Assembly: GCA_949358305.1 (NCBI GenBank)
Contig: OX442315.1
Span: 558,001-622,000 of the forward strand
DNA from: Strigamia acuminata
Lineage: Eukaryota > Arthropoda > Chilopoda > Geophilomorpha > Linotaeniidae
DNA: 64,000 nt
Direction: 5' to 3'
Of this stretch, positions 1 to 64,000 are shown in pieces. Made by a program: the position numbers and the translations under genes. Every line of letters begins with the position of its first letter. Position 1 is the first letter of the stretch. The notes under the pieces were generated by a model. The model saw nothing but the letters and a program-made list of their open reading frames with translations, made no database searches and was not told where the DNA came from.

Positions 1-1929
1 GAATGATGTCTTGCCGGCAGAAGGAGCTGCAACATGTGTTGCTCCAGGAGGCAATGGAGACATTTGCCCCTGATCAAAGATTGGCATTGTGTGCTGCAGA
101 ATATTTGGACCAGCTTTCTTTCGTAACGTGATGAAACGATTTGGTGATATCGGTGGTGAAAGGCCGGGAGAACTGGCATTGGACGTTTCCGGTGACACAT
201 GGGCAGACTGATTCAGTCGCAATTCTTCCGCGTCCGGTTGAACCGCAAATTCCTCGATCTGCTCAACGTCATCGTCGGTGTCCTGCCCTTCAGCTATCTG
301 TTCATGTTCCTCATTAGTAATCGGATGCGATACGGAACCACGAGCTGGAGTTGGCAATGTTGATGCACAAAGTTCCAATAATTGTCGTTCCGGCGTTGAT
401 GGGGGTGGAATGTGAACGATCTGCATAGGTGGCGTCTTTGATTTAGAAGCCGACTTGGATACAGATTTTTCTTCGGATATCGAATGCTCATCGTCTGATG
501 CTGGTTTGATCGACCAGTCCGCATATTGGACGGTGTCGTTGAATGACACTCTTTGTTGTTCATTGTTGGGTTCATAGAAGGATTCGTTGTTGCCATTTGG
601 TACGCTTCGTAGAAACTTGCGATACGATTGATGTTCGTCTATGCGAACGTGGGCTGATTCGGTGACTTTATTGTCGATGGGATTCCAAATCCTGTAGCCA
701 CGTGTTGCGACCGCGTACCCAACGAGGTATCCTTCCCATGCGCGTGGCTCAAGCTTTTTACGGCCTGGCGCCGTGTAGTGGACCCAACATTTAGATCCGA
801 TCTTTCGTAAGTGTCGTAAAGATAGTGCTCGTTCACGCCATAGTACATATGGGACTTGATTTTTCAAGCGTGAGTGAGGACTTCTGTTCTTGATATAAGC
901 GAAAGTTACTGCAAGCTCTGCCCATAGACCGGCCGGAAGTTTAGTTTCTTCATGAATCGCGCGGATGTTATCTGCCATCGTCCTGTTAATGCGTTCGGCC
1001 GTTCCATTCATCTGTGGACTCGATGGGTTCGTTCGCTGTCCTTGGATCCCTTTGTCCTTCAAATAGCGCTCGAATTCATTGGACATGAATTCGCCGCCAC
1101 GGTCTGTGCGAATGGCTTTGATTGTTGTATTCGCAACCCGTTCGACTCTCGCGGCGAAGTCCTTAAAGCATGCGAAGACTTGGGACTTCTGCGCCAATGG
1201 GGTGATCCAAGTATATCTCGTGGCGTCATCTATGATCGTTAGAACGAAACGAGCTCCACCGAAAGATGTTGCAGGAGCCGGCCCCCACACGTCCATATGC
1301 AGGAGGTCGAGTGCTTTGGTAGTACTCGGGTGAAGGTCCGGTTTGTGGGAAATTTTGATTGATTTTGCAAGACGGCAGTCATTGCAAGCAAGTTCTTGTT
1401 TTACTTCTCCCGGTTCCATTCCGTAAACTTGGTCGTTATTCGCCAACAGGCGCATTGCATTTGTGTGCAAATGTCCTAATCTGCTATGCCATAGACCCGT
1501 AGCATCCTTTACGGTTGCAGGATTAGCAATTGGCTTCTTTGGTGATGTAGAAGGATTATTGCGGGGAGGTATGGCAGGAGGAGTATTAGGTAATGGCGTT
1601 GTCGGAATGGATTGGAGAACGTTGGAATAGGAATGGATAGGAGGATCAGGCTGGACATTGGTGGATTTGGGAGCAGTTTGAGACTGGATAGGATTGACGA
1701 TTTGATTCGGAATTTGCTTCGGAATTGGTGGCATTTCTATGCGAAAATCCGTAATGTCTCCTTGTCTCGATTTCCCCTTCTTCGATTTCGGAATGTTTTC
1801 AAAATCCACTTCTGTCGTGACATAAGTCAAAACTGGCGGTTGTTGAATTGGTGGCGGAATTGTCGTCGACACCGGAATTGAAAACGTCGTAGCCACAGAA
1901 GGTGTTGAACATAAACCGTCTACATAATA
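1..1929 (-). pseudogene. gag-pol: CopA integrase segment of the polyprotein (partial)
   Basis: Reading minus from 1929 to the edge I find one open frame with no stop in the stretches checked. It begins YYVDGLCSTPS, continuing the frame lost at 2597, and runs through the HHCC integrase zinc domain (WHSRLGHLHT near 1490) and a DDE core: LHMDVWGP, IRTDRGGEF and MNGTAERINR, the last at 961-1020. It continues through the SLRHLRKIGSKCW and DPRAWEGYLVGYA-like integrase C-terminal blocks into the variable acidic and proline-rich linker before reverse transcriptase. This is the catalytic half of integrase. It lacks a start of its own and is separated from gag by the insert. RT and RNase H lie off the window. 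Confidence 0.9.
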
Positions 1930-2584
1930 CAGGGTGAACAAAAAGTCTGTATCTTTACTTAATATTTCTGAAAGTGCTGACAATGCATCTAATCTGATGT
2001 TGGCAAAGTACTAAAGTTGGGTGGGGAAATCTTTTGGTGACCCAAAATTTGACCTTGGGATGTTCCTTCAAGGTCATTGGGAAATTATCTCGGAAACCGT
2101 TAGAGATAGACAGAAATTTCCAATTGTAAACTTGTAGACCATCATTTGTTTAGTCTAAAAATGACTAATGCTCAAATCTTTTGTACTAAAATTATTTAAG
2201 AAAATCGCAATTTTCTAAAGTAAACTCAAGTCAAAGAAAAAATGCCCCAAATTGAAAAAGTGTCAAAAACGTGCTGATTAGACGTAAAATGATCCAAAAA
2301 CTTGATTCCCCTGGTCGGAATTTGCATATCTAGCACCGTTGCAGAGATATGGGCAGAAAACTGAATTTTTGAAAAGAAATTTTAAGAAATTTTAAGAAAA
2401 TTGGCAATTTTCTTAAAATTATCTCGGAAACCATTAGAGATAGACAGAAATTTCCAATTGTAAACTTGTAGAGCAACATTTGTTTAGTCTAAAAATGACT
2501 AATTCTCAAATCTTTTGTACTAAAAAATTTTAAGAAAATCACAATTGAAAAAGTAGTTTTGAAAAGAAAGTCATAAAAAAATTG
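1930..2584. mobile_element. TA-flanked 655-bp noncoding insert in CopA
   Basis: The CopA reading frame GLY|YVDG is interrupted here. Taking out 1930-2586 restores the codons for G-L-Y-Y-V-D-G exactly, leaving a TA duplicated at 1928-1929 and 2585-2586. The left end starts CAGGGTGAACAAAAAGTC, which resembles Tc1/mariner-type termini. The right end is not a good inverted copy of it. No transposase is encoded. The insert is AT-rich and contains an internal direct repeat. It is best read as a nonautonomous mariner-like or degenerate DNA transposon; the family is uncertain. Confidence 0.65.
2082..2541. repeat. Two ~125-bp direct repeats within the TA-flanked insert
   Basis: The block beginning AAATTATCTCGGAAACC at 2082 (to about 2208) recurs at 2416 (to about 2541) with a few substitutions. 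Both copies share TAGAGATAGACAGAAATTTC and TTGTTTAGTCTAAAAATG. The segment between them is unrelated and AT-rich. Confidence 0.85.
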
Positions 2585-2586
2585 TA

Positions 2587-3873
2587 TAATCCAGCCTTCT
2601 TTTTTGCCCGAAGAATAGAACTTCGAATGTCCGATTGATAGATGTTAACTTCACCGTTGTAGAAATGTATGTGATGACGTGTTTTATCGATTTTGGAAAC
2701 CGAAATCAAATTGGCTTCGAAGTTCGGTGCGAAAAATACATTCGTCAAATTCACGATACAATTGCAGTCATCTATTCTCGTGAGCAGTCGGACATTTCCT
2801 TTTCCCGTCACCTTGGACTTGCCTTGTCCGAGTTCGATGTCGAAAGGCACGATGTCCACAAAATCCGTAAACCAAGCTCGAACATATGAAACGTGGTCCG
2901 TCGCGCCACAGTCGACAATCCATTCGTTGGATTGCATGAAATGAGCAACTGGGCGCGCCGGGGCTTGTGGGGCACTGGCGAAGAATGTCCCTTCTCGTGT
3001 TGGACGAGAACAACCACGCGGACGCGTATCATCGGGTTTTGGCGCGGAATTTTTGTTGCGTTTCTTGCTCTTACTTCGGGAGCGTTGGAAAGAAGCCGAT
3101 GCCGAGGGTTGATTGCGATCCTCCCGCTGTGGATGGGGACACTTGTTCGCGTAGTGGCCCATCTCATTACAGTTGAAACATTTAATTTCGGATAACGGTC
3201 GGCGAGGACGCGAAGTCTTTCGGGATTGATTGCCTTTTACAGACGAATGCACAGAAGACGAGTGTACATTGTGCAATCCCATCGGTTTTAATCGCAGGTA
3301 TTCGGAAATTAACTGTTCGGCGACTTTTGTCGGAGTGAATTCTGGATCGGGCCAGTGATATATGGCGAACGTTGCCTGTGCGTATTCGGGCGGTAGTCGG
3401 TTGAGGTATTGATACGCGTGATGATCAGCTGTCGTGACTTCATTGATATCAGCCAACTGACGAACGAAATGATCCACTCTATTGATGAAATCCTGCATTT
3501 CCTCATTGGGTTCGAGATGCAAAGTCAAGAACTCCGACCGTAATGCTGCCCGTCGCGCCCGCGAACTAGGCGCGTACGCTTTAGCCAGGACGTCCCATGC
3601 CTGTTTGGGAGTATCACAATTGTCCAGGGCTGAACGTTTCGGTTCGCTGACATACATGTAGATGTGTCCGAGAGCCTTGTCCTTTTTAACCATGTAACGT
3701 TCTTTTTCTTTGTCCGTTAAAGTCAAAAGATGATCGGCCTCCTTCTCTTCCGTCACATGCCTCCAAAGGCCTTCGGATTTCAAAAGCATCCGCATCGCTC
3801 TCTGCCAGGGCTCGTAATTCCCGACAGAGAGGATGGGAATCCTGCTGACCGTCGTTTCCGTTGTCTTTTGCAT
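2587..3873 (-). pseudogene. gag-pol: CopA gag and protease segment of the polyprotein
   Basis: N-terminal part of a copia polyprotein, starting at an ATG in MQKTTETT; this start aligns with the starts of CopC, CopF and CopG, whereas an upstream in-frame ATG at 3897 does not. It contains the copia gag domain (the GNYEPW motif near residue 20, the conserved block around YLNRLPPEYAQ), a CCHC zinc knuckle (CFNCNEMGHYANKC) and the aspartic protease motif DCGATDHV. The frame is open until about 2597, where AGLY is followed by foreign sequence. It should continue as YVDGLC, which resumes at 1929. The gag would coat the virus-like particle and the protease would cleave the polyprotein. It is broken by the insert, so it is probably nonfunctional. 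Confidence 0.92.
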
Positions 3874-4814
3874 CGTTGCGAAGACTCGGCGCACCACGCA
3901 AAATACACGGACTCAGGAAATGGTATAACGGCGATCGAAGCACTTCACTAAGGCACAAAGAAGTGTGGACGAATGTTTGTTCACACAAAATCGTTGCACT
4001 ATTCACTAAATCACCTCCCACGTGGTTCAAAGCGGATACCACCAGATGGGGAGCCAATGCTAAAATTGGCTGAGAACCTAAAGCAAGTGTCCCCCTAGCT
4101 TCCTTTATAGCCACCTGGGGCTGCGGGAGTGCCAGGTGGCGCAGGGCTCAGCCTTGCTTTAGAATACAAACACCGCTTGGACAGACTTGTCCGTAGGGCA
4201 GTGCCGATGCTAAAGGTCCCTTTCCAAAATACCCACTTAAAACTAACAATATAATAAACGACAGGAAGGAGAAATAGATGAATCCCCCGTGGAAGGTCAC
4301 ACGGGCTCGCGGCAAAGCACGAGACGGGTTTTCTCGAAAAACCCGCTAGAAAAGCGCAATTCGGCTTCGAAAAACCGAATTCTTCTCGATTTAACGAGGC
4401 TCTTCGTGAAAAATACACAGATCGTCGAAATAATTCGAAAATCGGCGATACTACATGCACGCCGGGGTGCATGAAGCGAGAATCGTCTCGTTTCTCGATG
4501 CAAAACGTCTGGTCGACGTTGTCGGAAGAGAAAATCGTCGAAATCCTGAAAAAAATAAAAATTCGCCTCGAAATTTGCGAGACCGCACAATTTCGGACGA
4601 AATTAGCCGGAGAATCGTGTAATGTGCAGTGCAAACTGCCTGGGAACGTCGTTGGCACGTTATCGACGTCCAAAACGCGAAAATCCAGCTTGAAAAGTGA
4701 CGAAATGCCTGAAAATACAAATTCGCCGCAAAATTCGCGAAATTCGCGGAATTTTCGGCGATAATTAGTAGCAAATGAAGCGTGCAGAGGATTAAACCAT
4801 CCTCTGCTACCAAT
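3874..4814 (-). promoter_or_regulatory. CopA 5' leader with structured RNA domain
   Basis: Untranslated leader between the primer site and gag. It holds an 85-nt domain closed by a perfect 10-bp stem (CTAAAGCAAG at 4078-4087 with CTTGCTTTAG at 4153-4162). On the gag side follows a second hairpin (GCCAAT at 4053-4058 with ATTGGC at 4065-4070). Inside the domain, CCACCTG and CAGGTGG also pair. The same layout with different stem sequences occurs in five other copia elements of the window. Long overlapping ORFs across the LTR and leader are not conserved and are not called. Confidence 0.7.
4797..4812 (-). promoter_or_regulatory. CopA primer binding site, initiator tRNA-Met
   Basis: Minus-strand TGGTAGCAGAGGATGG lies two bases inside the LTR end and is followed by TTT. 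It is complementary to the 3' end of metazoan initiator tRNA-Met (…CCATCCTCTGCTACCA), including the added CCA. Confidence 0.85.
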
Positions 4815-5360
4815 TGTAAGTCGGTAGCAGAGGAAAACGACCAAGAATCACTCGAAACGTTGAGTGAAACACGGCGAAAACGTCGCAAAGGCGTCGCACT
4901 ACTCGTGCGAACGTGTGGGCGACGTCGACGACGGAAAACGAATTGAACGGCCGCGCAAACGCGCTTATATGCCGTGCAATAAACAAAGCAATGTTTAAAA
5001 ACATAAAAACAAGTTTACTAAACCAAAATACTTACAAATGAAGTCATTACAAAGTGAAAAACGAGAGGCGAGAGCCAAAACGATGGTCGCCGCCATCTTG
5101 GAAGGTGAAAAAAAGCAGTAACGACACCTAGTGTCGTGAAAACGAATTATATAATCAAACAAAGCTTGAATTAAGAGAAAACACTGGACACAGCATGATA
5201 CTGTGTGTTAAATAGTAATAAACAAATGTAAAATATCTAAATAAACAAATATCATCGGATATAAATAAGTACGAGATAAATACATCGAGATTAGATAATT
5301 AAACAATAAGAATGTGATTTTATGTCACATCGACACAACTGGCGGTCCAATAGACCAACA
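4815..5360 (-). repeat. CopA 5' LTR (546 bp)
   Basis: In minus sense it starts TGTTGGTCTATTGGACC and ends CCGACTTACA, next to the primer site. It contains a CAAGATGGCGGC motif (minus strand, about 5090-5101) identical to a YY1-type core site. About 15-20 bases upstream of the motif is the hairpin CGACAC-TAG-GTGTCG. The partner 3' LTR lies outside the window. Confidence 0.88.
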
Positions 5361-8300
5361 CTTACGGCCACCTCAGTGGTCAAGCCGGTCCTATCTGCGC
5401 AGACTATAAAGCCTGCTCGGCATGTCACTTTTGCCGAGGAACCTGCTTTATCCCCTCCTTGTAAATCCCTGAAGGGGAAGTTATCCGATTTAGAGCTTTG
5501 GCACCGGAGATTTGGGCATTTTAATACCGAAGGTTTACACTTTTTAGCGAAATCTCCGAATGCTTCCGGAATCGATATTTCGACTTCCGCATTTCCGGCA
5601 TGTGCCGTGTGTGCTCGTTCTAAATCCACCCGCGCCTCGTTTCCGAGTGCAAAGAATAAAATTTCCAGTAAGAAGCCTTTGGATTTAATCCATATGGACG
5701 TTTGGGGAAATTCCCCAACTACTTCCGTGGGTGGCGCTCGTTATTTATTAACGATCGTGGATGACTTTTCTCGCTATTCCTTTGTTGTCCCTATGAAAAC
5801 GAAGGGGGAAGTTTTTGAAGTTTTTAAGCTTTTCCATGCTCGGATGGAAACATTATGGGGGGCTGGCTGCATTAAAGCAGTCAGAACTGATAACGGGATG
5901 GAATTTTGCTCTAAAAATTTCGAAAATTTCTTGCTCCAGCGTGGCATCAAGGCACAGCGCACGAATGTTTATACACCTGAGCAGAATGGCGTCGCGGAAC
6001 GCCTTAACCGCACCTTATTTGAGGGTGTGCGTTCCTTGTTTTTGATGTCATCTTTGCCTCGAGAGTTGTGGGCTGAGCTCGCGGTTTCAATGATTTATCT
6101 CAAAAATCGCTTTCCACATAAATCTCTGAATAACCTTGTCCCCTATTGTCTGTGGTACAACAAGGCTGTTCCACTCAAGCACTTAAAAGTGATTGGGTCA
6201 AGGTGTTTCGTGCACATACCACAACAGGTCCGTGGTTCAAAATTCGAGTCTCGAGCCTGGACGGGTGTAGTTGTTGGCTATGCTTTGCGCACGCAAGGTT
6301 ATCGCGTGTGGTGCCCGAAGCGCCGTGCAGTGTTTGAATCAAAGCATGTTCGTTTTGATGAAAACTGCATGTGGGGACATCCTCGTTTTTATGAGGGTAC
6401 TGAGGTAACTGATGAGGGAGCTATATCGGTGACATTAGATTCGGATTTCGATTCCGATCCACCTCTTCCTCCACCTCCACCTCAACGTCCCCCCAATCTT
6501 CCTCCGCCTTCTTATCCTCCTCCACCTTCTTATCCTCCTCCTCCACCGCCTGTGGTTACTCGACCTTCAGCGCAAGCGCATCCGTTGCCTACACCTCCTA
6601 CTATTGCCTCGCCACTAAATCAGCCTCAGCCTTCTACTTCGGCTGTGGGGGGCAAGTGGACTCGCTCCGAGGTGATTCGGCAGTCTGGTGCGACTATGGG
6701 AAACACTGATGTGTATTTTTATCCCCCGGATCATACCAGATTACGGAGTCATGTTGACATTGCGCAATATTGCGCAGATCATCGATTAACATACGACCGG
6801 GATAATTTTGACTTTTGCACCCGGAACGTGCCTGTTTGCACGGTTGATCCCCCTCCGGCAGATCCAACTGCTTTTCCTCTTCCTAGTCCTACGACTTCAG
6901 AAGATGAAGCATTAGGGGATTGCTATTCTGCTACACCACGGTACGCGCACTCCTTATTTGCCCAGGTTCCTCGCACCTATAAGGAAGCTATTGCAAGTCC
7001 CGACCGTGTCCATTGGCAGAAAGCCATGGAGGAAGAGCTTTCACTCTTCCGTGAGCGAGGTGTTTACGAAGAGGTTGAGAAACCTCCTTCTAATGTGAAC
7101 ATTGTGGGGAATAAATGGGTTTACTACATCAAGCGCGATGCAGAAGGCGTCGTGCGCCGTTTTAGAGCGATGTTGGTTGCCCAGGGCTTTAGCCAAAAGT
7201 TCGGAGTCGACTATTCCGAGGTTTTCAGTCCCGTGGTTAACTATGTGCTTATACGCCTGTTTTTCGTGCTTCTAGTAGTCGTTTTAGGCTGGCTAGATGC
7301 ACATCTCGATGTCAAGGGTGCTTAGTTATATGGCAACTTAGATGAAGCTATCTTCATGAGAATTCCTAAGGGCTGGGAAACTCCTCAGAATGCCGGTAAG
7401 GTATGGAGGCTTCATAAGGCCCTTTACGGCCTTCATCAGAGCGGACGGCAATGGAATTTCCGCCTAGTTGAGGCTTTGCTAGGGATTAATTTCCACAAGC
7501 TTCTTGGGATTAATGGCGTATTTATTTCCAACACTTATGATGCTGTCATCCTTGTTTATGTTGATGACATGGTACTTTTCACCAAAGGACAAGATCCGCG
7601 TGATCGAACTGTTAAGGCCCTTCGTGCAATTTTCACAATAACAGATTTAGGTCCGGTATCAAAGTTGTTGGGCGTTCAATTTGATCGCGATGGTGGTAAA
7701 ATCTGCATCCATCAGCGAGATTACATTGATAGAATTGCTGAGGACTACGGAATTTCCTCCGAGCATTTGTGCAAAGTCCCGATTGCCGTAGGCACGATGG
7801 TCAATTGTGCTAGAGATGGTGAACGTGTTTTGAGGGATGATGAATTCCCATATCGGTCTCTCATTGGGTCTCTGCTCTTTCTAGCTTCTCGAACGCGTCC
7901 CGATATCCTCTTTCCAGTTATCCTTATGTCACAATATAACACGTGCTTTACTGGAAGGCACGTGGCCCTTTTGCTACAGATCCTCCAGTATGTGAAGAAT
8001 ACGCGGGAATATTCAATTCAGCTTTCCGCGGTCACTGGAGATATTCTGTCAGGGCACTCCGATGCCTCTTGGATCTCAGATCGAGATACAAGAAAGAGCT
8101 TCGGAGGTTATACAGTTTCGGTGTTCGGGGTTCCCATTTCCTGGGGTTGCTGTAAGCAACGCTATTGCGCCTTGTCCATTATGGAAGCGGAATTCCTAGC
8201 GCTTTTGGACGGTGCAAAGGAAATTGTCTGGCTGCATGGTGCGATTGAGCGGACCCGGATTTTTCAACTTCCGGCCCCAACTATGTTCTCTGATTCTCTG

Positions 8301-8513
8301 TCGACGATTTTTTTCACTCGCAACGATATAGAGAATCGGAGGACAAAGCACATTGACGTGAAATTCTTTTTCCTGCGGGATTGGCTAAATGAGGGTGTTT
8401 TTGTTTTGAGGAAAGTTTCAGGTGAATTAAACCCTGCGGACATCTTCACAAAATTTTTCTCGCCCGCCCGCATTCGATATTTATGTCAACATTTTTACAG
8501 TAGTTTGCGATAG
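5361..8513 (+). pseudogene. pol: CopB integrase-RT-RNase H polyprotein with in-frame stop
   Basis: The frame covers GAG-pre-integrase (LWHRRFGHF), the HHCC domain (CAVCARSKS), and the DDE core LIHMDVWG / RTDNGMEF / GVAERLNR. A proline-rich linker follows (PPPPPQRPPNLPPP), then reverse transcriptase (VDYSEVFSPVVNY, catalytic YVDDMV near 7560) and RNase H (SDASW, IMEAEF, NPADIFTKF). A TAG at 7323-7325 replaces the tyrosine codon of the conserved AYLYG motif in RT; the same frame continues to a stop at 8511-8513. That one substitution would remove the RT active site and RNase H, so this copy is inactive unless the stop is read through. The 5' end is cut by the CopA insertion. Confidence 0.92.
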
Positions 8514-8581
8514 GTTTTCGCATTTACTTTTGTTATATCTTGTTATATGATTGAGTCATGTCTCGGAGAATGGGGGGCTAC

Positions 8582-8861
8582 TGTTGGCTTTTGTTCTCCG
8601 AGATTTGTGATATGCAATTGATTATTGATGTTACACATGTTTGATTTGTAATTATTTATGATTTTATAGTTTATTATCATGTAAACATTGATGTATCAAT
8701 TGGGTTACCGTAGTTGGAGTTGTTTTTTAACTGCTTAGCAACTGTTGTTATTACTTGTTCTCTTGTTGTTGATTTTTCTCCATGCTTGCATGAGATGATT
8801 AAATCTTGTTCTTTTACTCACTTTTGGCCTGGAATTTGTTCATCAATCCATACTTTCAACA
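8582..8861 (+). repeat. CopB 3' LTR (about 280 bp)
   Basis: Starts TGTTGGCTTTTG right after a G-rich polypurine tract and ends TTTCAACA, giving the 5-bp terminal inverted repeat TGTTG/CAACA. No second copy is visible to confirm the ends. CAGCC at 8862-8866 would be the target duplication. Confidence 0.7.
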
Positions 8862-10576
8862 CAGCCAGCCATGCGTTACTCGAAAAGAAAAACGCAAATA
8901 AAAACCGGGAACGTCCCGAAAGCGAAGAAAGTAGATGGCATTCTTTTTACGAGAACAACGACGGAGAGGAGCCGCCGCCATCCGGAGACTCGAAACAGAA
9001 GAAGGCTGGCGGAGGAACCCCACCGAAGGGGCCGAGGGATCCCCCCCGAGGAGATCCCTCCGAGCCCTCCTATTCGTCGGACGACGACCATACGAGTCGA
9101 CCGTCTGCAGGGAGGAGTCAAGAAGGCAGCAATAGTCACCGGTCGGACCGGCCGAACGCCTCGAACCGCTCTTCCCGAAGCTCCAACTCTCGCTCGCAAG
9201 AAGGGAACTTTCAGGACTCATCTGGCCGACATTACACAATGTCTGAGCTAGGCCGAGCCCTGCTGAACTCTTTCAGAAGAGAAGGAATCGATCTAGGCCA
9301 TCCAGGCGACGAACATAATCGCGCTGGAGAAAGGGTTAAGCGCAAATATGGCGTACGAAATGAACCAAGCGGTGAAGCCACGGGTAACATCCGTTGGCAA
9401 CACTACATACAAACACGATTCGACGGTTCGTGGAAAGTTGGAGACCGCTTCCTGGACGAAGTAATGCGCATCAAGAGAGCGACAAAAGCCACCGTCGCCG
9501 ACATGCTAACCCACGGTCTAGTGGAACTGACCACGGGATCGGCTCGAGAGTGGTATCAAGAGCTGAAAAACCCAACCTGGGACGATTTTCTCGTCCGGTT
9601 CGATCTCCGTTACGGCGAGACTCCAGACGATATCAGTAATAAATTACGTGGTCTACGGCAAGCCCCAGGAGAGACCCTAGCCGATTACGACGCCCGAGCG
9701 AAGCTATTGTTCGCAAGAGCACCGTACGAAATAAATCCTGCCGGATTTACGATGATCTTCTACGGAGGATTATCAGCACATTCGCAAAGAATTTTATTGG
9801 ACATGCGTGCACCCCGTACTGGCGACTATCGAGACGTTAGTAACTATCTTCTGACAAATACGTTAGAAATAGAACAACGATATTACGCCACCCTGCCGCC
9901 AGGAGAGGCTGAAGCACACGAGAAGCGGCTACAAACGAGCGCTGAACGTCACAAGACCTCGGAGAAATTAATGAGGCCAAGTGAATATTTAAGCGGCATA
10001 ATGAGTCTAACTGAGGCATCCTCAGGACGGATGCTGACGCCTAAAGCAGGCGACACTCTTCCAGCCAACCCGATAGCTGCCCCAAAGAAAGCACCGGCAG
10101 CAACGACAATGCAGGTGACCTCGACCGACTCCACCCAGATGGAGAAAGTCGAAGAGCCGACACCTCTGGCCACGGCTAAAGAAGAGGAGCCAGCGTCGAG
10201 CGACGAGGAAGCCCTAAATGAGCACCTCGAAAACTTATCAACGGGATGCGACGACCAAGGTCCCTATTTGCACCATGCGCACTGAGCCTTGGCGATCGCG
10301 CAATTCAGAGCGCACATACAGGCAACTAAAGCAAGAGGAGCGCTGGGAGGAAAAAGACGATTCCCGACGCCCTTCGTCCCCAAAAAACCGGGATTCACCC
10401 CCACCGGGGATAAAAGTAACATCAAATGTTACAGCTGCGGAGAATACGGTCACTACTCCGATAAATGCGAGAAAACTGTCAAAGAAAAGGACATCATGCA
10501 AAATATGATGAAAATGATGATGGAGTTAAACACAAATCTGTCAAAAAACTCCCAAGCGCAGGCGTCGCCGAAATAA
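8862..10576 (+). pseudogene. gag: GypA gag (5'-interrupted, one in-frame TGA)
   Basis: The N-terminal third is disordered, rich in Ser, Arg, Pro and Gly. The capsid-like region has FDGSWKVGDRFLDEVM, a block also found in GypB gag, followed by the AREWYQELKNPTWDDFL region typical of retrotransposon gag. A TGA at 10283-10285 interrupts the frame, which then continues to 10576 and encodes the zinc knuckle CYSCGEYGHYSDKC. The stop therefore separates capsid from nucleocapsid. It is most simply a nonsense mutation; readthrough is possible but unsupported. The true start lies upstream of the CopB insertion; the in-frame ATG at 8714 lies inside the CopB LTR and is not used here. Confidence 0.85.
10543..10549 (+). 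promoter_or_regulatory. GypA gag-pol -1 frameshift heptamer A AAA AAC
   Basis: In the gag frame the codons read TCA AAA AAC, placing the canonical slippery heptamer in phase 27 bases before the gag stop at 10574-10576. A -1 slip enters the pol frame exactly, at codon CTC (10549). GypB has the same heptamer at its gag end. Confidence 0.75.
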
Positions 10577-13500
10577 ATTCAGCCTCGTCTGCGCCAGCCG
10601 CGGAAATTAAAAAGAAAAAATATCACACTGGACCCGCAGGTCATGCCTTGGCAGAGGCACAGATCAAAGATCGCATGCAGACCGTTCCGAAGAAGGAAGA
10701 AAAAGTGACACTGTCAAGCATGCAAGTGAGAACGAAGCCGGACGCCGACATGGATTGGACGGACCTACCATTCAATCTGGAGGTCGAGCCCCAAAAACTA
10801 CGCGTATTTCACTGCAACGTCACGAAAACGCATTGTGAGACTCTGTGTATGCTGCCAGTGGAGATAGAAAACCAAAAATTGTTCGGTCTGCTGGATTCAG
10901 GAGCGGATCGTTCATTCATATCCGAAGATATAGTAAAGGACTTGGATATTGAAAAAAAGGTGGCACAAGTGAACGCGAACGTAGAGTTACTCACCGCCAA
11001 CGGCTACGTCAAGCCGAAGGGCGTAGTTCGCGTCATGATCGACTGGAAGGGGGGGAACTTGTCCCACCCCTTCATAGTCTTGCCATCCCACGACAAAGTA
11101 TTCCTCCTCGGGATGGATATCATGGCAAAACTGAAGATTCAGCCTAACCCGATAACCCGTTCATGGAACTGGATAAGTCCCGAGGGAGAACGGCCAGTCC
11201 CCGTAGTTCCCCAAAAATTACTGGACGAAGCCAAGGACAAAGAGGAATACGGACGAGGATTGCGAAAATTCGTCCAAGATTACGATTTCGCAGCCTTCAC
11301 TCTGGAATTACAGAGAAGTAACGTCGTGGAAACATTAGTCGAGGAGGCAGCACTGCGTGTTAACGAGGCATCGCTACTAAGGCGAGTGCTTCGAAAACAT
11401 GAAAGAATTCTGACCAAGACACCCGGTCGAACAACGGAAGCAGTGCACGAAATCGTCTTGACCACAGACAAGCCGATTAGAGTGCCTTACAAAGGGATGA
11501 ATCCCCAGAAAAGGGACATTGTGACGCAAATGTGCCAAGACATGCTTGACAAGGGCATAGTAACTCAGGCGCTGGGCGAATACGCTATGCGGATCGTCCT
11601 CGTGATGCGTCCGGGCTCGGAACCTCGACTATGCATCGATTATCGTCCCCTGAATGCGATAACAGTTATAGACCCGATTCCGATGCCGTCTATAGACTCG
11701 ATTCTTCGGGAGCTGAGCCCGTTCAAGTGGGTAACCACCATGGACCTGTCAAAGGGATATTGGCAAGTGGAGCTCAAGCCCGAAGACAAGCTAAAAACGG
11801 CTTTCTACTCCCCGATAGAGAGATTAATGTTCAACGTGATGCCGTTCGGTTTGGTGAATGCCCCAAGCACGTTCCAAAAACTAATCGAGAGCGTGTTGGG
11901 AGATATGCTTCACGACTCCGTGTGGGCGTATCTCGACGACATCATAATAACATCGGACACTTTCGAAGAGCATATAGAACACATCGACAGAGTGGTCTCT
12001 CGCCTAGCCAAGGCGGGACTCCACATCCATCCAGGGAAGAGCAAGTTTTGCAGAAAAGAGCTCGCCTTCCTCGGATATCGAATAGGAGTCGAGGGAATCG
12101 CAATTGACCCCGAAAAAGTCAAAGCAATAAACGGATTCCCCGCCCCCGAAGATATAAAAGGTGTCCAGAGATTTATGGGCATGGTCAATTTCTTCGGCCG
12201 ACTACTCTCTGGTCTGGCTGAGGTGGCCGCGCCTATAACGGATCTCTTACGAACGGATAAAGAGTTTGAGTGGACGGTCCAGTGCGAGGCCGCATTTAGC
12301 ACTATCAAGCAAATGCTGGCTGACGTCAATAAGATGCCATTGCCGGACCTAAACCGACCGTTCGTGTTGCACACCAACGCGAGCAAAATCGGACTGGGTG
12401 CAGCTCTTCTACAGACCCACGTGTACAACGGAGTCCCACAGGAAGTACCCTGTATGTTTATAAGCAGAAAAATACAGGGCGCGGAGAAAAATTACACGGC
12501 AACGGAACTGGAGTGCCTAGCCGTAATTTGGGCAGTTCGAAAATTCCGCGACTATCTAGAGTACACGAATTTCGAGGTTCAGACAGATCATCAGGCATTA
12601 AGCTGGCTGATGAAGCTCAAAGAACCTTCAGGCGGACTCGCGCGATGGCAACTAGAATTAATGGCGTGTGACATAACAATTACGTACCGCCCCGGGAAGT
12701 ACAATCATGTGGCCGACGCCCTCTCAAGAGCCCCAGCATCCGACCCCCAAGGTCCAGACGACGACGGCGAGGACGACACCCATCTCTTGTACTGCCCAAC
12801 TCCACGCAGAATATGGCGCTTACGAAAGGCAAATGAACTGCCGGTGATGGAGCCCGAAGATAAAACGTTTTGTGGTTTTTGGACTAGAACGTACCAGCCA
12901 GCTGGAACGAACATTTCAACGTCCAAAATTCACCCTCCGCCCTCCGGAGAGATCCACAAAACCTTATTACGAGCCTTCACCGCAAAAATTGAGGAAAGGA
13001 CGCAATACGCTCCACCCACGAGACGTGAGTTCGTCGAACACCAGGCAGCAGACACAAAGTGTCAAATTATAACACAATATTTGCTGAACGGCGAATTTCC
13101 GGAGGGGATGACAAATCCTCACCGCCGGAAACAGTTCGCCAAAGAGGCAACAAGCTACCTCATAGATGATGAACTCCTGGTAAAATACCACCCGACGTTT
13201 CAAGACGACCTCAGCGGAGCGGGAAACTCGATTAAAGTAGTCGTGCCGGCATCGCTGCACACCCGACTGTTGTGGCTGATGCACGGACACCCGCTCGCCA
13301 GCCATTCCGGCGTGGCGAGGACCCTTTATCGAGTAAAGCAACTTTTCTTCTGGCCGGGCGCGCGGCAAAAGATAACAAAATTTATCAGACACTGCCCCCG
13401 ATGCCAAGCGTGCAGACCGCGAGATAAGGTAGCAAGGAATGCCATGTCTCTCGGACCCTACGCACCATTTGACTGCCTAAGCGTTGATTTGATGGGCCCC

Positions 13501-14679
13501 AAACCCACAACAGGAAACAAGAACATGTATATTCTCGTAATTATGGACGTGGCCACCCGATGGCCGGAGCTGTACGCCCTCGCGAAGCCCTCAGCTGAAA
13601 ACATAGTCGAGTGCCTTTACGACGTGGCAATGCGATTTGGGTTTCCCAGGAAGCTCATATCGGATAACGGCCCCCAATTCCGATCAAAAATATACAAAGA
13701 CTTCTGTAGAAAATTTAAAATGGATGCATCGAACACCTCCACGTATAATCCTCAAACAAATCCAGTCGAGAGATTAAATAAAGACATAAAGTATGCGCTG
13801 ACAGTATTCACCGATATTCACAATCGATGGGACGAATACCTGCGAGAAATCGCTTTCAGCATTTGCTCAACCGTGTCAAGAACACGCGAATTCTCACCGG
13901 CGTACCTCAATTTCGCCCGCGAATTAAGGATGCCATGGGACCCACGCGTTGCCGAAGCTGTTAACGTATTGGACCCATCGAGCCCACATGAGTACGTGTG
14001 CCGGTTGGAACAGACTATATCCGACACATACCAGCATATGATGGCGCATATTTTCAACATGAGAGAGAGAATCGCAGATAAAGAAGGCGATCTCGCTTTC
14101 GCGAACTTTAAAGTGAACGATCTAGTGTGGAAGGAGGCACACACGTTGTCCAATGCAGCGAGGGGCATCGCCGCGGGTTTAGCCGATAAAAGGGACGGTC
14201 CCTATGTAATTGTGGCCGAACACGGCGGCAACGCATACCAACTACGCCGCTTAGAGGACAACAAAAATTTTCAGTCGATACATGGCCGAGATTTAAGGCC
14301 ATATCTGCCAGAGTTTCCACAGGAAATTTGGCTGGAAGGTCAGACACACAGCGGCCAAGGGGGCACCGTGGTCGACACGTTCCAGCAAACAACTCGGGCT
14401 GAAAATACGGCGGACAGCGATGATGAATTCTTCGACGCCGAATCCCCAGCCGACGAAGCTCCAACGCAGTCGGAGCAAGCAATTTCGGAGAGAGAGGAAG
14501 CAGAAGAAAATACTTCTGAAATGGAAAATAAAAAAATTAGGGATGATAAAAATGCCAACACATCGGAGATGAACGAGCAAGTAGAGCCACGATCTACGAG
14601 CACGTCGAAAATCAACCTTCGACCACGACGAAGCAATAATCCGTTCATTCGGGAAGGCAAAGTCGTGGGAAAGAACTGA
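10549..14679 (+). pseudogene. pol: GypA pol: protease, RT, RNase H, integrase
   Basis: A single long frame (open from 10465) expressed by -1 frameshifting. In order (numbering from 10465): aspartic protease LLDSGADRSF; reverse transcriptase with the active site YLDD at about residues 489-492; RNase H; integrase zinc-binding HHCC (HGHPLASHSGV … HCPRCQAC); DDE core (SVDLMGP, SDNGPQF, NPVERLNK); and a GPY/F-type C-terminal module (DGPYVIVAEHGGNAYQLRRL). It ends in an acidic tail. The RNase H signature reads HTNASKIGLG where GypB and the family have HTDAS; the catalytic Asp is Asn at residue 638 (codon 12376-12378). The frame is otherwise intact. Confidence 0.93.
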
Positions 14680-15061
14680 AAATAAAAAGAAAATGGGATA
14701 ACATGGAGCGGAGGCCTTGTAAAATAAAAAGATTCACTTACGAGAGCCGCTGCACATGTTAGGACGCGAAAATTCGGCTAAGTCCGAATTTCGCAATGAA
14801 TTGTCACAGTCACCACTAACAGACGAGAAGTCATGACGTATTGGGCGACCGGTAACAAAGAAAACCACGCGGTTGACCCCGTAGCTTAATTATCGGCACG
14901 GCGGATCTCGTAACGTACGAGACTCGTTCGAGACCCACAATTCTCAGCGTCGATAGGCCCAGTTTCCAACTGTTTTTAACAGGAAGAAACGTGTTTTTTT
15001 TTGCTTTTCCCCCAGAGAAAACAAAGAAACCTCTCAAAACCTCCAAATTTTGTGATTTAAA
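14680..15061 (+). other. GypA noncoding gap between pol and ORF3
   Basis: About 380 bases without a convincing ORF. It includes a small hairpin (AATTCGGC-TAA-GTCCGAATT near 14770) and homopolymer runs near 14990. It may hold a splice acceptor or promoter for ORF3, but I cannot identify one. Confidence 0.4.
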
Positions 15062-15178
15062 ATGGCCAATCGACGAAACCCACGATTAGAGCCGAGCGCA
15101 TCGTCGAGAGACGAGAGCGACGGCCTAATCGTGAATGCAGAAGACGATGAGAATTGGGACGAACAACCGCCGTTGCAG
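15062..15178 (+). CDS. GypA ORF3 exon 1 (predicted)
   Basis: An ATG opens a 39-codon acidic and basic segment (MANRRNPRLEPSASSRDE…) that ends at CAG followed by the splice donor GTAAAT. Without splicing it stops two codons later. Joined in phase 0 to the acceptor at 15737 it gives …EQPPLQ|VDPLESWDALPP, a smooth continuation. The start and splice are inferred from sequence only. Confidence 0.55.
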
Positions 15179-15737
15179 GTAAATTGATGTGATTTCCCCA
15201 GAGAAATCACATAACTTTTGAATCTGTTACATCCAACCCAAATTGGAGCGTGACTTGTGACTGATATATTTCTTTCTGTTTTATTATTGATTTAAGGCTG
15301 GCTAAAAACCCGAGAGTGGACCCAGATTCACCTCGGAGTCAAGGCCGCCAAAAAACCAGAACAAAGAAAGTGTTTGCGGAATGGCGTCGTGGCAAACCAA
15401 AACCAAAACTAAAGGTTTTAGTTCTTTTAAAATTAAATATCGTAACAAAATAAAATACGATTAGAGTTAAAATAAAAAAGTTTAACGTAAAATTAAGAAT
15501 TTAACGATCGGTTTTGCCTGCGACCCCTTCCTAAAGCGGATCACCCGAGTTCAGAAAAGTAGTGTTGGATCAGCGCTACGACGGCGGAGATCATCGCAGA
15601 ACTGCGAAACAAGAAAATAAGACCGACGGCCGCAACAAAAGAAAGGAGTTGCTGCCACCGTCGATCTTGAGCATATTTCTGATCCCTATCGTTAACTTGA
15701 ATTTATTAAATTAATCTTGTGATCTAAAATTATTCAG
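15179..15737 (+). other. Predicted intron of GypA ORF3
   Basis: 559 bases beginning GTAAATTG and ending AAAATTATTCAG. All three forward frames appear to be closed by stops. An internal acceptor-like TTTAAG at about 15297 could define an alternative exon, but that exon would begin GCTGGCTAA and stop at once in phase 0. Confidence 0.5.
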
Positions 15738-18499
15738 GTCGACCCGCTAGAATCGTGGGACGCCCTGCCGCCGACGGTGTCAACCGCCAACAACATCTTT
15801 CGCGGAGCCCTGCCGATTTTCCTACGGCAGGCCTATCCCGCTGAAACCAGCGCCTGGAAAATCCGATTGATGTATTCCAGGACCCTCGAGGAAAAATTCG
15901 AGCGATCGAAAACGCTGGTTGAGTGCATGACGAGGGAGATGAAGGAGAGAGTGGGGCCGCGAATCCCACCCGATGCGGATACGCCGAGCCCCGTTTACTC
16001 CGAGTATTTGGAAGAGGCTTACCCAGGTACGGTGGCCGAGCTACACACCTCCCAAAGGTGGCGCGAGGCCCCGACCATGGCAGCCCGCCAGAGAATAGTG
16101 GACGACGAGATCGCCCGCTTAAAGCGCACCGAGACTCACGGAGTAACCCGAGTTCTCGAAAGAAACGGTTTCTCCCCCGAAGAAATCCGTAGATGGCTTC
16201 GCGACGTCGAAGAAGACCATTGGACGCCCAGATGGATACCTCCGGCGAATTTTACGGCCACGCAATCTGAGATGTGGCAGTTATACCACGCTGGTATTCT
16301 GGGAAGTTGCCGCCATCGAAGAAGATCGAAGCGTCCAGCGGAGTCAGCCCCACGCGGACCCGCACGGAGAAGACTGGCCGTCTCCCCAATAGAGGCTGGC
16401 CCGTCAACGAGTCGCGACTACCGCAGCCGCTCGAGCAGCTCCAGTTCCCGAACTCGAGTTGTCGTGCGCTCGGAGTGTCGCCGAGTAGTAACGCTCGAGC
16501 CTGCCTCGCCAGACGACGCGCGGGCTGAGCGAACAGTCGAAACTTCCGCCCACTGGGCTGCGAGGACCGAGACACATCAAGACCGAGGAAAGAAAAGATC
16601 CTCGTTGTTTATGGCGATCACCACGCAATCGTCAGATCAGTCCTCGTCGCGACGAACCGCCTCCTCACACCAGAGACCGGACTCTCCGATGGCCGTCCCC
16701 CAGAGGACAGCCCGACGAGGACCCGTCGCAGCCAGCACCAGAAGGAACCGGAAGCGTAAAGTACGTCAGAAGATACGTACGCAATCTCTGATAGCTAAGG
16801 GATTAGAGAAGGAGCGGGAGACGGCCGCCGTGAAAAGGTCCAAACCCCAAAGTCTCGAACCCACGGCCGGGCCGTCCAGGCTCCAAGCAGAGGTCGATTT
16901 GGGCGAATTGACGGAAGAACAAATGTCCCAAGATGAGTTGGACCAGGATGGGCCAGTGACGAAGCAGGATCTGGCCGTGGCATTAAAGAACGCCTTCCGA
17001 GGATACGCGGCCAACCGGCCGTCGGGCTCAACACCGGCTGTGCCAACCGCGCTTGTGCCGCCACTCCTCGAGGGTACAAACCCAGCCGTGACCGCGTGGA
17101 CCCCTCCCCGAATGATTCCGGTGGGAGATCCAACTCCCAAACGGGTCAGATACGACGACCTACCAGGGTTGGGCCGTCCACCGTCACCCCCAACGCCACG
17201 AGCGTACCGACCTTATCGCAACGCCGAGTGGTACGCACAGCGAGAGATGGACGCTCGATGCCGGCGTGAAGCAGCCTACCCTCCGATCAGCGAGCTGCAG
17301 GAGTATTTGGCCGAATATGAGATTCCCGCGAATGCCGAGTTGGCCATACGACAGGCTGACGCTGCCCAGACTCACCACATCAATTGGGCGATCGAACAGA
17401 TGCGGACACTGTCACAACAATTTAGTGATAATCCGGATCGCGCTCACCCCTGCCATCGAAGCAGTTTGAATTTGGCGGTGACGAACGTAATGGCCCAGCT
17501 GTTGTCCCTGGGCGTCTTCTTGGACAGTCGGCAAGCTATGGCGGCCTGGACAATCGTCGACCGTGAGGGAGTTCACCTCCCTCGAGCGTTGTACCAGGTG
17601 TGGGCCGGATGGACCCCTGAGCCCGCCGCGCTGCGCTTCGATCTGGCCAGAAATACGGAAAACCCAGGCCTACAGTTTTCAAAGATGCGCTCGCTGGCAT
17701 TCCGCTACCGGGACCCCGGAGTCCACCCTTCCTCGTTGCGAACAATTCGGGAAGCTCCGGAAATACCGGGAACAGCAACGAGCCTCCCACAGGCCATCGA
17801 GACCGCCCCCCCAAAGGCCGCGGTCCAGCCGTACATACCGACCCCAAAGCCGGTATTCCCGAAGGAGAAGCGGTACGCGAATCGACCCAAATTGATTCCG
17901 AAGCGTTCAAACCGAGGACCACGAACTCCTCGCTGCCCTCTCCTTCACCACCAGCAGCAGAGCTGGCCGCTCTATCGACAGAGCCGGCTACGCCACCGCT
18001 GGAGAATCCGATGGAGATTCCGCTTCCACCGACGCCTCCGCCGCCCCCAGCAGCGCAGCTTTATTTGAGGCTGGGAGTGGAATATCCCTTCCTTCAGATG
18101 TCGGAGTTCACGCGACAACGCATCATTGACTCCGATGATCACGGCGAGTCGATCCTCAAATGGCTGAACAGAGAGGCCCGATCTACCATGGACGCCGTCT
18201 TCCATCGACGAATCCTGCGGGCCCACCGGAAACCCGGATCGAGCGCCGAGTCGCGAAGGATCCGGCTCGTTCCCGACCGATTCCCAGCATCCACCCGGAT
18301 TTGGATCCACGAACGTGCGGGACTGATTGGCGAACCCATCGGCGGCCACCCGCAATATTTCATCAATGAGCGGCAGAATCCCGCGGATCTGACAACCTCT
18401 CTGCCCCCGGACTTACCACCGCCGCCACCGGCAGTGCCACCAGTGATCCTCCGCCCATGCCGAGGTGTACTGCCGGCGCTTCGCAGAGGAGAGCGATAA
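15738..18499 (+). CDS. GypA ORF3 exon 2, unknown accessory protein
   Basis: A long frame downstream of pol, in the position where errantiviruses carry env. It has no signal peptide, transmembrane segment or envelope motif, so I do not call it env. The protein is highly charged: an Arg/Ser-rich stretch (RSSSSSSRTR), basic clusters resembling nuclear localisation signals (RRHRRRSKRP, RNRKRKVRQK), a more structured region around residues 450-650 and proline-rich segments. The frame starting near 15738 closes at 18068. A sensible continuation in another frame (…PTPPPPPAAQLYLRLGVEYPF…, stop 18497-18499) implies a one-base indel or frameshift between about 17800 and 17930. Function unknown; nucleic-acid binding is only a guess from composition. 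Confidence 0.6.
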
Positions 18500-18544
18500 A
18501 GTTTGAGATCGCTCCGATCCGAGATCGAAGCTGGAGGAGGGACG

Positions 18545-19299
18545 TGTGGTGACCCAGTTGGATAAGTGTCCCCCCAGGGCGGATACTTGTCCTCTGAGTC
18601 ACTATGATTGAAGAGTCGTTCCCCCCCGAGTTGGCTCCACCTCCCCATGGCAGGTGTGTGCCCCGAGGGGGAGGAAGCGGCTGGTGGTCAGCCCCCATTG
18701 GTTGATCGCCGGCCCTTCACCCCACTGCATAAAAGGCTGTGTTTCCCGCCAACAAGACAGAACTTACACAAACGACACCAAGAACACAGCAACTACCTCA
18801 CCGTCAGGCCAACTTCGACTACAAGTTAGGATTGATCGAAGATCGCTGAGTAAAGTGCAAACTGTAACTCTCACGAAGTTACTTGAGAGCTATTCCGGCG
18901 AAAGCACGCGAATAGCTCTTGTGAAATCACACAGAATAATCGCCCAGTCGATTATTCACCGAAGTAAGTGTCCGAGTGCTTTGTAGGGAACCCCAAAGTT
19001 CCTAGACGAGGCCTCTGCGACGCTAAACCAAACCCTAGACAACAGGCACGGATAGAAGACTCGAAAGAGCATTCCACCGCGTCCGTGAAGACGAATCCGT
19101 GACGAATTAACGACAACTCGAGACGCCGCCTTTGTTCCGCCGACCACGTGGAACCAACGACGCCATCTTGGGAAATCCTTTGTTCGACGCTGACCACGTC
19201 GACTTTAGTTGTATACTGAGTGTATTTTAAAGGCATAAAGTCTGGTGAATAAATTACCTGTTTATTTACATACATTTAGTATTCATTTGGGTATCTACA
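18545..19299 (+). repeat. GypA 3' LTR (about 755 bp)
   Basis: Starts TGTGGTGACCCAG after the polypurine tract; the likely end is GGTATCTACA. It contains a TATA-like GCATAAAAGG near 18727, an AATAAA near 19249, a run of hairpins at 18811-18957 and a strong splice-donor-like GTAAGTG at 18964. Only one copy is visible, so the right boundary is inferred from the ACA terminus. Confidence 0.75.
18811..18957 (+). repeat. Run of five hairpins in the GypA LTR
   Basis: Consecutive perfect stems: AACTT/AAGTT (18811/18823), GATC/GATC (18834/18841), GTAACT/AGTTAC (18864/18877), AGAGCTATTC/GAATAGCTCT (18886/18910) and GAATAATCG/CGATTATTC (18934/18949). They lie just upstream of the GTAAGTG at 18964. The internal motifs differ from those of the GypB array. 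Confidence 0.7.
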
Positions 19300-19340
19300 T
19301 AATTGATCACAGGTAAAGTATTACACGTTAGCGCTATTTA
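19300..19340. other. 41-bp spacer between GypA LTR and CopC
   Basis: Sequence between the GypA LTR end and the CopC LTR start. Its last five bases, ATTTA, are the CopC target duplication. It may be the left remnant of the CopE leader, but is too short to assign. Confidence 0.4.
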
Positions 19341-19810
19341 TGTTGTTTATCAATGCCAAACAGTCCTCCGTACTTGTTTTTCGCATTTCTTAATGTATTA
19401 CTGCATTATGCAGCCTAGTGTATTTATTAGGATTTATTTCATTATTTAACATTGGGCATAATGCTGCCTGTATCATGTTAGTATTAGTTTACCTTTTCCA
19501 ACACCAGATGGTGTCACTTGTATTATTTTCACAATCACAATGGCCGCTTGCACGCCAGCAAGCACTCATGTATTTTCTCCACCTAAATGGATCACATTAT
19601 GTAAGCATTTTCGTTTTTATTAAACATTTAGTTTATTTTTACATTGTGTTTGTCACTTATGAGCACTTTAGAGTGCAGTGACTTTATTTTCCACCTTTTT
19701 CAAGCGCTGGAGGTGCGCACACGTCATTGCGCTCATGTTAGCCGTGTTTCGGCATTTAAACTCGCTTCCACACACAGTATTTCATACTGTGAGCGCACTC
19801 CTCTGCTACA
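19341..19810 (+). repeat. CopC 5' LTR
   Basis: TGTTGTTTATC … CTCTGCTACA, 470 bp. It contains a hairpin ACACC-AG(A)-TGGTGT near 19500, the YY1-like CACAATGGCCGC near 19538 and a hairpin GCTTGC/GCAAGC directly after it. Confidence 0.95.
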
Positions 19811-20685
19811 AGTGGTAGCAGAGGGTGGTTGCTATCCTTGCAGCACGCCGAAACCGCTAATTTTTATCGCCATTTTCGCGAATTTGCGATAAATTTTCTA
19901 TTTGCAGATTGCGCCGATTTCCGCGACGATTTTCGTCTCTAGAACGTTCGAGACGACACGCCGACGTTCTCACGTAGTCTGCACGACCAGCTCTACAATT
20001 TTTCTTTTAATTTCGTCCGAATTTCTGCGGGTTTCGCAATTTTCGAGACGAATTTCAATTTATTTTCAGGTTTTCGCCATTTTCCAACGAGATTCAACGT
20101 TGGAAACCCGCTTTATACAGCGTGAACGACGATTTGTTGGATATCCCGACCTCGTACACAGTGTACGGTCGTTGTCACAACGATTTTCGAATTTTTCGGC
20201 GAGAAAAACGACGATTTTCGAAGATTTTCGCATTTAAATGCGCAACAACGCCATTTTCGATTCTCGAATATTGGCGCAACGTCTCATCACACTAATTAAT
20301 ACTTGCCTTTCAGTTGTCGTAATTAGCTTGTTAGTATTTAAGGTCGTATTAAGTTTTTGTGGGTCCTTTAGAATAGTTTTTGCTCTTCTGTTCCAGTCGG
20401 AACTACCGCATTAACTCATTCCTAGCCAGTGCTTACCGTGGCCAACAGGTACTCCCGCGCCTCCAGGCAGGCGAACGGACCCCTGTGTGTTGGCTGGCTA
20501 GGGTTATTTGGCCACTTCAGAAGTGGTCGCCCAATTCGATTGATATCCGCTTTGACAGTGCTCCGATTAGTCCGCCGTATTTGTGTAGTGCTACGCGATA
20601 TTGTGCACCGAGACCGTCAAGTGCTCCAATTGTACCATTCTCCATCCAGTGTGTTTTGCTACGGATTGTTTCGTAACTCCACGTC
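19811..20685 (+). promoter_or_regulatory. CopC leader: primer site and structured domain
   Basis: The primer site TGGTAGCAGAGGGTGG is at 19813-19828 (initiator tRNA-Met). The structured domain is closed by CCTAGCCA (20421-20428) with TGGCTAGG (20495-20502). A second hairpin, CCACTT-CAG-AAGTGG, follows at 20512-20526. The conserved internal bases CTCCCGCG … CCAGG … CGAACGGACCC are present. Gag starts at 20686. Confidence 0.75.
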
Positions 20686-23600
20686 ATGTCGAAGTCCGCA
20701 GACGGAAATCCAGGACGTCTTCCCATCCTTAGCGTAGGAAACTACAAACTTTGGCAGCGCTCAATGCGCATGGTACTCCGAAGCGAGGAATTGTGGGAAC
20801 ACGTAACAGAAGAAGAGGAGGAAGATTTCCTTAAAACAGCTGGGGACAAAGAGAAAAAGAAGTACAAGCGTCGTAAAGCCAAAGCATTAGGCTTAATATA
20901 CTGTTCTGTAAGCGAGGCGAAGAAGTCTGCGCTAGATGATTGTAAAACCCCAAAGGAAGCATGGGACATCTTAGCCAACATTTATGCGCCATCATCTCGT
21001 GCGCGACAGGCGGCCATGCGCCGCGAATTTTTGAATTTGCGCCTGGAGCAGGGCGAAGATATGGCCGACTTCTTAGGACGCGTAGACTATCATGTCCGCC
21101 AAATGAAGGATATCGGAGAGATAACTACGCCTGATCATCACGCTTACCAATACTTGGACTTATTACCTCGTGAATATTCACAAATTTCATTCACAACATA
21201 TCATTTGCCCAACGGTGAATTTCCACCAAAGAAAGTGTCTGAACAATTGCTCGCGGAACATATGCGACTCAAAGCTATGGATTCGCGCGACATAGACAAT
21301 TCTAAATCTCCACGTGCCTATGCTGGTGAAAAACAGCAACGTGGGAGAAATCGTTCTCGTCCCTCTCGACCGTTATCTTCGGTGCAGTGTTTTGATTGCC
21401 AGGAATTTGGCCATTACGCAAATAAATGTCCATTACCGCCGCGCCGAGATGACAAAAATCAACCGACAGCTTCACTTCAAAGGAAGCCAAGAAGTTCTAG
21501 CCGCAAACGCAACAAGAACTCAAATCGTGATGATTCGAGGCCAAGGGGGAATTCCAGCGCAAGACGGGAAACGAACTTTTTCGCCAGTGCGCCTCAACCA
21601 ATGCCCACAATTCACTTCATGCAATCACATGAATGGATAGTGGATTGTGGGGCAACGGATCATGTGTGCCACGTCCAGGCTTGGTTTCAGGACTTTGTTA
21701 AAGTTGTGCCCTTTAACATAGCATTAGGTCAAGGACATTCCGAAGTTCTTGGAAAGGGCAAAGTCCAGATTGTCACAATGATCAACCATGTAGAATGTGT
21801 CGCGAATCTCCAAGATGTGCTGTTTGCGCCAAAATTTGAGGCGAATTTGATCTCCGTATCAAAAATGGACAAAGCCAAACATCATATCCATATTTGGGAT
21901 GGAGGAGTCCATGTCTACAAATCCGATATCAATCATCCAATGCTTCGAGCCAAAGAAAAGGGCGGTCTGTATTACGTCGACGGCTTATGTACACCCTCAA
22001 CGGTCATATCAACAGTTAATGCGCCAGTTATACAGACGACCGCTCCAGCCCGAACATTAGTCACTGCAGAAGAGGACTACATTCAATATCCAAAGGCAAA
22101 GAAAAAGTCGAAGGACCCGGAACTGTTTACGGATTTTCGGCTCGAATTCCCTCCTTTACTGAATGAAATTCCTCCACCTGCACCAATTAAAGTAACCCAG
22201 TCCAAGACACTTCCTGTACCTACGCCTACCAATCCATTACCTCAAGTCCCATCCTTTGCCAAGACATTAAAGGCAAACCCACCGATCTCCCAACCGAATT
22301 CAAATTCAAAACCGAATTCAAAGCCAACCAACGCAAAGAAGGTTGCAGCACCATCGGTTAAAAAGGATGCGACAGGGATATGGCACAGCAGATTGGGTCA
22401 TCTCCACACCAATGCAATGAAACTTTTGGCCGGAAATGACCAAGTGTATGGTGTGACTCCGGCAGAAGTGAACAAGGAACTCTCATGTAATCATTGTAGA
22501 ATTGCGAAATCAACGCGCATTTCTCACAAGCCGGATGCGCACCCCATTTCAACTAAAGCTTTAGATCTCCTACACATGGACGTGTGGGGAGCTTCAAGAA
22601 CGACTTCCTACGGAGGCGCGCGTTATGTGTTAACGATTATCGATGACGCCACGCGCTATGCCTGGATATTTCCGATGGCCCAAAAATCCCAAGTGTTTGG
22701 ACTCTTTAAGGACTATGTCACACGAATTGAACGAGTGACAAGCAAACGAGTCAAGGCCATCCGAACAGACCGAGGAGGGGAATTCTTATCAAACGAATTT
22801 GACCGCTATCTAAAAGAGACCGGAATTCAGGCCCAAAGGACCAATCCACATAGCCCCGCTATGAATGGCACAGCGGAGCGAATAAACCGCACCATGGCGG
22901 ATTACACGCGTGCCATACTAGATGAAACTGGACTTCCAAACGAACTTTGGGCGGAATTCGCAGTGACTTTCTCGTACATAAAGAACCGGTGTCCTCATTC
23001 TCGTCTCAAAAATGAGGTGCCCTATATCCTGTGGCGACGACGTGCCCTTTCGCTCAGACACCTGCGCAAGTTAGGCTCCAAGTGCTGGGTTCATCATACA
23101 GCGCCTGGCAGGGACAAATTGGATCCACGAGCTTGGGAGGGCTATTTAGTCGGATACGCCACGACAACGCGAGGTTATCGCGTCTGGAATCCAACAGATA
23201 ACAAGGTTATCGAGTCCATTCACGTCAAAATAGATGAACGGCAGTCCTATAAACGCTCAAATCATTATCGAGGTCCACAGGAACCGTGGACAGGACCTGA
23301 TTTGGACCAAACGCATCAAGCGTCGCAAATTTATGAACAATTGCGCATTTCACAACCGCAAGTGAGATTTGACGACGAGTTGGAATATACCGATTGGCCC
23401 AAATTTCCGGATTCGGAAGATGAATGCGATACAGAATATGACTCTGACGATTCAGCTCCGCCAGGCGCTCAAGCCCGGACACCACCAGGGTCTCCAATTA
23501 GGATTCCAACACCTGTCCTATCTCCAATAATTTCTCCAGTGATATCTCGAGCGCCAAGCCCACTTATCACACCAGGTAATACACCAACTCACACACCGCC

Positions 23601-24324
23601 AGGAACACCACCGGGTTCACCACCACGTTTTGTGAATGCTCGTCGAGGCTCTCGAGGGAATGCACCTCAAGCCCATCCAGCAGCACAGCATGGCCCACCT
23701 CCAACTGGAGCTGCAACTGCGTATAAATGGCGTTACGTTGGAGGCGATTCAGTGTGTAGACACTGGAAAAGAGAGGAACATTTGCGCAAAGTACAGGAAC
23801 CTGGCAAATTAAAAACAGATGTTTATTATTTCCCAGAACCAGGACTCCGACTACGTTCCAGAGGTGACGTTGAGGAATTCTGTCATATGAATAACATTCC
23901 TTATGATCCCGAATTATTTTATTTTGGCAACATGGAATACGAATTAGAGGATCTTCCATTACCTCTTCCTAGAGTACACCTGTGTCGTCGTGATCCCACT
24001 AGTTACGCAGAGGCTGTGAGATTTCCGGATGCGACCAAATGGCAAGAAGCCATTAATGAAGAGTTGGACACTTTTGCAAAAAGAGGAGTCTATGAAGAAG
24101 TCCCGAAACCGGAAAACACGACGATATTAGGATGCAAATGGCTCTTCAAACTGAAGGAAGATGCTTTAGGCAAGCCAGCAAGATATCGCGCCAGATTAGT
24201 GGCACAGGGTTTTCGTCAGACGTTAGGAGTAGACTATGATGAGGTATTCAGCCCTGTTGTCAACTTTGTATTGATACGCCTATTCTTCTGCCTATTAGTA
24301 GTCCTCAAAGGGTGGAAGGACGCG
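20686..24324 (+). CDS. gag-pol: CopC gag-pol, 5' segment (interrupted by CopD)
   Basis: Starts MSKSADGNPG, with gag (GNYKLWQRSM, YLDLLPREYSQ), zinc knuckle CFDCQEFGHYANKC, protease DCGATDHV, integrase HHCC and DDE (LHMDVWGA, RTDRGGEF, NGTAERINR), and the start of reverse transcriptase up to GWKDA. At GAC GCG the CopD LTR begins. Removing CopD joins GCG to CAC TTA GAT at 30876 in frame, giving the conserved DAHLDVKCAYLYG. The combined frame is about 1,612 residues with no other break seen, so CopC was probably active until CopD landed in it. Confidence 0.95.
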
Positions 24325-24808
24325 TGTTGGGTCAAAGCAGTTTTCATTTCATGTAGTTAACGTCGCACCTTTTCCGGTTAAGTGCGATAAAGGCGGAATT
24401 CGTGTCGCATTGTTTAATGTCCCGAAATCGAGAGCCAACTGCTTTGGATTGTTTCAATACATGCTTAGCACTTCAGTTGGCTCATGTTTCACAATGGATT
24501 TCGAGTTGTCGTCTGCTATGATTTAGTTTATCTATTATTTCCCCCAGTGCATTATCCAGTGTTAATGCTGGCTTTGAGTTATCTTTACTTTGGTTATGTA
24601 AAGAACAAATCAACCTTTCCATCAGGATGATTTGTTCTACTTTTAGATCGAGGGCAAATAGCCTCGACACCTGTACATATTCACTTGCTCACCTGTTCTT
24701 GCCTGAATAAAGATGGCCGACGCGTTTTGTGCGGTTTCAGGCACAAAATGACTTTTGTTTCGTCTCCAGTTCCTTTCCCGGCGTTGACAACTTCACTTAT
24801 CATCGTCA
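24325..24808 (+). repeat. CopD 5' LTR
   Basis: TGTTGGGTCAAAG … CATCGTCA, 484 bp. Contains AATAAAGATGGCCGAC near 24706, combining a polyadenylation-like hexamer with the AAGATGGC motif, followed by the stem TTTTGTGC/GCACAAAA. Confidence 0.96.
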
Positions 24809-25908
24809 GTGGTAGCAGAGGATGGTTGATGGCCGAATCGTGAAGTTTTCCAGCGGATTTCATAACGAAATCGACGCCGGACACGTCAATTTGGGCGGAA
24901 CCGTATCCGCGCTTTGACGCGACGAGCGAACGTCGTATTTACGTTCACATCGCCGATTCTGTGTTCCAACGAGTGTTTGGGCGTTGGAAAGGACATTTAC
25001 GAACAGTAAGGAATTTATTTCGCATATTAACTGTATTTTTGGCTCATTTCAAGGCGAAAATGGCCACCCGACGAGCTTCACTGCCGACCATTTCCAAGAT
25101 GGCGGCCCCCAGTGCGAGGCGAGTGTAAGCCGTGTTTTGGGCTGTTTCTTCACGTCGTGGGAGTTTCCAGGACAGGAAAACACAGCGTGGCGACTAGTAA
25201 CCGTCGTGGGAAACGTTTGGAGCGTCGGGAAATTTATTTTGAAGCGGAATTTTGGCGAAACGAACGGGACGGACATTTTCGAAGCGAGTTACGTGTGCGC
25301 TGCATCGTACGAGACGAGCACGCGCAAACGACGTTTATTGTCGGGATCAAGAGCCACTATTTGCACGTACGAGTGCAATAGTGAAGACCAGGAAGTTGGT
25401 GGAACCAGAATACATGCTAAATTCGTATTCTGGGCGGGTTAGTGCATACACGCACGCCCGTTTGCTACGTTGGAGCACCGTACGTCGTCGGTGGATCGCC
25501 GTTGGAATTTTGGCGACGAATTTGTCCCGCCAACAACGGAAAACAACGTGCCACCTTCACAGCGTATTATTTATTGCATTTTCGGGGTCGAAATTCTTTG
25601 TATAAATTTAAGTTTTTGCTTTTGGGACCTTTTGTTTGTTTGGCACCCTTTAGGCATTCGCCTAGTGTCATCCTATTCTTGGCCAGGCTTGCTCGAAGCA
25701 AGGGGGCGATCCTGCGACCCCAGGTGTGTCGGACGGAAGCCCTTGTAGCGACTGGTCAAGTTAGTTGTGCTCACTTATTGAGCTGTACCCCGGGAGGTAG
25801 TGTATTGCATTCGCCTTCATTTTGGTGGGAAAGTGTATTTGTTTGTGTGCAAAGTGCTACAAATTGGTGAATTTTGTGTTTTGTGCGGCATTTTCTCCAA
25901 CAGTCGAG
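24809..25908 (+). promoter_or_regulatory. CopD leader: primer site and structured domain
   Basis: TGGTAGCAGAGGATGG at 24810-24825 matches the initiator tRNA-Met 3' end. Another AAGATGGCGGC motif occurs near 25095. The structured domain is closed by CTTGGCCAG (25678-25686) with CTGGTCAAG (25752-25760, one G-U pair). A second hairpin, GCTCA-CTTAT-TGAGC, follows at 25769-25783. Confidence 0.72.
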
Positions 25909-28900
25909 ATGGCGCTCCCGAGATTTGAGCGAGCTCAACTGCGACGGCAGTTTCTCGATTTAAAAATGAATGATAACGAGACAATGCGACAGTTTTTGGA
26001 TCGAGTGGACCAGAAAGCAGTCGAGGTTAACGCAGCAGGCCTGGAATTGACTCCAATTTTCGTCATTTTCCAGTATATGGATGGTGTAGGGCCTGAATAC
26101 GAGCCTATGAAGGCGAGAATTGATGATTGGCCGCAGGAGGACATTAATCTGGAAAGGATTCGCCAGGAATTCTTAATGCAATATGACAGGTTGCATCCCC
26201 CACCTGTCCAATTAATGGACACCTCATCGGACACAGATTTCTCAAGTGGAGATGAACGAGATGAGGACCGTGGATTGGGGGCTTCGTGTGTGCAGCAACC
26301 ATTGGCACACTACGCAGCAATGCAATGGAAAATTGTCAAATCACCTAACGTGATGTGTTATAATTGCGGCGGTTCGGGTCATTTCTCGAGAGAATGCCCC
26401 TCGCAAAAGAAAACAGGACAGAATCCTCAGTCGTCCAACGCTGGACCAACATCTCAATTTAGAGGACAACCACGTGGGAAAAATCGTGGAAAAGGAGGAC
26501 GTGGTGGGCGCAAAGCCAACTTAGTCGACAATTGGATTGACGACCCAGACTCTCTCTACATGGAAGTGGAGGAGCCACCGCCTCCTGTATCGTCATTTTT
26601 GTCAAATGGCCCAGTAGACACCGCTTGGTACGTCGATACCGGTGCTACTGACCATTTTGCCTTTTGCAAAGAGTGGTTTGCAAACTTTAAGCCTCTCAAT
26701 TACACAGTGCAGTTAGGGGAAGGGACCTCTAAAATAGAAGGAATTGGATCTGTGGAGTTAATTTCCACATATGGCAACAGGAGTAGAGTTGTTACTTTGA
26801 ACAACGTCTATTATGCTCCGAATTTTCGGAAGAATCTTATCTCTCTCGGGCGCACTGATGAGGCTGGCTTACGCACTTACGTTGCAGACGGCAAAATGAC
26901 TTTATTTCGGAAAAAGATTGAAGACCCATCGTTAACAGCTGTACGACTCAGCAATCGCTTGTATAAAGTTAATGGACATGTGTCTGTCACCTCTGTAAAT
27001 GCAACTGCCATCCCTGCGCAGAAGGAGGCAGTTGGCATAACTAATTGTGTAAAACAAACTGTATTAACCATGCCTAAAGTTAAGTGTGAACTAACCACTT
27101 CTAATGTGCAATCGAATGGGAAAACAATTGTTGCAACAAATGGCGCAGCGAATAATGCGAGCAATGCGAACAATGCGCGCACGTTTAGCAATGTGGTACA
27201 GGGGGTTAATCAGAATGGAGAGAATCAGTGTAAATCGACTTTAGTTGACCCAATTAAAACAGCTTTAACGGCTAATAATGATACTAATGGGAAGAAATTA
27301 GACAATGATAAAGCAATACCGATGGATTTTTGGCATGGCAGAATGGGCCACCTAAACTCAAAGGGCATTGTGATGATGCAAAAATCCACAGAAATTTTTG
27401 GCGTTAAATTAAGCAATGAGTTGGCTTCTCCTTGTGATGCGTGCAATAGGGCCAAGCGGGTTAGAGCAACCTTTTCTCCAATAGCAGAGATCAAATCCAA
27501 GGGAATTTTAGACTTAATTCATATGGATCTTTGGGGGCCCGCATCATGCAAATCCTTAGGGGGGGCTGAGTATTACCTCATTATTGTGGACGACCACTCT
27601 AGATATATGTGGATCAGTTTTCTAAAGCATAAAAGTGAAGCTCTCGCCCATTTTAAAGTATGGCAGGCAGAAGTCGAGCGTGCCACTTCTAGAAAAGTCA
27701 AAACGATCCGCACCGATAGGGGGGGTGAGTTTGTGTCCAAAGAATGGGATAATTATGCTAAATCTTGCGGAATCAAGTGTGAACGGACCAACGCCTACAG
27801 CCCCGAGATGAATTCGGTCGCGGAGCGATCGAATCGCACCATCATAGAGGGGGTGCGAGCTATGGAATTGGAAAATGGGTTTCCACACTTCTTATGGGCT
27901 GAGTTGGCAAATACCATTGTGTATTTGAAAAATAGATACCCTCACTCGAGTTTACAAGGACGGACTCCTTATAATGTTTTCTTTGGCCGACGTATGTCAG
28001 TGCGACATTTGCGCTGTATTGGGTTGAAAGTGTATGTGCCCATCCCAGCGCAAACTAGGAAAAGTAAATTAGACAGTAGAGCTTGGTCGGGGGCCCTAAT
28101 TGGTTATGCAATAACCACAGCTGGATACAGAATCTGGGACCCACACAAGAACAAAGTCTTTGCATCTAAACATGTAAAAATTGATGAGAATCAATATTGG
28201 TACGAGGGAACACAAACAGTTTCAAAAGGATTGGGAAGTGTTAAGGCTAAGAGGGGGTTTGGATCTGATGATTATATTCATCTAATTAGCGAATCCGAAG
28301 CAGAAGAGGAGGAAATTCCCCAAAGTCCCCCTGTGTCGACAACACAACAAACTGTTGAACCTCCTACGCAGCAGACTATTCCTGCAGCTACGACGGAGCC
28401 AGAGGATGAGGCGTCTACGTCTCAACCTGCTCCATTACCCCAATTAGACCCTAATCTACCAGAGGATGTTGCTCACACTGCAGGAGATGCTACTCCAAGT
28501 GAAGGCAGTGACGATGATGCCAGATATGAAGAGGCAGTGGCACAGTCTCCTAATGTAAGGGGCAGACATACTGGGGCGGTTGGGGGAGTTGAATTGCAAC
28601 AAATTGATATCACGAAATGGAAACGAGTAGAATATATTAGGAAATCCGGAGCACAAGCCGGACATGTTTTCATTCACTACATAACACCGGGTAGAGACCG
28701 AATAAGAAGTCGTATAGACGTAGTGAGATGGTGTGAGGACGAGGGTTTCGAGTACGAGGCGGGGCTCTTCGATTTTAAGACGAAGACACAACCTCTACCA
28801 TTTGCGGGGTTTTGCAATTTAGAGCCAAACACTTATGAGGAGGCCATGGCTGATGTTAGTCGCCAAGAGTGGGGCAAAGCCATGAACGAGGAAATTTCTA

Positions 28901-30360
28901 TTTTTGACGAACGGGAAGTTTACACCGAAGTGGACAGTATTCCCGAAAAGGCCACGTTGCTAGGCAACAAGTGGATTTATAAAATTAAGCGCGATCATAC
29001 GGGGAAAGTAACGAGGCACCGTGCCAGGCTTGTTGCGCAAGGCTTCAAGCAAAAGCCGGGCATAGACTTCAAAGAAGTCTTTTCACCCGTCGTGAACTTT
29101 GTCATGATACTTGTCTTTTTCTGCACATTAGTAGTGCTTAACCATTGGACAGATACGCACATAGATATTAAAGCCGCGTATCTGTATGGTGACTTAGATG
29201 AGCCCCAATTTATGTCGATCCCAAAGGGGTATCAAACCAAGGAGAACCGGGGAAAGTTTTGGAGGTTGAATAAAGCGTTATACGGCCTCCATCAGTCTGG
29301 CCGAATGTGGTTTCAGAAGCTTTACGAAAACCTTCTCCTGATGGGTTTTGGACCAGTACCCGGGTTGAATTGCGTTTATGTGTTGGACCGCGACGCTGTT
29401 CTCGTCGTGTACGTCGATGATATTGTTTTGTTCGCCAGGGACAAATATACTGAACAATTGGTGTTGGGTTGGATTAGCAACGTTTTTGAAATGGTGAATC
29501 TCGGTCCCGTACATATGTTGTTAGGGGTCGAATTTGACAGAGGGGGTGGCGAGATTAAAATACACCAGCGGACATACATTTCAAAACTCTGTGAATTGTT
29601 CAAGGTTGATGCCAACCATCGCATCCGTGTTCCGGGGACTGTAGGGACAATGATCCAGGGTGTACGAGAGAATGACGTAATTGACACAGCCTTCCCATAT
29701 AGATCACTGGTGGGAAGCCTATTATTTCTGGCCGCGAGAACAAGACCGGACATCTTGTTCTCAGTTATTGTCATGTCCCAGTACAATGAGGTTCATTCTA
29801 CTAAGCATGTTGAAATGCTCCTCCAGATCCTAAGGTATTTGAGAAACACTCAAGATCATTGTATCAACCTAAGTCGTTGCGATAATCCCAATTTGACGGT
29901 GTATACCGATGCGTCTTATGCGACGGACTTAGACAAAAGGAAAAGTTTTGGAGGGCATGTTATCTTCTTGGGTGGAGTGCCTGTGTTTTGGGCATGTAGC
30001 AAGCAGAAGGCTACGAGCTTGTCCATAATGGAGAGCGAATTTGTCGCTATAGTGGACGGTGTCCGTGAGATCACGTGGCTTAAGCGATTGTATGAAATAG
30101 ATGTTATTTCCAGTCTCTTTGGGAACGTCAAGCCGTTTGTCTGTGCTGACAGCACCGCTGCGATACAATACGCGAAGAATCGCGTGGAAAATAGGTCGAA
30201 CAAGCACATCGAAGTAAAGTTCCATTTTCTGCGCGATCTTTATGAAGCTGGCCTGTTTGATATTCATCATGTCAGTGGGAAGCTGAACATCGCAGACATT
30301 TTGACCAAGTGGGTTTCCCGCCCACGTCTTGACGCATTATGCGATCACATTTTTGATTGA
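25909..30360 (+). CDS. gag-pol: CopD gag-pol with shortened gag
   Basis: I choose the ATG in MALPRFERAQL; an in-frame ATG at 25822 adds hydrophobic leader-derived residues. Relative to the other elements the first ~85 gag residues (the GNYxxW region) are missing; the frame enters gag at the block equivalent to SSRARRAAM. The rest is complete: zinc knuckle CYNCGGSGHFSREC, protease DTGATDHF, integrase (WHGRMGHLN, LIHMDLWGP, RTDRGGEF, VAERSNRT), RT (YLYGDLDEP, YVDDIV) and RNase H (YTDASYA, IMESEFVAIVD, NIADILTKWV). No stop or shift was seen. Near-identical LTRs show recent transposition despite the short gag. Confidence 0.93.
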   Translation: MALPRFERAQLRRQFLDLKMNDNETMRQFLDRVDQKAVEVNAAGLELTPIFVIFQYMDGVGPEYEPMKARIDDWPQEDINLERIRQEFLMQYDRLHPPPVQLMDTSSDTDFSSGDERDEDRGLGASCVQQPLAHYAAMQWKIVKSPNVMCYNCGGSGHFSRECPSQKKTGQNPQSSNAGPTSQFRGQPRGKNRGKGGRGGRKANLVDNWIDDPDSLYMEVEEPPPPVSSFLSNGPVDTAWYVDTGATDHFAFCKEWFANFKPLNYTVQLGEGTSKIEGIGSVELISTYGNRSRVVTLNNVYYAPNFRKNLISLGRTDEAGLRTYVADGKMTLFRKKIEDPSLTAVRLSNRLYKVNGHVSVTSVNATAIPAQKEAVGITNCVKQTVLTMPKVKCELTTSNVQSNGKTIVATNGAANNASNANNARTFSNVVQGVNQNGENQCKSTLVDPIKTALTANNDTNGKKLDNDKAIPMDFWHGRMGHLNSKGIVMMQKSTEIFGVKLSNELASPCDACNRAKRVRATFSPIAEIKSKGILDLIHMDLWGPASCKSLGGAEYYLIIVDDHSRYMWISFLKHKSEALAHFKVWQAEVERATSRKVKTIRTDRGGEFVSKEWDNYAKSCGIKCERTNAYSPEMNSVAERSNRTIIEGVRAMELENGFPHFLWAELANTIVYLKNRYPHSSLQGRTPYNVFFGRRMSVRHLRCIGLKVYVPIPAQTRKSKLDSRAWSGALIGYAITTAGYRIWDPHKNKVFASKHVKIDENQYWYEGTQTVSKGLGSVKAKRGFGSDDYIHLISESEAEEEEIPQSPPVSTTQQTVEPPTQQTIPAATTEPEDEASTSQPAPLPQLDPNLPEDVAHTAGDATPSEGSDDDARYEEAVAQSPNVRGRHTGAVGGVELQQIDITKWKRVEYIRKSGAQAGHVFIHYITPGRDRIRSRIDVVRWCEDEGFEYEAGLFDFKTKTQPLPFAGFCNLEPNTYEEAMADVSRQEWGKAMNEEISIFDEREVYTEVDSIPEKATLLGNKWIYKIKRDHTGKVTRHRARLVAQGFKQKPGIDFKEVFSPVVNFVMILVFFCTLVVLNHWTDTHIDIKAAYLYGDLDEPQFMSIPKGYQTKENRGKFWRLNKALYGLHQSGRMWFQKLYENLLLMGFGPVPGLNCVYVLDRDAVLVVYVDDIVLFARDKYTEQLVLGWISNVFEMVNLGPVHMLLGVEFDRGGGEIKIHQRTYISKLCELFKVDANHRIRVPGTVGTMIQGVRENDVIDTAFPYRSLVGSLLFLAARTRPDILFSVIVMSQYNEVHSTKHVEMLLQILRYLRNTQDHCINLSRCDNPNLTVYTDASYATDLDKRKSFGGHVIFLGGVPVFWACSKQKATSLSIMESEFVAIVDGVREITWLKRLYEIDVISSLFGNVKPFVCADSTAAIQYAKNRVENRSNKHIEVKFHFLRDLYEAGLFDIHHVSGKLNIADILTKWVSRPRLDALCDHIFD

Positions 30361-30386
30361 AATGGATAACTGTTTAGAGGGGGTTC

Positions 30387-30870
30387 TGTTGGGTCAAAGC
30401 AGTTTTCATTTCACGTAGTTAACGTCGCACCTTTTCCGGTTAAGTGCGATAAAGGCGGAATTCGTGTCGCATTGTTTAATGTCCCGAAATCGAGAGCCAA
30501 CTGCTTTGGATTGTTTCAATACATGCTTAGCACTTCAGTTGGCTCATGTTTCACAATGGATTTCGAGTTGTCGTCTGCTATGATTTAGTTTATCTATTAT
30601 TTCCCCCAGTGCATTATCCAGTGTTAATGCTGGCTTTGAGTTATCTTTACTTTGGTTATGTAAAGAACAAATCAACCTTTCCATCAGGATGATTTGTTCT
30701 ACTTTTAGATCGAGGGCAAATAGCCTCGACACCTGTACATATTCACTTGCTCACCTGTTCTTGCCTGAATAAAGATGGCCGACGCGTTTTGTGCGGTTTC
30801 AGGCACAAAATGACTTTTGTTTCGTCTCCAGTTCCTTTCCCGGCGTTGACAACTTCACTTATCATCGTCA
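30387..30870 (+). repeat. CopD 3' LTR
   Basis: 484 bp, identical to 24325-24808 except for one base; followed by the ACGCG duplication and the resumed CopC frame. Confidence 0.97.
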
Positions 30871-30875
30871 ACGCG

Positions 30876-32075
30876 CACTTAGATGTGAAATGCGCGTACC
30901 TGTACGGCGATCTTGCGCACAAAGTATATATGCGCATTCCAGCTGGCGCAACATGTTCAAATCCAAATCACGTATGGCTCCTAATAAAATCGCTCTATGG
31001 ACTCCACCAGTCCGGGCGCCAATGGTTTGAAAAACTGGATCAAACATTGCGCGATTTAGGATTTCGCAAATTACCAGGATGCAACTGTGTGTACATATAC
31101 GGAACTTCCGCCGTGATGCTGATATACGTCGATGATATAGTTCTATTTTACGCGACGGATAGCGTACTGACGCAATTAATTGCCCTCATTAGCACCAAAT
31201 TCGATGTCGTGAATTTAGGACCAATTACGAAACTTTTAGGTGTAGAGTTCATCCGTACTCCCAAAGGAATCTTCATCATTCAACGCGCATACATACAGAA
31301 GATTCTCAAGAAATTTGAAATTATCGCCGATAAACTCATCAAGGTCCCAGTAACACCAGGAACGACGCTCGTCAAAGGGTCGAAAGAGGACTTGCCAGAA
31401 TTTCCCTATCGTTCGTTAATTGGCTCTCTTCTCTTCCTCGCATCGAGGACACGACCTGATATATTATTCTCAGTGATAATGTTGTCACAGTTCAATAATT
31501 GCTACAACCACACTCACATCAAGGCACTCATGCAGGTTGTGCGCTACGTAGGCAATACTTTGGATTACGCAATTGAACTGTCAAATTGTTCCAATGGACA
31601 ACTTTGGGGATATACTGACGCGTCCTGGGCCACCGAAGTCAGCACTTCTTTGAGTTTCGGCGGGTATATAGCTTATATTGGAAACGTCCCCATCGGATGG
31701 AGTTGTCGTAAACAAACCAGCGTGGCGTGCTCAACGATGGAGGCGGAGTTTGTCGCCCTCGTTGAGTGCGTCCGTGAGCTGTATTGGCTCGATTACGTCT
31801 ACAGTTCCGTAGCGATGCTGAATAGATCTTCACCACCTATAGTGTTCTCCGATGCGCTTTCTTCCATCCAATTCACATCAAATGACGTGGAGAACAGTAA
31901 AACGAAACATATCCGAGTGAAATTTCATTGGATTCGGGAATGGTACACAGCAGGTGCATTCCAATTGCGCAAAGTCCCCGGATCAATGAACGTGGCAGAC
32001 ATTTTTACCAAATGGTTAAGCTCACCACAACTGCGTCTGCTAATTTCCCGGATTTTCAATTTCAACCTATCGTGA
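30876..32075 (+). CDS. gag-pol: CopC gag-pol, 3' segment: RT and RNase H
   Basis: Continues from 24324 after CopD and its ACGCG duplication. Reverse transcriptase blocks KSLYGLHQSGRQW and the active site YVDDIV are followed by RNase H (YTDASWA, STMEAEFVALVE, NVADIFTKWL). It ends at a TGA after RIFNFNLS. RT would copy element RNA into DNA and RNase H would remove the template. Confidence 0.95.
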   Translation, partial: HLDVKCAYLYGDLAHKVYMRIPAGATCSNPNHVWLLIKSLYGLHQSGRQWFEKLDQTLRDLGFRKLPGCNCVYIYGTSAVMLIYVDDIVLFYATDSVLTQLIALISTKFDVVNLGPITKLLGVEFIRTPKGIFIIQRAYIQKILKKFEIIADKLIKVPVTPGTTLVKGSKEDLPEFPYRSLIGSLLFLASRTRPDILFSVIMLSQFNNCYNHTHIKALMQVVRYVGNTLDYAIELSNCSNGQLWGYTDASWATEVSTSLSFGGYIAYIGNVPIGWSCRKQTSVACSTMEAEFVALVECVRELYWLDYVYSSVAMLNRSSPPIVFSDALSSIQFTSNDVENSKTKHIRVKFHWIREWYTAGAFQLRKVPGSMNVADIFTKWLSSPQLRLLISRIFNFNLS

Positions 32076-32283
32076 CATTCTTAATTTAGTTTTACCCAAA
32101 TTTTGAGGATCATCGAGTTCCAGTGGGAATTTTCGGGCTTTCGTAGCGATTAATTTAACAGTACCCGGCTCGATGTTCCGAATTATTATTTCCATTATTA
32201 TTATTCTATGTAAAGTTACATTTAAAGTTTTTCCCTTAACTTATTCTTTATTTTTGCGGCTATTTGCCATCGAAGGGGGAAAT
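32076..32283 (+). other. CopC 3' untranslated region and polypurine tract
   Basis: AT-rich sequence ending in the purine tract CGAAGGGGGAAAT next to the 3' LTR. It includes ATCGAGTTCCAGTGGG, similar to the 3' region of CopF and CopG. Confidence 0.8.
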
Positions 32284-32753
32284 TGTTGTTTATCGATGCC
32301 AAACAGTCCTCCGTACTTGTTTTGCGCATTTCTTAATGTATTACTGCATTATGCAGCCTAGTGTATTTATTAGGATTTATTTCATTATTTAACATTGGGC
32401 ATAATGCTGCCTGTATCATGTTAGTATTAGTTTACCTTTTCCAACACCAGATGGTGTCACTTGTATTATTTTCACAATCACAATGGCCGCTTGCACGCCA
32501 GCAAGCACTCATGTATTTTCTCCACCTAAATGGATCACATTATGTAAGCATTTTCGTTTTTATTAAACATTTAGTTTATTTTTACATTGTGTTTGTCACT
32601 TATGAGCACTTTAGAGTGCAGTGACTTTATTTTCCACCTTTTTCAAGCGCTGGAGGTGCGCGCACGTCATTGCGCTCATGTTAGCCGTGTTTCGGCATTT
32701 AATCTCGCTTCCACACACAGTATTTCATACTGTGAGCGCACTCCTCTGCTACA
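32284..32753 (+). repeat. CopC 3' LTR
   Basis: 470 bp, matching 19341-19810 apart from about four substitutions (for example TATCGATG against TATCAATG). Followed by the duplicated ATTTA. Confidence 0.96.
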
Positions 32754-32758
32754 ATTTA

Positions 32759-33657
32759 AACCTATACCAAGTAGGACGCGACAGTCTACACGACGTTATC
32801 ACCGAGAAACGGGTGTAACCCGCTGTTTAGCACCCCGGAGTGCGACAGTATCAACGATTTTCGTTCATTTTTCGCGATTTTTCCATCAAAATCGCACATA
32901 TCCGTGTTTTTCACACGAGGATCGCGTGTTGCGACGTGCACCGCGACTGATTCATCAATTTCGTCTTATTTTGCTTTTCAGAGTCGATTTACCTTTGTTA
33001 ATTTTAAGTGGGGATTTTGGTGTGGGACAATTAGAATCCTCGGCGCCCTTCGTCCGAATCCTGGCAAGCGCCGTTGTATTTTTCGGTTGTGCTTGTCGTG
33101 GTACAAGTGGGGTTTCCCGCGGCTCCAGGTAGTCGAACGGACCCTCACAGACTGGCAACCGAAAGCTATTTGATTCCTTTAGAAGGAATTGCCCATTCTT
33201 GGTTTCTGCTTTGACAGTGCTACGTAAAGTGCTTCGCATCGTGATTTGTGCTTCGTTTGTGCGTGAATTGTGCGCTGATTGTGCTTCAATTTCCCATTTC
33301 TACGCATTTTTCTTCGTGCAATCATGAAAAAGGCCACCGACCAGTCGTCAGGCCACGTGCCGATTCTCGTGACCGGCAATTACGAACACTGGCATCGTGC
33401 GATCAAAATGCTCTTGATGTCCGACGGCGTATGGCACCACGTTACCGAAACGGAGGAACTGGTGAAAGCCAACGTCGATGAAGATGTTTGGCGAAAATGG
33501 CAACGTCGGAAAGCCCGAGCGCTGGGGACCATTTATTGCCACGTCTCGCAGGCCAAGCAGTCGGCCCTCGACGGTTGCACCACTCCGAAACAGGCGTGGG
33601 ACATTTTGGCCAAAATTTATGCCCCCAGCTCTCTCGCCCGCCAAGCGGCGATGCGAT
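32759..33657 (+). mobile_element. CopE: copia fragment (leader and gag start)
   Basis: Right of the CopC target duplication the sequence has a copia-type leader. The structured domain is closed by TTCGGTTG (33082-33089) with CAACCGAA (33157-33164). The hairpin ATTCCTT-TAG-AAGGAAT is at 33174-33190. A gag start follows at 33324. LTR and primer site are not visible. CopC is inserted in its leader. Confidence 0.8.
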
Positions 33658-33680
33658 GCGATGAAGGCGCAAGGAACTAA
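33324..33680 (+). pseudogene. gag: CopE gag N-terminal fragment
   Basis: MKKATDQSSGHVPILVTGNY begins a copia gag with the GNYEHW, ALGTIYCHVS and AWDILAKIYAPSS blocks. Homology ends at about 33657 (RQAAMR), and the frame runs into unrelated DNA and stops at 33680. The junction contains the short repeat GATGCGATGCGATGAAGG. Only about 112 residues are gag. Confidence 0.88.
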
Positions 33681-34921
33681 GCAGACGATGCTAATGACTG
33701 CGCTCGAATCATCTCAAGATTCGGAAGGCAGCAAATTCAATCAACGATTGACGGAAGCATTTGTCTCGGCGAACATTCCTCTCTACAAACTGAAACATCC
33801 CGTGCTGAATAGGTTCCTGGAAGCGGAAATCAAGCGGCCCATCCCCGGCCGATCAACACTCGAGAAAAATCACGTCAAGAAAGTTTATGAAGCATGTATC
33901 AACCGCGTTAGGGAGCACATCGGTGACTCGCCTGTTTATTTAATTGTCGACGAGACTCAAGATGTCAAGAGCCGCAAAGTTCTAAATTGTCTAGTGGGTA
34001 AGTTTGACGGTGTTTACTCAAAACCGATGCTACTGACTACTAAATTAATCACGAAGGCCAATTCGAAGAGTGTGTTGCAGGAAATAATGAACTCCCTCGT
34101 CTTCCTGTGGTCTGGTCCGGTACATTACGATCGGCTGTGGCCAAGCGGCATATATGCTGCTTGCCGTGAAACTGCTGAAGAACTTGTTTCCAAACCTCAA
34201 GCATGTCACTTGTCTGGCACATGCATTTAGTCTTTTGTGCGAAAAGATCAGAAGCGAAAACGAATCGTTGGACTTATTTATTGCAAGCATGAAGCGTCTT
34301 TTTTGCAACAGCAATTACAGGAAGCAGTTATTTATAGAAACAACTGGGCTTCCTCTGCCACCAACGCCAGTGTTAACAAGGTGAGCTACCTGGTTAAACA
34401 CGGCTCTTTATTATCATGAGCATTTCGAGAAAGTGTCGGCTGTCATGGACAAGCTTGATTCGAATTGTTCTGGCGTAAGCACAGCCAAGAAATTAATTCT
34501 GTCCATCGAACTGCAGAATCAACTGATCGTAATTGATCAATTCAAGTGGTTGCCGTACTCAATCAAGAGATTGGAAGAACAAGGTGCAAAAAAACAAGAA
34601 CAGTATCAAATTGTTCAAGATGCGCTGAAAATGTTGGAAGATAACGATACCCTCAAGGAGAGGTTGGAAGAGAGTCTGCGGAAAAATGTAGATCTTGAAG
34701 AGTTCGTTTCGAATGAGAACTACGAACACAAACGATGTACGAAGTTTGCGCCATTAATGTCCGTCGAGGTCGAGCGATTGTTTTCGCAATACAAACACAT
34801 CTTGTCAGATCGAAGACACAGATTAACAATTGACAATATTGAGTTTATGAACGTGATCCATTTTAATTCTGTTGTTTTTGAAGATTTTGATACTTTTTCT
34901 CCCGGGATGAGCCTTCAATAA
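33661..34921 (+). pseudogene. hAT-superfamily (CGGBP1-like) transposase remnant
   Basis: Three pieces together match the layout of CGGBP1-type hAT proteins as I know the family. At 33661-34147: LTEAFVSANIPLYKLKHPVL, then STLEKNHVKKVYEAC and the catalytic-region IVDETQDV. At 34154-34384, in the next frame: LFPNLKHVTCLAHAFSLL. At 34433-34921: a C-terminal hAT dimerisation-like block (FAPLMSVEVERLFSQYKHIL, DRRHRLTIDNI). One frameshift near 34150 and one stop near 34382 break it. No terminal inverted repeats or 8-bp duplication were identified. It abuts CopE gag directly. Confidence 0.75.
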
Positions 34922-34952
34922 ATCCGCAATAAATCCGCAATAAGTCCGCAAA
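34915..34952. repeat. Short tandem repeat, AATAAATCCGC unit
   Basis: Three imperfect copies of AATAAATCCGC / AATAAGTCCGC directly at the stop codon of the hAT-like remnant. Confidence 0.8.
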
Positions 34953-35019
34953 ATGGCGATTTTTAAAGCCGCTTTCCACCCGCAATTTCTTAGTTTTAAG
35001 TTCGCAAAAATCTCATCTC

Positions 35020-35390
35020 TAGTAATTATGCCAAGTTCCATGCCCTTTCACCCGGGATCAAGGGTTTTGAAATAAATAAGCCTATCGCGTTTGCTCGCAA
35101 TTACATGCTATGTATACTCGAAGCCAAGTTGTCGTGTTTGCTCACCATGTGCCGGTTAACAGGTCTTCTATCAGCCAATTCGCAGTGTCCTGCTGGTACA
35201 ACTGGTTGCCCGGATGTAGTGAACAGATACGACATGGTGGTAAGAGGACAAGTTAATACTTAATATTAACCATCACACTTGCGTACCGGTGAATTCATGC
35301 GTACCGGTGAATTGATAAAAGTTGAAAGCAAAAGCTCATAGTTCTGTACAAGTTCTTCTGTGTTTTTTCCATCTATTTTTTGGACACTAA
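35020..35390 (+). pseudogene. Degenerate 3'-end copy of the EF-hand secreted protein gene
   Basis: This stretch aligns with 39380-39680 of the intact gene: AAATAAATAAGCCT, TTGTCGTGTTTGCTCACCAT, TGCCCGGATGTAGTGAACAG and the 3' UTR block AAAGCAAAAGCTCATAGTTC are shared. The reading frame is retained for about 75 codons (…GTTGCPDVVNRYDMVVRGQ) but ends early at a TAA. The last segment carries a tandem duplication of GCGTACCGGTGAATT. The 5' part of the gene is absent. It includes 3' UTR and shows no clear poly(A) tract, so a DNA-level duplication is more likely than retroposition. Confidence 0.88.
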
Positions 35391-36160
35391 TTTTAAAGTC
35401 ACAAAATATATGAGTTAGTAAATCATTGTTTTGTGACTGCTATGGTCTTGGCTAGTGCAAACAGGGGACTGGAAGCACTAGTTTGGGACGCATACTTCAC
35501 GTAAATAACGATGATTCCCACAATATTGGTTGGTTGGCCTTTATTGCGTTGTCTAGGGGTATGGGGAATCCCGTTACCCGTTGCAGGGGTGCCACGAAGG
35601 CACGCCGCACCGGCAACCGACCCGTCACACACTGGGCGTGAGCCCAATGGGTGACGTGGTTGGTTCAACATTACATTCATGTCGTACTTACCTACGACCC
35701 GCAGTAGCCACTCACGAAGGCTGCATCATGGCCGTCACCATTGACACTGAGCGTCTCTGTGGTGAATGGGAAGGAGTACAGAGTCCTCACAGCCGGGACA
35801 CGTCTTGTCTCCTCGATACTACAACACCCTGGAACTCTGTCAACACACGACCGTCCTGGTCGGTGTCCGCACTCTCCCTCTCTGCAACTCCTCCCCACAC
35901 CACTCAGCTCCCTCCTTCCCCCGGGTTAGATCACCTTGCCCAATCAGGGGGTGATTTTGGGGCCGTATGGTGGTGTGTGGCAGTGACGTAGGTCACCCCA
36001 GGTGGCCTGACGATCACAGTTTAAATTCTCCAATGAGCCATGAATAAATGTATTTTTAATTGGAAAATATCATGTGATTCCTTCATGCCTTGGGATGTTC
36101 AACAGGACGTGCATCCTGTGCACATGATGTAACATCAGTTCAAGTCTCTTTTCCATGTTG
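35391..36160. other. Intergenic, no recognised feature
   Basis: Unique-looking sequence. The open frames across 35580-35990 have biased, unconserved composition and overlap in several frames, so I do not call a gene. Confidence 0.5.
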
Positions 36161-36594
36161 TATACTCTTTCCACACTCAAGATGAGCCCTGGAATCATGG
36201 CTCCCATTGGCCTAGTCTGATTATTCAGAACTGTAGTTGAAGTTCTTCTACGAGGAAAAGTAGTTCCCTATGATTTTTAGTCCTTTTTAGTATAATAAAT
36301 AATAATGATTGAAATGATGTACTTTTAATGTTACTCTAGAATAAAAAGTAATTTACATTTTAAAAATAAAGTTTTACGTTCTTTTTATTTCAAAATGCAT
36401 GTTTGTTAAGTTGAATGCTTGCTTAGTCTGGAAAGGAAATTGATTGCAATGTCTGTACTTCTATTTATATCTGTATATCTGTATAATGCAATTCTGGATG
36501 TTGGGGTCTTTTTTATGTATCACTACACAAGAGAAATGGCTTGGCCAATGGGAGCCAAGATTTCAGGGCTCTTCTTGAGTGTGGAAAGAGTATA
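36161..36594. mobile_element. 434-bp MITE-like element with 53-bp terminal inverted repeats
   Basis: TATACTCTTTCCACACTCAA at 36161 continues to 36213 and is matched, inverted, by 36542-36594 with three or four mismatches. The interior is AT-rich and noncoding. A TA at each edge is consistent with a TA target duplication and mariner-like mobilisation, but the terminus (TACTCTTTCC) is not one I recognise. Confidence 0.8.
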
Positions 36595-36955
36595 GTCACA
36601 GTAATTTTCACTTCTGCAAAAACCCCAAAAATACCAGGATTGACCAGTGATTCAACAGTATAGTCATTTGTACTCATTTCTAGAGGTAATTGTACATTAT
36701 CTTTGGATCTTATTCATGCAATCTAGCCAATTGGATTGTGTGACTTATTCTTGCTCAAGCAGCCAGCTTGAGAGAGAAATATTGGTGAAGGAAGACATTT
36801 TGAAAGCCATTTTGGAAGCTTTAGCCTTGAGCTTGATCAAGAAGAGAATTGTTGTATTGGAATGCTGTGTTTCACAGAAGCTAAAACTCATCAGTTTCCG
36901 AACGTTTTCGGTCTACTCTTGCACTTTTGCAAGGTGCCATTTGTGAAGAGAAAGA

Positions 36956-37702
36956 ATGAACTTCGAGGCGGCGAAAACACGAGAAGAGCCGTGTCAAAAA
37001 AAGAAGAAACCAAAATCGGTGAAGAGGTCAGTCAAAGAAGAAAAGGATGCTCTCCTGATTTAAGTTAAGGGATCAACGGACCCCAATGAGCCCCTCATTC
37101 CATTAGACGAAGCGTTGGAGGACAAGGAATATGTCGTATTGGACACTGTCGAGGATATTGACATGAGGTCGATTGCAAGCATGCCAGGATCCTCTATCTT
37201 TCAAGCCCGAAGCGAGATAAGGACACCACGAAAAGGTCCACCTTCCCCAATCTACTGGAATTCGCCGCCTAATTCGTCATCCGCGTCATCCGCAGTGAGA
37301 AAGTCACATCCGCAGTTACCACCTCCACCTCCTCCGCCGAAGAAGCCAGAAGTACTCACGTACACCATGGTGAAGAGAGCAACGAAGCCTAGATTGTTGA
37401 GACCTCAGCGGAAGGGAGACCCCTCGAAGCAGAAAGAAGTAGCCAAACAACGGGAAGCGGAAAAGGCGAAAAAGGAAAAAAGCAAGTCCGAAGTCATGCA
37501 TCCACACTCGAAACCAGTGGAAGCACCAGTTGCTCGATACCAGTCTCCGACATCGCCTTACTCCTGCAATGTTTCCATGAGACTCGTAGAGAACTTTTTG
37601 ATAAGGATTTTTACGCATTGTGGAGAAAATGCCGGAAAACTCCAGTTTCAGACAAGGAGACCTTCAGACCAAGACTTGATGAGTATCAATGAGCTCAACT
37701 AG
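36956..37702 (+). pseudogene. Proline/lysine-rich ORF with one in-frame stop
   Basis: An ATG at 36956 starts 35 mostly basic codons ending at TAA 37061-37063. The same frame continues as VKGSTDPNEPLIPLDEALED and runs to 37702; the downstream part alone starts at 37115 (MEDKEYVVLD, 195 residues). It contains a run of seven prolines, a lysine/glutamate-rich segment likely to form a charged helix, and no domain I recognise. It could be a pseudogene, an exon with a short undetected intron around 37050-37070, or a small lineage-specific gene starting at 37115. Confidence 0.4.
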
Positions 37703-38333
37703 TTCCGATTGGCAAAGACGAGCATTGGAACGAAACCTAACCTAATCCTAGTTATTAATGTATTACTACCAGGGTTAAAATTAATTGTTGTATTGTTGAT
37801 TGTATTGTTGATCTGCCATTTAATAGATCCGTGAGAACAAATCAATCGATTTGATAAATAAAACATAAGTGCATCATTTTATACAACTAGAAACAACAAG
37901 TGGCAAAGAAATTTAATTTTAAATACGCAGAAAAAGAACAGTACTGTGAATTGAGTTGAAGTTGTGAAAATATTTCTGTTTAAATAGCTATTTGATTTTT
38001 GATAATTAAAACAATAATAACATGTTTATCTGCCAATGCATTAAACTCAATGTTAAAATTTAAGACGGAAATAAAATAATAATAGAATTCCGACTTTATG
38101 AGAACATTTAGCACTTTTTGTTGTTGTTTATAGTCCTATAAAACTATAAAAGAATGTAATTATTTATCGGTTCGGTTTTGTTATCACGGATCTACCATAT
38201 CCGCAATTTAATCAAGGATGCAATCTAGACGTGTCGTAACAAAACAACAATGGGTCATAATAACTAATAAGTAATAATTCTAAATTCACTTACAAGTTAC
38301 ACACAGATCGCTGATAAAGAAAACAGTTTAATC
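37703..38333. other. Intergenic, upstream of the EF-hand gene
   Basis: AT-rich, no ORF. Possible promoter region of the 38334 gene; no unambiguous TATA or initiator can be fixed. Confidence 0.5.
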
Positions 38334-39647
38334 ATGTCCAAGTATGTTATCCTCGTTTTACCTTTGATGATTGAACAAGCGTTTGCTGCATGTTGTCTCG
38401 CAAAAGCTCCGTGCAAAGACTGCACCATCCCGGCAGTGACCGGCTTCTGCGACCACGAACAATGCGACTTCCTAACCTGTTGCAATTGCAAAGCCGATTG
38501 CAACTTTAGACACCCAGATAGAAAACAATTGAAATTGAAAGACGACAATCTCTACGACACGACCGTCGAAGAAGTCGTGGCCCAACTGGACACCGTCACC
38601 AAAGACGGACTGGTTGACCTCAATGAAATGTTCAATTGGCTCGTCACGATTGGACGCAACGTAAGTGCCCAGCGCGTCACGCGAGAGTTCCAACGACTCG
38701 ATACCGACAACGATCATTTCTTAACCCGCGAGGAAATCGACACTCCGCCTACGACCGATCGAAGAAAAAAGCGGAGTGCGACAAACAAGAAGAGGAAGAA
38801 GAAGAAGAAGAATAGTATAAAAGGAAGGGGGGAAGAGGCTGAAGACGATTTTGAAGAGTATACGGAAACCGAAGCGGAAGGAGAAATAGAGGAGAGAATA
38901 CTTAATTTTTTTAGGGATTGGTACAAGGATACAGATGTGCTGGCAAAAAATCTGGCGAACCAAAATGGTGAACCGGACCTGACTTTTCTAACGATGAACG
39001 CAATGCAATATCATCGCGCGTGTTTTGTCCGACTCAAATTCGAGACGACTGCGGGCGTGTCGGTGTTCGATCTACCAACTAACAGGACCTTGTTCAATTG
39101 CGACGGCGTTCAATTTAGGAGCAGATCAATCGAAGGAAGGGAAAAAACACATGTTTATGAAGTGCCGTATAAAGAATTGCATGCGGTGGAAAAACTGAGC
39201 TTTACGCTGCAGGGTTACCAAGATCTAACAATGCACAACTGGTGCATTCGCTTGGGTGCTCGTGCGGTTGGCGAGGACAGCAGTAGAACGTTTTGTATGG
39301 GCGCGCACTTACTGTTCATTTGTGCTAGTGTGGATGAGAAATACAAGCCGCTTGAAAGGGCAATTCTCGGTAATTATGCCGAGTTCCGTAACCTTCCACC
39401 CGAGACCGCGATCAAGGGTTTCGAAATAAATAAGCCTTTCGCGTATGCTCGCAATTTCATCAGATGTAAAGTCGAGGCCAAGTTGTCGTGTTTGCTCACC
39501 ATGTGCCGGCATATAAGTCTTCTAACGGCCGATTCGCAGTGTCCTGTTGGTACAACTGGTTGCCCGGATGTAGTGAACAGACACGACGTGGTGGTAAGAG
39601 GACAAGTTTATATTAACTATCACACTTGCGTGCCGGTGAATTCATAA
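38334..39647 (+). CDS. Secreted cysteine-rich EF-hand protein (437 aa), unknown function
   Basis: Single uninterrupted frame. Residues 1-18 (MSKYVILVLPLMIEQAFA) look like a signal peptide. A cysteine-dense segment follows (about residues 20-56, with CxxC and CC motifs). One EF-hand loop is degenerate (TVTKDGLVDLNE) and one canonical: D123-T-D-N-D-H-F-L-T-R-E-E134, with calcium ligands at positions 1, 3, 5 and 12. A polybasic stretch contains RRKKR-S (143-148), a possible furin site, then a lysine run and an acidic segment. The C-terminal ~240 residues carry more cysteines and no domain I know. This is the only clearly intact non-transposon gene here. AATAAA-type signals lie just past the stop near 39685-39700. 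Calcium-binding and extracellular roles are inferences. Confidence 0.82.
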   Translation: MSKYVILVLPLMIEQAFAACCLAKAPCKDCTIPAVTGFCDHEQCDFLTCCNCKADCNFRHPDRKQLKLKDDNLYDTTVEEVVAQLDTVTKDGLVDLNEMFNWLVTIGRNVSAQRVTREFQRLDTDNDHFLTREEIDTPPTTDRRKKRSATNKKRKKKKKNSIKGRGEEAEDDFEEYTETEAEGEIEERILNFFRDWYKDTDVLAKNLANQNGEPDLTFLTMNAMQYHRACFVRLKFETTAGVSVFDLPTNRTLFNCDGVQFRSRSIEGREKTHVYEVPYKELHAVEKLSFTLQGYQDLTMHNWCIRLGARAVGEDSSRTFCMGAHLLFICASVDEKYKPLERAILGNYAEFRNLPPETAIKGFEINKPFAYARNFIRCKVEAKLSCLLTMCRHISLLTADSQCPVGTTGCPDVVNRHDVVVRGQVYINYHTCVPVNS

Positions 39648-39701
39648 AAGTCGAAAGCAAAAGCTCATAGTTCTGTACAAATAATAATAAAGAAATAAAA
39701 T

Positions 39702-39738
39702 AAAATGAAATGAAATGAAATGAAATGAAATGAAATGA
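39702..39738. repeat. (AAATG)n microsatellite
   Basis: About seven copies of the pentanucleotide AAATG in the 3' flank of the EF-hand gene. Confidence 0.9.
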
Positions 39739-39778
39739 TGTAAATCACTCAATCGTTGCTCTTGATTGGTCCATATTA

Positions 39779-40830
39779 TGACGTATGGGAAAAAAGGAAA
39801 AAATGAATTTTCACGAGAAAAAATGAAAAAAAAATGAATTTTTACGAGAAAAAATGAAAAAAAAAATGCATTTTCAACTAAGAAAATGTGTTTTATCGTG
39901 AAAAAATGAATTTTCACGAGAAAAAATGAAAAAAAAAATGCATTTTTAACTAAGAAAATGTGTTTTAATTGAAAAAATGAATTTTCACGAGAAAAAGTTT
40001 AAAAAAAAGCATTTTCAACAGAAAAAATGTGAAAAAATGAATTTTCACAAAAAAAAAAAAAAAAAAATAAATTTTCAACTGAAAAAATGTGTTTTTAAGT
40101 GAAAAAATGAATTTTCACAAGAAATAATTTAAAAAAAATGCATTTTCAACTGAGAAAATGTGAAAAAATGAATTTTCACGAGAAAAAAAGAAAAAAAAAT
40201 AAATTTTTACGAGAAAAAAAGAAAAAAAAATGAATTTTCAACTGAAAAAATGTGTTTTTAAGTGAAAAAATGAATTTTCACGAGAAAAAATAAAAAAAAA
40301 AATGCATTTTTAACTGAAAAAATGTGAAAAAATGAATTTTCACGAGAAAAAAAGAAAAAAAAATGCATTTTCAACTGAAAAAATAAAAAAAAAAATGCAT
40401 TTTCAACTGAAAAAATGTGAAAAAATGAATTTTCACGAGAAAAAAGTTAAAAAAAAATGCATTTTTAACTGAAAAAATGAAGTTGACGAGAAAAAAATTT
40501 TAAAAAAATGCATTTTCAACTGAAAAAATGAATTTTCACGAGAAAAAATGAAAAAAAAATGAAAAAAAAATGCATTTTCAACTGAAAAAATGAATTTTCA
40601 CGAGAAAAAATGAAAAAAAAATGAAAAAAAAATGCATTTTCAACTGACAAAATGTGAAAAAATGAATTTTCACGAGAAAAAAAGAAAAAAAAATGCATTT
40701 TAAAATTCATTTTTTCACATTTTTTCTCGTAAAAATTCATTTTTTCACATTTTTTCAGTTGAAAATGCATTTTTTATTTATTTTTTCAGTTGACAATGCA
40801 TTTTTTTTTCTTTTTTTCTCGTGTTAATCT
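39779..40830. repeat. AT-rich minisatellite that reverses orientation
   Basis: Irregular tandem array built from modules AATTTTCACGAGAAAAAA, AAAAAATGCATTTTCAACTG and GAAAAAATGTG. At about 40703 the array flips and the same modules run as their reverse complements (TTCAGTTGAAAATGCATTTT) to about 40830. The two arms can therefore form a long hairpin. Open frames on the minus strand (Phe/Lys/His repeats) are a by-product of the repeat. Confidence 0.92.
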
Positions 40831-41902
40831 TTCGATTTTTAAGGAAATTAAATTAGGCTTGAAAATACGATGAAGAAAGCGACGTTGTACGAGTTTTATT
40901 TATTATACGGTATGCTCGTTTATTTGTGTGGATCATCATTCTAGACCATTCAAATCAAGATATACATATATATTTCTACACTCGCTGCTCGATTTGATGA
41001 CAATTTATTCACAAGTGAGTTTGCACGAGCTTTATTTTATTTTGCTGCAATTTGTCTGGACATTTAAATCGAATTTGAAATTAATCATCGATTTTGGCAT
41101 ATTTCATCAGACAGACAGACGTAGGACACATTTTGACACACATCACGATAGGTATTTGAGCACAACAGTTTACTTGTAAGTTTAATCACGTTTAATCACA
41201 TTTATTTATTCAAAATATAAGCCACGAAATTAAATTGAATGAAATGAGAATTAAATGAACTTAAATATCCCCATATTTCCCTGTATTTCACAACATGGAT
41301 TCATTTAGCCATGACACGTTAGTTATTTGTTAGAAGTAACAATTCGTTGAATTGGATTTTGCAAAATTTGAAAATTTGAAAATTTCACCAACCGTTGCTG
41401 TTTCTTTATTTCCCGTTTATTTCCCGTTGTAATAACATAACAAACACGTAGAACTACTGCTCCATTGGATCCATCGAAATGAATTGAAACATTATCTAAT
41501 TTTATTTCATTTTATTTTATTACCTTGTTACATCCAACACACGACAAAGTAGCAAATAATTATTATCCGACTTAGATCGAGAGAGAGAGAAGCTAGCTCT
41601 TTGTCCGTTGGCATCGCGTCGGTGAATGGCACAGTCCTGCCATTATGCTCCTTTGCTCCCTATTCCGAACTAAATCACAACTCGAAACGAACAACCATTG
41701 CTTTATGAACCGCCATTGAACAAGCAAAACAGCAAATTTTATCTCTGAAAAAGTAGTAGGTGATTTATTCATTTGGTTTTTCAGCAAATTTCATTACACT
41801 TGCTTATTTTTATTCATTTTTAGGATGGAAGACGAAATGAAATGGTTGGAGTTGGAAGAAACCGAATGCAAGTGACAAATTGGATAAATCGATGTTCAAA
41901 TG
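40831..41902. other. Intergenic, no recognised feature
   Basis: AT-rich unique sequence up to the GypB LTR. Short ORFs only; a GAGA run lies near 41580. Confidence 0.5.
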
Positions 41903-43123
41903 TGTGGTGGCCTGTGGTCACCAGGGCAGGTGAAAACAGGAGTAACATTCACAGAGTTGATCTGAAGTTAATATTATTTTAGTATTTTATTATTTTAGAA
42001 AACTGAGACAATAAGTTCTTGTCTCGGGCTGGTTGCCAGGGTAACCAGACAAACAGCTGAGGGGTTGGCAGGAAATGCTTCCTGTCAACCAGGAAGAAAA
42101 TACAGATTTCTTCAGTCTAATACAAAAACCTTTGCTGAACAACACTGAAAATAATTACTCCTGGATTTCTACTGTCAAAACCGGATTAATTTGTGCCTTC
42201 AACCGAGGATTGGACTCATTCTTGTGATACAACATTATTGTGTCACGGGAAATTCATCTTGCCGTCAAGACATTGACGGAGGGATTCATGCAACAGTCGA
42301 GCCATTCAAACTACGTCGCGGACGCCATTTGAACCACTCGACGATCGTAACCAAGCCATTCCAACTACGTCGCCGACGCCATTGGAACCACTTGGAAGAA
42401 TAGAGCGAGCCATTCCGACTACGACAGAGTCGCCATTGGAACTACTCGTGAGGAGAGGGCCATTCGGACTACGATATCATCGCCATCCGAACTACCCGGG
42501 GAAGAAGTCAAGTTAATCCGAACTACGGTTCTACCGCCATTTGGATTAACACGGTGCAGAAGCAACGCTGCTCGAACTACGACTCGGTCGCCATTCGAGC
42601 AAGCGTGTAGAAGAACCGAAATTGATCGGTCAGAGATTGAAGAAACTGCGATTGAGCAGCCACAACGAGAGTCATCAGTTGCTGCTGCGGAGAATCGGGA
42701 AAACTGTAAGTGAAGAATACGTTATTCGGACGAAGCAGTACGAAAACGTCGCGTCGACGGGACGAACGGAGCCGGAGACGCCATTTTTATTTCTATTTTC
42801 CATTTTCATTAATAATTCGTTAATTTCTAGTCATTATGTATAATTTTAGAGTTTAATCATTGTAAATCGTTTTTATTAGAGAGAGTTTATTCAAGATTAG
42901 AATAAATAGCATGTGTGTTTTTTAAGTAATAAGTTTGTTTTATTCATGTTGATTTCCTCAATCGCGTATTGAGTAAATCAATTGTTGTGTTAGTAAGTTT
43001 AGTCAGTTGGAAGTATTAGTTAATTATTAAAATATAAGACCCGTCGGGGCATTGAGTAATTTCCACAGCTTATTTTTGATAATTTGAGTGAGGTTTTATT
43101 AAGAATAGGCCGGGATTACTACA
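41903..43123 (+). repeat. GypB 5' LTR (about 1.2 kb)
   Basis: Ends TGTGGTGGCC … GATTACTACA, comparable to the GypA LTR start TGTGGTGACC. Hairpins occur at 42005-42025 (GAGACAA/TTGTCTC), 42029-42048 (CTGGTT/AACCAG) and 42063-42090 (12-bp stem), then the six-unit array at 42305-42600. A splice-donor-like GTAAGTG is at 42706 and AATAAA near 42901. Only one copy is visible; the boundaries rest on termini and primer site. Confidence 0.75.
42305..42600 (+). repeat. Six-unit array of covarying double-stem hairpins
   Basis: Each unit reads outer stem - CTA - CGNN - three-base loop - NNCG - CCA - outer stem. Inner stems start at 42314, 42368, 42422, 42472, 42526 and 42580 (spacing 54, 54, 50, 54, 54). 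Inner pairs: CGTC/GACG, CGTC/GACG, CGAC/GTCG, CGAT/ATCG, CGGT/ACCG, CGAC/GTCG. Outer pairs: TTCAAA/TTTGAA, TTCCAA/TTGGAA, TTCCGA/TTGGAA (one G-U), TTCGGA/TCCGAA, GTTAATCCGAA/TTTGGATTAAC (one G-U), GCTCGAA/TTCGAGC. Sequence differs while pairing is kept, which indicates selection on RNA structure. No ORF crosses the array. Confidence 0.88.
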
Positions 43124-43125
43124 CT

Positions 43126-43136
43126 TGGGGGCCTGG
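43126..43136 (+). promoter_or_regulatory. GypB putative primer binding site
   Basis: TGGGGGCCTGG begins two bases after the LTR end. The first seven bases match the TGGGGGC start of tRNA-Pro primer sites known from retroviruses; the rest does not, so the tRNA is uncertain. Confidence 0.45.
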
Positions 43137-43233
43137 CCTTAGTATTTGAACCTAAACAGCTAGTCATTTAGTTGAGGGACATAACTTTGGGTTCTTGTTT
43201 AATAGTTAGGTCTGTTTCTTTCTACTCTTTCTT

Positions 43234-44973
43234 TTGCTAACCATGCCTTGGCCACGAGAGCAACAGCGAGGACAGGACGGCACGCGACGTATTAAGACGA
43301 GAGGCGGACGTAATGACAGGCGAGCGAGATCGCTGTCGCCTTCCGACCATGAAGAAGGCACCACTCGTCAATTTAGCCAAGACTTTTGGCTCAAGCCTGA
43401 CAGTCCCGATTCGCAGAAGTCTACGCCGGTACACAACGCACCGCCTAGTGTAAAATCAACGCCGCGCTCGAAAATGGATATTTCGTTGTTACCTCGTGAT
43501 ACACTTATAGCCGTCGCTACACGACAACGTCGTCTATTACGCGGTTACCAAGCAGCAGCAGCCCAGAAAGCAGCTGACAGCGCACAATCGTCGGGCGAGA
43601 ATTCTCCGACTCGGCGTAAATTGAAGGAAGTAAGACAACAGATGCAGGACATTCTGCAAGAAGCTGAAGACAGCCTAGAACGGCAACGCATTCGATATCA
43701 GCAAGGCGGTCCAATTTCCGACGATGAAGTTGACGCAATCGCCGCAGCATCGGCGGACCGCAGCCGACGGTTAGCAGAAGCCCAGGAAGAGGAATTTCAG
43801 TTAGTAAAGCGTCTGCGATTGGAGGAACTTCAAGCCCAGCAAGCTAAACATGAGTACGAACTCCTCAAACAAACTTTGGATGAGGAACGGGGACTTGAGA
43901 AACAGCAAATTGCGGAGGCAGAGGCGCATCTCCAATCGGAACGGCAAGCTGAAAAGGATCATCTCGAGGCTACGAGAGCCCGCTTAGAAGCGGAACGCCT
44001 GGCGTTGACGTCAAAACTGACCGAGGTGGAAGCGAATGCAAACCAAGAGACCGAGTACCTTTGCCAAGAAGCGTTACGTGCGCAGGAAGAGGCTCATAGA
44101 GCAAAAATGGCGCTAGAAGACGCACAATATTTGGCGCGTGTGCAATACCCGGTTGCGCAGCCTGACGCAGCGAATCGGGACCCACCAGAAGTAGTATTGG
44201 TTTCAGAGACTGTATCTAACCCTCTGAAAAGGGGGAGAGAAGGTGGGGATGAGCGTGGCGACAGAAAACGATCGTCACCTCCAATGCAGAACAGAAAAGT
44301 GTTTGACGTAATTGATCAACGCAATCAACAGCATGGAGCTGCCAATCGATTTGACCAACCAAAGAGTAACACACTAGGACCGATGGACATTCCAAAATGG
44401 AAAAATTTGCCGAGAACAGTAGGCAAAGATGGCAAATCACACCCGACAGAACCGTTACATCCAAGCGAAACATTCCAAACCGAGTGTGTCACAATTCCTG
44501 CGTCAAAACGAGAGGATAGACGTTCAGTTTATTCACCAAGTGGGCCAACTGATTATTATAATAAGTTGAAAAAAGTTGCTGATTTCCAAGAACGTTGGAT
44601 AAATGAAATCGAGAATTGGAAAGCTGAAAGATATCATGACTCCTCAGCCAATAAAGATACTGGCAACAGCGACAGAGGTGAAAGAGGGAGAAATGAACAT
44701 CACACATCTTGGCACGACCAAGAGGTTCCAACTCATGAATTTTCTAGAGATAATTCACGCTCTGCAAGACAAAACCCACAGTCAGGTAATCCTGCGCAGC
44801 AAGCTGAATATGAGCCAACAGGTCAGAAAAGCCTGGGTGCAGGAAGTGCTAGTTATGAGAACACTAGCCGAGGTAATGATAGTCAGGGACGCGGCCAAAG
44901 TCGCCCCGATGGAGAGCGCCAGCAAAGTAACGAAAACCGTTACGAATATCGCCCAGGCGACGGAGAACGTTAC
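43234..44973 (+). CDS. gag: GypB gag segment 1 (N-terminal, long coiled coil)
   Basis: Starts MPWPREQQRGQD. The first ~100 residues are basic and disordered. From about residue 120 to 300 lies a Glu/Gln/Ala/Arg-rich heptad-like region (LEEAQEEE-type composition), very probably a coiled coil. A polar linker follows, ending …GDGERY at the CopF target site GTTAC (44969-44973). The 53 codons after 44973 that stay open belong to the CopF LTR. Continuing after CopF, at GGC 51901, the frame is preserved. Confidence 0.88.
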
Positions 44974-45455
44974 TGTAGCAGAGTAGGGCGCAGAATATCG
45001 GTGAATTATCACCGGGAAGCGTGGAAAAACGGGGCCGTGCTGCGCGCACGGACGTGGGTGATACGACGCGTATCGTTAGCGAGACGGCGCGTGGCTTATG
45101 GCCACTTATAGCGCACTAAACTAGCACACAATGTGCTTTAAAGCAAAGGCAATGATAACAAAATATAAAACACTTTACTAAAATAGGAATACATTACATA
45201 AATGGTGTAAAAACAATCAAGCAGCACACAGCCGTGTGCTGCGCCATCTTGGATTTGGATAACAGTGATGAGGGCACCCTGGTGCCGGAAATTAGCATTA
45301 ATAAAAGATAAATCATTGGGTGGAAGAACAAATCATATCAAAACAAGACAAGAGTATGGAATTACATACGAGACATCGCTAAACTAACAATAATATCGAA
45401 ATCAAAAGTATATAAATAAATACATCAATAAAAAAACATGGTCTTTAGACCAACA
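44974..45455 (-). repeat. CopF 3' LTR
   Basis: 482 bp, minus sense TGTTGGTCTAAAGACC … CTCTGCTACA. It carries CCAAGATGGCGC and the flanking stems GGCACC/GGTGCC and GCAGCACAC/GTGTGCTGC. Confidence 0.97.
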
Positions 45456-45653
45456 AATCCCCTCTTCGATGGAAATATTTATCAGGGGACGAGATGAACG
45501 CATACTGGAATTACAGTTGATTATTGACGAGAAAAGAAAATAATAAAGTCGAATCATCGGGCCGGGTACTGTCGTGGTTATCACTTAACTAAGCTCGGTA
45601 TTCCCACAGAAACCCGATGATCCTCGAAATCGGGATAAACCAAAATAGGAATG
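45456..45653 (-). other. CopF 3' untranslated region
   Basis: Noncoding sequence between the pol stop and the 3' LTR, ending in the polypurine tract. Confidence 0.8.
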
Positions 45654-48600
45654 TCATGCTCGGAAGATCTTCGAAATTAGCGATCGCAAACGTTCAGATG
45701 AAAGCCATTTGGTAAAAATGTCTGCGATGTTAATCTCGCTGGCGACTTTTCGAAGATCGAAGACTCCTGTCGTATACCACTCTCTGAGCCAATGATATTT
45801 CACGCGAATGTGTTTCGTTTTCGCGTTTTTGATGTCATTCGAGGTGAACTGGATACTGGCCAGAGCGTCGGAATACACGATAGGTCGAGATAAACGGTTG
45901 AGAGTCGGGAATTCGGTGTAAACGCTGTCTAACCAAAAGAGTTCTTTCACGCACTCAACCAGGGCGATAAATTCCGCTTCCATGGTTGAGCCCGCGACGG
46001 TCGACTGTTTACGACAGGACCAGCCGATAGCGACGTTGCCGATATACACGATGTATCCTCCGAAGCTCAAAGATGTTTCCGGGTCGCTTGCCCACGATGC
46101 GTCGGTGAAAGCCGATAACTGGCTGGAAATGCAACCAGACAGTTCGATACAAAGGTCTGCAGTGTTTGCTACGTACTGCAGAACCTGGAGAAGGGCGCGG
46201 ATGTGGGTTCGGTTGTAGCACGTGTTGTATTGTGCTAAGGCGATCACGGAGTATAGGATATCGGGACGAGTTCTCGATGCCAAAAACAACAGTGAACCGA
46301 TTACCGATCGATAGGGAAAATCTTCGAGGTTTTCGGTGGACCCTCTGACGAGCGTCGTTCCCGGTGTCACTGGCACCTTGACGAGGTTATTGGTCGATGT
46401 CCCGAACTTCTTTACGATCTTGGCGATGTAAGCACGCTGGGTGATGAACGTGCGTCCTGCGTCGCGGATGAATTCGACGCCTAGAAGTCTCGTGATCGGG
46501 CCAAGGTTCACGATGTCGAATTTCGAACTGATGAGTCGAATCAGCTGAGTGAAAACATTGTCGGATGCGTAAAATATAACAATATCGTCCACGTAGACCA
46601 GCATAACAGCTGTGTTTCCGAAAACGTATACACAGTTGCATGCCGGCATTCTTCGAAATCCGAGGGCCCGTAACGTCTCGTCGAGTTTCTCGAACCATTG
46701 TCTTCCGGATTGGTGGAGGCCGTAAAGTGATTTGAGGAGCAGCCACACGTTATTTGGATCGGAGCATGTGGCACCTGCGGGGATTCGCATGTAGACTTTA
46801 TGCTTTAACTCCCCGTACAGGTACGCACACTTCACGTCGAGGTGGGCATCCTTCCAGCCTCGCAACACGATCAGAAGACAGAAGAATAGACGGATTAACA
46901 CGAAGTTCACGACCGGGCTAAACACTTCATCGAAGTCCACACCGAGGGTTTGATAAAAGCCTTGCGCCACTAAGCGCGCTCGGTATCGGGTGACGGTTCC
47001 GGCTGCATCGGTCTTTAATTTGAAAATCCATTTGCAGCCGAGAATAGTGGTGTCTGGTGGTCGGGGAACTTCAGTGTAAATTTCTCGCTCTTTGAAAGTG
47101 TCCAATTCTTCTTGAATGGCTTCCCGCCATTTCGGAGCGTCGTCGAATTTTGGAATTTCGGCACACGAAGCCGGTTCAGTTCGGCATAAATGAGCCGCGT
47201 GACGAACGCCCGGAAGTGTTGGCAATTTGTGTTCGAGATTACCGAAGAAAAACAGTCCGGGGTCGTAATCGATGTTATTCAATAAACAATAGTCCTCGAC
47301 GTCCTTATAGGATCTGAGCCGGATCTTCGGAGTTGGAAAATAATAAACGTCGATTGCAATTGATCCGGGTTTTTGATCCTTCCGGAGATGCTCTTCGCGT
47401 ACCCATTCACGACACTCTCCATCTCCACCGACGAATCGCCACATGTGAGTCGTGTGGCGAGCGGTCGCCGCAGCGACTTCGGTTCCCAATACCGGAGCCG
47501 GTGACATGGGATCGGGGTCGAATATCTGCAACGTATGCGTAGCAGGATCACCAGCACGTTGTTGACGACGTGTTGTGATAAATCTCGGCGTCGGTATCGG
47601 CGTTTCACGTGGGAGAGAAGGTGCTGCCGAACGTTGAGGCGAGGGTGGTGCTGATGGGCGAGGCGATGGCGGGGCAGATTGACGAGGTGTCGACGGAGGT
47701 AATTGATACGACGATGGTTCCGCTGACGCGTCAATGAGTTCGGACGTCTCGGGATAAACCGATAGTTCATCCATTTCGCGGATGTTGTGATCGGTGTCAT
47801 GTTCCTCTTCATACGAAATGTGGTGGAATTGGCGAGTTGCAGAACTTGGAGGTAATGTCGCACATAAATCCAGCAAGACCCGTTCTGGAGTCGTCGGAGG
47901 TGGAATGTGGATCTGCATAAACGCAGGAGGTGTGTGCATCGATGCAGATGCTGTTGACACACGTTCGGAATCGTTCGCAGAGTGTTCCGACGCCTCTGAA
48001 TCGGATCCCCTCGGCCATTGATGGTATTGGAGATTATCATCAAACGAAACCGATTGTTGTCCAGGGCTGGTAAACGATTCTTGAGATCGCTGAGACGAAA
48101 TTTTACTCGATTTCCGATAAGATTGGCGCTCATCGACCTTAACATGAATCGATTCATAAACCTTGTTGTCAGTTGGGTTCCAAATCCTGAATCCACGGGT
48201 CCCTGTGGCGTAGCCGACTAAATACCCCTCCCAGGCCCGCGGATCCAGTTTCTTTCGGCCTGGTGCGGTGTAGTGCACCCAGCACTTTGAACCGACTTTT
48301 CGTAAATGTCGTAACGAAAGGGCTCTCTGTCGCCAAAGGATGTATGGGACCTGATTATTAAGTCGAGAATGAGGGCACCGGTTCTTGATGTATGCGAACG
48401 TAACTGCGAGCTCGGCCCAGAGCGCATCCGGAAGTTTGGTTCCCGAAATGATCGCGCGGACGTTGTCGAGCATTGTCCTGTTTATGCGCTCGGCCGTGCC
48501 ATTCATCTGTGGCGATGACGGGTTCGTTCGTTGCCCTTGAATGCCCTTATCCTGAAGATATCGGAGAAATTCGTTTGACATGAACTCTCCGCCTCGATCC

Positions 48601-49865
48601 GTCCGAATTGCTTTTATTCGAGAGTCTTGAATTCTTTCCACTCGAGCGACAAAGTCCTTGAAGGTTGCGAAAACTTGTGATTTCTGCGCCAGCGGTATAA
48701 TCCAGCAATAGCGTGTCGCGTCGTCGATGACAGTAAGGACGAAACGCGCTCCTCCAAACGATGGGATAGGGGCGGGCCCCCAAATATCCATGTGGAGGAG
48801 GTCCAAAGGCTTCGTTGTCGAGGGGTTCGGATCGGGCTTGTGAGAAGCTTTAATCGATTTGGCGATCCGACAATCGTTGCAGGCCAATTCCCTGTTGACT
48901 TCCCCTGGTTGCATTCCGTAAACTTGGTCGTTTGCGGCCAACAACTTCATTCCCTTGGTGTGAAGGTGGCCGAGTCGGCTGTGCCATAAGCCGGTGGCGT
49001 CCTTGACGGAAGCTGGATTGGCAATGACCTTCTTTTTCGGTTGAGACGGATTGCCGAGGGGTGGAAAGGAATTTGCATTGTGAATCGCAGTAGGAATTGC
49101 CGTCGGAATTGACTGTAGGGCACTGGCATAGGAAGGAGGAATGGTCAGGTCATTGTGGATTTGTGTGGGAATGGGAGGAGGAATCGGATTGGTTTGAGGA
49201 GCTTGTTGTACGGAAATTTGCTTTACATGTTCAATAGCTGGTATCTCAATCCGGAAATCCGTTATTTCTCGCTGTTTCGACCCTTTTCCCTGTCTATGCT
49301 TCGGAATGTTCGGGAAATCTTCTTCGGTTGTCACGTACATTTGCGCTGGCGACGCGGGAATCGTCGGTTGTGTCATAGGAGAGACAGTCGTCGCAAATGT
49401 CGGATTCGAACATAAACCGTCCACATAGTAAAGACCACCTCTCTCCTTTGCACGGATGAGAGGGCTGCGAATGTCCGATTGGTAAACATGAATCTCACTG
49501 TTGAAAATGTGGATATGATGTCGAGCTTTATCAATCTTGGACACGGAGATCAAGTTTGCCTCGAAATTCGGCGCATATAAGACATTGGTCAAATTAACGG
49601 TGCATTGCGTCTTGTCAATCGCTAGGAGAAGTCGAACCGTTCCTTTGCCCGTTACTTGGGACTTGCCCTGTCCTAACTCAATGTCAAATGGGATCACATC
49701 GGTGAATTCGGTGAATCCTGCACGCACGTGAGACACGTGATCCGTGGCGCCGCAATCCAGTATCCATTCATTGGATTGCATGAAATGGGCTACTGGACGT
49801 TGAACAATCTGCGGCGCGTTGACAAAGAATGTCCCCTCTCGATGTGGAAGAGAATTTTCACGGGG
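45654..49865 (-). CDS. pol: CopF protease-integrase-RT-RNase H
   Basis: Same frame as gag, beginning right after the TGA; the first internal methionine is MQSNEW at 49781. Contains protease DCGATDHV, integrase HHCC (WHSRLGHLHT) and DDE (LHMDIWGP, RTDRGGEF, NGTAERINR), RT (FDEVFSPVVNF, YVDDIV) and RNase H (FTDASWA, STMEAEFIALVE, NIADIFTKWL). It is open for 1,403 codons. The only break from a functional polyprotein is the single TGA at the gag end. Confidence 0.94.
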   Translation of the reverse strand, partial: PRENSLPHREGTFFVNAPQIVQRPVAHFMQSNEWILDCGATDHVSHVRAGFTEFTDVIPFDIELGQGKSQVTGKGTVRLLLAIDKTQCTVNLTNVLYAPNFEANLISVSKIDKARHHIHIFNSEIHVYQSDIRSPLIRAKERGGLYYVDGLCSNPTFATTVSPMTQPTIPASPAQMYVTTEEDFPNIPKHRQGKGSKQREITDFRIEIPAIEHVKQISVQQAPQTNPIPPPIPTQIHNDLTIPPSYASALQSIPTAIPTAIHNANSFPPLGNPSQPKKKVIANPASVKDATGLWHSRLGHLHTKGMKLLAANDQVYGMQPGEVNRELACNDCRIAKSIKASHKPDPNPSTTKPLDLLHMDIWGPAPIPSFGGARFVLTVIDDATRYCWIIPLAQKSQVFATFKDFVARVERIQDSRIKAIRTDRGGEFMSNEFLRYLQDKGIQGQRTNPSSPQMNGTAERINRTMLDNVRAIISGTKLPDALWAELAVTFAYIKNRCPHSRLNNQVPYILWRQRALSLRHLRKVGSKCWVHYTAPGRKKLDPRAWEGYLVGYATGTRGFRIWNPTDNKVYESIHVKVDERQSYRKSSKISSQRSQESFTSPGQQSVSFDDNLQYHQWPRGSDSEASEHSANDSERVSTASASMHTPPAFMQIHIPPPTTPERVLLDLCATLPPSSATRQFHHISYEEEHDTDHNIREMDELSVYPETSELIDASAEPSSYQLPPSTPRQSAPPSPRPSAPPSPQRSAAPSLPRETPIPTPRFITTRRQQRAGDPATHTLQIFDPDPMSPAPVLGTEVAAATARHTTHMWRFVGGDGECREWVREEHLRKDQKPGSIAIDVYYFPTPKIRLRSYKDVEDYCLLNNIDYDPGLFFFGNLEHKLPTLPGVRHAAHLCRTEPASCAEIPKFDDAPKWREAIQEELDTFKEREIYTEVPRPPDTTILGCKWIFKLKTDAAGTVTRYRARLVAQGFYQTLGVDFDEVFSPVVNFVLIRLFFCLLIVLRGWKDAHLDVKCAYLYGELKHKVYMRIPAGATCSDPNNVWLLLKSLYGLHQSGRQWFEKLDETLRALGFRRMPACNCVYVFGNTAVMLVYVDDIVIFYASDNVFTQLIRLISSKFDIVNLGPITRLLGVEFIRDAGRTFITQRAYIAKIVKKFGTSTNNLVKVPVTPGTTLVRGSTENLEDFPYRSVIGSLLFLASRTRPDILYSVIALAQYNTCYNRTHIRALLQVLQYVANTADLCIELSGCISSQLSAFTDASWASDPETSLSFGGYIVYIGNVAIGWSCRKQSTVAGSTMEAEFIALVECVKELFWLDSVYTEFPTLNRLSRPIVYSDALASIQFTSNDIKNAKTKHIRVKYHWLREWYTTGVFDLRKVASEINIADIFTKWLSSERLRSLISKIFRA

Positions 49866-50708
49866 TCACATGTTGTTGACCTTTGCGGCAGCATTCTTGT
49901 TGCGCCTGCGACTCTTGCTGCGAGAATTACGTTGCAGCGTGACCGTGGGTTGATTCTGATTTTGTCGAAATGGACATGGACATCGGTTCGCATAATGTCC
50001 GAATTGATCACAATTAAAACACTTCACGGTTGAAAAATCACGTGGACCAGATTTATTACGCGGCCGAAATTGTCCTTTAGAAGCATGAGCTGACGATTGA
50101 GATGATCCGAGCAGCCCAGTTGATTTAAGACGCATGTGTTCGGAAATTAATTGTTCGGCGACATCCTTCGGCGTAAACTGGGGATCTGGCCAATGGTAGA
50201 TCGCGAAAGTAGCCTGCGCGTATTCAGGCGGCAAACACTTCAAGTATTGATACGCGTGATGAATTGGGCTGATGATTTCATTTACATCCCTTAATTGTCG
50301 CACGTAATTGTCCACGCGGGCAATAAAATCCGGCATGTCTTCGTTGGGTTGAAGCTGCAGATTTAAGAAGTCCCAGCGCATGGCCGCTTGACGGGCCCTG
50401 GAACTTGGCGCGTAGATTTTAGCGAGCGTCTCCCACGCCTCCTTTGGCGTGTTGCAAGTCTCAAGAACTGTGCGCTTGCTGGGGCTCACGTGGATGTAAA
50501 TGTGTCCTAGTGCTTTGTCCTTTTTTATTATGTAACGGTCGAGTTCCTTGGGCGTCAGGGTTGCAATGTGGTCCGCCTCCTTGTCCTCTGTCACGTGTCT
50601 CCAGAGCCCCTTGGATTTTAACAAGAACTGCATCGCCATGCGCCAGTCCTCGTAATTCCCGACACCGAGGACCGGAATCAAAGTGTTCGAATTGGCCGCT
50701 TTCTGCAT
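49866..50708 (-). CDS. gag: CopF gag
   Basis: MQKAANSNTLIPVLGVGNYE begins a 280-residue gag with the usual copia blocks (YLKCLPPEYAQATFAIYHWPD) and zinc knuckle CFNCDQFGHYANRC. It ends at a TGA (49866-49868) where CopG has an arginine codon (VEDTRPRG). The protease follows in the same frame, so this is an in-frame stop, not a frameshift. Confidence 0.93.
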   Translation of the reverse strand: MQKAANSNTLIPVLGVGNYEDWRMAMQFLLKSKGLWRHVTEDKEADHIATLTPKELDRYIIKKDKALGHIYIHVSPSKRTVLETCNTPKEAWETLAKIYAPSSRARQAAMRWDFLNLQLQPNEDMPDFIARVDNYVRQLRDVNEIISPIHHAYQYLKCLPPEYAQATFAIYHWPDPQFTPKDVAEQLISEHMRLKSTGLLGSSQSSAHASKGQFRPRNKSGPRDFSTVKCFNCDQFGHYANRCPCPFRQNQNQPTVTLQRNSRSKSRRRNKNAAAKVNNM

Positions 50709-51412
50709 CGTAAATCGCTAGACGAAACACGACGCGGAGAACACAAAGGCTCAGAGAATGGCACTGATGTGATATACTTGATCGGAGCACTGCACTGAAG
50801 CACTTCACTAGCACTTTCGAAGCGGAAAACCACGAATTGGGAGGCAATGCTACAATTGCCTGATAACCTGTGGTGAGTGTCCCCCTGACGTCCTTTACGA
50901 CCACCTGGGGTCACGGGAATGTCAGGTGGCGCAGGGCTCAGCCTCACCACAGAATACAATGACGCGGTGCTCGGAATCGAGCGTAGGGCGCCAAGGATTC
51001 TAATAAACCCACCAAAATCCCCTCTTAAAATTAACAAAGGTAAAGTCGACAAGAAGGAGAAATAGGTGAGTCGATTGCGGTTGCAATCCTCGTGCAAATG
51101 AAGGCACGGCTCGGCTTTCTCGAAAAGCCGGAGAAAACGCAGTTCGGACGTTAATGTCCGAACTCTTCTCGAGAAATCGAGGCTCTTCTTCCTCTTGAAA
51201 GATCGCAGATAACCGCCGTTCTCCGGGGAACTAAGCGGCGAACAATCGAGTGTTCGATTCTCGTTGGAACCGCCGCACTTCGCTAAGCGGTGTCGAAAAT
51301 CGAAAATGTGGCAAAATCTGAAAATAAATAATATTCGCCCCGAAATCCGCGAATCCCGCGAGGTTTCGGACGAAATTAGAAGGAGAATCGTTGATACCAA
51401 TGTAGCTACCAA
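50709..51412 (-). promoter_or_regulatory. CopF leader with structured RNA domain
   Basis: An 85-nt domain is closed by a perfect 10-bp stem (CTGTGGTGAG at 50868-50877, CTCACCACAG at 50943-50952) with internal CCACCTG/CAGGTGG pairing. The second hairpin GGCAAT/ATTGCC is at 50843-50860. Layout equals CopA, with different stem sequences. Confidence 0.75.
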
Positions 51413-51895
51413 TGTAGCAGAGTAGGGCGCAGAATATCGGTGAATTATCACCGGGAAGCGTGGAAAAACGGGGCCGTGCTGCGCGCACGGACGTGGGTGA
51501 TACGACGCGTATCGTTAGCGAGACGGCGCGTGGCTTATGGCCACTTATAGCGCACTAAACTACCACACAATGTGCTTTAAAGCAAAGGCAATGATAACAA
51601 AATATAAAACACTTTACTAAAATAGGAATACATTACATAAATGGTGTGAAAAACAATCAAGCAGCACACAGCCGTGTGCTGCGCCATCTTGGATTTGGAT
51701 AACAGTGATGAGGGCACCCTGGTGCCGGAAATTAGCATTAATAAAAGATAAATCATTGGGGGGAAGAACAAATCATATCAAAACAAGACAAGAGTATGGA
51801 ATTACATACGAGACATCGCTAAACTAACAATAATATCGAAATCAAAAGTATATAAATAAATACATCGATAAAAAAACATGGTCTTTAGACCAACA
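51413..51895 (-). repeat. CopF 5' LTR
   Basis: 483 bp, nearly identical to 44974-45455. The inner end is followed (minus sense) by TTGGTAGCTACATTGGTA, so the primer site is abnormal: only TGGTAGC matches the initiator tRNA before divergence. Confidence 0.96.
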
Positions 51896-51900
51896 GTTAC

Positions 51901-53079
51901 GGCGGCAAACAACGTCAAAAAGACAAAGATCGCCACAACGAAGAACAACGTCGCAGAAACGAACAATATCAGCGAGACGAAGCTCGTCGTAGAGACGATG
52001 AACGTCGACAAGACGAAAATTGCCGAAATGAAGAGCAGCGTCAAAGAGTTGAGTATCGTCGAAATGAAGAGCAACGCCAACGCGACGAATTTTGCCGCGA
52101 AGAAGAGCGACGCCGGAGAAATGATGAGGCTCGCCAGCAAGACGCTCACCGAGGTGACGAACGTTACCAGAGAGACGATTCTCGTCAAAAAGATGAATAT
52201 CGCCATGGTAACGACCCGCGTCGCAAAGAGGAATATCGTCGCAACGACGAACAACGTCAGAGAGACGAAAACCGTAATGACGATTACTCCCGATGGAGTA
52301 AAGATTATACTGGTCGACAAGAAAGGAAGTACTCGCAGTCTGAACACTTCCGCCACAATGACGCAAGATATGCGGGCCAAACCGGAAATCGACAGGACAG
52401 ACCTGATAATTCTCAATATAGAGAACCGCCACCTTCTGCCAGTATGTACGGTCCAACAGACAACACCATTAAGTTGCAGGAGTACATTGAACAGCAGATA
52501 GATAAACGCTTGGCAAAGATTCCATCCAGATCACAAGAGATGGAAGAGGTACTGCAAAAGCAGATCCGGAAATATTGCGTAGCAAATTGGACACATGTCT
52601 TTGTTAACGCATCCCAAATAAAATGGGACCGCATAACACCCGATACATTTGATGGTAGTTGGTCAGTAGGAACGAAATTCCTAGATGAAGTGATGCAGAT
52701 AGTAAGATGCCATGAAGCGGACCCCTATGACACTCTTAAGAGAATAATCCCAAAGATGTTGACGGGGGGAGCCGCGAACTGGTTCTATGAACACGCGTTC
52801 ACACACTGGGATGCATTTGTTCACGAGTTTATGAAAGAGTATGGTGAGTCACATGCGACTTTGGTGGATCACTGGGACAATTTGCAACAGATGTTAGGTG
52901 AGGACCTTCGGTCATACTTACGCAGGACTGAAGAACTGATAAGTCATCTTCCAAACAAAGTATGCAACTTTGCCGCTGATCGTCAATTTCGCAGAGGCCT
53001 GACGGAATTTTCGGAGAAGGTGCTGACAATGGTGAACGCACCGATGGCCAGCTCGTTTGACAGGTTAGCGCAGTTTATG
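51901..53079 (+). CDS. gag: GypB gag segment 2 (Arg/Asp/Glu repeats and capsid)
   Basis: Resumes in frame directly after the second GTTAC copy. The first ~150 codons encode an Arg/Asp/Glu/Gln/Asn-rich low-complexity region with imperfect repeats such as RRNEEQRQR and YRRNDEQRQRDE. Then comes the capsid-type region (FDGSWSVGTKFLDEVM, GGAANWFYEH, FRRGLTEFSEKV) shared with GypA. It is cut after QFM by the 314-bp insert and resumes at 53403. The antisense of the repeat region gives a long hydrophobic ORF that I regard as a shadow. Confidence 0.88.
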
Positions 53080-53393
53080 TTAATTTGTGGTCCAAAGTAG
53101 TGTGGATTAACTTATTTAGCAGTGGTGCGAGAAACATCTATTGTGAAAGCAAGCACAAACACCATCTTCACCTGGTTGAAGAGAAACATCAAGTGTGATT
53201 TATTGTCCAGTCATGTGACTGGGAGAAAGTAAACAACGCCCCCTTTGGGCAGAATACATAAGTTATTTGTGACAAATACTGCAGCCAATCGTGCAGCTAA
53301 GATAGTGTACAAATTAACAAGTATACAATCTAAAGAACAACATCGCTTGATGATACGAAATAATACAGACAGTTATAACACATAAAAGCCTAA
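53080..53393. mobile_element. 314-bp nonautonomous insert with 9-bp target duplication
   Basis: CAGTTTATG occurs at 53071-53079 and again at 53394-53402. Removing one copy plus 53080-53393 joins …LAQFM to RDNQMYIED in frame. The insert is noncoding, starts TTAATTTGTGGTCC and ends AAAGCCTAA, with only weak terminal inversion (TTA/TAA). A 9-bp duplication would fit MULE- or Merlin-like DNA transposons or a short retroposon; no tRNA-like promoter was recognised. Confidence 0.8.
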
Positions 53394-53402
53394 CAGTTTA
53401 TG

Positions 53403-54125
53403 CGCGATAACCAAATGTATATCGAAGACAGATATATAAAATATTTGCCACCCGATGAGCAAAGAGCTCGGGATGAATTGCAACGGAAACGATCCGATCA
53501 TGCAAGAGGCAACCCTAAAATGATGCAGCCACAGCCATATATCTCGTCACAACGTAAAGAGAGTAGCTTTAACCGGAATAGAGATATGGGTCAGACACCT
53601 TACCCACCGCCAAAAATTCCAATGCGTTCTTCGGCAAAGCTAGTGTCGGAAGTAGACGACATGGGAGAATTTACTGGCAATCAAATGTTGTCAATGGACC
53701 TCACCGACCAACACATTGAGTCGATAGCGGAGGCAGTCAGCACCATGTACGCACGCAACAACCCAACAGTTGCAAAGTACAAACCGCCAATGCAACCAAA
53801 GGCGACTAGTCAAACGACACCTAAGTCTGAAGCGACAGAAAGTTCTGCGCCAGAGTTGAAAACGTGTTCGATTGAATTGACAAAAAAGACTCCGCTTGAG
53901 GAGATAGCGCAAACCGGTCAAGCTTCGACTTCCACTGTAAAATTGGAAGGAAACGTAGAAGCGTCAACTCAACCCAGGTTGACTCCGGAGACAGCCCCTT
54001 GTCACAATTGCGGCCAATTAGGCCATTGGTCCAGGAGCTGCCCCCAGCCCAAAAAACAAGCGTCAAAGCCAAGCTACCAGCGGCTAATTGACGCCATAAC
54101 CGAAGCCGTTCAAAAAAACATGTGA
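53403..54125 (+). CDS. gag: GypB gag segment 3 (nucleocapsid end)
   Basis: C-terminal gag, with a proline/threonine-rich linker and the zinc knuckle CHNCGQLGHWSRSC at about 54001-54042. It ends in AVQKNM and a TGA at 54123-54125. The three gag segments together make about 1,213 residues, very long for a gypsy gag (usually 300-500), owing to the coiled coil and charged repeats. Confidence 0.88.
   Translation, partial: RDNQMYIEDRYIKYLPPDEQRARDELQRKRSDHARGNPKMMQPQPYISSQRKESSFNRNRDMGQTPYPPPKIPMRSSAKLVSEVDDMGEFTGNQMLSMDLTDQHIESIAEAVSTMYARNNPTVAKYKPPMQPKATSQTTPKSEATESSAPELKTCSIELTKKTPLEEIAQTGQASTSTVKLEGNVEASTQPRLTPETAPCHNCGQLGHWSRSCPQPKKQASKPSYQRLIDAITEAVQKNM
54113..54119 (+). promoter_or_regulatory. 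GypB gag-pol -1 frameshift heptamer A AAA AAC
   Basis: Gag codons read CAA AAA AAC ATG TGA, so the heptamer is in phase and ends four bases before the stop codon. A -1 slip continues CAT GTG AGC into the protease/pol frame, which opens at the same point. Confidence 0.8.
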
Positions 54126-57100
54126 GCGCGGGTTCAGAAGATTCACTGAAACCCGCGCCAGCAAATGACTCGGAAATTGCGCGAAAAGGAGAACTGGAAA
54201 AACCAACAGCTCCAGAACTTACTACAACAGTCCCAGAACCTACTCCAACTCCAGAACCAACAACGACTTCAGAAACAAAAACTGCTCCTCCGATAAGGAA
54301 AGGATCAGTAATTTACGAAATTAGTAAAGGACAGATTATTGGTATGAGATTCCCACCTGTAGAAATGGCAGCCTTAGCTAAAATAGAAGAAATCGTAGGA
54401 ATTCCTGCCACCCCAGGATCTACGGAAGCTGTTGTCATTGCGGAATCTACGGAAGCTGCGGGAGCAGTAAACATTGCGGAAGCAGCAAATACTGACGAAG
54501 TTGCATCAACGTCGGAAGCTTGTGATTTAAAACCCCAAGCACTGTCACTTGAAAACATGGAACTTACGCCTCCAGAGGCGCAAGGAAAAACTGACAAGAA
54601 TTATGACGTTCAAAAAGATGCAAATGGGACAGTCCTATTTCCAACGACTGACTTGTCGGAAATTCCCAAAACAGAGGAAATTACGCAAATAGATGCGGCA
54701 TATTTCACGGCAGAAATAGATCAAGCTCTGAAAAACGTCGGACTTGATGATGAGAATGAAGCCACTCTTTTTTGGGCAAACGTGAGAAGCACGTACGAGA
54801 ATGAGCCGTCTGAGGCTGCGTGGATGGTTGACACCCCCACAGAACCCGTAGAATGGGATCCATTCCTCAAGGAATTACCAATAATCGAACCAGAAGAAAA
54901 ACCTAGAATTCGAGTCTTCAGAGCTCTTATTCCAGATCAGGACATGTTGAGTGGAATGACTACCATGGAAATTTCCACGGCAAGTGGAACAATAATGGGT
55001 ACACTTGATTCCGGCGCAAACCGAAGTTGTATCGCCTTGCCGTTGGTCCAAGATATGGAAATGGAAGATCAGATTTCCAGAGTGGGCCAAACATGGCCAT
55101 TAATACGGCCGACAAGAAGGTACAACCGATAGGGTCACTACGATTAACCTTTCGCTGGACACACGGGATAATGATCCATAACTTCCTCGTCTTGCCACAT
55201 GAGATGAGATTCATGCTAATGGGCAATGACATAATGAAACGGATGCGGGTCCAACCTAACCCACTAAATGGTAAATGGAATTTTGTGCAGACACTTGAAG
55301 TTCCTGCGCCATATATCCATCAAGATGTACTAGACAGACTAGAAAAGAAAATGGAGGAGCCTGAGTCCTCATGGAACACCTTTGCAAAGCGATCGAGCTT
55401 CTGTGCTTTTGAAGCCCGGCTAAAAGTGGGTAATGGTGTCCATAATTTGGTCGAAGAGGCCAAGCTCCAACTAACGGAAGCCGTGCAACTTGAGCATGTT
55501 CTTAAAAAGTATGAGCATATCTTAACAAAGACGCCTGGGAGGACGCACGTGTTGCACCACACTATAGATCTCGACACGGATAAGCCGATAAGGGTCCCTT
55601 ACAAAAGCTGGAACCTTCAAAAAAGAGAAATCCTCTCGAAACTATGCCAGGAAATGCTAGATAAGGGCTACGTGTCCAAAGCGGAAGGAGATTACGGAGC
55701 TCGCATTGTGCTAGTCATGAAACCAGGGTCAGAACCGAGGCTTTGCATAGACTATAGGCCAATTAACGAGCATACACTATATGATCCTCCGCAGATGCCT
55801 ACGATCGACGAGATCCTACGCGAACTAGGCGAGTTTAAGTGGGTCACGACAATTGACCTCACTAAGGGATATTGGCAGATTGAGCTGCGGCCCGAAGACC
55901 GACCAAAAACGGCCTTCTGGAGCCCGCTCGGTCGGCTGATGTTCAATGTAATGCGTTTTGGATTGGTGAACGCTCCAACAACCTTCCAAAGGCTAATCGA
56001 GAAAGTTCTAGGTGATGCCCACAGGAGATATGCCTGGGCGTACCTTGACGATATAGTTATCGTCTCGGCCACCTATGAAGAACATCTCCGGCACGTGGAG
56101 TCAGTTTTAGATAAACTTGACAAGGCGAACCTCCACATAAATCCAGAAAAATCTAAATTTTGCCGGAAAGAGTTAAAATTCCTTGGCTATACGCTAGGAA
56201 TAAATGGACTTAGTGTGGACCCGAAGAAAGTGGCGGCCATTACACAGTTTCCAGCCCCAAAAGACCTGAAAGGCTTACAACGCTTTATGGGTATGGTAAA
56301 TTTCTTCCATCGCCTATTGAAGGATTTATCTGCTGTTTCTGAGCCGTTACGCCCACTCTTAAAAAAGGGCATAGATTTCGTATGGACTGACGACCATCAA
56401 GCGGCTTTTGAAAAAGTGAAAAGGTTATTGGCTGACGCTGTCACATTGAAGTTGCCTAACCTGAACAAGCCGTTCATAGTCCACACCGATGCCAGTTATC
56501 AGGGGTTAGGAGCTGCCCTGATGCAGCAACACGAGATTGATGGTCAAACCGTTGAGGTTCCGTGCATGTATATTAGTCGTAGCTTGCAACAAGCCGAGCT
56601 AAATTATAGTGCAACGGATTTAGAATGTCTCGCCGTGATCTGGGCCCTGCGCAAGTTTAGGCCGTACTTGGAATGCACCAAGTTTACGGTACAAACAGAT
56701 CATCAGGCGTTGAAGTGGCTCATGGGACTCGACGAGCCAACGGGACGTTTGGCCCGTTGGCAGATGGAACTCATGGGATATGACTTCAAAATTCATTACA
56801 TCAAAGGCCCACTGAACGTATTGGCTGATGCGTTATCCAGAGATCCAGTCCAACTGATCTGTGATGAGGAAGATACCGGGGAAGCTGACGGATTTATGTC
56901 ATATTGCCCGACTAACCAGCAGAAATGGACGTTCAATAACTGGAACCAGCTGCCAGTACCGGAAAAACGGCCAATCGAAGACGAAAAATTCGTATCGTAT
57001 TGGTGCAATGCATATAATTTAACGACAGATGAGTCGGAAGAGGCGCAAGAATGTCAAGGCGAAGAGCCATGGCCATATGAGCCAGTGTCAAACAATGAAA

Positions 57101-57556
57101 TGATCAAGACATTCATTGGCAAGGTCACGTCACAATTGGACTGTAAACCGCCAACGCGCCAGGAATTTGTAGATCACCAACAGAAGGATAAACACTGTCA
57201 TGGTTTGAAAACTTATTTGGAAACCGAACAATTTCCACCATGGGTGACTATGCGACTCCAGAGACGAAATTATAAGAAATTAGCATCATGTCACCTTATT
57301 GAAGACAACTTACTGTTGAAGTATAGTCCAACCATTTCAGATGAGTTCTCAGATGACAATCGAGCACTGAAAGTGGTAGTTCCGAAAACATTACGATTCC
57401 GAGTACTGTGGCTCAGTCATGGTCACCCATTGGCCAGCCACTGTGGCATCAGTCGGACACTATACCGGATGCGACGTATCTACTCATGGGAGGGCATGAA
57501 ACCAGACGTAACAAGGTTTATCAAGCACTGCACAAGGTGCCAAGCGTGCAAGCCCC
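54119..57556 (+). pseudogene. pol: GypB pol with one-base frameshift, truncated by CopG
   Basis: A threonine/proline/glutamate-rich N-terminal spacer of ~290 residues precedes the protease motif TLDSGANRSC near 55010. Comparison with GypA shows a one-base loss in the AAA run at 55089-55091: the first frame closes at 55132 and the frame starting near 55094 (NMAINTADKK) carries on. RT follows (YLDDIV near 56040), then RNase H with an intact HTDASYQGLG, and the integrase HHCC domain (HGHPLASHCGI … HCTRCQACKP). CopG begins right after this, so the DDE core is missing from the window. Confidence 0.9.
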
Positions 57557-58118
57557 TGTTGGTCTAAGAACCACTCATGTTGTCGATATCAAATGTTTAT
57601 TTACTATATGTTTTGTGTTCAAACACATTGTATTGATATTTGATCATTTATTTACTGTTTTCTCTATTTGGATTTAATTTCTGCTGTCCAGTATGTAATT
57701 CCATACTTTGCTTATGTTTTACTTAGATGATTTGTTCTTTAATTTAAAATTTAATGTTAATAACTGTCACCAGAGTGCTGTGACACTCTTATCTCGAATC
57801 CAAGATGGCAGCGCACACAGGTGTGTGCACTTTTACATCTTTTCACCTTTGGAAATCCATTTATGTAAGATATGGTTTACTTTTCATTAAACTTTTATGT
57901 TTTTAAGTGTTTACCTTCACTTTAGAGCACCTTCAGTGCTATTTAAGCGCATATAAGCGACCATAAGTCGCGCGCTCGCTCGAATCGCATCACGCGCTCG
58001 CTCGAATCGCATCACGCGATTCTGTTATCGGAATTAACCGTCGCGCATTTGCGACACGCTTTATTTCACGCTTCCACATCGGTTCATTTGCCGATTATTT
58101 GCGCACCACTCTCCTACA
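57557..58118 (+). repeat. CopG 5' LTR (562 bp)
   Basis: TGTTGGTCTAAGAACC … CTCTCCTACA. It includes the stem AGAGTG/CACTCT, then CCAAGATGGCAGC at 57800-57812, then GCACACA-GG-TGTGTGC. Near 57980-58015 there is a short tandem duplication of CGCGCTCGCTCGAATCGCAT. Confidence 0.9.
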
Positions 58119-58985
58119 GTGGTAGCAGAGGTCTGGGGACGATCTGCTCTTATTTTTCACCTAATTTTCGGCGTAATATTCGCGATTTTTGCGGCGAAAT
58201 TCATTTTATTTTCAGATTTCGACGATTTTCGCCCGAATCTTTGCTTCGAAACGTTCGATCGACGTTCTAGACTGCCAGGGCAGTTATTTCACCATTGCTT
58301 CGTTAATTTTGTCCGAAATTCCGCGGGATTCGCGAATTTCGCGACAAATTTTTGTTTTTTTCAGGTTTTTTGTCAATCTGGATTCACTTCTCCGCTTAGC
58401 ACGTTGCGGCGGATACAACGAGAATCCAATACTAGATTATTGGCCGCTTAGTTCCCCGGTGAACGGCGGTTATCACCGATCTTTTCAAGCGGACGAAGAG
58501 CCTCGAATTTTCGAGAAGAATTCGGACATTGACGTCCGAATTGCGCTTTCTCCAGCTTTTCGAGAAAGCTGCGCCGTGCCTTCATTTGCACGAGGATTGC
58601 ACCCGCGATCGATTCATCTATTTCTCCTTGTGTCGAAATTACTTGTTAGCATTAAGATAATATTTAAGGCTTTTGGGGGACATTTAGCATCGTATTCGCC
58701 CTTCGATCGAATCCGATCAAGCGATTACGTATTCTCCGGTAGTGCTTGTCGTGGTACAAGTGAGGTTTCCCGCGGGCCCAGGTGCACCGATCGGACCCTC
58801 TCAGACTGGCTACCGGAGGTTTTTGAATTCCTTCAGAAGGAATTGCCCAATTTGACGGTTTCCGCCTCGAAAGTGCTTCGCATCGAGTGTTGTGCTTCGT
58901 TTTCGTGCAGTGCTACGGTGTCTCCTGTGTGCCATTTCCCTGAGCCTGTGTTTTCGTCGCAAAGTGTCGAGTTTTCCACGCCACG
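58119..58985 (+). promoter_or_regulatory. CopG leader: primer site and structured domain
   Basis: TGGTAGCAGAGG (58120-58131) matches the initiator tRNA-Met 3' end over 12 bases. The structured domain is closed by CTCCGGTAG (58734-58742) with CTACCGGAG (58810-58818). The second hairpin AATTCCTT-CAG-AAGGAATT is at 58826-58844, followed by GCCCAATTT. The gag ATG is at 58986. Confidence 0.78.
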
Positions 58986-61900
58986 ATGCACAAATCCGGA
59001 GATTCATCGAGCAAAATTCCCGTACTCGGAGTTGGAAACTACGAGCAGTGGCAACGATCGATGCGGATGCTCTTAAAGTCCGAGGGCCTTTGGAGGCATG
59101 TTACCGAGGAGAAGGAAGTCGAACATTTAGCTACCTTGACGGAAAAAGAAAAGGATCGGTACATGACCAAGAAAGATAAAGCCCTCGGTCACATCTATAT
59201 CCAAGTCAGCGAGCCCAAACGATCGGTTTTAGATACGTGTAACACGCCGAAAGAGGCGTGGGACGCGCTGGCTAAGATTTATGCGCCAAGCTCACGGGCC
59301 AGAAGAGCAGCCATGCGTTGGGAGTTTTTAAATCTCCAGATTGGACCCAACGAGGATATGCCGGATTTTATTGCCAGAGTCGATCACTATGTTAGGCAAT
59401 TAAAGGACGTTAAAGAGGAAACTTCGCCCGACCACCACGCATATCAGTATCTTAAGGGATTGCCACCTGAGTATGCCCAGGCAACGTTCGCAATTTACCA
59501 TTGGCCGGATGACAAATTTACACCGACTTTGGTTGCCGAACAGTTGATATCCGAACAATCTCGTTTAAGATCGGCGGGTCTGCTTCGAACAACTCCACCG
59601 ACGGCTCATGCTTCTGCGAAAGGACAGTTTCGCCAACGCAATAAATCCGGTGCCCGTGATTTGTCAACTATTCGGTGTTTCAATTGCGACCAGATGAGCC
59701 ACTACGCGAATAAGTGCCCCCACCCTCGACGTGAGAATCCGAACCCGAATCAGTCGACGGCTTCCGTACAACGCTCCTCGAGAAGTAAGAGTCGAAGACG
59801 TAATAAGAACGCCGTCGCCAAGGTCGAAGACACTCGTCCTCGAGGGAGCTCACGTCCAATTCGGAAAGGGACATTTTTCTGCAGTGCACCGCAAGTCGTT
59901 GAGCGCCCAGTTGCCCACTTTATGCAATCCAATGAGTGGATTGTTGACTGCGGCGCTACCGACCACGTGACCCATGTGCGAGCGTTATTCACCGATTTCA
60001 CGAACATTCCGCCTTTCGATATCGAATTGGGGCAAGGCAAATCGCAAGTTACTGGACGAGGAACGGTTCAACTTCTCACGTCAGTTGATGATGCAGATTG
60101 CGTTTTGGATTTGACCAACGTTCTATATGCACCGAATTTCGAAGCCAATTTGATTTCGGTGTCGAAAATCGATAAAACGCGACATCATATCCACATTTTC
60201 AACGGAGAAGTTAATGTTTATGAATCGGACTATCGTTTGCCAATCATTCGTGCAAAGGAACGTGGTGGCTTGTATTATTTGGACGGTTTGTGTTCGGCCC
60301 CTATCAGTTCGACGACGGTTGCGACAGCTACTCAGCCGCCAATTCAACCTGTCAAAACATTGGTCACGACAGAAGTGGATTTCGACAATGTTCCGAAACC
60401 GGCTAAAGGAAAACAAAAGCAACGGGAAATTACGGACTATCGTTTCGATCTGCCAGCGGTTGAGAGTGTGAAGGCAATTCCCACCCAACCAATTCCAAAC
60501 CTGACCGATCCCACTCATTTTCCCGTCCTTACTCCCGTTTCTCCACCGGTCATTGTCAATCCGACCACACAATCCTATTCCGATGCTCTGCAATTCCTGC
60601 CAACTTCCCCTCCTCCCGGCAATTTACCTCCGTCACAGAAAAAGGTAATTGCTAATCCTGCTTCGGTTAAAGATGCCACCGGTCTATGGCATAGTCGACT
60701 CGGTCATCTGCATACCAATGCAATGAAGCTTCTGGCAGCTAACGACCAGGTTTATGGTTTGCAACCAGCTGAAGTTCGACAGGAATTGTCATGCAACGAC
60801 TGCAGAATTGCTAAATCAACCAGAGCTTCGCATAAACCGGACCCGAATCCCTGTACATCGAAACCATTGGATCTTCTACACATGGATTTGTGGGGACCAG
60901 CCCCGCTCACGTCACTGGGCGGTTCGGATTATGTTTTTACCATCATCGACGATGCCACGCGTTACACGTGGATTATCCCGTTGGCGCAGAAATCCCAGAC
61001 CTTTGGGGCATTTAAGGACTTCGTCGCCCGAGTCGAACGAATTCAGAACACTCGCGTGAAAGCGATCAGATCCGACCGTGGCGGCGAATTCATGTCAAAT
61101 GAATTCTTGAACTACCTCAAAGAAAAGGGCATCCAAGGGCAGAGGACCAATCCCGCATCACCTCAAATGAACGGGACTGCAGAACGCATAAATCGAACAA
61201 TGGCCGACAGTGTCCGATCTCTTATCTCTGAAACTCAACTCCCGGATGACCTTTGGGCAGAACTCGCAGTCACTTTCGCGTATGTGAAGAACCGAAGTCC
61301 GCATTCGAGATTGAATAATCAAATTCCCTATATCCTATGGCGACAACGAGCATTGTCTTTACGACACCTACGCAAAATGGGGTCCAAATGCTGGGTGCAT
61401 TACACCGCGCCAGGCCGCAAGAAACTAGATCCGCGTGCATGGGAGGGATATCTCGTTGGTTACGCGACTGGTACCCGCGGATATAGAGTTTGGAATCCGG
61501 TAGAAGATCGAGTTTACGAAACGGTTCACGTCAAGATCGATGAACGCCAATCATATCGGAAATCTCTTCGTGGCGCATCTCAACGGCCCGAAGAAACTTT
61601 TTCTGATGTCGGACAGCAATCGGTTTCGTTTAACGACAACGTCCAGTTCCATGACTGGCCAAGAGGATCCGATTCCGAACATTCTGATCATTCCGACGAC
61701 GATTCCGATAATGGTGGAGCTAGCCATGTCAGCGGCGTATCGACATCTCACTCTGTTCATACACCGGTCATCCAATTGCCGCCTCCGACAACGCCAGAGC
61801 AGTTATTGTTGGATGCGTGTGCACTCCAATTACCGAGTTCGGCAAGTTTGGGTCATTCTCAGTCATATCCCATCCTCTATCAGGAAGGAGATACAGATGA

Positions 61901-63944
61901 CGATATTGCTGACTTTGATGACCAAGCCATTCTTCCAAGAACATCTGATTTCACTGGGACATCTGCAGAACAGTCTCCTCGCCAATCACCGCCTGGTTCT
62001 CCAGCTAGATACATCACATATCGCCGGAAAACCCGTGGAGCAGATCTTTCTCATACAGTGTCGGTATTTGACGATACTCCAATGTCTCCTGCTCCAATTC
62101 AGCACATAGTCGGGACAGAAGTTTTGCCTGCTACGGATCGCCATACTGCATATATTTGGCGACCCATTGGGGGAGATTCCGAGTGCAGTGATTGGAGACG
62201 CGAGGAACACCTTCGGAAGGATCAAGTTCCGGGATCGATTAAAACGGACGTTTATTATTTTCCGATGCCCGGCATTCGACTCAGATCTCAGAGAGATGTT
62301 GAGGAATATTGTATGCTCAACAATATCGATTATGAGCCAGAACTGTTTATTTGGAGCAACATTGAGTATACATTGCCGACTATTCCGGGTGTTCGTCATG
62401 CCGCTCATCTCTGTAGAACGGAACCAGCTTCCTACGCTGAAATCCCGAAATTCTCCGACGCTCCGAAATGGCGCGAAGCCATTAAGGAAGAGCTCGACAC
62501 ATTTACCGAAAGAGAAGTTTATCTCGAAGTTCCAAGGCCACCGGACACTACGATTCTTGGCTGCAAATGGCTTTTTAAGCTGAAGACCGATGCAGCAGGG
62601 ACGATCACCAGATATCGAGCTCGTTTAGTCGCCCAGGGTTTTCGTCAAACTCTCGGAGTCGACTACGATGAAGTTTTTAGTCCGGTGGTGAATTTCGTCT
62701 TAATCCGTTTATTCTTCTGTCTTCTCGTCGTGTTGCGTGGTTGGAAGGATGCACACTTAGATGTGAAATGTGCGTACCTGTATGGCGAACTTAAACACAA
62801 AGTCTACATGCGGATCCCTGCAGGTGCCACATGTTCCAACCCCAACAATGTGTGGCTACTCGTTAAATCCCTTTACGGCCTCCACCAGTCGGGAAGACAA
62901 TGGTTCGAAAAGTTAGACGAGACGCTTCGAGACCTCGGATTCCGAAGAATGCCAGCTTGCAACTGTGTTTACGTCTTTGGAAACTCCGCTATCATGTTAA
63001 TCTACGTGGACGATATTATTTTATTCTACGCGTCCGACAGCGTTTTCGACCAATTGATCCAACTTATCAGTTCGAAATTCCAAATCGTTAACCTCGGTCC
63101 GATTACGAAATTGTTAGGCGTCGAGTTCATTCGTGATATGGGACGCACATTCATTTCCCAACGTGCTTATATCGCGAAAATCATTAAGAAATTTGGAACC
63201 TCGACCAACAAGCTCGTGAAAGTTCCCGTGACACCCGGGACGACACTCGTCAGAGGATCGACCGAGAATTTGGAAGATTTTCCATACCGCTCGCTGATAG
63301 GATCGCTGTTATTCTTGGCTTCGAGGACGCGCCCCGATATACTTTACTCCGTTATCCATTTATCGCAATACAACACCTGCTATAATAAGACCCACATTCG
63401 AGCATTACTTCAAGTTCTACAGTACGTCGCTAACACCGCGCACTTTTGCATCGAATTATCCGGATGTACGTCTTCGCAATTGTGGGCTTACACCGACGCT
63501 TCGTGGGCATGCGATCCGGAGACATCATTGAGTTTCGGCGGCTATATTACTTTCATCGGAAACATTCCCATCGGCTGGTCTTGCCGAAAACAGTCCACCG
63601 TGGCGTGCTCAACAATGGAAGCGGAATTCATCGCCCTTGTTGAGTGTGTCAAGGAGCTTTACTGGTTGGACCACGTTTATCTTCAGTTTCCGATCCTCAA
63701 CCGATTGTCGCGACCCGTCATTTATTCCGACGCTCTCTCGGCCATACAGTTTACTTCCAACGATGTCGAAACTTCGAAAACTCGACATATTCGTGTACGA
63801 TATCACTGGCTCAGGGAGTGGTATACGGCGGGACGTTTCGAACTCCGCAAAGTGCCCGGCGATCTCAACGTCGCCGACATCTTCACGAAGTGGCTCGGAT
63901 CGGAACGTTTACAATCGTTGATTTCTCGGATTTTCCGATTGTGA
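58986..63944 (+). CDS. gag-pol: CopG gag-pol polyprotein, intact (1,652 aa)
   Basis: Complete copia polyprotein. Gag is at residues 1-300 with the zinc knuckle CFNCDQMSHYANKC (231-244; Ser where Gly is usual). The protease is D321-C-G. The integrase zinc domain starts near 568, and the catalytic triad D634, D697, E733 has DD35E spacing. A variable Ser/Pro-rich linker is followed by reverse transcriptase with YVDD at 1340-1343 and RNase H with TDASW at D1504, ending NVADIFTKWL … RIFRL. No stop or frameshift was seen. This is the most complete coding copy of its lineage in the window and may be competent if its 3' LTR is intact. Confidence 0.97.
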   Translation: MHKSGDSSSKIPVLGVGNYEQWQRSMRMLLKSEGLWRHVTEEKEVEHLATLTEKEKDRYMTKKDKALGHIYIQVSEPKRSVLDTCNTPKEAWDALAKIYAPSSRARRAAMRWEFLNLQIGPNEDMPDFIARVDHYVRQLKDVKEETSPDHHAYQYLKGLPPEYAQATFAIYHWPDDKFTPTLVAEQLISEQSRLRSAGLLRTTPPTAHASAKGQFRQRNKSGARDLSTIRCFNCDQMSHYANKCPHPRRENPNPNQSTASVQRSSRSKSRRRNKNAVAKVEDTRPRGSSRPIRKGTFFCSAPQVVERPVAHFMQSNEWIVDCGATDHVTHVRALFTDFTNIPPFDIELGQGKSQVTGRGTVQLLTSVDDADCVLDLTNVLYAPNFEANLISVSKIDKTRHHIHIFNGEVNVYESDYRLPIIRAKERGGLYYLDGLCSAPISSTTVATATQPPIQPVKTLVTTEVDFDNVPKPAKGKQKQREITDYRFDLPAVESVKAIPTQPIPNLTDPTHFPVLTPVSPPVIVNPTTQSYSDALQFLPTSPPPGNLPPSQKKVIANPASVKDATGLWHSRLGHLHTNAMKLLAANDQVYGLQPAEVRQELSCNDCRIAKSTRASHKPDPNPCTSKPLDLLHMDLWGPAPLTSLGGSDYVFTIIDDATRYTWIIPLAQKSQTFGAFKDFVARVERIQNTRVKAIRSDRGGEFMSNEFLNYLKEKGIQGQRTNPASPQMNGTAERINRTMADSVRSLISETQLPDDLWAELAVTFAYVKNRSPHSRLNNQIPYILWRQRALSLRHLRKMGSKCWVHYTAPGRKKLDPRAWEGYLVGYATGTRGYRVWNPVEDRVYETVHVKIDERQSYRKSLRGASQRPEETFSDVGQQSVSFNDNVQFHDWPRGSDSEHSDHSDDDSDNGGASHVSGVSTSHSVHTPVIQLPPPTTPEQLLLDACALQLPSSASLGHSQSYPILYQEGDTDDDIADFDDQAILPRTSDFTGTSAEQSPRQSPPGSPARYITYRRKTRGADLSHTVSVFDDTPMSPAPIQHIVGTEVLPATDRHTAYIWRPIGGDSECSDWRREEHLRKDQVPGSIKTDVYYFPMPGIRLRSQRDVEEYCMLNNIDYEPELFIWSNIEYTLPTIPGVRHAAHLCRTEPASYAEIPKFSDAPKWREAIKEELDTFTEREVYLEVPRPPDTTILGCKWLFKLKTDAAGTITRYRARLVAQGFRQTLGVDYDEVFSPVVNFVLIRLFFCLLVVLRGWKDAHLDVKCAYLYGELKHKVYMRIPAGATCSNPNNVWLLVKSLYGLHQSGRQWFEKLDETLRDLGFRRMPACNCVYVFGNSAIMLIYVDDIILFYASDSVFDQLIQLISSKFQIVNLGPITKLLGVEFIRDMGRTFISQRAYIAKIIKKFGTSTNKLVKVPVTPGTTLVRGSTENLEDFPYRSLIGSLLFLASRTRPDILYSVIHLSQYNTCYNKTHIRALLQVLQYVANTAHFCIELSGCTSSQLWAYTDASWACDPETSLSFGGYITFIGNIPIGWSCRKQSTVACSTMEAEFIALVECVKELYWLDHVYLQFPILNRLSRPVIYSDALSAIQFTSNDVETSKTRHIRVRYHWLREWYTAGRFELRKVPGDLNVADIFTKWLGSERLQSLISRIFRL

Positions 63945-64000
63945 CTTTATCATGACATTCCTGTGTTAGTTTTTCCCGATTGTGAGAATCATCGAGATCA

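Follow-up and report, generated by a model that had tools for sequence, protein, structure and literature searches.

Repeated two-fold hairpins in the presumed RNA leader of Ty3/gypsy-type LTR elements of Strigamia acuminata

One long terminal repeat (LTR) of Strigamia acuminata carries a row of hairpins whose stems differ from unit to unit, while the letters of their internal loops hardly change. Is this array kept for its RNA structure and, if so, what would read it? The window, by which we mean the whole stretch of 64,000 nucleotides that was analysed, is set in a genome of 237.5 Mb. The LTR was searched as DNA against the whole genome, which gave 54 matches.

The element and its six hairpins

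The element is described by the following features.

41902..43123, + strand: 5' LTR (TG...CA), 1,222 bp, with whole-length matches to other loci
42113..42118, + strand: CAGTCT, core of the initiator-like motif TCAGTCT, presumed transcription start
42706..42711, + strand: GTAAGT, 5' splice donor-like site, presumed end of the AUG-poor leader
42901..42906, + strand: AATAAA, putative polyadenylation signal
43243..44970, + strand: first long ORF 3' of the LTR, presumed N-terminal part of gag, interrupted by a nested Copia element
51896..57750, + strand: presumed continuation of the element beyond the nested Copia, with Retrotrans_gag, CCHC zinc knuckle, RT-RNase H and integrase zinc domain

The element was of the Ty3/gypsy type, with paired LTRs, gag, reverse transcriptase (RT), RNase H and integrase. 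For this element type, the integrase was detected by its core as well as its zinc domain, alongside RT and RNase H. Ty3 was the best solved relative for the RT part, and at least 120 protein relatives were 29–44% identical over part of the query. The ORF at 43243..44970 had no Pfam match, and a gag search found no relative of it. The internal part of the element was split by nested Copia elements, and we infer that this ORF and the stretch 51896..57750 belong to one element across the nested Copia.

The partner of the window LTR was located at G000:C3:627996-629218. LTR partners were 99.6–100% identical in all 12 presumed pairs compared, the window's own pair included. The families were therefore active recently. 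At G000:C1:46004616-46031877, three successive LTRs, 13.7 and 12.4 kb apart and 99.6–100% identical, looked like a tandem of two elements with a common LTR.

The array consisted of six hairpins with CTA/CCA 3×3 loops on the + strand of the window LTR (42296–42605), at spacings of 54, 54, 50, 54 and 54 nt. These are designated type B.

42296..42342, + strand: Unit 1, GUCGAG-CCA-UUCAAA-CUA-CGUC-GCG-GACG-CCA-UUUGAA-CCA-CUCGAC
42351..42395, + strand: Unit 2, 3×3 loops CCA/CCA and CUA/CCA
42405..42449, + strand: Unit 3, 3×3 loops CCA/CUA and CUA/CCA, one G·U in the outer stem
42457..42497, + strand: Unit 4, 3×3 loops CCA/CUA and CUA/CCA
42512..42550, + strand: Unit 5, lone CUA/CCA loop, outer stem of 11 bp
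42565..42605, + strand: Unit 6, lone CUA/CCA loop, long outer stem with one bulge

The initial annotation had described six repeated double-stem hairpins at about 54-nt spacing, and all six were found, on the + strand. The structure started at 42296, not at 42305 as given there. In Units 1–4, a second 3×3 loop (CCA/CCA or CCA/CTA) was present below the outer stem, followed by 3–6 pairs, so that the unit described earlier was part of a larger one. In Units 5 and 6, pairing was continuous where the lower loop would be, with the bulge in Unit 6. The CTA/CCA loop had been called asymmetric; its two sides were indeed unequal in sequence, but they were equal in length (3×3). It had also been called constant, which held in the window LTR but not at other loci, where CCA/CCA and rarer forms occurred. 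The apical loops of the six units were 3 nt long and variable.

The exact layout, with 6/6 outer pairs, CTA, 4/4 inner pairs, a 3-nt loop and CCA, occurred six times in the array, and nowhere else on either strand of the window. Dinucleotide shuffling of the array, repeated 5,000 times, never produced it. The minimum-energy fold of 42290–42610 produced all six hairpins (z −3.4; 0/100 shuffles as stable), and when the whole leader of the window copy was folded, 36 of the 54 unit pairs counted were still formed. A small extra hairpin, ACCGA-AAUUGA-UCGGU, was seen in the sequence at 42615..42630 (+ strand), with similar sequence at other loci.

Rfam gave no match in the window at the gathering score or in the LTR at E ≤ 5, in agreement with the earlier remark that no named motif was known with such a layout. 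The hammerhead and retrozyme models were among those without a match in window or LTR, and the array was likewise rightly described as not hammerhead-like. No description of such an array was found in the searched text of open-licence PMC papers.

Pairing and symmetry across LTR loci

Eighteen LTR-like loci were viewed, the window copy included. Thirteen had the array (window, L012, L013, L017, L018, L020, L057, L058, L059, L061, L062, L064 and L065), one had a single decayed unit (L069), and four had no array half-site (L066, L068, L070 and L071). CAGTCT was missing as well from the L066 and L068 stretches, which are perhaps not complete LTRs. No array was seen in the L067 stretch. In L070 (G000:C1:643000-645200), hairpins AGCTAGAT..ATCTAGCT were located at about 870–940 of the reverse complement, roughly where the array would stand.

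The majority half-site pattern on both strands of the unit was GCCAUUNNAACYAC. The full unit is made of two copies of it, mutually paired with two-fold symmetry, and one motif, in opposed orientations, makes both of its loops. In the upper loop, the 5' side across loci was C (31/31), U or C, and A (29/31), and the 3' side was C (26/28), C (26/28) and A (28/28). The lower loop was less strictly kept (for example, C 21/31 and A 27/31 on the 5' side; C 23/28 and A 18/28 on the 3' side). The linkers between the hairpins were purine-rich, with purine fractions of 0.68–0.88 in 15 loci versus 0.47 in the hairpin cores; 14 of the 15 were at 0.74–0.88, and L065 was at 0.68.

The stems varied. The inner stem of Unit 4 was CGAT/ATCG, CGGT/ACCG or CGGT/GCCG, and that of Unit 5 was CGGT/ACCG or CGGC/GCCG. 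The last unit had at several loci a 9-bp inner stem, CGGCGAAAT/ATTTCGCCG or CGACGAAAC/GTTTCGTCG. An uncompensated change, the mismatch CGAG/ATCG, was present in Unit 4 of L013.

The inner and outer stems had been said to change with both sides together. This was borne out in the six window units, in which 60/60 core stem cells (10 pairs × 6 units) were paired (column-shuffle mean 83.9%; 0/500 as high) and both sides changed in 6 of the 10 pairs (3/500 column shuffles as high). Pair types were not exceptional in number (47/500).

For 34 distinct 41-nt units, 91.6% of 442 cells were paired, and none of 500 shuffles was as high. The covariation score was 0.484, versus 0.213 after shuffling (0/500). 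The both-side-changed pairs (10 versus 7.9 shuffled; 11/500) and the pair types (22 versus 20.9 shuffled; 185/500) were weaker measures. Sliding the partners out of register brought the pairing down to 25–48%.

The same picture was tested on trees with 43 distinct unit cores, which had 95.6% of stem cells paired, 6 pair-keeping both-side branch changes and 11 branch breaks. Under a uniform null, these three values were matched by 0, 0 and 0 of 2,000 tree simulations, and under a column-rate null by 0, 1 and 11. Under the strictest null, in which branch and column were kept and the new letter was redrawn, they were matched by 7, 79 and 336 of 2,000, so that the breaks were not unusually few. 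The earlier proposal of selection on the structure was upheld in that the other copies and LTR families mostly kept the pairing, despite the breaks in the 11 branches and in Unit 4 of L013.

Per-pair covariation of the R-scape kind, which had been suggested as a check, was not significant against a tree null. None of the 10 structural and none of the 243 other column pairs reached E<0.05; the test drew on only 67 substitutions in short, related sequences, and the same 26 columns also supplied its tree. Under the first two nulls, the lowest E values of structural pairs were 0.32 and 0.08, and the two top-ranked of the 253 column pairs were structural. Since the per-pair tests were not significant, we relied on the aggregate statistics. 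The aggregate evidence for pairing was good, and the per-pair evidence was weak.

The arms might also have been matched without selection, if a palindromic repeat derived from TTCGAA had undergone template switching, or correction of one arm by the other, while it was reverse-transcribed or replicated. L018 had tandem half-sites with the self-complementary core TTCGAA, possibly the ancestral state, and these would make a plausible ancestor in which every copy could pair with every other. Such correction, however, should also have healed the 3×3 mismatches, which persist. It should have yielded Watson–Crick pairs and not an excess of G·U (see below), and the array was retained in recently active copies. 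We regard this as the least probable of the explanations considered here. The tests support an array kept by selection on pairing and on nearly fixed unpaired CYA letters.

The conserved letters could instead be DNA sites. Units 1–4 had GCCATT or GCCATC on both arms, and GCCATT words are presumably YY1/Pho-like motifs, which would form a site array in transcribed promoter DNA. In Drosophila gypsy, the insulator is made up of repeated Su(Hw) sites, and the present array resembles it as a repeated motif within the 5' transcribed part of a gypsy element. CGCCATT was also found outside the hairpins, at 42779 and similarly placed in other LTRs of the set. Su(Hw) sites are bound by protein as DNA, however, whereas the evidence here favoured RNA pairing. 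Conservation was not confined to the DNA word: the stems covaried, and the ACYAC side was about as well kept as GCCAT. The wobble pairs were biased toward G·U, and matched pairs replaced the lower loop in Units 5 and 6. A DNA-level site array is thus very unlikely.

A model of the hairpin gave 58 matches of at least 29 bits in 13 array-bearing sources among the 21 searched, all on the LTR sense strand, with two to six units per locus in the 13 array loci. Because its training units came from these same loci, the search mainly added units with longer inner stems that were outside the training set. The landmark search was blind to units without CG at the start and end of the inner stem (Unit 1 of L020 and most L018 half-sites). 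Landmark matches with fewer than 4/6 outer pairs, all outside arrays, were left out. Neighbouring units shared half-sites in L057 and L065, so some half-sites were counted twice. The unit at position 1347 of L065 was left out of the tree, per-pair, half-site and branch-wobble, and linker analyses, but kept in the G·U/A·C cell count.

The motif was also sought outside these LTRs. Among the places listed of 147 matches, no use in host genes was seen; four were outside the LTR loci seen, versus 2 reversed-control matches. A search with GCCATTNNAACYACG gave 106 matches versus 9 for the control, but many were scattered GCCATTTAAACCACG that looked like an unrelated repeat, and this candidate was rejected. 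In viral contigs, AACTACGN7CGCCATT was found in at least 120 stretches, with one match each in the 80 listed; we read these single matches as chance. The hairpin model, run on 40 viral stretches picked by the motif, gave a maximum of 26.2 bits, versus 29–60 bits for the LTR units. Two viral-contig stretches, L089 3604-3642 and L098 6976-7014 (both − strand), matched the whole model (26.2 bits, E 3.8e-5), and were probably chance from the motif preselection.

Strand and leader context

Among 36 distinct units, the sense strand had 28 G·U versus 7 A·C stem cells. Branch changes from Watson–Crick pairs went to G·U 18 times and to A·C 5 times (one-sided binomial about 0.005). This bias favoured the sense RNA, although strand-biased mutation would be an alternative source of the G·U excess. 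The antisense fold was the stabler one (z −7.7 versus −3.4 for sense), because the C·A mismatches of the loops turn into G·U. Despite this, function of the antisense strand is less likely, given the wobble bias and the AUG depletion described below, and the sense strand is more likely to be the one that functions. That the array is a selected sense-strand RNA structure we hold with high confidence.

The start-like motif was present in 14/14 array-bearing leaders measured (13 TCAGTCT and one CCAGTCT). GTAAGT was present in 13 of them, and L018 had GTGAGTA. In all 14, the array was located between the start-like and the donor-like motif, as named by their presumed roles. This set of 14, chosen for carrying the array, comprised the 13 array loci and L009; it did not include L014, L019, other near-identical copies, or L060 and L063, the partners of L059 and L062. 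Folding of the whole leaders kept 447 of 540 counted unit pairs, with only 9/36 in L065 and 0/9 in L018.

ATG was scarce between CAGTCT and the donor-like site, with 16 seen versus 115.4 expected in the 14 leaders; the loci are related, and these totals are not independent counts. The window leader (42113–42705) had one, versus about 9 expected. Past the donor-like site, the number was as expected (25 seen versus 26.0 in 13 loci). In the 210 bases upstream of the start motif, 26 were seen versus 51.1 expected, so the depletion was not sharply bounded at the start motif. The AUG depletion suggests a sense 5' leader that is scanned by ribosomes.

The array might serve translation or splicing: the AUG-poor leader exon would tune scanning, and the hairpins would keep the GAAGAAG-type linkers open as splicing-enhancer sites. 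The depletion of AUG from the start-like to the donor-like motif is in line with this, as are the purine-rich linkers, which resemble a known splicing-enhancer motif. On the other hand, stable hairpins usually impede ribosome scanning, and the near-fixed CYA letters and the two-fold symmetry are left unexplained. We consider such control unlikely.

A second repeated hairpin, designated type A, was observed upstream of the array. It consisted of UCUUG, a variable stem of 6–8 bp, a loop, and CGGGA or AGGGA, and its base would contain tandem U·G wobbles.

42220..42250, + strand: type A hairpin 1, UCUUG, 8-bp stem, loop, CGGGA
42257..42284, + strand: type A hairpin 2, UCUUG, 7-bp stem, loop, AGGGA

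Type A hairpins were also present in L057, L065, L069, L070, L071 and others; L069–L071 are without an intact type B array.

Probable protein docking and a possible role in nuclear export

What would read the array? The fixed loop letters, the free stems, the variable 3-nt apical loops, the repetition and the purine-rich linkers together favoured a multivalent protein platform. The most likely reading, to which we assign a probability of roughly 0.4, is a multivalent protein-docking element of the leader with Gag as its putative ligand. Docking of some protein through the CYA loops is itself probable. Gag as this protein is a tentative choice, made by analogy with retroviruses.

As the first exon of the element RNA, the leader would run from about 42114 to the donor-like site (42706). 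The AATAAA at 42901..42906, if used, would place the array within R, and the array would then be present at both ends of the genomic RNA. On each full unit, a protein would meet two like 3×3 loops that face opposite ways. The units, of which the model gives two to six per locus, would form a multivalent docking platform with the purine-rich linkers between them. The element's own Gag might dock there, which would lead to selective packaging and dimerisation of the genomic RNA.

Gag was the first choice because the position, the palindrome-like stems and the purine-rich linkers are reminiscent of the packaging signals of retroviruses such as MPMV. The CCHC zinc knuckle and Retrotrans_gag domain encoded by the element were also counted for Gag. 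In the cited part of the work on the MPMV packaging signal, purine-rich stretches (ssPurines) near a palindromic stem-loop (Pal SL) are probable Gag sites (PMC7674771). The likeness is in a presumed structured 5' leader with palindrome-like stems, purine-rich linkers and an element-encoded zinc knuckle. The present array differs in its repeated like-looped units, its position upstream of the donor-like site, and its 3-nt apical loops in the window. With the array on the 5' side of the presumed donor, spliced RNAs would contain it as well, so that the array alone could not select unspliced genomes. A palindromic apical loop for kissing, as in a retroviral dimerisation site (DIS), was absent from the six window units; their loops are 3 nt and variable, which argues against kissing-loop dimerisation there.

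The strongest rival to docking by Gag is nuclear export like that by the constitutive transport element (CTE) of type D retroviruses, because the CTE is two-fold symmetric and an RNA with a donor must exit unspliced. The opposed loops would bind a dimeric receptor, NXF1:NXT1 or an adaptor of the element, and unspliced RNA would leave the nucleus. In the cited part of its description, the CTE is a two-fold symmetric stem-loop of about 130 nt at the 3' end of the genome, each lobe of which can bind NXF1:NXT1 (PMC4330390). Judged by that part, Units 1–4 are like it in having two-fold symmetric half-sites with opposed internal loops; Units 5 and 6 have one loop. The likeness is one of layout, and several 41–50-nt units in the LTR leader differ from a single 3' element of about 130 nt. 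The donor-like site 3' of the array suggests that export of unspliced RNA may need solving. In Cer1, an LTR element of Caenorhabditis elegans, such export needs the element's own CERV protein, by the cited part of that study (PMC10309623). ORFs without a Pfam match 3' of the integrase ORF would also fit export. An export role appears improbable.

Two such ORFs were observed in L072, at 3521-5269 and 5270-5923 (582 and 217 aa, stop to stop), past the integrase ORF and near the 3' LTR. Neither had a Pfam match, and they are candidates for an env-like or accessory protein.

To our knowledge, cis-acting RNA structures of LTR retrotransposons are little known outside yeast, and we know of no covarying-repeat array in the leaders of Ty1 or Ty3. 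In the parts of the Ty1 and Ty3 literature cited here, a structured 5' RNA region is tied to packaging and dimerisation (PMC5454406, PMC4974528, PMC11381356). The present element shares with these a structured 5' region in the RNA of an LTR retrotransposon. It differs from Ty1, for which these sources describe dimerisation through kissing loops.

A broader proposal is that the array belongs to a new family of retroelement RNA controls, which we put forward with reserve as somewhat less likely than not to hold. A self-pairing 14-nt half-site would give a two-fold hairpin, whose opposed CYA/CYA loops would be the recognition face. Amplification into arrays and compensatory diversification would follow, and a dimeric reader, of the element or the host, would decide on export, packaging or translation. 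The two-fold half-site predicts a dimeric or paired binder. It also predicts that loop mutations kill function and compensated stem mutations do not. This one genome offers the hairpin in dozens of natural variants, spread over many copies that have diverged and were recently active. The rules of recognition (near-fixed CYA loops and free stems) are thus readable from it, and the cognate protein can be sought.

The nested Copia elements of the window were also of note. Three pairs of repeats of 471–484 bp, 99.2–99.8% identical, flanked Copia ORFs, and indicated recent nested insertions.

24325-24808 with 30387-30870: repeat pair 1
44974-45455 with 51413-51895: repeat pair 2
19341-19811 with 32284-32754: repeat pair 3

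Three Copia-type ORFs had a methyl-CpG binding domain (Pfam) between the integrase SH3-like domain and the reverse transcriptase, at 5322-7325 (E 9.8e-9), 20686-24360 (E 2.7e-4, at the cut-off) and 25822-30360 (E 1.1e-6). In the searched text of open-licence papers, no description of this arrangement was found. At 39797-40818 of the window, AAAAAATGAATTTTCACGAG-like units were repeated in a long and degenerate tandem array, in which the strand flips near 40702.
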